Positions 1 through 64,000 of a stretch of DNA of 64,000 nucleotides are shown here, piece by piece. Made by a program: the position numbers and the translations under genes. The notes under the pieces are model-generated. The model searched no databases. It saw only the letters and a list, made by a program, of their open reading frames with translations, and had not been told where the DNA came from. The stretch is from Artocarpus heterophyllus. Taxonomy: Eukaryota; Streptophyta; Magnoliopsida; Rosales; Moraceae. Within the stretch, counting starts at the first letter, position 1, and every line of letters starts with the position of its first letter. The DNA is taken from positions 22,937,899-23,001,898 of the forward strand of contig CM046348.1 in assembly GCA_025403435.1 (NCBI GenBank), read 5' to 3'.

Positions 1-3000
1 AGAAGCTGAGTCCGACGGTGTGCCGTGCCACCCATAACTCCACCGGAGACGGCCACACGCGCCGGTTGAAGCTGCAGAAATAGGTCATCTTTCTGACATG
101 ATTTCTCCTCCGTCTAACCTCCGATTGACATGATCTTGGTGTCAACGGACTCAGATCGACGAGACGAAGAGAATGGCACCGATATTACAGCACGATTTCT
201 ACCAAAAAAGCTTCGCCAGAGCTACCCCGTCTTCGTCACCGCGCCACTACTCGGAGCCGCCGTTCGCGATGGTGTTGAGGTACACAGCCGCCGCCATTCC
301 GTTCAGAGGGCGACAGGGAGTAAAATGCCTCAACCAATTTCAGCCAAGGACAGCCGCACGATGGAGCTCAAAGCCGCTGCACCGCCGCCACCGTGGGTGA
401 TGTCGAACTTGCCCTTACGGCCACCGTTGAGCCCAATTGACGTGGCCATCACCTTTAGACCGACGAGGGGAAGAAAAGCCCTCCATCAATTGCGAGGAAA
501 TTACACTGTCGGCCGGAGTTCCATCATCGTCGTCGTGGAGCTGCTGTAAGAACGTGATTTTGGCCATTCCACCGTTGTTGGGTCAAATTGGAGAGGCAGT
601 CACGTTTATAGGGTTAAGAGGAGGAAAATCAACTCCTCAATTTCACAAAACGATCGTCGATCGCCGGAGATCCATGACCCACCGCCTAATGCCGCCGTGA
701 GGAGGTCGAGCCGCCATTCCACGCCTTGTCGAGCCCCACCATTAGAGAGGAAACGCTCAGAGTGCTACGGGGAACAAAACCCCTAACTCAATTTCACGGT
801 AGCACCGCCGGAGTTAGGAGATTGGAGTCTCCACTTTTGCCGCCCACTTGGAGCTTTGATTAGCACAGTTTAAGGCTGAATTGGGTAAAATTGACACCAC
901 CATTGGACTCAGAAGGGTCGACTTAGGGGGGTAGGCTCGAGCCCAGCCACCAACGGAGCTCGACGGTGGCGATCAACACCGGTCAACGGCCACTTTGGGT
1001 TTTTGTGATCCGGACCTCCGATCGATGATCCGAGACCGCCTCCCGACTCATTTCGACGCTTTGAACGCGATGGTGACCTCCATTTGAGCTAATTTCGCTC
1101 CGATAAAAATCATTCGGTACTAATTGCACGTGGATCGAGGCAACTCAGATTGTAGTAACGGAGTCCAGAATGATGTTTTCAACAATAATAAATCTCTATG
1201 GATCATTCCTAGCAATCCACAGTGGTCCGAGGAGCACTGCTGAGAATGCAACGTAGACTGTGGATACAACGAGATGCAATTGGACCCGCACAGCTCGGAA
1301 TCCAGGTAAGTAGGAATCTCGCCTACAGTATGAATAGTTTTAAAAATAGATTAATTTTAAATATTTTCATAAAATTTATGAAAATACATGATCAATGATT
1401 TATTACACTGTTATACGTTATGATGTGATATGCTATGTTATGAAATGATGTGAAGTGCTATGATGATGATGACGATGATATGATTAATGTGTGATGTATG
1501 TAATATATAAATTATATTGTTTAATCACCTTCAAGTGAAGTATGATAATGATTTACGATTCATGTATGATTAAGATTTACGATTTATGAATTACGAAATT
1601 GTGATGTTATGTAGTGATAAGTCATATTACATACACACAATAAGACAAGTGAAACTTATGAGACAAGTTAAGGGTGTCGTACCAACCTCCCGACCCACGG
1701 GGAGGCTCCATGTTAAAGAAATGAATGATCTTGGTGTTATTGAGATCTCGCGAACCCTGACTTCCCAAGACTCGCGTGCAACTGGTACGATCACTCGAGC
1801 CCAAAGTAAGAAGATAAGGTACAGCTTAAATAATTAAGCATAAATCAAGTTGATAAGCAAGCATAAAATGCTCATGCATATTTTTATTAAAGTGATTTTT
1901 AATTATGTTTTGCGAGGTTAATTTCCTACTTGCTGAGCGAAAGCTCATTTAAGTATGTTCATGCTGTAGGTAAGAAAAACCTGTGAAGCGACACTTGATG
2001 GGCAGTGGTGAGCGGCGGACGAATGGTGAAGATGGGAATGGATACCGCTCACGCAATGTAATATTTCCGCATTAGTATTTTACGAATTTATGCATGTTTT
2101 ATTTTACAAAATTTTGTATGCTTACACTTTACGAAAATTATGTGCATATGAATAAGTAAATAATTTACGTAATTATATTTTAAAAACCGAGCTTGTGATT
2201 ACGCAATCTTGGTCCATATGATTTCAAAGTTTAAAGATGTTGCAATAACGATGGAACAAATGCATGAAATTTATAGGAAAGAAAATTATACGTTTATCTG
2301 GAATTACAAAGGATTATTGGAGTTTTACATTAAGTTAAGAAATGAATTTTAAGAATATGTTTCTATGAAATTATTATGAAAGTTTTAAAGAAAAGTTTTA
2401 AGAAATTAGTATCTTAAACTTAAAGATTAAGTTATAAGAAATCATGTTTTGTTTAGTTTAAGAACATCTAACTTTAAGAAAATAATATGATATTTCTATG
2501 ATGTTAAAATTATAAGCAACAATATATAATAATTGCTAAGAAAGTTTTAGAGAGCATTTAAATGAGATTTTATTTTAATATTTAATTTAAAATTGTCTTG
2601 AGAAATGTCTTTAAAGTAATACTTGCTAAATAATTACTCTTATGTTTTAAAAGGAAAAGTTCAAGAAAAGTACTATGGTTATGTTTTAAGAAATTAGTGT
2701 TATGAATTATGTAAAGGATTATGCTTTTAGAAATTATAACTATGTTAAGACGTAATGCTTATTATTACGTTATTATCACGTTTCAGAATTTTATGTATTA
2801 CGTTAAGTTTACGCAATGTAGTTTGAGAAATGATTATTATGTCTTTTAAGGTTATATGTTTAAGAATTCTTTATTTATAAGAATTCGTTTGTTAGTAAGA
2901 TTTGAAAAATAGTTATTACTTCCTCTAAGGTTTCATGTCAAGGATTCTACAGTAAAAATCCATATATATGTTGGAAAAAAAAAATTTATCATGAATTTCT

Positions 3001-3078
3001 CTACCTTATTTGTAAGTAAGTTTAAGTTTATGATGATGTTTAAGTTAAGTGACGGCCACGTAAGGGCGGGTCGTTACA
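1..3078 (+). mobile_element. Long gypsy-type LTR, 3' part (left end outside window)
   Basis: The segment ends in GGGTCGTTACA, the usual 3' end of plant Ty3/gypsy LTRs. It is homologous in inverted orientation to about 39194-42685: both carry the GCGACACTTGATGGGCAGTG-like stretch (about 1990 here, about 40650 there) and the GACGGTGGC-type GC-rich leader. The first 1.3 kb is GC-rich with many short fortuitous reading frames; the last 1.1 kb is AT-rich. No gag-pol is present. No primer site follows position 3078, so this is a solo or broken LTR. Confidence 0.65.
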
Positions 3079-3972
3079 ACCAGACTCACGAAGTTTGACC
3101 TACCGAACTGGAAAAATTCTAAAATTTTTCGGGCACGGGCCTAGGCCTCCCCGAGCCTAAATCCTCATTTCCACCTGTTTTTCTCAAATCTCATGCATAC
3201 AAAAACATGCACGAATGATAGAAAAATATAATAGAACACTTTTAAACCATTTTAAACAGGATTTACATAGAGAAATTCAAGAAAATCTAAAAATGAGGAA
3301 AAATAGAAAAACTTGATTTAATCCGTTTTCCTTCAAATCTAGTTTTACATTCGAGTTGATTTAAGTTCTAATAATCCTAGATTCATGGTTTCCTAAGCTC
3401 TAAGAACTCGAATTACAACTTTTTAAAGAAATTTAGAAAATTTAGAAAAAGTTTAGAAATTTGAAAAATAAACAAACTAATCTTGGATTTGAGCTTTTAA
3501 TCGAGTTTATAATTGCCCACACAAGTTCCCAAGCTCCCAATCCACCTAGATCGAAGCTTGAGGCTTGATTTTGAATCAAAAATTGGGAGAAGGAAAGAGA
3601 GAAAGAGAGAGGCAGTGAGAGGGAGATGAGAAAGAGAGCCTGAGAGTGAGAGAGAGAGCGTGAGAGAGTGAGGAAGAGTGAGAGAAATATATAGAGAGGG
3701 TAAAGATGGTTTTGCAAGGTGAGAATCATTTTCCAACACATGGTTTTCCAAAAGGGACATATTAGACATTTGATAAATTGTGTTGTTTCAAAATTCAAAA
3801 TAACAAATATAGATAAAAATAATTGAGAGTGGTTTAAAATAATTAATAATAATTAAAAGTAATTTTAATTTTAAAATATCACAAAATAGTCAAATTATGT
3901 TTAATTTATATCGTGGCACACCAACTCATCATTTACTCACTAGTCTCACTTAATTAAAATCGGGGCGTTACA
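3079..3972 (-). mobile_element. Truncated gypsy LTR fragment, antisense
   Basis: On the minus strand this starts TGTAACGCCCCG at 3972 and is cut off at 3079 against the previous LTR. It contains the CT-rich leader (GA-rich on the plus strand, about 3595-3690) and the TTGGAAAACCATGTG block. Both recur in the same order in the solo LTR at 22339-24447 (about 22520-22680), so the two belong to one family. The reading frames across it are low-complexity and not genes. Confidence 0.6.
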
Positions 3973-5640
3973 ACAAACTAGTCCATTAACAACGGGGAAA
4001 GTAGTCTAACCACTTTGCACAGTTGCACGTTATGGAGTCGTTCGAGGACATTTAACAATCATAAAAATCCCTATAGCAAATAATATTTAGTCAATTATAT
4101 TTAATCATATTATTTAGTAAACCCAAATATTAAAGCATGAAAATAATAGTCATATAGCATTATAATTTTTTTTAACTAACGTGACATGGTTTATTTGGTT
4201 ATATATTAATTTAGATACCAAAATTTTAATTGATTTGAGTCCTTGTGTTACTAAAATTCACACTTTTAATGTATTGAGAGTAACTTAGTAGTCAGTTAGC
4301 TAAAATATTTTATTTGTGGAGAGCTCTGAAATATGAGAGATATTGAGGCACTCTTTCAAATAGTCCATGTTTGAATAGTATTTTGTTTGCTTATGTTTGT
4401 TTTGTGTTTTTTTTTTTAAAACTAAAACATAAATCATAAACTCCTCAAAAAAATAAATTTTTAAGTAGCAATAGATAATTATTTTTTTTGAAATAAAAGT
4501 AACTAAGTTTTTTTCTCTTGAATTAATATTTATGATTATATCCCAAAAAACATTAATAAATTTTTCGGTTTTTTGAGGAGAATTGAGGAGAATGACTTTT
4601 ACGGTTTTGATTATTCTTCTTACAATTGGTTCGTAATTACTCCAAAAAAAGAAAAAAGGCGTAAACACTTCTATAACGAAGTATTGCAAATAATAAATTT
4701 CGTTATAAAACAAAACACGAGGTGCAGGGCCATATCATGACATGTCGGGGTTGCGCAACGACATAGGAACGGCATGTTTTTTTATGTCGTTATGGGTAAG
4801 AAAAGACATGTTGTTTTCTGAATAAAACATTGTCGTTGATGTCGAAAAACAACATCTAGTTTTATGTATATTTGTTGTCCTAAAGTACAAAAAGGATCTT
4901 GTTTGTTTTGCTGTCGTCTGATTAGAAACGGCAAATAATTTTTTTGTCGTCCAACTATAATCAGCATGTCGTGTCTTGTTTAGAATTTGATAGCTTTCCT
5001 AGTCGTTGTAATGGTAAAATATCATGTCACGGCGAAGAACTTCGTTGCATTTCCAGTGGTAAAAGAGTTGTTGTCGTCAGTTATGAAGTATAAGACATCA
5101 GGTTCACAATTGATCAGTTCATTGTCGTCTAGTACATTAAACGACTTGTCGTTTATACACTGACTTTTGTTGTCGCTGTAAAATAAAAACGACATGCAGT
5201 TCCTTTGTTGCTGTAAAAGACTTCTTTTTTTTTTTTCTTTTGGCAGTAAAACCAATTTTCTCCAACAAATATAAAAGCTCAAGGCCTGAAGCGTATTAAA
5301 AGATGTGTATGAATTTTATTGAATACTACCTAATATTAAATGGGTGTTTGAGAATATTGGTTAGAATTGATTGATTTAAACCAATTAGTTAAAAATGTGG
5401 CATTATGTGAGAGTAATATTGTAATTTTTTTTTCTTTAACACTTTAATATATAAGAGTTTTATATTATAATTTGGATTGAAACTGAAATGTCATGTGACA
5501 AATTTAGTATTAAGGAATAACTTTTTAAATTAATTAAGATTTTTTTTTTATTTTTTTTAGTATCGTCACAACGAACCCTGCCCTAAGTAGCGGTTCCTGA
5601 GGGAAAAATGTCGTTTATCTAATACGGCGTGCCACGGTTC
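3973..5640. other. Intergenic AT-rich DNA upstream of the DUF7815 gene
   Basis: No coding region is supported. It contains poly-T/A runs, the motif cluster annotated separately at 4730-5230, and the probable promoter and 5' UTR of the gene starting at 5722. Minus-strand reading frames at 4300-4713 and 5022-5282 have AT-driven composition and no recognisable domain. Confidence 0.5.
4730..5230. repeat. Cluster of TGTCGT/ACGACA motifs
   Basis: About ten copies of TGTCGT or its complement ACGACA lie within about 450 bp (for example near 4785, 4829, 4912, 4944, 4967, 5072, 5122, 5145, 5188), with one more near 5605. They are spaced tens of bases apart in both orientations. Arrays of short motifs in both orientations are typical of the subterminal regions of CACTA elements, where transposase binds. 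No terminal inverted repeat was found to prove it. Confidence 0.5.
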
Positions 5641-5721
5641 GTTGATAAAGCAACTATGACGTTTTCCTTCTTCTCTTGCTGAGAAATCAGAAGAAAAAGA
5701 AAGATTAAGGAAAAAAGAAAA

Positions 5722-8431
5722 ATGGAAATTCCAACCGATCTGATAAAGCAAGTCCAGATCTCGCTCCGCAAACATGCGAATCTCTCGTCGTACGACCCGT
5801 GCGATCCCTCGCTCCCGAATCTTCCGTCACCGGAGGAAGCCGTGGCGGCGCTCGATCCGTCGCCGCCATACCTCCGGTGCCGGCATTGCAAAGGCAGACT
5901 CCTCCGTGGCGTACAGTCTCTTATCTGCGTCTTCTGCGGCCAAGAGGCCTTCAACGACGTCGTTCCTGAACCTCTCAATTTCCGAAATACTCTTGGATAT
6001 CGCTGGCTGCTCGATTCCTTGAATTTGGATGGATCGGTAAGTCGTTTACTCTCTAATTTTGCATTTGGACTGATTATTTTGTCAAGTTCGTTTCTGTTGC
6101 GGAAAGGGAAAAAGGAAAGGGATTTTAGATTTTTGTGGCCTTTTGTAGAATCATTTGCTTCTTGTTTTGTGTAAAATTTATACTTTTCAGCTAAATTTTG
6201 TGTAAGGGGAACAAGTTGAAGCATTTTTGTTGTTTTCTGCTTGATTTGAAACGGATTTTGAATCGAATTCTGCGATTTTTTTGGGGACTAGGCGTAAATC
6301 TATTTGCTTGATAGCATGAATGAGATCTGTTTACGTCTATAGATTGCATTTTTCTTTTAATTTGGAGATTTTGTTGCTAAATCTTAGAGCTAGCGTTTAT
6401 TGCAATTTGCGTTCCATGAAGCAACAAGTTCCGAAAGGCAATTTTTCGGATGAGTCTTTGTTAGTTATTGCCAGGTTCTTGATTTGCTATGCAGTTTTAG
6501 ATCGCAATATCCGAATTTCCAGAGCATTCTTTTAGGATTTTGATTTGTTATTTTCGTTGTCTTCTGCCACTTGCTTTGTTTGCTAGAGTTGCGTATTGTC
6601 TTCCACTACTAGCTGAGAGATAAAGTTATGTAATTCTGATATCTGCATATATGGGATGCTTTATAAGTGTGGCGCATTGTTTTGTAGGAGACTGTGGCAC
6701 CACCTAGTGAAGCAAATAATTCACAAAGAGGACGGACTGCTCCAAAAGACGAATTCCCATTGTCTGATCTTCTAGATTTAGAGATAAAATGGCCATCTGA
6801 GTTTGAGAAATTTGGATCTCGTATCTCAAATGAGACACCAGTTCAAAGTAAAAGTGCCTTGAATTTGTCCGGAGTCAATATTGAGAACTTCTTTACCAAG
6901 GAAGAGAAAGAAGGTGCTGCTTCAAATGTATCTGTAGAACCATCAGTGTCTATCAACCCAATGGAGGCCCGAGAAATAACACTAGGTCATGAAAATCTTA
7001 GTTTGTTTGAGAGTGCTAAGCTTTCTGAAACTGGTCATGAGAATCTTAGTTTGTTTGAGAATGCTAACCCTGCTGAAAGTTTTTTTGAGAATGCTAAGCC
7101 TTCTGAAACCGGTCATGAGAATCCTAGCTTGTTTGAGAATGCTCAGCCTTCAGGAACCTCTGTGCCATCTTCTGAAGTTGAGAGTAAAAATTACTCGGAT
7201 TCTGGTTGGGGGGCAGGTTTTCAATCTGCTGCTGACGCAACAGTTCATAAGGAGCCAACATCATTTGATCCTTTCGTGGGTTCCGCAGATCTTTCTGCTC
7301 ACATGGACGAAGTATTTGGACCTGCAAAGGACTCTGTTGGCAAGAAAAATGAAGAGACAATCGGAACTGCATCCATGGCTAGTGATTGGTTTGCAGATGG
7401 TACATGCAAAAATTCCAACTCGGGTTTAATTGGTACTTCAGAGGATTTTAAAATGAACACAAATGTGAATAATGAAAGCGTAGTGGAAAATGTGAATCAC
7501 TCTTTATCTACGAATCTTGATTGGGTCCAAGACAAAAGATGGCATAGTACTAGCAAAAATGAACCTGACAGTAAGGCTGACGAGGACAATGATTCATATG
7601 ACGATTGGAATGATTTCGCTTGCTCAATTATTCCACAAGATCCTTTGAACGGTACCCAGAAACAAACTACGATGCTATCTGATGACAAGACTTCAGAAAT
7701 AGATTTTCTTAGCTCTGCTGATCACCCACAGGATTTAAATATCTTTGATAGCTATTCGCAACCAGTTCTATTCTCAGGAGGATGTAGCAGTTCAAATGCT
7801 TCGACAGAAGGGAATAAAATGATGCCAGAACCCTCTGTCTTAGACAGGTGTCATACTTGTTCCGCCCTTCTCTTTCAAAAGAAATGAACTTGTTATTTGT
7901 TTCCTTTTTGACATACCTTGTTGTACAGCCGTGATTTATTACCATCCATCAAGAAAACATGTCTGGTATTGAAGCCACTTCGCTTATTTCTCATTTAGGT
8001 AGCATGTTTGGTGTTGGAGCAATTCTTTTGTCTCTATTCTTATTTCCTTGTCCCTGTATCATCGTGACACTTCATTGTGACCCTGGATGATATTAAGCTG
8101 GACTCATCTGAAAACCTGTTTTCTATTGGTCTGAACGCAACTCAACGTTGTCAGTGTAATAGAATAGGTTTGACTGTGCTGGAATCCTGTAGAAATTTGA
8201 GTTAGTCAAAACCTTGCTCATACTTTCTCTTCATATTTCAGGACAGCTGACGCTAACACAAAAGTTGGAGGGAATTCTGAAGACGTTGCGAAAGCTGGAG
8301 ATGTTCACAGTGCAGAAACAACTTCCAAGGCGAAGGATGTAGAGACGTTGCTATCCCAAATGCATGATCTCTCCTTTATGCTTGAGAGCAATCTTTCGAT
8401 CCCTCCCACGCAAGGAGGGTCGAATTCATAA
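5722..8431 (+). CDS. DUF7815-type zinc-ribbon protein of unknown function (3 exons)
   Basis: Spliced by hand: exons 5722-6036, 6688-7847 and 8242-8431, all with GT-AG borders (TCG|GTAAGT, TGTAG|GAG, ACAG|GTGTC, TTTCAG|GAC), giving 554 residues. The N-terminus has a CX2C-X12-CX2C zinc ribbon (C53, C56, C69, C72) followed by the RNTLGYRWLLDSLNLDGS block seen in plant DUF7815 proteins. The middle (about 106-490) is acidic, Ser/Asn-rich and probably disordered. It has imperfect repeats of the type GHEN(L/P)SLFEN at about 205-263 and a Trp/Asp-rich stretch. The C-terminus keeps a short conserved helix with VETLLSQMHDLSFMLE. No signal peptide or membrane segment is seen. The start is the first ATG of exon 1, in a purine-rich context. 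The gene converges on the CNOT9-like gene. Its biochemical role is unknown; the family name is from recall and moderately sure, the gene structure is well supported. Confidence 0.85.
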
Positions 8432-8856
8432 TCTCTAGTTTGAGGCCTATTGTTTCTCTTTAATTTTTATTATGTAATGTTTATTCTCTAATATGCTTTC
8501 GGTTGTTACCGTACATGAAATTTTGCCATATGAGAGTTGCCATGACGGAGATTGTTTCGCTCCCTTTCCATTCCCACCTCAACCAACCAGATTTTGATTC
8601 CTGAAAGAAGCTAGTTATGGCTTTTCACATCCTGTACTATAGGCAATAGTTTAAACTTAAAAAAGGGTTGTAACAAAGCCCTCAAATAGTACAAAGCTTA
8701 CAATCAGTTCAAGAAAAGCCTAAACAGATTTAGTCCTAACATTATTAATATCATTAAAAAAAAAAAGCGTAAACAGATTTTGTCTAACATCTCAGCAAAT
8801 AAAACTAAAGATGACATGGCGTTCTTGACAGCACAGATTAATAACCAAACCAAGTC
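8432..8856. other. Convergent 3' intergenic region
   Basis: This 425-bp interval lies between the stop codon of the DUF7815-type gene (+) and the stop of the CNOT9-like gene (-). It should hold both 3' UTRs. An A-rich run near 8755-8767 is present; no other element is seen. Confidence 0.6.
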
Positions 8857-9018
8857 CTATTTCGAGTGGCTCCGAGCCTGCATGGGAGACTTCCTCGCTG
8901 CTTTCCCTTTGATGGAGCGGCTAAATGCCTCGGAAGGTGGTGTTTGCATGTTAGAGCGATGTCCAGTAGTGACATTGCGAACCAATGTTTGCAGCCCCAT
9001 CAAAGCTGGTGGGTCATC

Positions 9019-9733
9019 CTGCAATGCATAAAAATGATGGATATCAGAATAATAACTGGGAGAATTCTATGATAGGTATGAAACCGTTACATATATAGTA
9101 AATTTGTGAGTTTTGCACCCGCGAACACACATATATAAATATTGTTTTTATATGATTTTAACTAGATCTAGCGCTTAGAAACATGTACTATCAGTAGAGA
9201 CCTTATAATTAATTAATATTTTAGGTTTAATTTCTTAATACTTTTATTAGAGGTCGAATAAGTTTCCCAAATAATTTGGGCAAGTGTTTTTTTCCTCTAT
9301 GTTCACGTAAATTTAGTTTCTTGATTAATGACATTGAAAATTTCCCTATTTTCTCTCCCTTGTTCTTCTTATTTCTCTTCTATTTCTCACAATTCTCTTC
9401 CTATCTCCTTTCTTTCCTACTGTCCAACGTCAGAAAAGATCTCAATTCCATTAGACAATATGACATACAACCCAAAAGTATTCGTGAAACTGAGGCAAGA
9501 TTATCTTTTGATCTATTCCTAAGCAAATCAACTTCCAATCAAATTGTTGCTAAAAAGAAAGGCTATATATATGTATATACATCACCCCCTTACAAGTACA
9601 AGGGCTTTAACGCGTACCCATATAAGAAGTTTGGTAGTAAACTTCAATGATCTGTGTGCTTTCTGGTGGGTTTTAATCTACTAAACTGATTACCTTTGGC
9701 CAAGCCAGCTCATAAGCTTTTGAATAAACTAAC
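9019..9733. other. Last intron of the CNOT9-like gene
   Basis: AT-rich intron between the exons ending at 9734 and 9018 on the minus strand. The plus-strand reading frame at 9276-9650 is a pyrimidine-rich intronic frame with no recognisable domain. No mobile element was identified. Confidence 0.55.
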
Positions 9734-10939
9734 CTTAAGTAGCTCGAGAAGGGTGCCATCTTTAAGGCGCATGGGGAGAGAGCAAACTAGACCATCACAT
9801 GCCCTAGAAGCAAAATTTTACGCCAAACATTAGCAGCTACAGTGTTAATAAAACTTTGAACAAACCATAATAATTTGTGTGTCAGAATTATGTCATACTA
9901 ACCTGGGATTCTGGGAGAGCTTAATGTAGCAACAGATAATATGTTTTCGTAAGCGCTGGCAGGGTTCTGCGACAAGTTCTTCAATTTTTTGTCCCAAAAC
10001 TCGGGTTATTGAAAAAAATCTTTGAGCAGAGGCACAGCAGTGCATTTGACCCATATCACCGATTGTCAGAAGCCTTTCAAAAATAAATGCAGCCACCTTC
10101 ACGGTCCAACGTATAGTTTGGTCTTTACAAAAATGTTACAAATTCTAAATTTGGATTGATTTATATCACAAAAAATATATATTTATAAAAAATACCATAT
10201 TCATGTCATTATAATCTATTCGTGGAGAATACCAAAATATCTTTAAGATCTAAAAGTGATGGATGAGGGAAGTTCAAGGCCTTAAACAGCATGAGCTCGA
10301 ATGAGTTCGATTTGAACGAGTGGCAGTGAATGCAAGACTTTTTTAAGATGTAGTAAAATTCAATTCACTAGATTTTTCTATAACATTTTCCCTAATTATC
10401 CCGTCAATGATGACGTCTTATGATCAAGGGCAGAATAATGATATGATAAAAGAGATATAGAGATCGAATGGTAATGGAATCTGCTATAAATTCAAATTTT
10501 GTTTTGTTTTTTTTGTTTTTGTTTTTGTTTTTTTTTTGTTTTTCAATTGAGTACTTTTGATTCATTACTATTCAAGTGCTTCTTATCACGTGTTACACTA
10601 ACGAAATTTTCTGCGAAATAACTCATGAGACTATCTATATGCAACTACCATTGTTTGTGTTATACACTTTAACATTAAAATTTAAAATAATATATTTAAT
10701 ATATTAGTGTATTTTGGGTTTCAATATATATTACTATCTCCAATCTTATATTTATTTTTTTCATAAATTTAAATTTTGTAAATTCAAAAGTGAATTTTTA
10801 ATTTTTAAATAAATTACTTTTTTTAGTATATTAATAAAGACAATGGTAAATTGGTACAAAGTAACATATGTTACTTTGACACCAAACACATTAGACGTTG
10901 ATTTTTCTTTCTTGCTCAAATGTGAAGAGTAGGCATTGC

Positions 10940-11125
10940 CAGGGTAGAGCCAGAAATATTTGTCGAGGATGTTATAACTAAACTAACGAAGTGGGACAAA
11001 TAAAGAGACATAAAATCTTGGGGGGATGAAATATAAATTTTATAAAATTTCATTTATGAAATTAAAAGGAAAAAATGTTCGAGTGGGCGGCCACCCATCC
11101 TTATTCGTGAGTAGCTCCGCCCCTA
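10940..11125. mobile_element. hAT-type MITE in an intron
   Basis: The ends are imperfect inverted repeats: CAGGGTAGAGCCA at the left, and GTAGCTCCGCCCCTA at the right, which reads TAGGGGCGGAGCTAC on the other strand. Flanking 8-bp duplications are GGCATTGC and GACATTGC (7 of 8 match), the hAT target size. The same family recurs at 22096-22311. It lies in the CNOT9-like intron between the exons at 9903-10096 and 11269-11364. Confidence 0.7.
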
Positions 11126-12389
11126 GACATTGCACATTAATTCAATACTGCATTGAAGATGCTTTGACAACATTAGTCTGATCAACTAATTAAGTAAATC
11201 TCCCATCCATGAAGATTTTCATCTTCGCACTAGTCTTAGCAATGGGATATGAAGTTTCAGGAACTTACTGTTTTAGACATGAGATTGCCCACCTCCAAGC
11301 AAAGTAGAAGTTTCGAAACTATGTCACCCTCAAGAAGGACGTTAACAATATCTGTATTATCTTGCTGCATGGGAAAAAAAAAAAAAACGTTATAGGAACT
11401 AATTAATTACTATCAAATTTTACATATTAAAATTATGGAATTGAATAATCATGGTAAAGAGTCACAAGTAACTAGATAATTATTCAAAAGATGAACATGG
11501 AAAATCACATGAAAATTAAGCAACTGTTTAGAATATTAATTATTGCTAATTGGTTCTAACTAACTACAGTGTAAAGCTCTTAGTAGCTACTTTAAAAAAC
11601 AAAAAAAATTACTACAGTGTAAATCTTTAAGCAGCTATAGTTCTTAAACTTAAAATTTTAATTCTAACTGACTTGTCAAACGGCCCATGAGTTAACGGTT
11701 GAGAAGTACCTTCACTAAGGAACCAATGACTCCTAAGCTTGTCAACCTAAGGAATTGCTGAGGCCTTTCCTGGCTTGTTGTGTTAATTAAAGCGTACATA
11801 TATGCCACAACATTAGCTGCAACAAATAAATTTCATTATTATATATGCATCAACAATATGCATGTTCTAACATGAAGATATCAGATCAAACAACGAAAAA
11901 AAATGGAAAAGTGAAGTTAGATTTTACAGCAATTAGGAAATATCCTTCACTCTATTAGGGAGATATATTATTTTTACACATAACAAAACTAAGTTAGGAT
12001 CGTTAAAGGCTCATTTGTTTCGGTGATAAAATTACACTTTAAACTTTTTTGCTATAATATTTTTTCCTACAAAAATTCAAATTTCTATTCAAATTTTCTG
12101 TTCAAACTAATGAACTATACGTACCATAAACTTTTAGAGCAATAAAAAACATGTACTGTCCATAAAACGCTTTCTCGTGTCTGGATGAGAAGCTACACAC
12201 TGTAAGGGAAAAGAAAAAGTAGTCATTAAAATTTTAAATTGTTAGTGTGAAGTATATAGACAGTGGAAGTAGCTAATGTAATATGAATGAATTAACACAG
12301 ACACTTAATTAAAACTATATAACCTGAAGCAAAGCAAGAACATTGCAAACTCGGTTCGAGTCTTTTTCAGTAAGGAGTGGAGTTGAAAG

Positions 12390-13092
12390 TGTTGGAAAAA
12401 TGACAATTGGGTGAATGAGAAATTGATGCTCATTGGTGGAGATTAAAGGAGGTCATAAACCTCATGTTGTAACAACCAAATGCATGGTTTAATAGGAGAT
12501 TATGAGCATCATAATCATAAAAAATAGAGGGTTACAACCAATAGTTTCATGGGAGATTATGAGCACCATTATCATGAAAAATGGAGAGTTGCAACTAGTG
12601 CCATTATGCACATAAATTCTGAATAAAGCCTCATTATAATTTGAATTGTAACGTTTATTCTCTTAAGCCTATATATAGAACTCTCCTCCACATGTTTGAA
12701 AAAATACACAGATACATAGAATTTGCACTCACCAAGTCATGGAGTTTTTCTTTGTTTTCAAGTTCTACCTAGTTTTGTTGTAGTCATTTTTGGTGATAGA
12801 AGAAAACACTGTTTCAAGTTCGTCCAAAACGGTATCCGATAGTGCTTAAGATTCCATTGCTAGTCATTGTATCCTGGGAGACAGAAGTCCGTCGAATCCT
12901 CGTGCACAACCAGAGGGGATGAATCTGTTTTAAGGAAAGCGTGACCTACACATGCCTCGACCATTTCCGTTTAATTTCCACATTGCGTTGCTTCTATTGA
13001 AGGTTTTGTTGTATTTGTGTTCCTTAATTTTAATTTTCAATTTTTACAATTGTTACCTGTTCGTCTTACATATTGCATGCTATTGTTTAACA
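12390..13092. mobile_element. Solo copia-type LTR, copy 1, TSD GAAAG
   Basis: It starts TGTTGGAAAA and ends TTTAACA (TGTT/AACA termini), is 703 bp long, and is flanked by GAAAG at 12385-12389 and 13093-13097. A TATA box lies at 12669-12678 and a pyrimidine-rich leader follows. No copia coding sequence is next to it. It is inserted inside a coding exon of the CNOT9-like gene. Copia assignment is inferred from LTR length and ends. Confidence 0.8.
12669..12678 (+). promoter_or_regulatory. TATA box of copia LTR
   Basis: CTATATATAG in the LTR, followed about 30 bp downstream by a pyrimidine/A-rich stretch suited to a start site. In the sister LTR the same place (about 15186-15195) reads CTATGTATAG, a weakened box. 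The orientation of LTR transcription is inferred. Confidence 0.45.
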
Positions 13093-13108
13093 GAAAGAAC
13101 GTAGTATA

Positions 13109-14774
13109 TGTAATGACCGAGGAAATGTCATCAATAAAATATAATATTTAATTGGGTTTAATTAATGAATTTATTCTTAAAAATATAAAATTTTGTAAAA
13201 ATTGTAATTTTTATGAAAATTATAATAAAATATGGATGAGCGGCATTGATTGTAAATTTTATGGCATATGTAATGCAATGGTGGATATGGAAAAATACAA
13301 ATTTTATGAGTTTGATGACTCAAAAATTTGTGCGTAATATCTATAAAATGAATTTTATGTCACAATTAATTGTAAAATTGTGATATAAACACATGGGTAC
13401 AAAGAAGATAAATATGATGTAGAGTCTACCGAGACCTAACCCAGCATAAGAAAGGAGACCAAAGCAGTATAAGAATACTGTTAAATGAAAATATATATAC
13501 AAAAAATGTCACGATTGGCCTCCAAAAGTGAACGAAAAGTAAGTTAAATATTTTTATACAGTCTAAGGATAAAAAGTACACTGATTTGACTATGGCAGTA
13601 TAGGAAAAATACTGTGTGGTAAAAAATTACACAATATAAATTTTTAGCTCCATAAAGTGGACACTTACTTGAATTCTATTGGGCCAACAAGCCATGCAAT
13701 GTGGCCCAATAGCATGATGCCACCTAGGGTAACCCACTTGATTACCCCATGAGTCACCCATTTGGATAAGTGTGAAATTAATGTGATTTTAGCAAAAAAA
13801 AATCTTTGCTTTCTTCATCCTTAGCTTCAGCAGCCATTGAAGGAAGCTCTTAAAAAAATTTCTCAACCCCATACTTTGCAAAAATGACCCCAAACAAGTT
13901 TTACAAGCAAAGCCCAAGGATTTTTCACAAGTTTTAAGGTAAAATCCTAAACTTTTTAGCAAGTTTTCAAGGGATTTTTCATGGGTTGAAGGGAAAATTA
14001 ATTCATGGAGTTTTTGCATAAAAAGGAATCCCAAGAAGAAGTTCAAGAAGCCTTGGAAGGCTAGAAATAAAAAAAAGTGTTATTTGGGTAAGTTTTAAAG
14101 TTCAAAGTTTTGAATTTTGTTTTAATTTTTATTTCTTTAAACCCATGTGAGTTCTTGAGCATATATTTGATGAAATTTCATGTATATGTGAAGTATGACC
14201 TGTTTAAGTTGTGAAACTTTAGTTTATGATGCAAAATGGTACTTTTTGCAAAAGTACTACTTTTGTAATTTAAGTAAAAATGATGTTTGAGCATGAGGAT
14301 GATTTGAATAAGGCATGGAACGGTTTCTGCAGGGATAGATTTGTAATTTTGAAGTGGATTTTTATAAAAACGCCCTAAGGACTAAATTGCAATAAAAAGT
14401 TCTTTGTCGGTAGATTTGAAAAATTGCCAAAAACACCCTTGTACAGTGAGATTTTAGGAAAAGTTTACACACGAAAGTTGTAGATCTCGACAAAACTATT
14501 AGGCATTATAGACGGTTCATCAAAAAACTCAACCGTTTGTGAGTTTTTGATTTTCAAGAATTTGTTAAAAGTGAAAAAAGTGTTAGATGGCAAAAATATA
14601 ATTTTTCAAAATGATTTAAGGTATGGTACCTTAAGTAAAAGTGTTCTTTATGAAAAAATAGAAAATTTTGGTATAAAGAGGAAAATTTTAGCCCTGGGGG
14701 CAAAATTGTCAAAATTTTCAATTACGGGGCCAAACTACAAATTTTTATGAAAAAGGGGTTTTGAGAGGAAATGA
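13109..14774. mobile_element. Gypsy-like LTR fragment between the duplicated units
   Basis: It begins TGTAATGACCGAGG, like gypsy LTR starts in this window, directly after the exon fragment AACGTAGTATA. It carries a leader-like segment (about 13790-14090) similar in layout to the other long LTRs. It has no matching 3' terminus: it runs into copy 2 of the duplication at AATGAAGACA. No coding capacity is seen; the small plus-strand frames at 13152-13337 and 14547-14750 are AT-driven. Confidence 0.45.
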
Positions 14775-15626
14775 AGACAATGGAAGTAGCTAATGTAATA
14801 TGAATGAATTAACACAGACACTTAATTAAAACTATATAACCTGAAGCAAAGCAAGAACATTGCAAACTCGGTTCGAGTCTTTTTCAGTAAGGAGTGGAGT
14901 TGAAAGTGTTGGAAAAATGGCAATTGGGTGAATGAGAAATTGATGCTCATTGATGGAGATTAACGGAGGTCATAAACCTCATGTTGTAACACCCAAATGC
15001 ATGGTTTAATAGGAAATTATGAGCATCATAATTATAAAAAATGGAGGGTTACAACCAATGGTTTAATGAGAGATTATGAACACCATTATCATGAAAAATG
15101 GAGAGTTGCAACCGGTGCCATTATGCACATAAATTCTGAATAAAGCCTCATTATAATTTGAATTGTAACGTTTATTCTCTTAAGCCTATGTATAGAACTC
15201 TCGTCCACATGTTTGAAAAAATACACAGATACATAGAATTTGTACTCACCAAGTCATAGAGTTTTTCTTTGTTTTCAAGTTCTACCTAGTTTTGTTGTAG
15301 TCATTTTTGGTGATAGAAGAAAACACTGTTTCAAGTTCGTCCGAAACGGTATCCAATAGTGCTTAAGATTCCGTTGCTAGTCGTTGTTTCCTGGGAGACA
15401 GAAGTCCGTCGAATCCTCGTGCACAACCAAAGGGGACGAATCTGTTTTAAGGAAAGCATGACCTATACGTGCCTCGACCATTTTCGTTTAATTTCCACGT
15501 TGCGTTGCTTCCATTGAAGGTTTTGTTGTATCTGTTTTCCTTAATTTTAATTTTCAATTTTTACATTTGTTACCTTGTTCGTCTTACATATTACATGCTA
15601 TTGTTTAACAGAAAGAACGTAGTATA
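14775..15626. repeat. Direct duplication, copy 2 (parental exon context)
   Basis: Second copy of the 851-bp unit. On its right it continues straight into the remaining coding half of CNOT9-like exon 3 (15611-15639) and its AG acceptor. This copy therefore keeps the original insertion site and copy 1 is the derived one. Confidence 0.9.
14907..15610. mobile_element. Solo copia-type LTR, copy 2, TSD GAAAG
   Basis: 704 bp, TGTTGG...TTTAACA, with GAAAG at 14902-14906 and 15611-15615. Removing the LTR and one GAAAG restores a 90-bp, 30-codon exon that matches the CNOT9 family in frame. That proves insertion into coding sequence. It differs from copy 1 by roughly 5-6% in the first 230 bp read by eye, mostly transitions. 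Confidence 0.85.
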
Positions 15627-15707
15627 CGTGCATAATTTCCTAACATGGCAAAAAGATGTTTCATCACTAGTGGTAATGCATATCAAAATCGTAACAATGT
15701 AGTGTTA

Positions 15708-15845
15708 GTGTCCGTTTGTCTGAGTAGTTGGAACCTTTTTTTTATTATTTATCTTATTTTTTAGTTTAAATTTTATGAGAGAAAATTTGTGGCAAAAATG
15801 ATTGAAACATAAAAAACGATTAGGCCACTTTTGTCAAATGGACGC
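15708..15845. mobile_element. Tourist-like MITE, TSD TTA
   Basis: 138 bp flanked by TTA (15705-15707 and 15846-15848). The ends are GTGTCCGTTTGTC and GTCAAATGGACGC, which are inverted repeats typical of PIF/Harbinger MITEs. It lies in the intron between exons 2 and 3 of the CNOT9-like gene, 36 bp from the donor site of exon 2. Confidence 0.75.
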
Positions 15846-16596
15846 TTAAGTAGAAAAAATTAAAGCCAAATGAAATGTCATTACCTTTAGGAGTGCAAAT
15901 ATTGTTCCATTGCTATCCCACAGCATTGAACCTAAATTTTCATGACTTGTTCTAACCTGGAAAACACACATTGGAAGCTCGTGATTTGTATACTTTTTTA
16001 AGTCACAGAACAAAAGAAAATTATTGAAGTAAAAAATAAAAAAAAAAAGGAAAGAAAGATCATCATATATAGCACTAAAATATTACTGAAGTTATCATAT
16101 AGTATTATGAAAGAAATTATATATCTATGTCAAACTTTAGGGACTTATTGAATGAATTTATAATTCTGTTTGTTTTATTTCATACATTATCATTGAGTAA
16201 ATCACAAATGTAAATTTCAAAAGCTATAAAGCACAGCACTAGAGCTAGTTCCTTGTTCATAATATTGTTGATACTGTTTGCAACAGTACGAGGAACATTA
16301 AGCCATTTTACCTTTATCTTTTTCAACTTTCTGAATGAATTTATTTTAGTACAAACAAACTATCCTTCTTATCTTAATCCCTTTCAAGAAATTGTGTAAA
16401 AAAGGAACAAAAAAATCCACTAATGTCAAGTAACACCCATGCCAACACTATTTAGTAGTGGCTTTACTCTTTCAGTCCTTATTAAGAACTTTCCTTGTAT
16501 CTTCCAACTCTACTACTACTATATTTAATTTTCTATATTTCGAAGCTCTCATAGCATCAAATATAGAGTAAAAATACACTTAATTTGGAGAACGAG

Positions 16597-16908
16597 AGCC
16601 TGTTTGACATTACTTTTAAAAGTCGCTTCAATCTAAAAATAATGTTTATATAATTGGATGAGAATAATAACTCTAGCCAAATTGACATAACTGAAAAAGA
16701 ATTCAGGCGACATAATTTTTTTGAAAAGATTTTTGAAAAAAGGAAACGCGGAAAGTGGTTTTTGAGTTTTCTAGTAAAAATTATTTATAAAATCTGTTTT
16801 AGAGTTTGAAGTAGCCTCTTTTGTTTCTAGTTTATCCTTCTCTAAATGAAAGCAATAAAAAAATAATATTTTGAAAATTCCTTTGAAGGATATTATCCAA
16901 ACGACACC
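16597..16908. mobile_element. Tourist-like MITE in intron 1
   Basis: The left end, about GAGCCTGTTTGACATTA, pairs with the right end TATTATCCAAACGACACC as imperfect inverted repeats. TTA follows the right end. The left target copy is not clear, so the boundary is approximate. Confidence 0.5.
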
Positions 16909-16924
16909 TTAAGTGCAAGGTCAT

Positions 16925-17945
16925 TACTTATTTTATACGGAGCGTTATATTTGAAAATTTGCACGCCAAAAGGAAATAAGCGACACACAAAATCTTTAAA
17001 AACTTGCACGCCACTAGAAAATGAGAAATACGCACAAAAAAAAAAAAAAAACCTATATCCATCTTTAAAATATAAATGTTAACTTAAATGTTAAGACATA
17101 TACTTATCTTCTACTACGTCTTATATTCAAGGTCCGCTTGGTAAATGGATTCAAATTGGTGATTTCATTTGAGTTATGTGATTTGAATTAAGATTTGAGT
17201 TAATAATTTGAATTGTTATCCAAATTGACGTTTGGATGTGTATTTAAGTTTTAATCTGTATGGAATCAAATTGGAGTTTGTGTTTGGAAAGGTAGTAAAA
17301 ATATTTTTTAATTTATTAACAGATCTAATAAAATCTTAATGTTAATAATCATAAAAATTTGCAATATGGATTTTAATTTATTCCTCTCTTCACTAAAAAC
17401 ACAATGAAAAGAAAATCATCTCAATTTGATATCAAATGAAGAAGTTATGATTTTTTTCCCTCAAATATAGACGAGATAATTTTAACTTTTATTGTAGCAA
17501 AGATATCTGAGTTTCAAGAGTTTAGGGGAGTCAGAACTCTGAAAACTTAGATTCTTGATACTCATTTGATTCAGATTTTGAGGGAAACAAATACTTATCC
17601 AAAAGATTTTTGATACTCGAATCCAAATTTGAGTCCTTTAAGTCCAATAAATACACAAAACAAACATGCCCTTAAAAACTTGCGCGCCATAAAGGAAATC
17701 TTTTGTACATTTTTGAATTTTAACTTAAATCTCTTGACATTTACATGTCTTCTACAAAGCGTGCTCTATATTTGAAAACTTTTGCGCCCAAGAAAAATAC
17801 GCGGCACAAACAAAACCTTTGTTATATTTTAAGAATGCTTTAAACACATATTAAGAAAACCTTGATTTAAACACCAAGATTATTTATTTATCTTCTACTA
17901 CACTCTATATTCTAAAAACTTGCACACCACAAGAAAATCAACACT
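16925..17945. repeat. Diverged tandem repeats around AAACTTGCACGCCA in intron 1
   Basis: The phrase (A)AAACTTGC(A/G)C(G/A)CCA followed by AAGGAAAT or AAGAAAAT occurs near 16960, 17008, 17678, 17775 (as CTTTTGCGCCC) and 17918. CTTCTACTAC(G)..CTATATT precedes several copies, so the unit is roughly 200-250 bp. A Tourist MITE (17130-17671) interrupts the array. Confidence 0.55.
17130..17671. mobile_element. Tourist-like MITE (same family as 20810-21936)
   Basis: It starts AGGTCCGCTTGGTAAATGG and ends CAAAACAAACATGCCC followed by TTA. Internal blocks such as AATGAAGAAGTTATGATTTTTT and GAGTATCAAGAAT-type sequence are shared with the two elements at 20810-21936. About 540 bp, non-coding. Confidence 0.7.
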
Positions 17946-18630
17946 TTAACCCTAATTAATAGATAGATTTACATTGGAAAAAAATTTAAATCAATCCCAC
18001 ATCAAATTCAAGGATGCTTGATAAATAATTTGGATAATTCAAATCGACAAGGTAAGGGGAAAAAAATAAAACACTTTTCTTAGATATTATAAAACTAGTG
18101 GGGAATATATACATATGTGATGGTCACATAGAAATGTAGATCAATTTCAAACCGATAAATCCAAGAGAATTACGCTATGGAATGATCATTTCAACGATGT
18201 TTCAAATTTTCTCACCAACCAAACAAGAACAAGAACAAGAAAATTTAATAAGCTATATAAAATCACATATATATATATACACACACATATAAATATGTAA
18301 ATATATACCTTGCATAGCAGAAGGAGAGAGTTCTCGGCTGGAATCATCATTGAGAGACGCAATCAATTTCTCCACTGAGAACGACCTTGTTGTGGGAGTG
18401 GGAGTGAAAGTGAGAGAGGGAGCTGGGTCGCTTTTAAAGGGCACTCCTAATCTCGCCAATCTGGATTTAGCACTCGGAGTAGTACCCGCTTCATTAGCAC
18501 TACTATTTCCCAAGGACAGATTTTTCATTGGCTGCTCTGGAGGATTAACCATTCTTTGGGAGAAAAAAAATTAAAAAAAAACCCAACACGGAATCAAAAA
18601 AATGAAAACAGGAAAACCACACAATTAATA

Positions 18631-18814
18631 GGGTGTTTGGAAGGGTGGTGAGACCCATTAGTTAGAAATATTTTTTTACTGTAGCATGTGAGAGCTTTAC
18701 ACTGTAGCAATTTTTTTTATTGTTACTGTAGCAATTTTTTTTATTGTTATTATAGTATGTGAGAGCTTTACACTTTCATAACTGAGTTTATGGTAGAAAC
18801 CACGGCCAAACACC
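18631..18814. mobile_element. MITE with GGTGTTTGG/CCAAACACC ends
   Basis: The left end GGGTGTTTGGAAGG and right end CACGGCCAAACACC form an inverted repeat. Inside are tandem copies of CTGTAGCAATTTTTTTTATTGTTA. It sits about 80 bp upstream of the CNOT9-like start codon, so it may have replaced or added promoter sequence. Confidence 0.6.
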
Positions 18815-20043
18815 ATGTAAGACTCCATATGTAGTTTCTAGTGGGAAAGAGAAGAAAGAAAATGCATGGATGTTTTTTAGGAGGGGAAGAGTGCTCTTTT
18901 GGGCACCAAACTGCTAACTATATGTCAATGTCTATTTTACAGAGAAGGATTGTTGGGTTTGGTGAAGACTAAATATACATGAGCGAAGGAAGACAATTAT
19001 GGGAAATGGTCGGATATCTCTGTGGAAGAGCGGGGTCAATTCTCAACCCTGTTTACAGACCTAATGTAGTGTTTGGCAAAATAAGCTTTAAATAAAGTTT
19101 TTATTGCTACAATGTAAATCTCTTATATGTTATAATGATTAAAAAAAAAGCTACAATGTAAAGCTTTCAGATGCTATCTAACCACACTTTCCATACACCC
19201 TTTAATTTTCCTCTTCACTAAAGCACTCATATTTAAAACATTGCTAATTTATCTATTTTTGTTCTTATAACACATATTTTATGTAGTCCTTACCATTTTT
19301 CCTTCTTTTCAAAATATGGAGTTTATGCAATAAAAATTTTGATACCCTTGTGCTATTAAAAAATTATTCATAAATCTAATTAGATTGAGCTGCAAAGAAA
19401 TTATTGTCTTTCTCATTTATCATATAAAATTTTTATTAGAGTACAATACTTATTTACAGCACTGCCTATATATCATTGTATTTACTGTTATTTTTTGTTT
19501 TGAACGTTTAATTATAGGATGAAAGGATTTGAACTTAAGACTGCAACATTGAGATTAGGTGGTGGGATTAACGCTTAAATTAAGTAATACGTATTTCACC
19601 TTATGATATATCTTGTTCTAAATTTATTTTTGAGATTTTTGTCTCTCAAGCAATTAGTGTTTAAACACAGGAGAGAGAGTGGCCAACTTTTTCCAAGATT
19701 AATCTTCGTCAGCTTGATGAAAATGGTTTTATAAGGTAATTAAAATGGTTTTTTTTTCATAAAAAATAAAGGGTTTTCTCTCCATTTAAATTCCATTAAA
19801 AAAAGGAGAAAAAAATAGAGAAAAACCTAAGATACCAATTTACGAGCTTTTTGGTGAGATAGAATCCTTCCTTTTTCCGCCTTTCATTTATTGGTTATTA
19901 TGTTAGAGCGAGAGAGAGAGAGAGAGGGGAGCATAATGAAGCGTGAGTTTAATCATTGATGAGTTGCTGAATTTATCTTCTACCTTTTTTTAAAAAAAAA
20001 AATTATCTTCACTTTTTTTTTTTTTCAAAATGATAAATCTTGA

Positions 20044-20225
20044 TACTACAAAAAAAACTAACTTTTAGTCATAATAATTATTAACAAATACATATTAATA
20101 ATTTTTAACAAATACATATTAATTTTTAAAAAAAATGACCGAATACATATTAATCATAATAATTTTTTTATGCTTAAAAATTTTACTAAAACCTATTATA
20201 ATTAAAAATTTAATTTTTTGTAGCG
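20044..20225. mobile_element. CACTA-like MITE
   Basis: The left end TACTACAAAAAAAACT and right end TTTTTTGTAGCG (complement CGCTACAAAAAA) form the CACTACAAAAA-type inverted terminus common in plant CACTA elements. The outermost base is mutated. About 180 bp, non-coding. Confidence 0.55.
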
Positions 20226-20809
20226 TTATTTTGGCAAATTAATTTATCGCTGAAAAGGGTGAATTTCCGCGCCATATGAATTTTTCGTGCATGTCGAATC
20301 CGAGTTTGAATAAAAGTGAGGGAAACTGACAAAAAAAATTGTAAAAGAAAGGTTGGTTTCTAGTTCTTAAAATCACAAAGTCCAGGTGGCAACATGCAGG
20401 CTAGGTCAACTCTGGCTTTTGTCATAATATGGTGACGTGGAATTTTACACACCCTCCTCAGAATACCATGACGAAGACAGTAAAGCACGGCTTTATGCGC
20501 ATAAAAAGACAACAATCTTTTCTCACAAAAAAAAAAAAATGCTAGTTTTATTTTCAATGGTACTTATGGAAACAACATATGTACCGTTTGTTTTATAAAT
20601 TCAAATCACAGTTTAATTCTTTTAAGTTTAATGTTTTTTAACAAAAATTATTTTTTTGTCAAATCTATAAATCATTAATTGTATATTGTATTAGATTTTC
20701 TTAGGTTTATATTTTTTTATTGTAATAATATCAAGAAATATGTTGCTATAAATTCATAAGTACACTGCATATACATGGTAATACATAATAACCCTATCGT
20801 CGAAAGTTA

Positions 20810-21936
20810 GGGTCCATTTGGTAAAAGGATTCGAATTTGTGATTTGATTTGAGTTAGTGTAATTTAAATTAAGATTTGAGTTAGTGATTTAAATTATTAT
20901 CTGAATTAACGTTTGGATGTGCATTTAAGTTTTAATCTGAGTATGAAATAAAATTAGAATTTGTGTTTGGAGGAGTGGTGAAAGTAGTTTTTGATTTATC
21001 AACAAATCTAATAAAATCTTAATGATAATAATCCTAAAAAATATACAATATGGATCTTAATTTATTCCTCTTTTTACTAGGAACATAATGAAAAAAAGGA
21101 TCATCTCAATTGGATAACAAATGAAGAAGTTATGATTTTTTTCCTCAAATATAGTAGAAAGCATTTTAATTTTTATTGTAGCAGAAGTATGCAAGTATCA
21201 AAAGTTTAGGGAGAGTCAGAACTCTGAAAACTTGGATTCTTGATACTCAAAGAATTCAGATTTTGGATGAAACAAACACGTATCCGAAGGATTCTTAGAG
21301 TATGTTTGTTTCATGCATTTTTTGAACTCAATAGACTCAAATTTGGATTTGAGTATCAAGAATTCTTTGAATATCCGTTTGTTTCCCCCAAAATCTGAAT
21401 CATTTGAGTATCAATAATCTAAGTTTTTAGAGTTTTCATCCCCCTTAAACTTTTGATACTCGGATATCTTTGCTACAGTAAAAATTAAAATTCTCTCTCC
21501 TATATTTAAGGCAAAAAATCATAACTTCTTCATTTGATATCCAATTGAGATGATTCTTTTTCACTGTATTCTTAATGAAGAGAGGAATAAATCAAGATCC
21601 ATATTGCATATTTTTTAAGATCATTAACATTAAGGTTTTATTAGATTTATTAATAAATCAAAACTATCTTCACTACCTCTCCAAACACAAATTTTAATTT
21701 TATTCCATACTTAGATTAAAACTTAAATGTATATCTAAATGTCAATTCGAATAATAATTCAAGTCACTAACTCAAATCCTAATTCAAATCACACTAACTC
21801 AACTCAAATCCTAATTCAAATCACACTAATTCAAATTAAATCATTAAATTCGAATCCATTTATCAAACGGACCCTTAATACTCGAATCTAAATTTGAGTC
21901 TAAAGAATTCAAAGAGTTCTCCAAACAAACGGGCCC
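20810..21936. mobile_element. Tourist MITE interrupted by a second, inverted copy
   Basis: The outer element starts GGGTCCATTTGGTAAA after TTA (20807-20809) and ends AACAAACGGGCCC at 21936, followed by TAA. It is split at 21297/21875 by the element at 21298-21874. Because the insert is the same family in opposite orientation, the block is a long imperfect inverted repeat: about 20810-21297 pairs with about 21348-21874. Confidence 0.8.
21298..21874. mobile_element. Nested Tourist MITE, TSD TTA
   Basis: It starts GAGTATGTTTGTTTCA and ends TTTATCAAACGGACCC, which are inverted repeats, and is flanked by TTA at 21295-21297 and 21875-21877. 577 bp, non-coding. It has the PIF/Harbinger hallmark of a 3-bp TTA target. 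Confidence 0.85.
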
Positions 21937-22095
21937 TAAATAAAATGGAATATATATATATATATTCGGTGAAAAGAGATTTGTTTCAACTTTCAACCCA
22001 AAACAAAGCTGATTTTTGCTCAATAGGCAATTAGGGAATTCAATATTTTCCATCAAGGGCAAAACACACAAAAACTACTCCTCCAACCTTGTAAT

Positions 22096-22311
22096 CAGGG
22101 GCGGAGCTACTCATGATTAAGGTGGGTGGCCATCCTGCCTCCCCCTCAAACTTTTGTTTTTTTATAAATTTGTATATAAAGTTTAATAAAATTACTATTT
22201 CACTCTTCTTAAAATTGTACCCTTGAAATTTTATTTCTCCCCCCTAAAATTTTTCCTCTTTATTTGTCCCACATTCATTCTTCTTGACTAATTTTTTTGG
22301 CTCTGCTCCTG
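22096..22311. mobile_element. hAT-type MITE
   Basis: It starts CAGGGGCGGAGCTAC and ends TTGGCTCTGCTCCTG, imperfect inverted repeats. Flanks CTTGTAAT and CTTATGAT are degenerate 8-bp target copies (6 of 8). It has the same GGGTGGCCA interior as the element at 10940-11125. Confidence 0.7.
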
Positions 22312-22338
22312 CTTATGATGATATATTGTCTAAACAAG

Positions 22339-24447
22339 TTAACACCCAAAAATTTAATTAAGCATAATTAGTGTAAGATTATGGATTAGTATGCCTTAAT
22401 TGTAATTTGAACTTAATTTAAATTACTTTGTGGTATTTTCCAATTAATTCCATTTTCATTTATTTTTATCTATAATTTTAAATTTTGAAACAAAATAATT
22501 TGTTAAATACCCGATATGTCCTTTTTAGAAAACCATGTGCTGGACATGGTTTCCAGCTTGAGAAAACTACCTTATCCCTCTCTATTTAACTCTCCTTTCA
22601 CACTCTCTTCCTCACTCTCTCGTTCTCTCCCTCTCTCACTCTCAGACTCTCCCTTTCTCTCTCTCTCTCTCTCACTGCCTCTCTCCTTCTCTCTTCCCTC
22701 TCGATTTCATTTCAAAAATTTGAGTTCAACCTTTGATCTTCAACTGGATTGGAGGTCAAGGAGCACGGTTAGGCTTCCTCAAACTTTGTTTAAAGCTCAA
22801 ATTTGAGGTTAGTTGCTTTTATTTTTCAAAATTTTAAACTTTTTCTAAAATTTTCAATTTTCTTTGAATGTTGAAATTCGAGCTTCTTTGAGCTTAGAAA
22901 ACCCTTAATCTAGGTTTGTAGGACTCTGATCAACATGAATCTAGGCTTGATTGAACAAAAAATTGGATTAAATCAAGTGTTTCTCTTTTTCCTCATTTTT
23001 GGATTTATTTGAAAATTTATATGTAAAACTTGTTTAAAAGTATTTAAAGGTATTCTAATATGTTTTTCTATCATTTATGAATATTACCCATGCTTGAGAA
23101 CTAAGAAAACATGTTGGAAATGAGATTTGAGCTCAGGGAAGGCCGAGGCTCGAATATGAAAATTTTCAGATTTTTCCAGTTCGATAGGTTGATCTTGAGC
23201 ATCGACAGGCCGAACTCATGAGTTCAGCATGCTGAACTCATATCATCTGTAGGTCAAACCTAAAAAAGTTCGGTGGGCCAGTTTCGTATGGCCAGTAGGC
23301 CAAATTGTGAAGTTCGGCCTGCTAAACTAGGGAGTTTGGCAGGCTGATTGAGCTATGTGGAAAATGTCGTTTTTCACCCGTTTTTACTGTCTATAATGAT
23401 TAAAGGCATACAAAGACACCATGAGATAGGGTAGTATTGTAGAGTACTCTAAGACAGATATTGATGAACTTAGTTTACCTTTAAGGTTGTTCCGTGGAGC
23501 TAACGTATAGTGGGTCGGGACTATGGTGTTGGGCTTTGGTACGAGATATCGAGGTAGAACTTTTACCTCTTTCCTTGGTAACCATGTTTTGAAAAAGGGT
23601 TTTGGCCACAAAAATGTTTTCCTTCAAAATGATTGAGATGAATTTACTGATTATTTTCGATTATTATTGAATGATGAACTGAATAATGAATGTAAATGAG
23701 AACACTCAGTAAAATGATACGAAAATAATGAGATAGATATGTATGTGGGCATGATGCCATACTCAGAGATCGGGTCGTGTAAAGAGGGACCTTGGGGGCA
23801 ACTCTTGAAACCCAGCTAAGCCACTACAGTAGTGTTATAAATGGTTTGCCCAAGACAATATAATAAGATTATTTCAAGATGAATAAAGAATTAAATGGTG
23901 AGATTGATTTTAATGAGTTTTACTTATTTATTCACCGTGTTTTGAATCTCTCATGCAAACGCTGAATTTTTATTTTGAATTAAATGTTTTTAAAGCTTAG
24001 TGCTACTGAGCCTTCTGCTCACATTTTTATTTGTTTTTAAAACTTTCCCTCATAGGTGGAGTACAACTTAGAACCGATTTGGAGACTCTTGAATAGACAC
24101 GTGAGTTGTAGGTGTTTATATAGATTTCTATTTAATCAATTCAAGGCATGTAAAACTTTAATCCTTATTGCTCGTATTGGACTATGGTTGTATTATATTT
24201 ATTGTCGATACTATGTGTGTGCATGATTATAGGTCTGGTGAGACCCAACCTGTGTTTCCTTTATGTTTCTATTATCTTATTTTAATTTGCCTTATTTGCT
24301 TTAATTTAGAAGAAATCCTTTAAAAAGGTTTTTAATTCATCAGATTTTCAAATAACCCACAATATTTAATTGACGATTTTAATTAAAATACGGTTTTATT
24401 AAACTAATTAATCCACCACGTCACCACCTGGATTCGAGGTCTTGACA
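22339..24447 (+). mobile_element. Solo gypsy-type LTR, TSD ACAAG
   Basis: It begins TTAACACCC (TG changed to TT) and ends GGTCTTGACA. Perfect 5-bp target copies ACAAG lie at 22334-22338 and 24448-24452. Length is 2109 bp. It carries a CT-rich leader (about 22590-22700) shared with the fragment at 3079-3972, and a GTTCGGC-type short-motif cluster at about 23175-23345. No internal region remains, so it results from LTR-LTR recombination. The plus-strand frame at 22516-22806 is leader low complexity, not a gene. Confidence 0.85.
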
Positions 24448-24453
24448 ACAAGC

Positions 24454-25838
24454 TCAACACCAGGCGGTTAGTGCTTGTAATGATATATTGTCCAAGACAA
24501 GCACAACACCCAAGCAGTTATGTGCACAAACAAAAAATGTTAGGAATATCAAAATATCGTCAATCACCGTGGTGCCGTCGTTATTGGCCTTAGCATAGTT
24601 ATTGTCGGCCCAATTGCACTTCAAAAGTGCTATGTGCAATCCCCCATAATCAAGTTCCTAAATATCTTTAATGAAACCAAAGTAGTTCATGGTCCCATAA
24701 CCAGTTTTTTGTCCTTGGCAGAGGTAATATGCATAGCCTCGGCACGGAGAGTCACATCGCTATTTTTTGATAGGATGCTTCTCATCTCTTTTGCGAGTGT
24801 AGAAAGCGTAACCATTTATGGAATATAACATATACCTTGTAAATATCGACGACGGTCCTCTACCTAGGTTCTTCAAGTCTTGTGACATGCCTCCATCTTG
24901 TAATGTAGAGCACTTGCTATAGATATGTGCTCTAATCCACAACTGAAAGGTCCAGTTGTGTTCATCTTGTAACCACTTCTCATTTCTTGCTCTTTTTGGG
25001 TTTGCCATTTTTAATTCATTCATGTGCACCTCAATGAAAGGCTCCACTTCATTAGCATTGTGCAAGACATAAAGACAAGCTTGCTCCCACTCCTCTCGAT
25101 TTACTAAAGAAGGATTGCCAGTAGATAGTCCCCTAGCCTCAATGTTTATAGTCTTTGGCACCCCAATTGCTTCCGCATTAGACAAGTACTCGGAGCAAAA
25201 TTCAACCGATTCCTCAGCTATGTAACTTTCTACAATATATCCCTCCGGCCTATTTCGGTTCTTCAGATAGCCCTTCAAACCTTCATATATCTTTCAAATG
25301 GGTATATCCATCTCAAATACACCGGTCCGCTTAACTTAACTTCATGTACTAAGTGCACCATTAGATGAATCATGATGTCAAAAAATACAGATGGAAAATA
25401 CTTCTCAAGCATGCATAAGGTTTACACTAACTCCGATTGCATTTAATCTAGCATATGTGGATCAATTACCTTGGAGCATATTGAATTAGAGAACGAGCAC
25501 AACTTGGTAATTGCAAATCTCATATCTTTTGTTAGAATTCCCTGCAAAGCAAATGGTAGTAATTGTTGCATCAACACATGACAATCATGTGTTTTCATGC
25601 AAATAAGTTTCAAATCCTTCACCGACACTAACTTTTTAAAGTTCAAAGAATAGCCGTCTAGCACTTTCAACAAAGCAAGCCATTCACAAAGATGTACTTG
25701 ATGTGGTTTCTTAGTTAAATAATTTAGATGAGGTAAGTTTACTACCCCATCTAACAATTCTCCACTTGCTACCTTAAGCGAACATCTCTGTCTACTTGTC
25801 TTAAATTGGTTCTTTGCTCGTTGATGACTAAAATTCAT
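24454..25838 (-). pseudogene. CACTA (En/Spm) Tnp2-type transposon protein remnant
   Basis: Minus-strand pieces read in order: 25838-25443 with SVKDLKLICMKTHDCHVLMQ and SNSICSKVIDP; a linking part with LEKYFPSVFFDIMIHLMVHL and LRWIYPFERYMK across 25440-25280; 25278-24760 with LKNRNRPEGYIVESYIAEE and the GRGPSS motif; then 24639-24454 with LLKCNWADN. These are the DUF4218 then DUF4216 regions found in plant CACTA Tnp2-like proteins. Stops and frame changes between the pieces show it is dead, and the catalytic transposase part is missing. Direct repeats of about 50 bp next to it (about 22312-22338 plus 24448-24520, with TGATATATTGTC(T/C)AA) were split by the solo LTR. Confidence 0.8.
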
Positions 25839-27058
25839 TTAATAATATAGTAGACTATGTCCTTAAAAAAACATATATGTTTGTTTATCTTAAAATGGGT
25901 TCTTTTCGCTATTGATGACTAGATATCATCAAGTCATATGATGAGCTGTATCTTTTGTTCAAAAATTCTATTGGTTTCCCTTTGTTATGGCTACTCTATC
26001 TACGTTACGTAACTCTATTTAAGGGGTTCGGATATTAAACCAATCTAAAATGATTATTTTTGAATTCCTAAATACGTAGGTTAATGGTTGTATATTGTCA
26101 TTCTTATTATCATATAATATCCTTGTGATGTTTCTTACATCTCTTGGGTAAGTGGAAGTAACTTTGCTTCAACAACCCTTTCTTAATGTGATCTTAACTT
26201 CTTATAGGATGGTATTTGATGGATTCACATAACTTTTTTTTTTAATTGTAGGCTAGAGGTGGGACATCTCATTATGAGATTACTATAGTGGGGTCTATTT
26301 AGTCGGGTTCTAACATAGAAGTAGCCACCTATAGACAGTCTGTGACCTCTAAGAAGTTCTTCTCTTATTTCTTAGACTTCTGCTTACATATAATTTCTTG
26401 TAAGGATCAGTGTATCTATCCTTGTTAAGATTTTGGTTTTATGGAATCCATCATTTTGTTGTAACCTAGGAGGTTAGGTTCTTAATGGGTTTCTTATATA
26501 CCTTATCATGTATGCTTACTATGCATTACATAGTACTCATACATGATATTGTATTTATAATACAGATAACAAGCAGATCATAGCATTTATATATATATAT
26601 ATATATATATATATCATACATATACACAACATTCATAAACATATTATGCATATACATGTCATCATACTTTCGTATCATAGAGTTATTAAACATTTTTCTT
26701 TTGTTGGCAACTATTTCATATCATACTTAGAAGCATATTGTATTTATAATACATACAACAATCATAATTTATAGCATTATACATATATAAATCATATATT
26801 AATCATACTTTCACATCATGAAATTGCTAAACATTTCTAACTTAGCATTTATTGCATATCATAGACCATTGTTGAGTTCAAGACCTTACTCATCTCAAAC
26901 AGGTCACATAATATAAAGTTTCTTCCTACCTGAAGCTTTTACTGTTCATACATAAATCTTACTTTTTATACTGCACGTATACTTGCTTAGTCACATGGCA
27001 TGTCACAACCCCTAGTGGTACGATGCCTATCTAATCCTCTACATCGTTTCTAGACTGG
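25839..27058. other. Unassigned AT-rich intergenic DNA with a (TA)n tract
   Basis: No coding sequence is recognised. A (TA)n microsatellite lies at about 26588-26614, and near-repeated phrases around ATACA(G/T)A(T/C)AACAA occur at about 26550-26830. It may be the continuation of an older element interrupted by the gypsy insertion at 27064, but no diagnostic motif was found. Confidence 0.4.
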
Positions 27059-27063
27059 CTATC

Positions 27064-30000
27064 TGTAACGCCCATCTTTTTCTTCTATGGAAACTTATGT
27101 TAATTTAACGTTAAAATGTGATATTTTAGTACTATTATTATTTATGTTAAGTAAATTAACATTTTATTTAGTAATGTCACAGGTAACGGCTATGTGGGAT
27201 CGATGTGTTCGGGATGTTCATGTCAAAAGTGATAATAAGCTTAAAGTATTTATTTATTTTTTTTGGGTTTCAATTTGCCCTAAATTTATAATCTTTATAA
27301 TAGTCCTAGAGCTATGTATGCCCTAAAGTTAAATTCTTGATGATGACATGAATGTTGTTACAATTTTTTTTATTTTTTATAATATTAATGATACCATGAT
27401 AATTACATGTGTATTAATATTTTTGGGTCATAAAGTAAATATTATTATCGTGTATAAATAATTATATATTTTAATTATATTATATTATATTATATAAACC
27501 CTTAACGTTTATAATATAATATGTTTATATATTATATTATATTATATACATATTAATATAACTTATGTTTAAGAAGGAAACGACAACCTGCCGTGAAAAA
27601 AAAAAAAGAAAAGAAGAAAGAGAAAAAGAAAAAAAAAAAGAGAAGTTGAATTAGATTAGGATTAGGGTTTTCTACACTTATCTAATCATTTCTTCCTTAT
27701 AAACCTATAAATATATCTCTAAGCCACCAAAGCCTTCATTCTCTAAATTTCTAGCCAAAGAAAATTCTCTCTCTAAAATTTTCTTAGACACTCTCTCTTT
27801 CTTCTGCACTTTTTCTTCACTTCTCTCCCTTATTTTTCTGCAAATAATTGAATGAAATATTGGGTTTTGGCTTAGATAAATTCAAGAGAATTGAGAAGAA
27901 TCGTTTTGGAGGTAAGAAACTTATTCTAGACTATTGCTGAAATTTTGTTTCCTTTGTAATCCAACCCTCATAACTTTGTCTACAAATTTCCGTTTGCTCT
28001 GAAATTTTAGTATGATGTTTATGTATGTGTTATGTGATATTCCTCAAAATTTCACATTATTTGGAATTTTCTATGCTGAGATATTAAATTTTCATTCTCT
28101 GCCACTCATGACCAAACTGTTGCTGATTGATATTTTGTACAAAAGTATAGTCCATGTTTAAGGGGCAAACGACCTTTGATTTGAATGAAATTTTACAGAG
28201 ATATTCATGCATATGTTAAGTTATGATCTGGAAAATTTCATGGTTATTTGATTAATATTTTATGAGATCTTGAATTTTCTTTAAGATAGGTTTATATGGT
28301 TGTCTATTCAGTAAATTCGGTACTTCTTGTTTATGTAACTATTTGTATAGCTAAACAAATTTATTTGCTAATGACACTTTTTGTGGTGCTGTATATATAT
28401 GTTATTAGGTTGTCATAAAAATTATAGGGTTAAAGTAATTTTATTTTAATTATTGGAATTTTATGATCGTGTGTTGCTCACTGCTTTAGGTAATTAGAGT
28501 TTGTTTGGTCTTTGAATTCTAATGCATGTTTTGAATTGCTGAAAATTTATTTGAAGCTAATTTTTGGATATGTTATAGTTTTGGTGTATTGTGTTAGTAT
28601 TAGAATTATTATTATCATCACTAAGATTCTTTTATTGTATGTATTTCATGTCAATTGGTATTTAATTTTTTTGATGCCTTAAGTCTGCTTTTCATACAAA
28701 CATCTAACAGCCACCGTGTTTCATTAATTTTTGATTATGTATTGCTCTGTTTATATTTTTCTTATATTTTTTTCAAATACTAGACATCTTAAGCTTTTGT
28801 TTGGCTTTTGAATCGCTTTAATCGGAGTTTTTATTAAATAGTTATGATTTTTCGAAGTTGACCTTGACAGCTCTATAGTTTTACACAGACCTGAAATTTA
28901 GATTAAATTTCAAGGACTTATTCTTCATGTAAATTATTGTCAAAATATGTGTGTGATATATCAAATTCTTTGTTTTTCAGTCTAGTTTCTAATGCCACTA
29001 GTTTTGACTGATTTGGAGTTTAGATGAAATTATTATGAATTTTTAAGTGAATAAAGGTCATTCTGCCTACTTTTGAGAATTATGCCCTAGGTTCATAAAT
29101 TGTGATTTTGTGCTTTTTGATATTATTACGTGATAAGGTGATGTTTAATGAGATGTTTATATATTACTAATAGTATTGCTAGTGACTTATGGTTAATATG
29201 AATGTTTGACATGACACTCCAAAAAACGAGCATACCAAGAACCGCAGCAACGTCACCCAAGTTAAGGTTTAGTAAGCAAGCAAAACAAGTAAGTACATTC
29301 TCACCTACAACATGATAAAAATTTATGAAAAGGTTTTGAGAACATGTTTTATGATGATTCTTAAGTTTGTTTTTACATATGGTTTTTTGTATGAAAACTT
29401 TTGTTGCTACAAGAAAGTTTAACGAATGTTTCAATGATAAGGTATGTTAAAAGTATATCTATATATAGGTATCACTTAATTAAGTGTTGCACACCCTATG
29501 TTTATGTTTATGATGTCCCGAAGGTTGGACTTGTCATGTTTGGTTTGGGATTAGCTGCCCCTCTCCTCTCATGATGGCGCGCCTATGATGATGATGTTTA
29601 TGGTGCAACACTTGGGCCCCAAAGATAAAATGAATGAAGTTTTTAATATAATAATAATAATGAAAGATGTGTTCTATATGAAACTATGCCAAGTGCATTA
29701 TTATGTTAATGATGATTATGATTATGATGTTTCAGAAAGGTGTTCATAAAATGTTTTATGTTGTGAGATAGGAAAGTGTACTTGTTAAGCTTTTGCTTAC
29801 TTAGTTATAATCGTGTTACAGATAAAGGTAAGAGGACCATGGAATAGGTGGAGGGCGAAGAAGGGCGTGTGGGCTATGAACGATTGATTGGAAATGGAAG
29901 AACGCCAAGAAAGAATAATTTTTTTAAACTATATTTTTATTTCTTTGAATGCTTAAATTTTCGCACTATTAAGTAAAAAGACTTGTTTTACATTTATTTT

Positions 30001-30270
30001 TATTTTGCAGAAGTTCAGTCTACCGAACTGTTAAAAGCATATTTTAAAGTTTGTTTTGAAATTTTATTTGAAATATGATTTTTGTTAATTTGGCATTGAT
30101 TAACTATATAAAAAAAAGATTTGAAATATTTGGAATAAAAAAAAATTTGTATGCATGGAGCTTGGGATATGTTAATCAAATTGTGTTTAAATTTAAATGG
30201 TTTATCTTATAAATAATTATAACAAGGATGAAAGTAACGATTATTGTGACGTCCGTAAGGAGGCGTTACA
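27064..30270 (+). repeat. 5' LTR of gypsy element
   Basis: 3207 bp, with TGTAACGCC / GGCGTTACA inverted ends. It has (A+T)-rich tandem TATAT stretches (about 27470-27560), a polypurine block (about 27597-27645) and a putative TATA box at 27705-27716. It is visibly diverged from the 3' LTR by scattered substitutions and small indels. Confidence 0.92.
27705..27716 (+). promoter_or_regulatory. Putative TATA box in 5' LTR
   Basis: CTATAAATATAT, conserved at 35817-35828 in the 3' LTR, and followed about 30 bp later by CTTCATTCTCTAAA pyrimidine-rich sequence. This fits a plant RNA polymerase II start. Confidence 0.55.
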
Positions 30271-30274
30271 GATA

Positions 30275-30286
30275 TGGTATCAGAGT
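30275..30286 (+). other. Primer-binding site, tRNA-iMet
   Basis: TGGTATCAGAGT lies 4 bp after the 5' LTR. It matches the 3' end complement of plant initiator tRNA-Met (canonical TGGTATCAGAGC) except the last base. Confidence 0.85.
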
Positions 30287-30497
30287 GGGTTTCTATGTCC
30301 AATACACACCGCCACACGTCTGTCTAAGTCCTCCAAGTATGTATGTTTTAACTAATTTAATGTTGATGTAAGTTTAACGATAAGTGTAAGATTTAGACAT
30401 ATGGTGATGAATGCCCTAGTACATAATTTAGTAGTGAATCCTATCTCATAAATTGAAAGATTATCCTTAAGCTCCTAATTCTTTTAAGAAATCAAAG

Positions 30498-33400
30498 ATG
30501 AACGGCCATAGAAGAATTCATACTCGTGCTCAAACCAATGAAAGACTGATGTCGACGATTGCCGAATTGCAAAGGCAACTCGAAGAGCAAAGAAGAGTGA
30601 TTGAGGAACTAAGAGCTAATGGTCTAGGTGGTGAAAGACCAGGTAATGACATACCACCTTCTCCTCTTCCTCAGCCTCGAAGAAAAGAAGTCCCAGCTCC
30701 TGTTCCAATACTAAGACTTGCCTATCAAGAACCATTATTAGTTAGATGGAAGAGGGTTAAGCCAAATGACTTTGAAGGTTCTAAGGATCCTCTGGTAGCT
30801 CAAGGATGGCTGAAGACAATTGAAGCCACTCTGAAGCTTATGGGTTTCACTGATAATGAGAAAGTTCTCTGTGCTTCGTACTGCCTCACCATGGAGGCTC
30901 GAATCTAGTGGGATGGAATCGAACAAAGCAAGAACATAGATGAAATGACATGGGCAGATTTCATTCATGAATTCAACATGAAGTTCTTCCACATGAACAT
31001 TACTCGAAAGCATTACGATGAGTTCGAGAACCTACGCCAAGGAGACATGTCAGTTACCGATGTGGTGACTAAATTTGACTAATTGGCACGACTTTGCCTA
31101 GGGATGGTTATTGATGATAGTGAAAGGGTCAGAAGATTGATCAGAGTCCTCAGGCCAGAGATTGCAGCAATTGTTGATGGGGCCAGTCCTCCTAGAAACC
31201 AGGAACAGGTTGTCTTAAGAGCGCGACGAGCTGAATTCCACATGTCAAAGCTAAGAAGAAACCATCCTCAATTAGGTCAACCAGTGAACAATGCAAACTC
31301 CCAGAATAGACCTCAATGCAGAAACAACAGCAGTAGTAGCCAAAATGGAGAAATAACAAGAGGAAAAGTAACTTTCAGAACCAGCAGGGCCAAGGTAATA
31401 AGAAGCAAAATAGTGGGCAGTATAACAACAATAATAGGCAGATGCAACCATGTGCCAATTGTGGAAAGAAGCATCCGGGTGAATGCCGTCGTGGAACAAA
31501 CCAATGTTTCATTTGCGGACATGAGGGTCATTTTTTCAGGAACTGCCCTACCCAGTTCAATGCTCAAGGTCAGCAAAGAGCCCCTTATGCTCAACTTCAC
31601 CATATACAAGCTACCTTGGAGGGACCACTCATAAGCCAAGGAAGACTTGAAGCTCCTCCTACCAATGCTCGCATTTATGCAATGACGAAGGAACAAGTGG
31701 CAGATGAAACCTCCAATGTTGTCACAGGTCAGATCTCAATACTTTCTTTTAATGCACATGCTCTTTTTGACACGGGTGCTACACATTCATTTATATCCTC
31801 TTCGTTTGCTAAGAAGTTAGAAGAACATCAAGAGCCTATGAGACAAGGGTTCACTACGACACTACCCTTAGGGAAGTGATTATGTCTACGCATTATTTAC
31901 GTACGGTTCCTTTATGGATTTCTGAAAGAGAACTTTTTGTCGATCTTATTATAATCGATATGTATGACTATGATATGATTCTTGGGATGGACTTCTTGAG
32001 TAAGTATAATGCTTCTATCGAGTGCCGAAAACGAAAAGTGATTTTCCATCTAGAAGGTGAAGAAAGATTGGTGCATGTGGGTGAGTCAAGAAAGAAGCCA
32101 ATCATGTTTCTGTCACTTTGAAGGCAAGAAAGTTATTAGCAAGTGGTTGTATAGGTTATTTGGCTAACATTGTAGATAAAAGTCAAGAAGAAAAGACAAA
32201 GATTGAAGATGTTTTAGTAGTTCAAGAATTTCTAGAGGTATTTCTAGAGGACCTGTCAAGCTTGCCTCTAGATAGAGAAATCGAATTTGAGATTGAGCTT
32301 GCTCCTGGTACTGATCCGATTTCTAAGGCATCGTATAGAATGGCTCCAGCCGAATTGAAAGAGTTGCATTCCAACTAAAGGAACTTCTTGATAAGGGTTT
32401 CATCCGACCTAGTCATTCACCATGGGGAGCACCGGTTTTGTTTGTGAAGAAATAGGATAGTTCTATGAGGCTCTGCATCGACTATAGAGAGTTGAATAAG
32501 GTAATGATCAAGAACAAGTACCTGTTAATTGATGAGTTATTTGATCAACTTAAGGGTGCATCTATGTTCTCAAAGATTGATCTGCGGTCGGGATATCACC
32601 AGTTGAAGATAAAAGAAGGAGACATCCCTAAGATAGCCTTTAGATTGAGGTATGGTCACTATGAATTCATGGTTATACCTTTCGGTCTAACAAATGCACT
32701 TGCAGCTTTTATGGACCTGATGAATCGGGTGTTCAAGGATTACCTCGATAAATTTGTCATAGTGTTTATCGGTGATATTCTTGTTCATTCGAAGAGTCAG
32801 GAAGAGCATGCTGTGCACCTGAGGATTGTGCTAGAGACTTTGAAGAGACATCAATTATACGCAAAGTTCTCTAAGTGTGAGTTTTGGCTCGACTGTGTGT
32901 CTTTCTTAGGGCATGTTGTATCAAAGGATGGAATAATGGTGGATCCTGCTAAGGTTGAGGCTGTTCTTAATTGGAAGCAACCTAAGAATGTAAGTGAGAT
33001 AAGAAGCTTCTTGGGATTAGCTGGTTACTATCGAAAGTTTGTGCAGGATTTCTCCAAGATAGCATCACCTCTCACGAATTTAACTTGGAAGGGGAAGAAG
33101 TTTGAGTGGAATGATGAGTGTGAAAAGAGCTTCCAAGAATTAAAGAAAAGGCTGACTACAGCTCCAGTTTTGGCTATTCTGGAAGGGAGTGAAGGATTTG
33201 TCATTAATAGTGATGCTTCTAAAATGGCCCTAGGTGCAGTATTGATGTAGAATGATAGGGTGATTGCTTATGCCTCGAGACAACTGAAGGATTATGAGAA
33301 GAATTACCCTACTCATGACCTCGAGTTGGTAGCCGTTGTTTTTGCATTGAAGATTTGGAGACATTACTTGTATAGAGTTCAATGTAAGATCTACACCGAC

Positions 33401-35104
33401 CATCAAAGTTTAAAGTACTTTTTCACTCAGAAGGATCTAAACATGAGGCAATGGAGATGGTTAGAACTAGTGAAAGATTATGATTGTAAAATCTTGTACC
33501 ATCCAGGAAAGGCAAATCGGGTGGCTGATGCTCTGAGTAGGAAGACTGTTGTAACACTAATGTCATTGCAAGCGATATCCCAGCCTTTAAGGAAAGAAAT
33601 TGTAGACTTCGGTTTGGAACTTATATCAGGACAGCTTTCAGCATTGACTCTTGCTCCATCATTATCTGAAGAGATTCAAGGCAAACAAGATAAAGATACA
33701 AGTCTAGCAAGGATCAAGCGGGAAATCAGGGAAGGAAGATGTGAGGAGTTTCGAGTTGCTGATGATGGAACTCTATATCTTAAGAACCGCTTATGTGTTC
33801 CTAATGTCGATGATTTAAGGGAAAGGATCTTAGTTGAAATCCATAATACTCCTTATTCAATCCATCTAGGTGCGATAAAGATGTACAATGATTTAAGGGA
33901 CTGCGATTGGTGGTTCAGAATGAAGCATGATGTTACTAAATATGTAAGAAAATGTTTGACTTGTTAGCAAGTTAAAGCTGAACACCAAAGACCTGGACGC
34001 AATTTGCAGTCAATTCAGATACCTGAGTGAAAGTGGGAGGAGATTGCGATGGATTTTATCACAGGTTTGCCAAGAACTACGAATGGATATGATGCCATTT
34101 GGGTTGTTATTGATAGATTGACAAAGACGGCACACTTCATTCCCATTAAGATCAGCTACTCTATGGAGTGATTGGCTGAACTTTATGTCAAGGAGATAGT
34201 GAGGCTTCATGGAATTCTTAAGTCTATAATCTCTGATCATGACGGTAGGTTCACTTCTAATTTTTGGAAAAGCATACAGACCACGATGGGTATGAAGTTG
34301 CACTTTAGCACAGCTTTTCACCCTTAAACTGATGGTCAAATGGAGAGAACAAATTTGATTTTAGAGGATATGCTCCGTGCTTGTACCTTAGATTACAAGA
34401 CAAGTTGGTATAAGATGTTACCGTTAGCAGAATTTGCTTATAACAACAGCTATCAGGCAACAATTGGAATGGCACCTTATGAGGCTTTATATGGGCGAAA
34501 GTGTAGATCGCCCATATGTTGGCATGAAGCTGGACAAAAGAAGATGATGGAAAGTGATGATAGCGAAAAGACATATTTTATCAACAAGATGACAGAGATG
34601 GTAAAGTTAATACGTAAAAGAATCGAGACTGCTCATTGTCGACAGAAGAGTTATGTCGATAAAAGGAGAAGACCCTTGGAATTCACTGTAGGCGATTTTG
34701 TGTTCTTAAAGGTTGCACCAATGAAGGGAGTTATGAGGTTTGGGAAGAAAGGCAAGCTGAGCTCGAGGTTTGTTGGACCCTATGAAATTGTGAAGCGGAT
34801 AGGAAAGGTGGCTTATCAGTTGAGTTTGCCATCGGAGATGTCATCTATCCATGATGTGTTTCATGTCTCGATGCTTAACAAGCATGTCTCGGACCCTACG
34901 CACGTGATCAAACCACAGGTGATTGAGATAAGAGAAGATCTTAGCTATAAAGAGAAGCCGGTCGAGATTTTAGATCAAAAAACTAAAATCTTAAGGAATA
35001 AAGAAATTCCCTTGGTCAAAGTTTTGTGGCGAAATCACCACGTAGAAAAAGCTATGTGGGAACGTGAGGATGATATGAAGGCCAAGTATCCGCAATTGTT
35101 TTGA
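30498..35104 (+). pseudogene. Degenerate gypsy gag-pol polyprotein
   Basis: Gag starts at 30498 with a coiled-coil-like N-terminus. Two zinc knuckles follow in the frame starting at 31442 (CX2CX3HX3C and CX2CX4HX4C). Then come protease (ALFDTGATHSFIS, about 31767), reverse transcriptase ([11 protein letters not shown], 32465 on), RNase H (about 33150-33540), the HHCC integrase end (about 33830-33964), a DDE core with stops (34000-34460), and a C-terminal chromodomain-like tail ending at 35104. Inactivating changes: in-frame stops near 30906, 31080, 32453, 33248, 33965, 34028, 34169 and 34325; frameshifts near 31400, 31870, 32120 and 32360. The RT box usually read as FIDDIL reads FIGDIL, losing one catalytic aspartate. 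Most stops are C-to-T or G-to-A type. It cannot make an active polymerase. Confidence 0.92.
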
Positions 35105-35126
35105 GTTTCAACGATAAAACTCTTAT

Positions 35127-35140
35127 AAGGTGGGGACAGT
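35127..35140 (+). other. Polypurine tract of gypsy element
   Basis: AAGGTGGGGACAGT lies directly before the 3' LTR. This is the purine-rich primer position for plus-strand DNA synthesis in LTR elements. Confidence 0.75.
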
Positions 35141-38100
35141 TGTAACGCCTGCCTTTTTCTTCTATGGACACTTATGTTAATTTAACGTTGGAATGTGATA
35201 TTTTAGTACTATTATTATTTATGTTAAGTAAATTAATATTTTATTTAGTAATGTCGCAGGTGACGGCCATGTGGGATCGATGTGTTTGAGATGTTCATGT
35301 CAAAAGTGATAATAAGCTTAAAGTATTTATTTTTTTTTGGGTTTTAATTTGCCCTAAATTTATAATCTTTATAATGTCCTAGAGCTATGTATGCCCCAAA
35401 GTTAAATTCTTGATGATGACATGAATGTTGTTACATATATTTTTTTATTTTTTTATAATATTAATGATACCATGATAATTACATGTGTATTAATATTTTT
35501 GGGTTATAATGTAAATATTATTGTCGTGTATAAATAATTATATATTTAATTATATTATATTATATTATATAAACCCTTAACGTTTATAATATAATATGTT
35601 TATATTATATATTATATTATATTATACTCTATTATATTATATATATATATATATATTAATATAACTTATGTTTAAGAAGGAAACGACAACCTGCCGTGAA
35701 AAAAAAGAAAAGAAAAGAAGAAAGAGCAAAAGAAAAAAAAAAAAGAAGAAGAGAAGTTGAATTAGATTAGGATTAGGGTTTTCTATACTTATCTAATCCC
35801 TTCTCCCTCATAAACCTATAAATATATCTCTAAGCCACCAAAGCCTTCATTCTCTAAATTTCTAGCTAAAGAAAATTCTCTCTCTTTAAAATTTTCTTAG
35901 ACACTCTCTCTTTCTTCTCCACTTTTTCTTCCCTTCTCTCCCCTATTTTTTTGCAAATAATTGAATGAAATATTGGGTTTTGGCTTAGATAAATTCAAGA
36001 GAATTGAGAAGAATCGTTTTAGAGGTAAGAAACTTATTCTAGACTATTGCTGAAATTTTGTTTCCTTTGTAATCCGACCCTCATAACTTTGTCTACAAAT
36101 TTCTGTTTGCTCTGAAATTTTAATATGATGTTTATGTATGTGTTATGTGATATTATTCAAAATTTCACATTATTTAGAATTTTCTATGCTGAGATATTAA
36201 ATTTTCATTCTCTACCACTCATGACCAAATTGTTGCTGATCGATATTTTGTACAAAAGTATAGTCCATGTTTAAGTGGCAAACGACCTTTGATTTGAACG
36301 AAATTCTACAGAGATATTCATGCATATGTTAAGTTATGATCTGAAAATTTTCATGGTTATTTGATGAATATTTTATGAGTTCTTGAATTTTCTTTAAGAT
36401 AGGTTTATATGGTTGTCTATTCAGTGAATTCGGTACTTCTTGTTTATGTGACTTATTTATATAGCTAAACAAATTTATTTGCTAATGACACCTTTTGTGG
36501 TGCTGTAAATATATGTTATTAGGTTGACATAAAAATTATAGGGTTAAAGTAATTTTATTTTAATTATTGGAATTTTATGATCATGTGTTGCTCACTACTT
36601 TAGGTAATTAGAGTTTGTTTCGTCTTTGAATTCTAATGCATGTTTTGAATTGTTGAAAATTTATTTGAATCTAATTTTTGGATATGTTATAGTTTTTGTG
36701 TATTGTGTTAGTATTAGAATTATTATTATCATCACAAAGATTCTTTTATTGTATGTATTTCATGTCAATTGGTATTTAATTTTTTTGATGCCTTAAGTCT
36801 GCTTTTCATACAAACATCTAACAACCATCGTGTTTTAGTAATTTTTGATTCTGTATTGCTCTGTTTATATTTTTATTATATTTTTCTCAAATACTAGACA
36901 TCTTAATCTTTTGTTTGGCTTTTGAATCGCTTTAATCAGAGTTTTCATTAAATAGTTATGATTTTTCGAAATTGACCTTGACAGCTCTATAGTTTTACAC
37001 AAACCCGAAATTTAGATTGAATTTCAAGGACTTATTCTTCATGTAAATTATTGCCAAAATATGCCTTTGATATATCAAATTCTTTTTTTTTTCAGTCTAG
37101 TTTCTAATGCCACTAGTTTTGAATGATTTGGACTTAAGATGAAATTATTATGAATTTTTAAGTGAATAAAGGTCATTCTACCTACTTTTGGGAATTATGC
37201 CCTAGGTTCATAAATTGTGATTTTGTGCTTTTTGATATTATTACATGATAAGGTGATGTTTAACGAGATGTGTGTATATTGCTAATAGTATTGCTAGTGA
37301 CTTATGGTTAATATGAATGTTTGACATGAACACTCTAAAAGACGAGCACACCGAGAACCGCAGCAACGTCACCCAAGTTAAGGTTTAGTAAGCAAGCAAG
37401 ACAAGTAAGTACATTCTCACCTGCAACATGATAAAAGTTTATGAAAAGGTTTTGAGAACAGGTTTTATGATGATTCTTAAGTTTGTTTTTACATATGGTC
37501 TTTCTTATGAAAACTCTTGTTGCAACAAGAAAGTTTAACGAATTTTTCAATGATAAGGTATGTTAAAAGTATATCTATATATATGTATCACTTAATTAAG
37601 TGTTGCACACCCTATGTTTATGTTTATGTTTATGTTTATAATGTCCCGAAGGTTAGACTTGTCATGTTTGGTTTGAGATTAGCTACCCCTCTCCTCTCAT
37701 GACGGCACGCCTATGATGATGATGTTTATGGTGCAACACTTAGGCTCCAAAGATAAAATAAATGAAGTTTTTAATATGATAATAATAATGAAAGATATGT
37801 TCTATATGAAACTGTGCCAAGTGCATTATTATGTTAATGATGATTATGATTATGATGTTTCATAAAGGTGTTCATAAAATGTTTTATGTTGTGAGATAGG
37901 AAAGTGTACTTACTAAGCTTTTGCTTACTTAGTTTATAATCATATTGTAGATAGGTAAGAGGACCATGGAATAGTTGGAGGGCGAAGACGGGCGTGTGGG
38001 CTATGAATGATTGATTGGAAATGGAAGAACGCCAAGAAAGAATAATTTTTTTAAAACTATATTTTTATTTCTTTGAATGCTTAAATTTCTGCACTATTAA

Positions 38101-38402
38101 GTAAAAAGACTTGTTTTACATTTATTTTGATTTTGCATAAGTTTAGTCTATCGAATTGTTAAAAGCATATTTTAAAGTTTGTTTTGAAATTTTATTTGAA
38201 ATATGATTTTTGTTAATTTGCAATTGATAAACTATATAAAAAAAAAGATTTGAAATATTTGGAATATAAAAAAAAATTGTACTGCATAAATCTTGGGATA
38301 TGCTTATCAAATTGTGTTTAAATTTAAATGGTTTATCTTATAAATAATTATAACAAGGATGAAAGTAACGATTATTGTGACGTTCGTAAGGGGGGCGTTA
38401 CA
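35141..38402 (+). repeat. 3' LTR of gypsy element
   Basis: 3262 bp, TGTAACGCC...GGCGTTACA, followed by target copy CTATC. It is longer than the 5' LTR, mainly by TA-repeat expansion near 35600-35660 and (ATGTTT)n near 37615-37640. Short reading frames in it are leader or AT-rich noise. Confidence 0.92.
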
Positions 38403-38407
38403 CTATC

Positions 38408-39193
38408 AATGTCCTCATTAATGGTCCAAGCCAGGAAGCCACTTTAACAAAGTGCTCATTCGTGCTTCGAGAAAACGTATTAATGTCATCATCTCTTGTG
38501 GTTATCATTAAAGAAGACTTTGTTCTTTTGTTCTTCACATGTTCTAACTGTGGCTTTCATTGTTCTCATGGCAAAATGAGAGGTTTTATCCATTCGCTGA
38601 TAGAATTGTCTTTTAGTGAAGATCCGCTCATATGCTGCATGAGGGAGGCTTTTTCCCATGTATTAGAAATCAAGTGAAAAAGGACATGCTGGCTTCTTTT
38701 CTTTCCAAGGCAGAGCTACCTTAATTGTAGCTTCGTAGATGACATGAAAAAAGGGATGAAGGGTGAAATAAGAATAAGAAGCAAGTCTTGAGAGAGGAAG
38801 GTGGTAAGTCACAACAATGGCTATTCTTCGAACCATTGGTTGTAGCCCCAAATACTTTAGCTAGGACTCGTCCTCAGAATGTCATTCATCTTGACGTGTC
38901 GGTTGAAGCATTCATGCAATTCTAGGTGTTTTCTGGCTCACTTAGGAAGTCGGCACCTGACATAGCTTCTTAAGGTTTGATGCGTCTTGGGGCTAGGCTT
39001 GGTGTCAGGCCTTGATAGGACGTCTAAGACCGTGCATGAAATGTCGATAGTTTAAGTGCCATTATATGAAATATCGGCACCTATTACCTAATCGTAACTT
39101 AATTAACATAATAACTTAACTTACCTAGACTATGGCAAAGCAGGTATGTGACGACGTGAAATAGAATGATAAGATACCAGCTTTGATAGTAAT
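38408..39193 (-). mobile_element. Internal fragment of an older LTR element (non-coding)
   Basis: Read on the minus strand, this follows the LTR ending at 39194. The first bases contain ACTATCAAAGC, a decayed form of the tRNA-iMet primer site TGGTATCAGAGC. No gag-pol is recognised. The gypsy element at 27064-38402 interrupts it. Continuation beyond 27058 is suspected but not shown. Confidence 0.45.
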
Positions 39194-42100
39194 TGTAACG
39201 ACCACACTTATGTGGTTATTACTTAACTATATAATTGTGAACTTAACATACTTTAACGTAAAGTGCATAAATTTCATAATAAACTTTTTTCCCCTAAAAT
39301 GAAAACTTAATAATGAACTCTTAACATATTTCCTTAAAGTAACAATAATTATTTCGTAATACTTAGTTCCATAAATCTGACATAATAATAATTTCTTAAA
39401 CGTGATAATAATAATTTTATAACACTTTTTTTTTAACATAAAGATAATTATTTAAAAACTATTTCTTAATTTAAATGAAAATATTTCTAAAACAAATCTA
39501 AATTAAATATAATTATAAATTCCTATTTTAAATGCTTTTTAAATCCTTCCTAAAATTATCGTTATACTTTTCTTATAATTTATTATCTTCAAACCAACAT
39601 TTTAATTTCTTCAAACTTATTCCTTTTTAAACTTAACAAAATAATAATTTCTTGTAAGAGTTTTTGGCAAATTTACCCCCTAAACCTTAGACTCTTTTGC
39701 AATATGGTCCTTAAATTTTTTGCTGACAATTGAGTCCCTAAACTTTGCTAAGTATGACAATTGAGTCCTTAAAATTAGCTAAGTGTGGCAATGAGTCCCT
39801 AATCATTAAGTTTCTTAAAATTAAGATGAAAAACGATCACTTGAGGTATATATGACTTCTTTAGAAAGGAAGGAATGTAATTTGCAAGCATTACAATGAT
39901 TAAAATATACATAGAAACCAACAAAATTGTTAGAAATATCATTAATAATGATATAATTTCTTTTGCATTTTTTTTATAATTTTGGGTATAAAATTAAATA
40001 ATTTGACTCTTATTAGAATTAAATAAAGTGTATAGGCATTCTAAATGGGTCACGTGTATCTCACATGATTGTTTCCGTCTTGATTTTGAAAAAACTTTGT
40101 GATTAGGACTTAATTGCCACACTTAGCAAAGTTTAGGGACTCAATGATTGCTATAAAAAATTGAAAGACCATGCTGTAGAAAAGCTTAAAGTTTAGGGGA
40201 CAAATGTACCAAAAAGCATTTCTTGTAATTTACTCTCTTAAGTATAACGTATTAGTTTCTTAAAGCATTTTTTTTTTAAACTTTCATAAAATAAATTCAT
40301 AAAACATATTCATTGAAATCATTTTTTAATTTAATATAAAACTCCTAATATTTATAATTATACATAATTTCCTTACTTGAAAATTTTCGTGTATTTGTTG
40401 CATTTTCTGTTGCAACATTTTTAAATCTTATAATTCTCTAGATTAAGGTTGTATAATCACAACATTGGTTTTTAAGACATAATTATGTAATTTTATTTAC
40501 TTATTTATACATACATAATTTTTGTAAAATAAAAACATTCATAATTTTGTAAACTAAAAATGCAAAAATATTATATTTGCGTAAGCGGTGTCCATTCCAA
40601 ATTCAACAGTATCCATTCCAAATTTTTCATTCGTCTGCTGCTCACCACTGCCTATTAAGTGTCGTTGACATGTTTTCTTCTTACAATATGAACATACTTA
40701 AATGAGCTTTCGCTCTACAAGAAAGAAATTAGGCCCACAAAACATAATAAAAAATCAATTAATAAAAACATCCATGAACATTTTATGCTCGCTTATCAAC
40801 TTGTTTTATTCTTAATTATTTATACTTTAACTTATCTTATTAATTAGGCCTGGGTGATCGTACCAGTTGCACGTGATCTTTGGGAAGTTAGTCGCAAGGT
40901 CCTAATGTCTCCAAGATCATAAAATGTACTAAACTGCATTGGAACCTACCTATAGGTCGAGATGTTGGTACGACACCCTCAACTTGTCTTATTAATTTCA
41001 TTTATCATAATGTGTGTATGTAGTATAACATGTTACTACATAGCATCACCATTTCATAAATCATAAATCATACATATGCTTAACTTAAAGTGACGAAGCA
41101 ACATAATTTATTAGTGCATATCATATACTAATCATGGCACAATCACAAATTAAGACATGGCATGGTATAAGCACAATAAAATGTAATTATATTATAACTT
41201 TACATTGCATATCATAGTGTGACACAACACGACTTAGCAGAGCATAATATGCTATGTCTTAGCATAACATAGCGTGACAAATCACTGATCATGCAATTCA
41301 TAATTTTATAAAAACATGTAAAACAATCAATTTAAAAACTGTTCATATTGTAGTGTAAGCGAGATTCCTACTTACTTGGATTTTAAGCTAAACTTTTCAA
41401 GTTGTATCTCATCGATCTTATATTCTAGGAAGTACCCTCGAGAGTGGTCTTAAAACCCTTGTGGGTGACTAAGATTGCTTCCTGGAGTTCACACATTATT
41501 GGAAATGTCATTTTGGACTCTGATACTGCAATCTATGTTGCCTCGATCCATGTTTAGTTAGTACCAGACGATTTTCAACATAGTGAAATTAGCTTAAAAA
41601 AAGGGCACCATCGCATCTAGAACATCGAACCGAGTCAGAAGGTGGTCTCAGATCGCTCATTGGGGACCAAGAGCATGAATCTTGAGGCCCATTGGAGCCC
41701 AGCGACCCGCGACGACACGTGCGGCGAATTTGGTGGTCATTAAAAGGTGGTGCTTTAGCTCCTAACAGGTGTCAACCTCTTGAGTTCAATGGTAGTATCA
41801 ATTTTGCACAATTTGGCCCCTAACTATACAAGTCGGGTTCGACTATGTTGGCCATGATGGTGTTATGGGTGGCGGTTCCATGGTGACGACATCTCAAAAT
41901 TGAGTTGTGTTTTTTTTCTATTCATGTTGCTCTGAACAAATTGGTATGGGTGGTGTGACTCACTGCCACCTAGAATGGAGAGACCACATCGCTCATAGCG
42001 TCACAAATTGGTAGGATTTGTTCTCCATCTTCCCGCGGTGATTTCTTAAAATTGAAAGAGGGGACATATTGTTCATGCTCCTCTAACATGTTTGTAATTG

Positions 42101-44491
42101 CAATTTGACCCAACATCGCTAGAAACGGTGAAATCAATTTCACTCACAATGGCAGCGGCGACGATTTTTGTTCTCTATCCAGTGGCTAGACTAAGGTGAA
42201 ATTAACTGAGGCATTTTACTCCCCTCAAAGTTCTGAATGTGATGGTGAGGTCAATTGATCTCGACGGTGGTCGCAAGGATAGGTTCGATGTCCCTCATGG
42301 CAGCGGTGGTAGGGTGGCTTTGATTTCCAACATCAAGTGGCCATATCCTGAAATTGATCTAGGCACCTTACTCAGCGTCACTTTCTGGTCCTATTGGCAC
42401 CAGCGGTGTGCCATAACGCCGTCTTGAACGACGTGATCGACAAGGGCAACTGCTGTAGAGACGGGGTGGCTCTATTGAGCTACTTTGGCTGAAAACAAGT
42501 CGAAAAAGTAAAGAGGAATTTCTTCTTTCTTCAATTTAAAGCTATAGAAGCTATAATCATGTCGATTGATGCTCAGACGATGGAGCAATTGTACCAAAAA
42601 GAAAGTGGCTTTTTGCCATTTTTACCGACGATTGAAGATTGCTTCAGTGGAGGTGCGGGCGGCGTAGCATGTCTTTGGACTTAGCTCATCGCGATCTATC
42701 CGATGGCACAAAAGGTGTGGAAAACAGAGGCCGAAAACTTAATCTGAATTTGAGTAAAGAGAGAGTGGAAAGCTAATTTTTCATTGGCTAATTTTTTTTG
42801 TTCACTTGTATTTATGGACTCTTTTGTAGTTTACACAGTCTAAACTGTGCCGTAGGCGGTTCATCAAGTTTTTGGTCTGTAAAATTGGAAATTTCTGTAA
42901 ACTTTAGTCATACTTTTTAAAACTGTAATATTCTTGGTTTTTTTTAAATAATTAAATAAATTCTAATTCTCTTATTATATTGTTGCCTTATTAAAATTTC
43001 CATACTGTCATAAAATCATTTTTCATGAATTTGTTCATACTTTATGGATTTCATGATTTTGTTCTGAAATAATAAATTATGACACTTTTGTCCTTAAAAC
43101 TCATGATTAACTATTTTCACCATACATATGTGTATATATTTTTCTAAAATAATACTCGATATTTAAAATTTATTATCAAAACTTAAAATTTGATTTCTTG
43201 ATCATAATAATATTTCTAAATTTTAAAACTTTAAAATGCTTACATATATTTTTCATTATAATTTTCTTATTTTATTAGCTATATTTTCATACCTAATATG
43301 AAAGCATATTTAAACTTCTAATTTTGTCATAAAAATAATAGTCATAATTTATAAAAATTTTGTAAATTAAATTGACTATCTGTAAGTCACTTTAATTCAA
43401 ATTGTAAACTTAACACAATTTCGTGCTTTACGGGTATAACCCAGACTGTTTATCCTGAAAAGCCGTTTATAGGTCCACATCCAATCTATGGATGCTTTTT
43501 TTAACTTTTTCTATGGATGCTTTTTTTAACTTTTTCTTACTCAAATTATGGATTTGAAAGTAATCCATTTGTGATATTGCATTGCCTTAAAGCCTCGTCA
43601 ATGTTTGCAGACTCCATTAACGTTCTTCTTTTTTTTATTTTATTACTATTGTTATGATTATTGTTATAACAACAACAACAACAACAATAATAAACTTTAC
43701 GTAATTACTAACATGTATAATAGATAACTATACACATATAGGATAATCTCGAACTTCCAAAAATTCTTATGGCTTTATTGAAATTCTTATCATGCTTTAT
43801 GATCTCATTAAAAATCGAGATCGATCTTGTATTCATGACTTTTATGCTCGCCATTTTTTGATTTATGGTGTTGAGCTGGTGATCATATATTCTATTGCTA
43901 AAATGTTATCATAAAGGAATTCTGTATAATTGTCATGAAGCAGAAATTCCTTTTTAACAATCAATCTCAATTTAAATATTCCAATTGAGATTTTTATAAA
44001 AGTCATTACTTTGACTAATACATAGAGTTACTGAATCATAAAAGCTTAATTTATCACATGAAATATTTATTTTAATTATCCAAGTGTACTATCATAACAT
44101 TCATTCTGTTACATGTTTTATACATAATTATGTAAAATTATGCATTTATAACATTATTTATTTCTAAAGTCTTATAGCTATTAAGACTTTCAAATTACGT
44201 GTTAATTGAGAAAATTCATAATCATAAAACATGATTCAATCGCGATTTAAATTTATGAATTTTCTAAGTATTACTTAAAATTTCTAGTGTGGAGCTAAAT
44301 CCTTACAGAAATTTGTGTTTATAAATTCTAAACTTGTACTTTCTCATGTGCTTAACAGAGTAGTTATGAAAAAAATATTTAATTAATCATACTTATTAAT
44401 TTTGGATTTTTTCCAAACATTACAAATACTTTGAGAAAATAAGTCACCCATTTTTTTGAGGTAAAATTTCATTCAACTAAAAGGTCTTACA
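39194..44491 (-). mobile_element. Very long gypsy-type LTR, minus orientation
   Basis: On the minus strand it begins TGTAAGACC at 44491 and ends GGTCGTTACA at 39194. That is about 4.7 kb without the inserted MITE. The part 39194-42685 is homologous, inverted, to 1-3078, including the GC-rich leader (41400-42700) and the CGACACTTAATAGGCAGTGG block near 40650. The start at 44491 is inferred only from the terminal motif. No coding region is seen. Small tandem duplications lie in it at 43480-43535 (27-bp unit CTATGGATGCTTTTTTTAAC) along with an (AAC)n run near 43672. Confidence 0.55.
39658..40217. mobile_element. Mutator-like MITE, 11-bp flanking repeat ATTTCTTGTAA
   Basis: 560 bp with long inverted ends of over 100 bp. 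The left end, GAGTTTTTGGCAAATTTACC..., and the complement of the right end, GCTTTTTGGTACATTTGTCC..., share GAGTCCCTAAACTTTGCTAAG in both arms. ATTTCTTGTAA flanks it at 39647-39657 and 40218-40228. Long TIRs with a 9-11 bp target copy fit Mutator-like elements. It is inserted into the long LTR. Confidence 0.85.
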
Positions 44492-45853
44492 GATACCAAT
44501 AATAATACGAATGACTCTGTGGTACTTAGTAAAAGACACTTGATAAAAATCAGTTCTATCAGTAAATTCTGATGAAGCACAAGGAACTTGACGCAACAGA
44601 AGACCCGAAATCAGGAAATTTCATTGGCACATCAATTTGAGCATGTTTAAGTCTCTTTTGACACCACTATAATCAATGGAAGCTTTTGATCCATCGAGAG
44701 TATATAACGTATAGGTCTAAGGTCATCAACATTTCCGCCTAGACTCATAACTAGCAGAACTCCTAACTCACCAAGGCCTAAATATGCCATACCACAAACA
44801 AACTCAAATGATGGCAGAACCACCTTCATTATTATAAATAAAATACTAAAACGAGATGGAAATATCAATGCCTTTATTAGACTAAAATATAAAAACACTA
44901 AAACTAAAAGCACGACCACCACAAACCTTCAATGAAAGTATAGCCAACATGAGGGCCATCAAGATAGGAAGAACGCTTCCAGGGATAAGGGGTAAAGCCA
45001 ACTAGATAACTTCAAACAGCAAAATGTGAAGCACATGCTCCACCACCGTCAACATCCAGAGTCGACAACGCCACCTCCAAAAGAAGCCTACCACCATTTG
45101 AAACATAACTTGAAAAGAGTACAAACACCAAATGAGAAATACGTTAGAAAATGCCTCCAAGCCATCTAGATTCTATCCTTTAAACGGAATTAGATCCTCC
45201 TTAACGAAGCCACCCCACTAAATACAGCCATCGCCATTGAAAACCTACAATGGTACAAGCTCCATAACCAATGTTTAGGACCAGAAGTCCAACGACATGC
45301 TTAGAGTGGTCTCGAAATTATGGCTAGCTCAATCTCTCCTTTTCTCTCTTTCTTAAATAAGTCATTAGTCTTAAAGCATTAGTTTGACATGCCATGTATG
45401 CATTAATTTGACATGCCATGTATATTCTTATTTAGGAAGAAAAAGTGTTTTATCTCATATGCAGTTACAGTCTAATTCCCTCACAAGAGGTAGATTCCAT
45501 CTGTCGAACCAAGAGGGACTCTACAAGTGAAACCCACCTCTTATAGAAGGTGGTGTTGTAGCCACATGGGTCACATGGGTCAAATGGTAGTACTCTTTAG
45601 GAAGACAAGAAATCTAAGTCTGCACTTAAAAAGCGTGGGCGAATCCATGTGTAAGAGCTCCACGTTTCCACGTCGCAAAATCCAAAAATGTCAACAACGT
45701 AGCCATCTAGACGCTACAAGCCCACAGTAATTATAATTATTTAAAAAAAAAATCTACCGAGCTACCGCTACCTTTTTGTCCCCATGACAAGCCAATAATG
45801 CTATATGAGGCCGAAGGCAAAAAGCACAGTCAAATGTCAATTTGCACAACAAA
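44492..45853. other. Unassigned repeat-like intergenic DNA
   Basis: No gene is recognised. A 24-bp unit containing TTTGACATGCCATGTAT is duplicated in tandem at about 45376-45423. The minus-strand frame at 44647-44922 and plus-strand frame at 45527-45730 show no known domain. The phrase ATTCAACTAAAAGGTCTTACA at the left edge is shared with the LTR end. Confidence 0.4.
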
Positions 45854-46159
45854 AACACTACAAATTTGGGGTCATATTTATCAGGTCTAGCTCTATTAAT
45901 TTATTAAACTTCTTGTTTCGAACTACAATGACAGCAATTGATGTCAAAACAGTTACCTAAACCAACTTGATAAGTTAGTTTTAGGCTAATTAATTAGATA
46001 ATTCTTACTTAATATTTTTGTTAGTTTTGAGCAATTTATAAAGATTTGACAGTGTTTTGTGTTCTTTTATAGGTTTTAAGGAAAAGGGATGCATGATAGC
46101 AAAGTGCAAGGCAAAGCGAATAGAAAATGAGCAAAATTAGACTAGGGATGAAAATGAAG

Positions 46160-46500
46160 CCTAGACGCCAGCTTATGGGCGCCTAGGCGCTCAGACAGAT
46201 GAGGTTACATACAAAAACCCGAGAGAAAAGTGCCTAGGCGCCATAACTGGGGTGCCTAGGCGCCATTCTATGGACGAAACAACCCGAGAGAAAAGCACCT
46301 AGGCGCCATAACTTGGGCGCCTAGGCGCCAATCCATGAGAGGCCGAGCAACACTGGGGCGCCTAGGCGCCACAATCCTGGCACCTAGGCGCTAGTTCAAA
46401 AATCTTCCTATGTGTCTGTGTAGCGCCTAGGTGCTACAATCCCGGCGCCTAGGCTCCATTACGAAGCCTAGGCGCCAGAAAATCGAGCCTAGGCGCCGTT
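46160..46500. repeat. Cluster of GGCGCCTAGGCGCC-type palindromes
   Basis: About twelve variants of the palindrome GGCGCCTAGGCGCC centred on CCTAGG (or CCTAGA) occur within about 340 bp, for example near 46162, 46180, 46212, 46236, 46299, 46320, 46360, 46384, 46425, 46446, 46468 and 46489. They are separated by unrelated 15-40 bp spacers. A longer phrase, ACCCGAGAGAAAAG.GCCTAGGCGCC, is itself repeated. Confidence 0.9.
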
Positions 46501-47094
46501 GCAATTCCAACTCAAATTTCAGCGTAATGGTTCCAAAATTGCCCTTTCAAACCCTAACCTATTAATAGAACATTATAGAGGATTGGAAGATGAATTCTAA
46601 TAGGGAAAAACTACAGACAAGAGGGAAGAACTCATTGCTTTGGAGAAGAAGAACGGTGCAACCCAGAGACAAAAATCATCTTCGCATCCAAATAGAGTTC
46701 TTTTCTTTCACTCATCATGTTTAAGAGATTATTTAGAATTGTTTTTGGTTTCATTAGGAACTAATTTCCCTTTTTTCTGGGGCTACGATATAGCCAGATT
46801 ATGAATGTTTACTTTTATTTAATTTAATTCAATTCGATGTTTATTCATTATCTATATTGAGTGTTTAATCTAATCTTAATGCTTGTAAGAGTTTGCGCAC
46901 CTTTTGCATGATATGTGATTTAATTTGAGGCTGAGAAGCGATAATTAAATTAGACCATGATTGAATGCCATGAGATCATCATAGGATAGAGATATCTATG
47001 AGACTTGTGTAACACTATGAATTTCTTGTTCTTAATGAATCTCGGTAAGTTTAGAGTTTCCATAGAGATGTAGGAAATTTGCTAACTAGGATAA

Positions 47095-49061
47095 TGTGAC
47101 ACCCGTTATTCTCCTAACGGGTATTGAGGTAATTAAATTAATTTTTAATGTATAAAAAAAAATTGCTTCATTTAAATTTATTTTATAATATTTATTTTTA
47201 TCTATTTTTAAATTTTCTAAAATTCTCCTATATTTATTTAGTATGATTACTAAAAAGCCTTAGAACTTCTAATAAATCTCAAAAATGTCATATTGGCATT
47301 ATGTGTGTTAAAGTCTTTAGATGAGACATAAGGATATCTTTTCCAACTACTCTTGACCCTCATTTTCTTTATTTCCTCCGTGACATGCTTCAACATGTCT
47401 CCTCTATAATTGTTTCCATCACTTCTTTTCAAAGACTTCATCTTTTCTTCCTTTCTCTTCCACGGTTCCCACACTCTTCTTCTCATTTCTTTGCTAAAGC
47501 AAAATACTTAGAGAACTTCTTCAAGGCAGCCATAAAAATCAGCCACCATCACCTCCATTTGAGCAAGAATTTCAGTCATACCGAAGTAAAGGAACCTGTT
47601 TTGAAGCCATTTCAAGCTTCCAACTAACCATAATCCGAGGTTAGAATCTTATGAACAAATTTAGTCTTTCATTTATAAATTTTCTTTTATACTAAAGGAT
47701 TATTCAAATTTGCGTTCTTAAACCTAAGTATATGTTTGTTGCTATTTTGGAGCATATGTATGAAGTCTAAGTGTATATGCCCTAGACAGAAAATTTATAT
47801 TGTTAAACTTTATAATACCTCTATGGGCAGTGGTTATTTCTTGAAATTCTAAGATTAAATTAAAATAAATTTTATGAATGTAGTTGTATGTTGTGCTTTA
47901 GTTTTAATTGTCCTTATGCACGCCTTAGGATCAAGGGAGTATGGAGCTAACGTTAATTGATTCCAGGATTAAGAGACTGTTGATAAGCTTAAAAGGTAGG
48001 GATTCTATTACTCATCTTTTGTGAGGTTTTTATAGAATTAAAATTGATTGTTTTGCCGCAATATATATATATCTATGTTGAACTGATATTATATGTGTAT
48101 CACATATGAAACTATGACATGGACTCGTCTTGTATTGTACGGCGAGGAACATAATGAATTGACACATGTTATAAATTGAGAAGCATGGTTAGGAAAATTA
48201 ACTCTATTAATAATGATTTAATATAGAGAAATTGTGAGACATGAAAAGGGCGACGGTTACGTCCTTGGGCATGAATACCCTAAAAGGTAAAGTAGGGGGA
48301 AGGCGATGACGCTTCCTTGGGTTGAAAGTCCCAGAACACACTGTACAGGAATCGATTTGGTGAGGACTCGGGGCTTGATGTCCCCTCACCGGAACACCCT
48401 TGGAATGTTTATAGGGTGATCAAGTGCGCCCATTTGGGTTTCGATGAGTTGAGTGATACTCAATTTAACATGGATACCTAGGAACAATGATGATTGGTAA
48501 TATTTGTATAAATGTGTAATTATGACACTTGGTAATGATTAACTACGGTATCCATAAGATGTGATCATAATAAACCTCATAATCTGAAATATGATGTGAC
48601 TTACTAACCATGCAGATTTTAATGTGGTAATGATAGAGGTGAGTAATGGCTTTCTCTACTGAGCATAGTGTTGCTCATACCCTTATGTTTATATCTTTTC
48701 AGGACTCACTAAGTGTGAGGTGGCTACGAGAAATATAGTTGAGGAAGTGATGTAACTATATTACATTGGGACTGCTTCAATTGTTGAGAATGTTCTTCAT
48801 GATAATGTAAGCATCAATTGTTACTTTCTGTGACTGTATTACAATGTGTTGAGGGATAAAATGATGATGACAACAGTTTATATTATTAAATTTAAGGTGC
48901 TACATTAAAACTGTGGTTTATTTATCGTTTATATTTTTTATTTTTGAGTTGAGAGTTTTCATTTAAGTCCCGGGCAAATTTTATTTTTAAGGTTTTACTT
49001 TTATTATTTATTTTTATTTTATCTCATTAAAAACTGTTAACCCCCATATAGGGGCGTTACA
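47095..49061 (+). repeat. 5' LTR of LOG-carrying element
   Basis: 1967 bp, TGTGACACCCGTTATTC...ATAGGGGCGTTACA. A short frame at 47385-47627 (present in both LTRs) lies in the leader. Its FAKAK-containing segment resembles the leader of the LTR at 55708-58522, so the families are related. It is probably leader, not a gene. Confidence 0.95.
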
Positions 49062-49068
49062 GAATTTT

Positions 49069-49080
49069 TGGTATCAGAGC
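49069..49080 (+). other. Primer-binding site, tRNA-iMet, of LOG-carrying element
   Basis: TGGTATCAGAGC, a perfect match to the canonical plant initiator tRNA-Met site, 7 bp after the 5' LTR. It is intact, so the element RNA should be a substrate for reverse transcription. Confidence 0.92.
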
Positions 49081-50558
49081 CTAGGTTCGGTTAACCTAGG
49101 GAGTGTAGCACCACTTTAAAAAAAAAAAAAAAAATATTTTTGAGATGGTTTTGAAGCTGAATTTTCATTGTCATCATCAAAATGAACCTTCACATTGATT
49201 TATACAGTCTAGAAGGATGTAACATGGAAAGGCCATAGAATGAAAATATCAATAGTTATATGAGTACAATAATTTTATAGAAGGAAAGTATTAATAGTTA
49301 TAAGGGAATGATAATTATATGAAATGAGTTTATAAGTAGAATGCTTATGAGAGATTCGTATAATATTTGGATCTATAAGCATATTTAATTCGTATAAACG
49401 ATGAGAAATTCGTGTAGATACGAGGATTTAAGAGCCTTTTGTCTCGTGAAAAACAATAAGAAATATAAGGCTTGATTTATTGATTTTAAAGTTTGACATA
49501 GATATGCCAAATTTTTCGTAATTGATTCAAACCTAAGTAATGATTATGTGTGGATTCGATGGAGCACATAAGTGTCAATGTCTTTTCTTAAAAGTTCTAT
49601 ATATTCGAGAAATATGATATAAGTTGGGAATCATGGTATTGAATCTTGAGAGAGATAAATGTTAGACTTTTGGTCTGTTGAGACTGTGTAAAGTCTAGAA
49701 TGCATGAATCTCAAAATTGGAATATTTTGTTACGTACATTGTATTTAAGTGTATCAGTGAATCTTTTGGTTACCTAAGGTTTTGTTATATGAGGAAATTG
49801 TATATTGTATAAGTAGAATTGTGGGGATTGTAGATGTTCATAAGTAGTAACATCTAGTGTCTTTGTTCATTGATATGGTCTACGTTGGAAGACGTAAATC
49901 GTATTGATTTCAAGGTTAGTCACATTCTAAACCCTTGGTAGCAATGATGATGAATCCATTGATAGATGTTGAGTATTAGGAATAACATATGGGTGTATGC
50001 ATTGTTCAATAAGGTTTTGATTAAAACAAAATTATTTGAGTTGCTGGAAGATTATGTTGTTATGAAATGATTTTAAATATCATTCAGGAAGATCCTTGTT
50101 GTCGTTAAATTAGATTTGTTGTTCATAATTAACTTTATCTATAGTGGGCTTTAAATTGGGTTTAAGATTTATACAAATTGGTTTTCAATTTTATGTTTGT
50201 TATTTAACTTGTTCTAAATGTGTTAAGGCCCGAAACAACCTGACCATTTTCAACTAAGAACATTTGGGCCTAGTTTAAATCCTAAATCAGTTTGATTCAC
50301 ACTGTCTCTCCCACGTGGTCTCTATACGTGTCATATACAGTGGTTTAATTAATGTTTACAAATACGGTTACTGTGCATAGGAGCTTATTTCTCCGAGTTC
50401 ACTTTTTCTCTCTTAATTTGTTATTTTCTCTCTAAATCGCAAATCCTCTTCTTTTTCATTAAAAATTCTTCTTTTTCTCTAAAAGAAGAAGGAATTCTAG
50501 GATTCTGCAATTTACTATCTTAATTTTTCCTTTCTATTTACTCTTCTTTCATCTCATC
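49081..50558 (+). other. Non-coding leader of LOG-carrying element
   Basis: About 1.5 kb between the primer site and the first cargo ORF. No reading frame with a recognisable domain and no trace of Gag was found. It may hold the packaging signal. The last 150 bp before the ATG at 50559 are CT-rich (TTTTTCTCTAAAAGAAG...), like a plant 5' UTR. Confidence 0.6.
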
Positions 50559-51080
50559 ATGGACCCAAAGTACCAACACATGAGAAAGTATTTCCCATCA
50601 CTCTCCCAAAAGATCCTTAGAAAGAAATACAAGGCTAGAATTACTCGGTTGTGGATTCTTATGCATTTTGGCATCCCTTGTGATGTGAGAATGTTGATAG
50701 AGGGGAAAATCCGTCCGAGTGACTTTAGTCAAGATGTCGGTTTACCAGGAACAGGTACCAGTCGTAGTGCAATGAAAAGAAGAGCCCGTGCCATCGTAGT
50801 CGCTTGTAACAAATGTGGAAGACAAAATTGTAACGGTAAATGTACTTCACCTAGTTATATGTCAACGAATAGAGAGGATAAAATAAGGTTTTGTAGGGAT
50901 GGACTTTCAAAGGAGAACTTGGATAGCATCCATCCTCCTCTCCACGGTCACCCTAGTGGATATGTTCAAGGAGCTATTTTTAAACTCTGGCCTAAATTTT
51001 ATACAGAAAGACAACGCCTCAGGAATATGGTATTTCTAGATCCTGTTTGTCAAGCCATAAGAAAACTGGATGGGGAATAA
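50559..51080 (+). CDS. Basic Cys-cluster protein resembling carla-like virus nucleic-acid-binding protein
   Basis: 173 residues, intact, starting at an ATG after a CT-rich leader. Features in order: basic N-terminus (residues 18-30); a hydrophobic LWILMHFGIPCDVRMLIEGK segment; GTGTSRSAMKRRARAI, a Gly/Ser then Arg-rich stretch (64-79); a Cys cluster CX2CX4CX3C (C83, C86, C91, C95); and a C-terminus with W143 and several aromatic residues. The arrangement of helix, GTS-x-KRRAR motif and immediately following zinc finger resembles the small cysteine-rich proteins encoded by carlaviruses and relatives. Those bind nucleic acid, and some suppress RNA silencing or act in the nucleus. The finger spacing differs from the classical one. 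It sits first in the element with the LOG-like ORF 643 bp downstream. Viral origin is inference; an alternative is an unrelated host zinc-finger fragment. Confidence 0.55.
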   Translation: MDPKYQHMRKYFPSLSQKILRKKYKARITRLWILMHFGIPCDVRMLIEGKIRPSDFSQDVGLPGTGTSRSAMKRRARAIVVACNKCGRQNCNGKCTSPSYMSTNREDKIRFCRDGLSKENLDSIHPPLHGHPSGYVQGAIFKLWPKFYTERQRLRNMVFLDPVCQAIRKLDGE

Positions 51081-51723
51081 GTCATCGCTCTATAAAGGTT
51101 ATTTAGTCTTTACTTATTTGAAGCAGTTTTAGCTGATGTTCAACAGTTTGTGTTTTTCTTTTACTCAGAATATTTGCTTTTGTGTTTGAAATAATTGTGA
51201 TTATTAGATTGATACAGTAAGTGTTAATATCTTATTTAATTTATGATTTTCTTAAATATATATATAATAAAATATATTATCTTATCAGACACGTCACATA
51301 CGGTACAGTAATATGTTTGAATTTTGAAAAGCTTATCCAGATATTTCAAGATTTGTGTCTCAAATTTCAAAAGTTCTACAGTATTTGTCGTTTATATTAA
51401 ATTTCTAGACTTGGTGTATATTTGTCAAAAAGTCTACAGTTGTGTCATGAGGGTCTTCTGTCGAATTGTTCTCAATTGTCAAAAGTTATACAATTAGAGT
51501 CTAATCTTTTTCAAAAAGTGAATCAGATTTTCTGTAAACTATCAATCACCTTATCTTACTTTCTTATCCGCACAAGATTTTGTTTAAATCTTTGGATTAC
51601 CTTTTCATTACCTACTCGTCTATCTCTTTAGCCCTTTTTGTATATTTCTCATCTTTAAAATCTCATGTAGAACCCGAAGTCTAAGTGGAGCAGACATTAA
51701 GCAACCACTTCTATAAACCAAAT
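51081..51723 (+). other. Spacer between the two cargo ORFs
   Basis: AT-rich and non-coding. A short frame (51422-51631) has no recognisable domain. The last 60 bp upstream of the LOG-like ATG include an in-frame GTG at 51685 that I do not take as the start. How the second ORF is translated (own promoter, splicing or reinitiation) is not shown by the sequence. Confidence 0.5.
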
Positions 51724-52374
51724 ATGTCTACCTCCCAGTCCACGAAGAAAATAAAGAATGTCTGTGTCTTTTGTGGTTCCAGCCTTGGAAAAGATAAAGC
51801 TTATTTAGAAGCTGCAAATCACTTAGGGCAAGTCCTAGCACACAAGAAGATTAACATAATCTATGGGGGTGGTAGTATAAAAATGATGGTAAATATGGCA
51901 CTAGCAGCTAGGTCTAGCGACGCTAATGATGTAAGAATTTGGCCTCATATTCCAGTTGAAGGAAACCTTTGTAAGGAAGCCATAGGTAAGGGAGAAGGAG
52001 TCAGGAGTATCCCTAAAAATTTTAAAGACATAATCTATAATTCCGATGCTTTTATAGCATTACCTGGTGGTCTAGGTACTCTTGAGGAAATATTTATAGT
52101 TGCTTGTGGGCAATTGTTGGGCTTTTATTCCAAACCTTTGGGACTGCTGAACGTAAAGGGTTTTTATGACGGTCTTTTGAAATTTCTAGATTACGCTGTG
52201 GAAGAAAACATCACTACAGAATCGGAGAGACAAATCTTTGTCACTGCTTCAACAGCTGAGGAATTGATAGATAAAATGCAAATCATACATCCAGAATCCG
52301 ACACTGCAACATCCAAGCTTGAATGGGAAAGGGAAAGCCGGGAGCGGCCAATTGATTTGAATCTCCATCTGTAA
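51724..52374 (+). CDS. LONELY GUY-like cytokinin-riboside-phosphate phosphoribohydrolase, intronless
   Basis: LOG enzymes release active free-base cytokinins from cytokinin riboside 5'-monophosphates in the cytosol. This 216-residue ORF has the family's usual length and order: VCVFCGSSLGKDKAYLEAA (13-31), NIIYGGGS (44-51), DAFIALPGGLGTLEE (108-122; PGGxGTxxE motif with Glu121/122), KPLGLLNVKGFYDGLLKFLD (137-156). Plant LOG genes have several introns; here the ORF is uninterrupted, as expected for a gene copied through RNA. It resembles a divergent plant LOG-like subgroup beginning CVFCGSSLGKDK. Oddities: the block normally carrying the Arg-Lys pair (RKAxM) before DAF is replaced by PKNFKDII (97-104), and GLMG after YGGGS is KMMV. 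Activity may therefore be altered or lost, although the frame is clean. The start is the first ATG; an upstream GTG at 51685 is unlikely. Confidence 0.85.
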   Translation: MSTSQSTKKIKNVCVFCGSSLGKDKAYLEAANHLGQVLAHKKINIIYGGGSIKMMVNMALAARSSDANDVRIWPHIPVEGNLCKEAIGKGEGVRSIPKNFKDIIYNSDAFIALPGGLGTLEEIFIVACGQLLGFYSKPLGLLNVKGFYDGLLKFLDYAVEENITTESERQIFVTASTAEELIDKMQIIHPESDTATSKLEWERESRERPIDLNLHL

Positions 52375-53313
52375 TCTTTTTGTTTTATCTTTGGCATGTA
52401 GGCATGTGTGTCCGTATTTCGTGTGTTACGAATAACCGTTTGCCTTGTATTCTGTGTTTCTTGTGGTACGTCGTTGTTTAATCTTTTAGATTCATTGAGC
52501 CTAATGCCGGGATGGCTGGATACGGAGTACTTGATGCTCTCGAAACGCATCCTTCTTAAGGTCCGATCTTTTGTTTATCGATGTTTTTGTATCCTCTAAG
52601 CATGCATGATATAGATAGCTTGTATACGGAGTGCCTTGTACTCTCGAAACGTATCCGTATTATGTTTGTAATGTGTAATATTCTGTTAATATTATGTGGA
52701 AGTACCAGAGTCAGTTATGGGGATATTCCATATGAAATATGAGTATATTATTTGGGTTGAATGTTTGTGTCATGAGGATAGCTGTTTAATGAAAAATATG
52801 TCGGGTATGTTTGCAACCAGAGATTCCGTTTAATATCTCTATGAATAAGTTTAATGTATAGTTTTGAATAAAAGTGTTTGTGATATATGTTTTATGATTA
52901 TGTTTTAGTTTATTAGTTGAGGTATGAAATCAAATATATTTGACTTTTCCTTACTCAAAAAGGAAAAGGAACCTAAAGATGAAGTATATAAAATTTCTCT
53001 GGCAATCTCCTTAAATGTGATTGTAAATCACAGTCCATGGACAATGAAGGACTGAAATCATGATATGGTCAATATGTATGCCTGATCAGATTCTTAGACT
53101 ATTATATGGTGTTATAAGTTGAAACTCGTCAGAAATACTCTCATTGAGGGATTTAGGAGTAAGATTTATTATGCAAGTAAATGAGTGGAGATACGATAAC
53201 TTAAATTTGGAGGACAAACAACATTAACGGTTTAGACTCGGAATTGGAATCATAATGGAATTAAAATTTTTACTAGTATTGCTAGAATTGAAATTTCGAG
53301 GACGAAATTTCTT
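52375..53313 (+). other. 3' non-coding internal region of LOG-carrying element
   Basis: No coding region. A phrase of about 35 bp (TATACGGAGT...CTCTCGAAACG(C/T)ATCC) is repeated about 105 bp apart near 52520 and 52625. The last 50 bp are the conserved gypsy-type end (ATTTCGAGGACGAAATTTC). Confidence 0.6.
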
Positions 53314-53327
53314 TAAGGGGGTAGAGC
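53314..53327 (+). other. Polypurine tract of LOG-carrying element
   Basis: AAGGGGGTAGAGC-type purine run immediately before the TGTGACACCC start of the 3' LTR; intact. Confidence 0.85.
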
Positions 53328-55294
53328 TGTGACACCCGTTATTCTCCTAACGGGTATTGAGGTAATTAAATTAATTTTTAATGTATAAAAAAAAATTGCT
53401 TCATTTAAATTTATTTTATAATATTTATTTTTATCTATTTTTAAATTTTCTAAAATTCTCCTATATTTATTTAGTATGATTACTAAAAAGCCTTAGAACT
53501 TCTAATAAATCTCAAAAATGTCATATTGGCATTATGTGTGTTAAAGTCTTTAGATGAGACATAAGGATATCTTTTCCAACTACTCTTGACCCTCATTTTC
53601 TTTATTTCCTCCGTGACATGCTTCAACATGTCTCCTCTATAATTGTTTCCATCACTTCTTTTCAAAGACTTCATCTTTTCTTCCTTTCTCTTCCACGGTT
53701 CCCACACTCTTCTTCTCATTTCTTTGCTAAAGCAAAATACTTAGAGAACTTCTTCAAGGCAGCCATAAAAATCAGCCACCATCACCTCCATTTGAGCAAG
53801 AATTTCAGTCATACCGAAGTAAAGGAACCTGTTTTGAAGCCATTTCAAGCTTCCAACTAACCATAATCCGAGGTTAGAATCTTATGAACAAATTTAGTCT
53901 TTCATTTATAAATTTTCTTTTATACTAAAGGATTATTCAAATTTGCGTTCTTAAACCTAAGTATATGTTTGTTGCTATTTTGGAGCATATGTATGAAGTC
54001 TAAGTGTATATGCCCTAGACAGAAAATTTATATTGTTAAACTTTATAATACCTCTATGGGCAGTGGTTATTTCTTGAAATTCTAAGATTAAATTAAAATA
54101 AATTTTATGAATGTAGTTGTATGTTGTGCTTTAGTTTTAATTGTCCTTATGCACGCCTTAGGATCAAGGGAGTATGGAGCTAACGTTAATTGATTCCAGG
54201 ATTAAGAGACTGTTGATAAGCTTAAAAGGTAGGGATTCTATTACTCATCTTTTGTGAGGTTTTTATAGAATTAAAATTGATTGTTTTGCCGCAATATATA
54301 TATATCTATGTTGAACTGATATTATATGTGTATCACATATGAAACTATGACATGGACTCGTCTTGTATTGTACGGCGAGGAACATAATGAATTGACACAT
54401 GTTATAAATTGAGAAGCATGGTTAGGAAAATTAACTCTATTAATAATGATTTAATATAGAGAAATTGTGAGACATGAAAAGGGCGACGGTTACGTCCTTG
54501 GGCATGAATACCCTAAAAGGTAAAGTAGGGGGAAGGCGATGACGCTTCCTTGGGTTGAAAGTCCCAGAACACACTGTACAGGAATCGATTTGGTGAGGAC
54601 TCGGGGCTTGATGTCCCCTCACCGGAACACCCTTGGAATGTTTATAGGGTGATCAAGTGCGCCCATTTGGGTTTCGATGAGTTGAGTGATACTCAATTTA
54701 ACATGGATACCTAGGAACAATGATGATTGGTAATATTTGTATAAATGTGTAATTATGACACTTGGTAATGATTAACTACGGTATCCATAAGATGTGATCA
54801 TAATAAACCTCATAATCTGAAATATGATGTGACTTACTAACCATGCAGATTTTAATGTGGTAATGATAGAGGTGAGTAATGGCTTTCTCTACTGAGCATA
54901 GTGTTGCTCATACCCTTATGTTTATATCTTTTCAGGACTCACTAAGTGTGAGGTGGCTACGAGAAATATAGTTGAGGAAGTGATGTAACTATATTACATT
55001 GGGACTGCTTCAATTGTTGAGAATGTTCTTCATGATAATGTAAGCATCAATTGTTACTTTCTGTGACTGTATTACAATGTGTTGAGGGATAAAATGATGA
55101 TGACAACAGTTTATATTATTAAATTTAAGGTGCTACATTAAAACTGTGGTTTATTTATCGTTTATATTTTTTATTTTTGAGTTGAGAGTTTTCATTTAAG
55201 TCCCGGGTAAATTTTATTTTTAAGGTTTTACTTTTATTATTTATTTTTATTTTATCTCATTAAAAACTGTTAACCCCCATATAGGGGCGTTACA
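53328..55294 (+). repeat. 3' LTR of LOG-carrying element
   Basis: 1967 bp, the same length as the 5' LTR. It read as identical apart from T at 55208 against C at 48975. It is followed by target copy GATAA. Confidence 0.95.
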
Positions 55295-55707
55295 GATAAA
55301 TTATTAATGCTTGAGAAAGATTAATGACTACCTAAGAGAAATTTGTTATCGGCATAGGAGTAAACATCAGTTGATTAAGTTAGATAATTTGAATAGGATT
55401 AATTTAGGTGAAATCGGATGCCTTAGTCTTTTATTGTTTAGATTTTTATTTATATTTTTTTGTTTTGTTATTTTTCTATTTTATATTTGATTGTTCAAAT
55501 AATTTTAGAGTTAACCAATTTTGGTACTTAGCTAGATTAACAAAATCCTCGTAGGAACGATACTCTACTCACTCTTTATTACTTGTCTACGATTCTGTAC
55601 ACTTGCAGATTTTTCGCAACACTACTCCAAAAAAACCATGAAACGTATAAAAAGAGTTCATTCTTTTGTCTTCAAGTAACTATTTAATATTTATACAATA
55701 GATGTCT

Positions 55708-58522
55708 TGTAACATTCAAAAATTTTAATTACAATTTATTATATGTAAATTTGATCAGTTAATGTGCATAATTAATTTTGAGGTGTAAAAATTTATTTAT
55801 TTTTGCATAAATAACATTCATTTACATGCTTAAGATGTATTTTCATCACAATGTTAATTTTTGAAATTATACGCACTATTTACATTATTCGTACTTTTAT
55901 TCCCGCATTTAACTTTTATTTCAAAATCATCCCCACACTGAACTTTTATTACAAAAATGCCCCAAAACCTACTCTCCCTCACTCTACATGTGCAGCCCCT
56001 CCCCAAAACCCACACATACTAGAAATTTTCTGATTTCCATGCCTAGAGACCCTCCCCCACTCACTATTTTGAGACTCCAACCCACTACTTGGAGCACCTC
56101 ACACACTCTACACTCACCTCCCCTCTCTCCCACGCTTCCCACTCCCTCTTCCTCTAATTTTGCTAAAGCAAAACAATCAGTAAAACATCCCAAAGTAGCC
56201 AAGGAACCCAGCCACCGCCATCCCCCTTTGAAGCAAAAATCTCAGCCAAGAGAAGCTAAGAAAATAGCCAACCAGAAGCAGAAAAACACCCACAAAGAGA
56301 CCCAAAAATACCAAAGAACGCTGTTTCATTTCTTGTCCACAAACCACCAAGAACCTTACCAAAAACATGGCCCAAACTCAGCCAAAATCACCAAGAAGCA
56401 CATCTTAAACATTCAACCAAAAACCAGCAAAAACAGCCACCTACAAGGCCAGCCAACTTCAAGGATTCAAGCTTGGTTTTCAATCCGAAAATATGGTGTT
56501 TTTCAAAGGAGTTTTGAAGTAGGTTTTTCTTAATCTAAAATTGGTTTTTAGTATGTGTTTTCTTCAAGTTTAAAGCATGATGTTCGTGTTTAAAATTCAT
56601 GAAAATTTCTAGGAATGTTAACATGCATATTGATTATTTATGAACAAAAACTTGAGTCTTGAGCTAAAACCAGTATCCAACCTTCATTTTCTTTCGACAA
56701 CAATGTTAGAAACATGTTAGGAATGTTTAAAACTGGTTTCCATAGCTTTATGATTAATGCTTAAAACTTTTGAGCTCGAAGAGCAAACTTAAGCATGTTT
56801 TCATCTTAATGGTTTGATGATGATTTTGATACAAAAATTCATAGGAATATGTTTGCTATGAGTAAAGAATTCTTACTACATATTTTGGAATGATTTTGGG
56901 ATTTTGTATAGTGATAATATGATTTGGTTTAAAGAAACTTTGTATTCTAGAAACTTAGTAATACCTCAATAAGCAGTGACATTTTCTTGAATTTCTGGGA
57001 TTAAATGAAAATGATTTTTATAGATTGGTTTATATATTTAAAAAGTAGACATTCTAAGCTTTCCAACGAGCTATCATGAGCCTAAATCGGAGTTGTACTT
57101 TATTTTCTATGAATTTCTCAAGTTTTGGTTGGAAACTAACAAATCTGCCTGAGGAAGGCAAAATTGGGTTCAGTGGAGGAGCGGTCGACCGAGCCCTATG
57201 TAATGAGGTCGACCAGGCACTGTAGCATCAACTACTACCTTCTCCAGCGAGCCGAGCAATGCCTCCAGTTCGGTTCCTTCATGTTCCATCATGTTTAAAC
57301 ATTCTTAAAGCCCTTGTTTTAATGTTCTAAAGTTGTAGAAGACAATTTATGTTTCATGAACATTTTTAAGGCACCAAGTAGCACATTAAGGATTGCTTTA
57401 TGCATAATACGCAATTATGGTTTCTGTTGTCTTTTATTTTGATTCCTCACTGACCATGTTGGGAAAACCATTAAGGTTGGCAGCGTTGGAGCATACGTTG
57501 TGTGTGTGTAATTAGTGGAAACTAAGGGTAATCTTAGATGCTCTGCTAAAGAAGTAGGATTTCTAGTCTCTTTCTTGATAACCATGTTTTGAATAATATT
57601 GTTGGCCATATTGTTAAACTTTATGAGATGAGCATGTTTATTACAAAGTTGTTTATGAATGTGTTTTGCATATTGCTACAAGTTTACGAAATGTATATGA
57701 TATGTAAATATAAGCAATTTCATATTTTGATGAATGGATTTGAGAATTTTGATTTAGACTTGAAATAAGAAATTCTGAGCATATTGAGGAAATTCAAACG
57801 CCACCGAGGACAAATGGATCCCGGATGGAAGGTTTTGTTGGTAGCTAGAGAGACGGCAGGCCCCTAGGTCTTCTGCTCATTTGTGTGTTTTTAAATTAAC
57901 CCCTTCAGGTGGTGTTAAATTCAGTACCGAGTAGACTGTGAGCATGTAGCTCAGAGGCAAAGTTGGGCCCCAAGTGGAAGACTTTCATTTTACAGTTATT
58001 TTCCTTTATATTTACCAAGGCGTGTAGAACCTTAATTCTTGCTATTTCTCTTCTCTTGGACTTTACTCTTGGACTATGGTTGATGTCATTTGTATCGCAC
58101 TTATTTAAATTTCATGTTGTATGTATCAAACGTGGGATTGTATACTAATCTCGAACTGATGTTAGAGGCGTTTTTCCTAAATGGTTATGTTTTGAGGTTT
58201 CTTTGAAAATACTATTCTCCAATAAATTCTAAAATATTCGGTAAAGGTATTAGACAGCCTAAAATGAGTAGACTTAAAATTATATGCTCTAAGGGCAAAA
58301 TAGTTATTTTATACAAATAAGCGGAAGTTGAATCAAACGTTCTCACTTATCCTTTTATTTTTTGGAGATTGGTTTAGAAAAATAATTAAACCATTTTTAA
58401 CTAATTCTTATTTGTAATTTGATTTCAAGTTTTAAAAAAAATATATGATACATTTCACTTAATTATTTTTCTAAAACTAAGCCTCCACGCCATATCTCAT
58501 TTTTAGGTCATGACATGTCACA
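55708..58522 (+). mobile_element. Gypsy-type LTR (probably solo)
   Basis: It begins TGTAACATTC and ends about GACATGTCACA. It has a pyrimidine/proline-codon-rich leader (about 55930-56500) containing TTTTGCTAAAGCAAAA. That motif is shared with the LTR of the LOG-carrying element (about 47490-47503), so the two are distant relatives. A GTCGACC short-motif pair lies at about 57184-57225. The frame at 55988-56533 is leader, not a credible gene. No target duplication is seen at these ends. Confidence 0.55.
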
Positions 58523-58577
58523 CAACTTTGCACACAAATCATTGACATATAATATTGTAAATTTGCATTGTCCTTTG

Positions 58578-61500
58578 TCAATAAATTGTGATCCTTGATC
58601 TGCACCAGAGTACAAAAAGCAAAGCCAAAGCAGTAGACTTGCAAAGGGTTGACAACGGAATGCCATATTTCCCTTTCCCAAAGAGCCCTTTCAGGATTGG
58701 CCACAAGCATAACACCAACCACACGCTGCAAAAAACTTCCAAAATGCCTGATCCCTGCCCACCACGAGCTTGCGGTTGTATCCCCAAAACGACCATAGCC
58801 AACGCCATCAACTGGACCAGCAAAAGCGTTGTGACGGGCACGAAAATGGGGGACTCGTCGAAGGTGAATCTGCCGGCATCAGAGTCCATGTCATTGGAGC
58901 CACTGGTACTTGAAGTAGATTGGTCCTTTTTGGTGACTTCAAACACTGTCTCTGAAATCCCCAAAAGCTTTAGTACCACACTGACTAGTCCAAGAACCCA
59001 AGCACTCATTGAAGTTACTCTCCCCATTTTCTGATTATTCCACCATGCTTGGATGGACTGACCGGTGGCAAAATACTCTGATAGTGTGTAGAGGTTGTAG
59101 ATGACAAAGAGCGCTATTGATATGTAGAAAGCTGGTTCTTGCCTCTACATTCATAATAAATTGAGAGAAAAAGAATATAAAGTACGTTGGCTTGATATAG
59201 TATGCTATGTTAACATTAATTTGTAGTGATATATTTCTGACCGGACGCCTAACTCTAATTTTATTTTTTATGTTAATTTATGTGGTCAATAAGTTGTTAT
59301 CTTTTTATTGGTAAATTTGGTCATTCTATGGCGTCTTCATAGCACCAGTGATGAGCCACATATCTATCACAAGTTTTATAACTTCAACGGTTAAAGTTTA
59401 AGAGTATATAAATTCAAATTTACATGTTATTGTGTTTTCTTTATAATTCGCAAGTCTATCGTAATTTATACAAATCCACTATTCCAAATTTGCAATTCCA
59501 ATATGAAATGTGCATTTTATTATATTTCTAGAGCTATAAAAGTCTCTTATTAATTGATGTAACAATCTTTTAAACATCTAAAAAATAAAAGAATAATGAC
59601 AACTCACTTACTACATCGGTCGACGCATTAAAATTGATATTAGAGTTGGTTTCCTGTTAGTTAGCATTATTCTATATATATATATATATTGTGAAACTAT
59701 AAAAAAGTGCTGAAAATTAAATGTATTGAAATCTAACCTTGGGCAAAAAATGAGAGTTGGTGATGATAGAATATGCAAGTAGAGCAGAATAGCACAACTC
59801 AGGAGCAGAGCGTAATACCCAAGATTGGACCCACAAGTAGGCCAAGCACTGTCTGAGTTGAAGCTTGCCAAATATGGTGAAAAATAAGGGGCAATTTTTG
59901 CTGAAAAGGACTTCTAGAAGCCCTGTCGCCCACCTTCTTTGTTGTATCATAGCAGTTGGTCCACTGGTTGGTGCACATCCTAGAAAGCCCGGCGGATTCG
60001 GCCAGCAAAGGACAGATCTCCAGCCTTTCTTATGGATAATGAGTCCTGTGTTAAAGTCTTCCGTCATTGATCCATACATGAAACCAATCTGAGTCCAACC
60101 AGCCCAAAAAAAGACTTGGTAAGTGTGAAGAAAATAAGAAACCATCCAAAAAACTTGTCTTTCATATAATTTATTTGTATAAGAAGGGTTACAAGTAATA
60201 ATCAATATAATTTTTCTACAATAAAATTATGGCATTGTTTTAGTTGTATCTTAAACATTATTTGTACCCTGTAACATTTTTCTTGGAATGCCAATCGGTG
60301 CCAGTCTAATTGATAAAGATGGGGTGAATTAAAAGGGAGATCTCAAGCTCGAATTCGGAAACCAACAAACATCGTATTGAAAAAATAAATATTTTTTCTT
60401 TTGCTAAAATTATTTGACACGAACCTTCTTACCCCAATGAGTACCATTCTCGTACTCACAATCTGCAACTTTGTGAGCAGCCTCAACAGAGTTCTCAAGA
60501 CTCTTTGCCATTTCCGCCTTCTCTCCTTTCAAAGCACTGGCAGCTGATGCCACAAACTCCTCTGAGTTTCCAAAACTTTGGACCAAGTACTCATGATTAA
60601 TATCCTTGGCTAACTTTCCTGGCGCAGTAAATAAAAGGGCAAAATAATTAGGTCCTCGAAATGAAGAAAATTAAACTGAGAAATATTCGTTTGGAAAATA
60701 AGTTTGAACCAAAAGTTTGGGTTCAATTTTTAAAGATTGAGCGATTCAAATTTTATAAGAAAAAATATTTTATTTACTTTAGTTGCACTGTAACAACATT
60801 GATTCGAACTCATTTTCCAGACAAACTCGTACAATATTAGACGTACAATAGAAGTGAAAGTCGTTTACCACTAGCAATATAGATCAAATTGGTAGAATCT
60901 CTCTGACTAATTTCTATGTCTTCCGGCGATATGCCGTATATGACTTTTCGTCTGTGGAAGCATCCTGTTCCCGAGTAACATGGCCCTTGAAGTCCCGCTA
61001 TTCCTCTCCCCATATACTTTTGATTGAAACGACAAGGTTTATTTGTATTCATAAGTTGCAAGTTTAATCAATAAAAATTGATTATCTTTCAAAAGAAGTA
61101 CATATATAATTAATTTCTCTTCATTAATAATTAGCAGTTTATTACTTAAAAATCAAGTTTCTTTCATTTTTTTGGGTAAAAAAATGATCAGATATTTGTC
61201 GTGCATATAGTTTCTCTTTTCATTTAGAAGATGTAATTATTCAAACTATTTGATTGGGATATATGGGCAAATGACATGACTAACCAAAATTTTGTCGAAT
61301 CAAAAAAATGACTCCTTAAAAAATGGTCAATTAGTTTTATTGATTGAGGAATTGACTTTGTGTTGTTGATTAACCAATATCAATAATACAATTTATCAGT
61401 GAGATTAACCTACTGGTTAATGGATCATTGATTGAATCTAATTGACCAATGCATCAACTATTTTTATGATAATATGTCATTTTCTTAAGGCAAAAAATTT

Positions 61501-63938
61501 AGAAACGTAATTGAAACTATAAGTTAAAACCAAAACATTACAACATGTGACAGCTTTACAGTATAACAATTTTGTTTTACACTGTAGCATATGAAATTAT
61601 ATTGTAAACAATTAGAACAGTTCAGTTCCAACTAAATTACGAAACGAAATCAAATCAAATCAAATATAGTAAAGTTATGCAGTTTTCTTTCTTTATCTTT
61701 TTTTTCTTAATGTTAATGGAGAGAGAAAGTAATTGACATATATATATATATATATATATATGTGCATATATGTATGTAGTTTGATTGATGCACACCTCAA
61801 ACAGAACGACCAACTGATTTCCAAAAGGGTCATCTTTTAGCCCATCATAGAAGACCTGCGGAAATTGACAAAATGCGACTTCCTTTTCATTCTGGGGACC
61901 GAGCAGCAAGCACATTGCGTGAAGAACAGCTTTTGGATTGTTGACAAACATGTCACAGTCTACGTTCAACATGAATGGAGCATTTGTCATCAATCCTGAC
62001 ACCCTGGCCTACATATTCAGACAATCAAGCAATAATAAAAGATTACATTTGTAACTCAAAAATTGGTACAAATTAAAACTAGCGTCCTAACAATAATTAA
62101 TTTGACTCGACTGATTTTTTTTCTTTTTTTTTTTCTAGTAACTTAACTGAAAATTGATACTAGGGAAACAAACTCTCTTACCAAAACATTCATGGCACCG
62201 GCTTTGTAATGATGTGGATGCGTTGGCCGCTTTTCCCTGGAAATATAAACCAAATGCGGCACTCCATCTGCGATACCTTGCTTATTTTCCCATACTACCT
62301 ATATTATAAATTGAAAATATATCAAACTAGACGAATTTCTTAAAATAATACAATATTACTTCTAAGCTTTTTCCCCCTTTGGCCGCCATAAAGTGCTTCT
62401 TAAAATAGTTGTTAGTACCATTCTTTTAAAAAGTTAATTAAGAGCAAGTGCTTAAATAGTTGTTAGTATTTCTACAGGTAATTAAAAAAAATTTTCTTTG
62501 AAAGGGTAAAAAATTACAACTAGGATTAAAATTTATCGTCCAATTTAAAATTACAGAGTATGACATAATTGAATTGAGATTCAAAACTGATGACGAATAT
62601 TACAAAAAAATGATAATAATTTCTTTAGGGAACAAATAAATGTCTTAATTAAGATAAAAAAAATGTAAAGTAAGTAACAATAATACGAAGAATAATGCTA
62701 GAGGCACTTATGACTTTTATCTCAATTGTTTTATTATTTTGAGCTGTGATTCTTTTATTGGTGATTAATTATTACATTAATTAATAATAAAATATTTTAT
62801 TTACTAATAAAACGACGAGAACTTATAAAATAGGTTGAAATAGATAATATAAAGCTCGTCACTTTGTTGAAAAAGAAAGTAAACAAAAATGTCATACGGT
62901 TATTCGACAGTTATGTTATTTGTCTTTGTCTAAAAAATTACTGGAATTCATAATAATTTATATGGAATGCATGGCGATATATAACCCATTCAAAAGGGCA
63001 CATTAATTATTTCTTGTACAATATATAGCTTGTTTTATATATCGAATATTTTGGGTGTCATTTTCGTAGACATAAACTTAACGTACACGACAGACCGTCC
63101 ACATACATGTACATGAGGAACAAGTTCCGTGTGGAAGTCTATTGTAGCCTATTGGTCGAAAAAAATAAATAAAAAACAGAACTAAGGGCATGTTTGGGAG
63201 GGCTTTTTAAAAGTAATTTTTGACTTTTTGAGTCCAAAAACTGTTTTTAAAAGTATTTTGATGAATTGTTAGAAGTGTTTTTGTTTTTTAAAAGTTTTCA
63301 TAAAATGTAGCTTCTCGAAAAAGCTCTTTTAAAATAGACTTTAAAACTTATATCAAAGTATTAATAATACATTATAAGCTTAAATATAATATTTTTGTAA
63401 CTTTTTAAAAAAATTGAAACCTGATTGACCCATTAAATTCTTTTAAAAACATAACTCCAAACACTTATTGAAAAGCTATAGATTTTACCTTTTTTTTCTA
63501 CTGTTTCTTAAAGAAAAAGAATTATTATTATTTTAAGTGTTGTCATTTTTCACTAATAAATACAACTGTTTTAGCTATTCGTTTAATTTTTTAATGGTTT
63601 AATTTTTAAATGAGAGCAATAACGTGTCGCGTGCTATAAATATTTATATCTGTAAATTAGATCATTGAAAGACTATTGTAACCGTTAAACAACAACAATT
63701 TCTAAGCATCGAGAAAAAGACAATTTCTACCGTAGAAGTTCTAAAAAAATAAAGGAGGAGGAAAAAAGAAAGCAGAAGTAAGAAGAAAGTTGAATTCCCA
63801 CATATATACCTTGATTATTGTTGGATGATTTCTCCTCTCTGTATTTAAGAAAACTTCAAAGTCCTCGCTAAGATCTCTTGCAACTGATCCTCTTTCGACC
63901 ACTGCCCCAATTTTGCGGCTAAGTTGCTCATACTCATC
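58578..63938 (-). CDS. Cellulose synthase-like protein, CslB/CslH group (3' seven exons; 5' end outside window)
   Basis: Csl proteins are Golgi/ER membrane GT2 glycosyltransferases making cell-wall polysaccharide backbones; CslH makes mixed-linkage glucan in grasses, while the product of dicot CslB/H is unsettled. Minus-strand exons, all GT-AG and in phase: 63810-63938 ([10 protein letters not shown]), 62182-62298 ([11 protein letters not shown]), 61796-62008 ([10 protein letters not shown]: DxD-type catalytic Asp), 60869-61016 ([13 protein letters not shown]), 60425-60618, 59738-60088 ([13 protein letters not shown] [10 protein letters not shown], then the QxxRW signature QQRRW), 58578-59144 (C-terminal membrane helices, [16 protein letters not shown], stop at 58578). 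That is 572 residues, against about 750 for a full protein; the N-terminal helices and first Asp motifs lie beyond 64000. No stop or frameshift was seen, so the gene looks intact. B versus H cannot be decided by eye. Confidence 0.9.
61739..61762. repeat. (TA)n microsatellite in a Csl intron
   Basis: ATATATATAT run next to the donor site of the exon at 61796-62008. It is a simple repeat likely to vary in length. Confidence 0.85.
62299..63809. other. Large intron of the Csl gene with MITE-like sequence
   Basis: AT-rich 1.5-kb intron. A segment at about 63186-63465 begins GGGCATGTTTGGGAGGGC and ends near CTCCAAACACTTA, resembling a Tourist-type MITE, but the ends are poorly preserved. Otherwise nothing is seen. 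Confidence 0.45.
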
Positions 63939-64000
63939 CTTTGACACAAGACCAAAAAAAAAAAAAAAATCATTATTATTGTAAAGTACTTTTTTGAAAT

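Follow-up and report, generated by a model that had tools for sequence, protein, structure and literature searches.

Introduction

Extra open reading frames (ORFs) are common in plant retrotransposons, and their function is an open question. Elements of the LARD and TRIM types have no coding capacity and those of the TR-GAG type retain gag, their long terminal repeats (LTRs) being mobilized in trans. The first account of a LOG-like gene in plant Ty3/gypsy elements is said to be that of Steinbauerova in 2011, which reportedly described Athila-like elements with similarity to LOGL4.

Ty3/gypsy elements of Citrus and Populus are already known to carry LOG-type (YgdH) extra ORFs (PMC9289625), and a role in RNA silencing has been proposed for the extra ORF of sunflower group-2 Tekay elements (PMC11728184). 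Primers of the tRNA-Met type are used by most chromoviruses but not by non-chromovirus Ty3/gypsy elements (PMC6317226). In a bacterial LOG, alanine changes at crucial active-site residues nearly abolished activity (PMC4979012), and the EAR consensus LxLxL is taken here from PMC6283911 and PMC9956375.

We analysed a 64,000-nt stretch of DNA (the window), in which a first-pass annotation had described an LTR retrotransposon whose gag-pol is replaced by two cargo genes, one similar to viral nucleic-acid-binding proteins (NABPs) and the other to LOG.

Results

Structure of the element

All hallmarks of an LTR retrotransposon are present (Table 1), namely paired LTRs with TG...CA ends, a target-site duplication (TSD), a primer binding site (PBS), and a polypurine tract (PPT). 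The single LTR-LTR mismatch lies at position 48975, and the primer site, TGGTATCAGAGCC, which we take to be a tRNA-Met match, starts 7 bases past the 5' LTR. The two longest frames inside the element are ORF1 and ORF2. No gag-pol was found in the internal region by tblastn with eight stop-free gypsy segments, derived from a gypsy element elsewhere within the window, and the pol ORF of locus L001 (best E 0.14); a missed gag-pol was considered and rejected, and the search thus gave no sign of the gag-pol with PR-RT-RH-INT that marks autonomous Ty3/gypsy elements. The window holds no further copy, only a 126-base stretch (74% to the LTR) and a 29-base match, and an Rfam search gave no match. Coordinates and alignment thus bear out the anatomy first annotated (1967-bp LTRs, TSD GATAA, iMet primer site, polypurine end), and its two intact ORFs and lack of gag/pol were likewise recovered.

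Table 1. Features of the element, with positions counted from the first nucleotide of the window.
Feature	Position	Strand	Remark
Left target-site duplication GATAA	47090..47094	.	abuts 5' LTR
5' LTR, 1967 bp, TGTGACACCC...GTTACA	47095..49061	+	LTR positions 778-1589 are 94% identical to the nested chromovirus LTR in L043
Primer binding site TGGTATCAGAGCC	49069..49081	+	tRNA-Met type
ORF1, 173-aa nucleic-acid-binding-protein-like protein	50559..51080	+	intact
Cys cluster of ORF1, C83-x2-C86-x4-C91-x3-C95, preceded by basic stretch	50805..50843	+	
ORF2, 216-aa LOG-like protein, counted from ATG	51724..52374	+	intact
Asn99-Phe100 codons of ORF2 (catalytic Arg and Lys in LOG enzymes)	52018..52023	+	from alignment to 2a33
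PGGLGTLEE of ORF2, the LOG PGGxGTxxE motif, Glu122 retained	52063..52089	+	
LNLHL at the ORF2 C-terminus (LxLxL, EAR-like)	52357..52371	+	
Polypurine tract AAGGGGGTAGAGC	53315..53327	+	
3' LTR, 1967 bp	53328..55294	+	1 mismatch to 5' LTR
Right target-site duplication GATAA	55295..55299	.	abuts 3' LTR

Copies in the host genome

The family is high-copy, recently active, and non-autonomous, and its near-identical members number 150 or more. Among the scored host-genome matches to ORF1, the best 150 are all full length, 98-100% identical, and without stops, and the best 150 scored matches to ORF2 are also all full length and stop-free, 149 of them tying at one score, these being the most similar copies by choice. 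First-look candidate numbers of 5815, 6120, and 5265 are unconfirmed as copies. Twenty copies were fetched from many contigs; 19 share the same arrangement, which in the remaining one, L043, is broken by a nested insertion. Four of the 20 could be followed to both ends, and each of these is flanked by its own TSD; LTR-LTR divergence ranges from 0.0005 to 0.026 (19 copies), and ORF1 stands at the predicted place in all eight loci picked by ORF2. The TSD-flanked copies elsewhere in the genome, on which the first-pass annotation had staked its claim, are therefore present, and the copy counts uphold its view of a non-autonomous element amplified in its own genome with two intact genes other than gag-pol.

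Chromovirus-type frame and candidate partner

The LTR of the nested element in L043 matches that of the window element at 94% identity over 820 bp, with 80-86% over short stretches, or no identity found, beyond these 820 bp; the two polypurine tracts are also similar. The nested element matches RNase H and integrase and, weakly, the chromodomain (20.3 bits against the Pfam cut-off of 25.1), the integrase-core match also being below its cut-off. The window element combines, as judged from this one nested element, the tRNA-Met PBS and related LTR of chromoviruses (Tekay/Del), and its PBS is not of the non-Met tRNA type given for Athila/Tat (OTA) elements (PMC6317226). No RT, INT, or chromodomain of its own was found in the window element for phylogenetic placement. 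LTRs, primer site, and purine tract alike are of chromovirus type, probably Tekay/Del, and gag, RT, and integrase are therefore most likely supplied in trans by chromoviruses with related LTRs, the partner being deduced from the one nested element.

ORF1, an NABP-like protein

Against viral NABP profiles, the window ORF1 reaches 16.4 bits for PF05515 (cut-off 23) and 12.2 bits for PF01623 (cut-off 20.9), and its L001 relative scores 34.2 bits against a profile cut-off of 23. Of 16 members of the ORF1 family, 13 match PF01623 and 11 match PF05515 at E<=0.01. The Cys cluster CCCC is kept in 33/33 copies, and a stop within ORF1 occurs in one of the eight ORF2-picked copies. The protein belongs to a large family with many plant members. 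In L001, the only NABP case that could be read, an integrase ORF precedes the relative by about 200 bp; the L001 pol/integrase is presumably Athila/Tat-like, as judged by motif. With the L001 NABP as query, the best 150 host-genome matches are 51-52% identical, which would fit the window-element family and no closer gag-pol type. Given the plant-wide family and the relative after an integrase ORF, ORF1 seems to have been inherited as an extra ORF rather than freshly captured. Viral contigs scanned with ORF1, A1, A2, and A3 yielded no confirmed relative, and no report on retrotransposons with NABP or carlavirus, or on the Pfam names, emerged from literature searches judged by their listings.

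ORF2, a LOG-like protein

ORF2 also belongs to a large family with many plant members and matches PF03641 (E 9e-22) and the AtLOG3 structure 2a33 (E 8e-44); its structure model has a pLDDT of 77 and a pTM of 0.78. The LOG fold and the PGGxGTxxE motif with its catalytic Glu are present (Glu122 in 28/28 copies, exact PGGLGTLEE in 26/28), but the catalytic Arg is not. Its position (Arg99 of CgLOG) is held by Asn99, and that of the neighboring Lys by Phe100, in all 28 gap-free copies, whereas 104 of the 113 readable relatives among the matches listed retain the Arg. We take the crucial residues of the bacterial LOG (PMC4979012) to include the Arg now replaced by Asn, and the cytokinin role first annotated for ORF2 is, from its sequence, doubtful and was not borne out.

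The DLNLHL tail, found in 28/28 gap-free copies, contains the LxLxL of EAR motifs, as do 86 of 116 relatives among the matches listed; the basic stretch that precedes it in relatives is degraded in the window ORF2, and the tail could be inherited and unused. In a quick LOG tree that leaves 58 of 114 inner branches open, ORF2 of the window has a branch length of 1.2 and an unsure placement. As a separate observation, the longest contig is given as 8723 bp for the NABP entry P0150 and for the LOG entry P0067 alike, a hint that NABP and LOG may be linked in another plant, although the equality could be due to chance.

Selection on the two ORFs

ORF1 variants comprise 12 nonsynonymous and 34 synonymous changes in 33 ORF1-picked copies, a biased choice, and 12 nonsynonymous and 13 synonymous changes in the eight ORF2-picked copies (p 0.007); by these counts, ORF1 is under purifying selection. 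ORF2 shows 49 nonsynonymous and 26 synonymous changes overall (p 0.12), with 36 and 13 among changes private to one copy (p 0.64), 13 and 13 among variants common to at least two copies (p 0.014, expected nonsynonymous fraction 0.72), and 9 and 8 among those common to at least three (p 0.073). ORF2 thus looks nearly neutral overall, with constraint only in variants shared between copies. A gap-free and stop-free ORF2 is missing in seven of the 33 ORF1-picked copies (four gapped, one of them by 3 bases, two stopped, and one interrupted). The conservation of the two genes, clear in ORF1 and weak in ORF2, suggests that the accessory genes may help the element to spread.

Discussion

We consider it moderately probable that the element is a gag-pol-less chromovirus parasite carrying accessory genes, with ORF1 acting on its own RNA and ORF2 being a non-enzymatic binding protein. 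Chromoviruses with related LTRs would provide gag, RT, and integrase, and the sole coding capacity of the element would be a two-gene cassette of accessory ORFs that ride elsewhere on gag-pol elements. ORF1, a Cys-rich, zinc-knuckle-like protein of putative nucleic-acid-binding type that is maintained by purifying selection, may act mainly on the element's RNA, either packaging or chaperoning it into partner particles or shielding it from small-RNA silencing. ORF2, which has a predicted LOG fold, retains the nucleotide-site motif and the EAR-like LxLxL tail, and has lost the catalytic arginine, would no longer release cytokinin but act as a binding protein, possibly recruiting TOPLESS-type corepressors. 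It is rather unlikely, though conceivable, that the element won without gag-pol by keeping helper genes, an NABP favoring its own RNA or blocking silencing and a dead LOG serving as a nuclear EAR adaptor that steers corepressors. If true, the element would correspond, among retroelements, to a satellite virus that brings along accessory genes of its own.

Several alternatives were weighed against this interpretation. There is some, clearly smaller, chance that ORF1 matters and ORF2 is a passenger decaying neutrally while a few masters with intact ORF2 amplify: the private changes of ORF2 look neutral (36/13), the gene is gapped, stopped, or interrupted in seven of the 33 ORF1-picked copies, and its catalytic Arg is lost, but shared variants lean synonymous (13/13, p 0.014; 9/8, p 0.073, in at least three copies), 149 of the best 150 copies, the most similar by choice, tie at one score, and the C-terminal motif is kept in 28/28. 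The model in which an active LOG raises cytokinin and an NABP suppresses silencing, leading to proliferation and germline access, draws on the LOG fold and PGGxGTxxE motif and on the matches of ORF1 relatives to viral NABP families; we hold it to be improbable, since Asn replaces the catalytic Arg in 28/28 copies and alanine changes nearly abolish bacterial LOG activity (PMC4979012).

That the element arose by simple internal deletion from a larger, autonomous one with gag-pol and both ORFs inside the same LTRs is unlikely. LOG-type domains in RT-bearing consensus elements (PMC9289625) and the NABP relative after the integrase ORF in L001 would agree with it, but the L001 NABP reaches 51-52% identity in its best 150 host-genome matches, as would fit the window-element family and no closer gag-pol type. 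The L001 pol is, moreover, presumably Athila/Tat-like. The primer site of the window element, in contrast, is of the tRNA-Met type, unused by non-chromoviruses (PMC6317226). A recent one-off capture of two cargo genes, as implied by the first-pass annotation, was rejected given the large plant families, the NABP relative that follows an integrase ORF, and the LOG-type domains reported earlier in Ty3/gypsy (PMC9289625). That the arrangement reflects an assembly join, a deletion scar, or ORFs arisen by chance has next to no likelihood and was rejected, because 19 of the 20 fetched copies share it and ORF1 stands at the predicted place in 8/8 ORF2-picked loci.

Since no proteins other than the accessory ones remain in this family of 150 or more near-identical copies, selection on them is unconfounded by gag-pol and their function is directly testable. 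Through the ORF1 family, a protein family of RNA viruses is connected with chromosomal elements of several eudicot orders. LOG-like proteins that have lost catalysis and bear an EAR-like tail may, from their sequences, be a new class of host-interface protein.

Like the Ty3/gypsy elements of Citrus and Populus, the window element has a LOG-type extra gene; their consensus elements are built around reverse transcriptase (PMC9289625), whereas it lacks gag-pol, has a second gene (NABP) and chromovirus-type ends, and has lost the catalytic Arg. The 5' extra ORF of sunflower Tekay group 2 is likewise an accessory protein conserved in hundreds of chromovirus copies (500/523 elements), but it lies beside gag-pol, is about 400 aa long and mostly disordered, and is by description unrelated to the window ORFs (PMC11728184). 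With carlavirus-type (PF01623) and PF05515 NABPs, both matched by ORF1 relatives, ORF1 shares a Cys cluster adjoining a basic stretch, although its family is encoded by multi-copy plant elements and the match is confined to the middle of the protein. Among Athila/Tat (OTA) elements, those with 3' extra ORFs are comparable through the L001 NABP relative, downstream of a presumably Athila/Tat-like integrase, but the window element has a chromovirus-like primer site and LTRs and no pol. It resembles LARD, TRIM, and TR-GAG elements in its LTRs, presumably mobilized in trans, and differs from them in keeping only accessory genes.

Structure and copies of the element

The LTR-element anatomy claimed in the first-pass annotation was borne out, with LTRs, TG...CA ends, primer site and purine tract all present at 47095-55294 and a target-site duplication (TSD) on either side, as was the claimed absence of gag-pol: in the 4266-bp internal region, no match better than E 0.14 was obtained with eight stop-free gag-pol segments of the window's second gypsy element or with the L001 pol ORF (L001 being a 3330-bp contig with an NABP relative). 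This region contains two long plus-strand frames, of 205 and 229 codons between stops, followed in length by a minus-strand frame of 127 codons.

Features of the element and of its surroundings in the window
Feature	Coordinates	Strand	Details
5' LTR	47095-49061	+	1967 bp; TG...CA ends
Primer site	start 49069	+	tRNA-Met type
ORF1	50559-51080		NABP-like, 173 aa
ORF2	51724-52374		LOG-like, 216 aa
Purine tract	end 53327	+	
3' LTR	53328-55294	+	1967 bp; single mismatch between LTRs, at 48975
TSD	either side of element		GATAA
Remnants resembling LTRs of the element's family	56124-56245, 56933-57149		directly downstream of element; 74% to window LTR, 82% to LTR of copy L046
Second gypsy element	27064-38402		~3.2-kb LTRs (27064-30270, 35141-38402), 93.5% identical; RT, RNase H, integrase frames; tRNA-Met-like primer site; TGTAACGCC ends
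Frame, presumably cellulose-synthase-like	59717-60205	-	
Frames, presumably CACTA transposon-associated domain	24760-25838	-	

The element is genuine, young and abundant. Searches of the host assembly (985 Mb, 334 contigs; window on contig C22) with the ORF1 and ORF2 proteins returned 5815 and 6120 first-look candidates, respectively; these unconfirmed and uncontrolled totals may represent thousands of element copies. The best 150 scored in each search are, by construction, the copies most similar to the window. All 150 ORF1 matches were full length, stop-free and 98-100% identical; all 150 ORF2 matches were full length and stop-free, 149 being tied at one score, and the three read among these (L054-L056) are one residue away from the window protein.

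Twenty copies of 8651 bp each were fetched from the 150 ORF1 matches. ORF2 was at its expected place in 19, a nested insertion intervening in L043. Both element ends lay within the fetched stretch in only four copies, and these four, the testable ones, each had their own perfect 5-bp TSD (CAACC, AACTA, CATGC and AGTGT), so other TSD-flanked copies were found. ORF1 occupied its predicted place in all eight loci picked by ORF2 (L054-L061; 8 of the 149 other places), uninterrupted in seven and with a stop in L055. The window LTR was matched end to end in 3 of the 20 fetched copies, at both ends with a differing middle in 9, and only from position 835 on in 8, which indicates several LTR subfamilies with the same internal region. 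LTR-LTR divergence of 0.0005-0.026 in 19 copies (within the fetched part) points to recent insertions.

Selection on the two ORFs

For the variant counts, the transition/transversion weight was taken from spacer variants. In 33 copies picked by ORF1 similarity, a choice biased against amino-acid changes, ORF1 had 12 nonsynonymous and 34 synonymous variants (p 5e-11); in the eight ORF2-picked copies the counts were 12 and 13 (ratio 0.34, p 0.007, at a nonsynonymous fraction of 0.73 by expectation), or 11 and 13 against their own majority (p 0.0045). ORF1 constraint in this small sample of eight copies is real but moderate. ORF2 had 49 nonsynonymous and 26 synonymous variants in the 28 gap-free ORF1-picked copies (ratio 0.73, p 0.12): 13 and 13 were common to two or more copies (ratio 0.39, p 0.014), 9 and 8 to three or more (p 0.073), and 36 and 13 were private to one copy (ratio 1.07, p 0.64). 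Private variants probably arose mostly after insertion, and shared ones would have passed through transposition. The neutral evolution of both ORFs, which the first-pass annotation had raised as a counter-indication, is at odds with the ORF1 counts; ORF2 looks nearly neutral overall, and its constraint shows only among shared variants. ORF1 was uninterrupted in all 33 ORF1-picked copies, and ORF2 was gap-free and stop-free in 26, the other seven having gaps (four, one of 3 bases), a stop (two) or a nested insertion (one).

ORF1 and the probable source of mobility

Alone, ORF1 scored below the Pfam cut-offs for Viral_NABP (16.4 vs 23 bits) and Carla_C4 (12.2 vs 20.9), while among the 16 first-alignment members, including window ORF1 and its near-copy P0001, 13 matched Carla_C4 and 11 Viral_NABP at E<=0.01. 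Of 2421 profile-search candidates, 854 proteins reached E<=0.01; among the 120 relatives listed, the named ones on chromosome-scale contigs belong to Hibiscus, Xanthoceras, Populus, Acer, Rhamnella and Orobanche. Structure prediction makes ORF1 helical, with modest confidence (pLDDT 70, pTM 0.41).

L001, the sole readable DNA context of an ORF1 relative, has a 466-aa frame with integrase domains and, after ~200 bp, a 182-aa NABP (34.2 vs cut-off 23), so that in this single case NABP accompanies gag-pol as an additional ORF. By its motifs the integrase looks Athila/Tat-like. L001 (1-3330, DAIEQH010000041.1) is filed under a Candidatus Nomurabacteria MAG and is almost certainly plant retrotransposon DNA contaminating a public bacterial genome. 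Of 5265 host-genome candidates for the L001 NABP, the best 150 by score were 51-52% identical, which would fit the element's own family; no gag-pol source of NABP therefore came up among them. ORF1 would escape the extra-ORF survey of PMC6317226 because ORFs shorter than 250 codons were not counted there. Of the two ORFs, NABP has the better support as a functional gene.

According to PMC6317226, most chromoviruses prime with tRNA-Met, whereas non-chromovirus Ty3/gypsy elements do not. A nested, reverse-oriented chromovirus, known from the fetched part of the copy without its 5' part, lies at L043 4588-8651, between ORF1 and ORF2. Among its frames, matches to RNase H and to the zinc and SH3 domains of integrase exceed the cut-off, whereas those to the integrase core (29.5 vs 32.6 bits) and to a chromodomain (20.3 vs 25.1) fall short of it. 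Its LTR is 94.4% identical to the element LTR over 820 bp (element LTR positions 778-1589), with 80-86% in short stretches close to the LTR end. The purine-tract regions share 83% identity. The confinement of the 94% LTR identity to 820 bp looks like a mosaic. Gag-pol would be supplied to the element by chromoviruses with related LTRs.

ORF2, a LOG-like protein with an EAR-like tail

ORF2 belongs to the LOG family by Pfam (E 9e-22), its nearest solved structure being AtLOG3 (E 8e-44); its model (pLDDT 77, pTM 0.78) is weak around residues 94-97 and in the tail. In the alignment to AtLOG3, Asn99-Phe100 fall on the Arg-Lys of MHxRK. For the bacterial CgLOG, Arg99 and Glu122 have been proposed as catalytic residues; activity was nearly abolished when the crucial residues, which we take to include Arg99, were changed to alanine (PMC4979012). 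N99, F100 and E122 occur in all 28 gap-free copies, and exact PGGLGTLEE in 26. The cytokinin role claimed earlier is unlikely, since the catalytic Arg is Asn99 in every one of these copies.

From the best 120 of 5275 relatives listed, four were left out for length and 116 kept, among them P0016, of the element's own family. LxLxL lies within the last 14 residues in 86; the other 30 include truncated forms, and the five typical LOGs (P0129-P0132, P0135) all lack it. Arg, located at a set spacing from PGGxGT, persists in 104 of the 113 readable listed relatives, with Lys beside it in only 13. Many relatives have a KKRK-like basic stretch ahead of the tail, where window ORF2 has SRERP. EAR motifs have LxLxL as their consensus (PMC6283911, PMC9956375), and by this motif the ORF2 tail might recruit TOPLESS. 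ORF2 may be an EAR-tailed pseudoenzyme with a new role, or else a passenger. Among the listed relatives, many Populus-type LOG-like clusters (P0019-P0128) have altered MHxRK and LxLxL tails, some named LOG enzymes in public records and others hypothetical; they look like an amplified family, perhaps element-borne.

Comparison with known elements

Our literature search, with most subscription journals outside it, found no paper joining NABP to a retrotransposon. Athila-like elements with LOGL4 similarity were reportedly described by Steinbauerova in 2011. Under the terms searched, neither LOG nor NABP turned up in PMC7264820 or PMC11963269. The element is best classed among the non-autonomous LTR retrotransposons, as a new form that keeps only accessory genes. 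LOG-type (YgdH) domains are also on record for Ty3/gypsy consensus elements from two Citrus species and, with no filter applied, from P. trichocarpa (PMC9289625, citing Steinbauerova 2011), and sunflower Tekay group-2 elements have conserved accessory ORFs (500/523), for which a silencing role has been proposed (PMC11728184).
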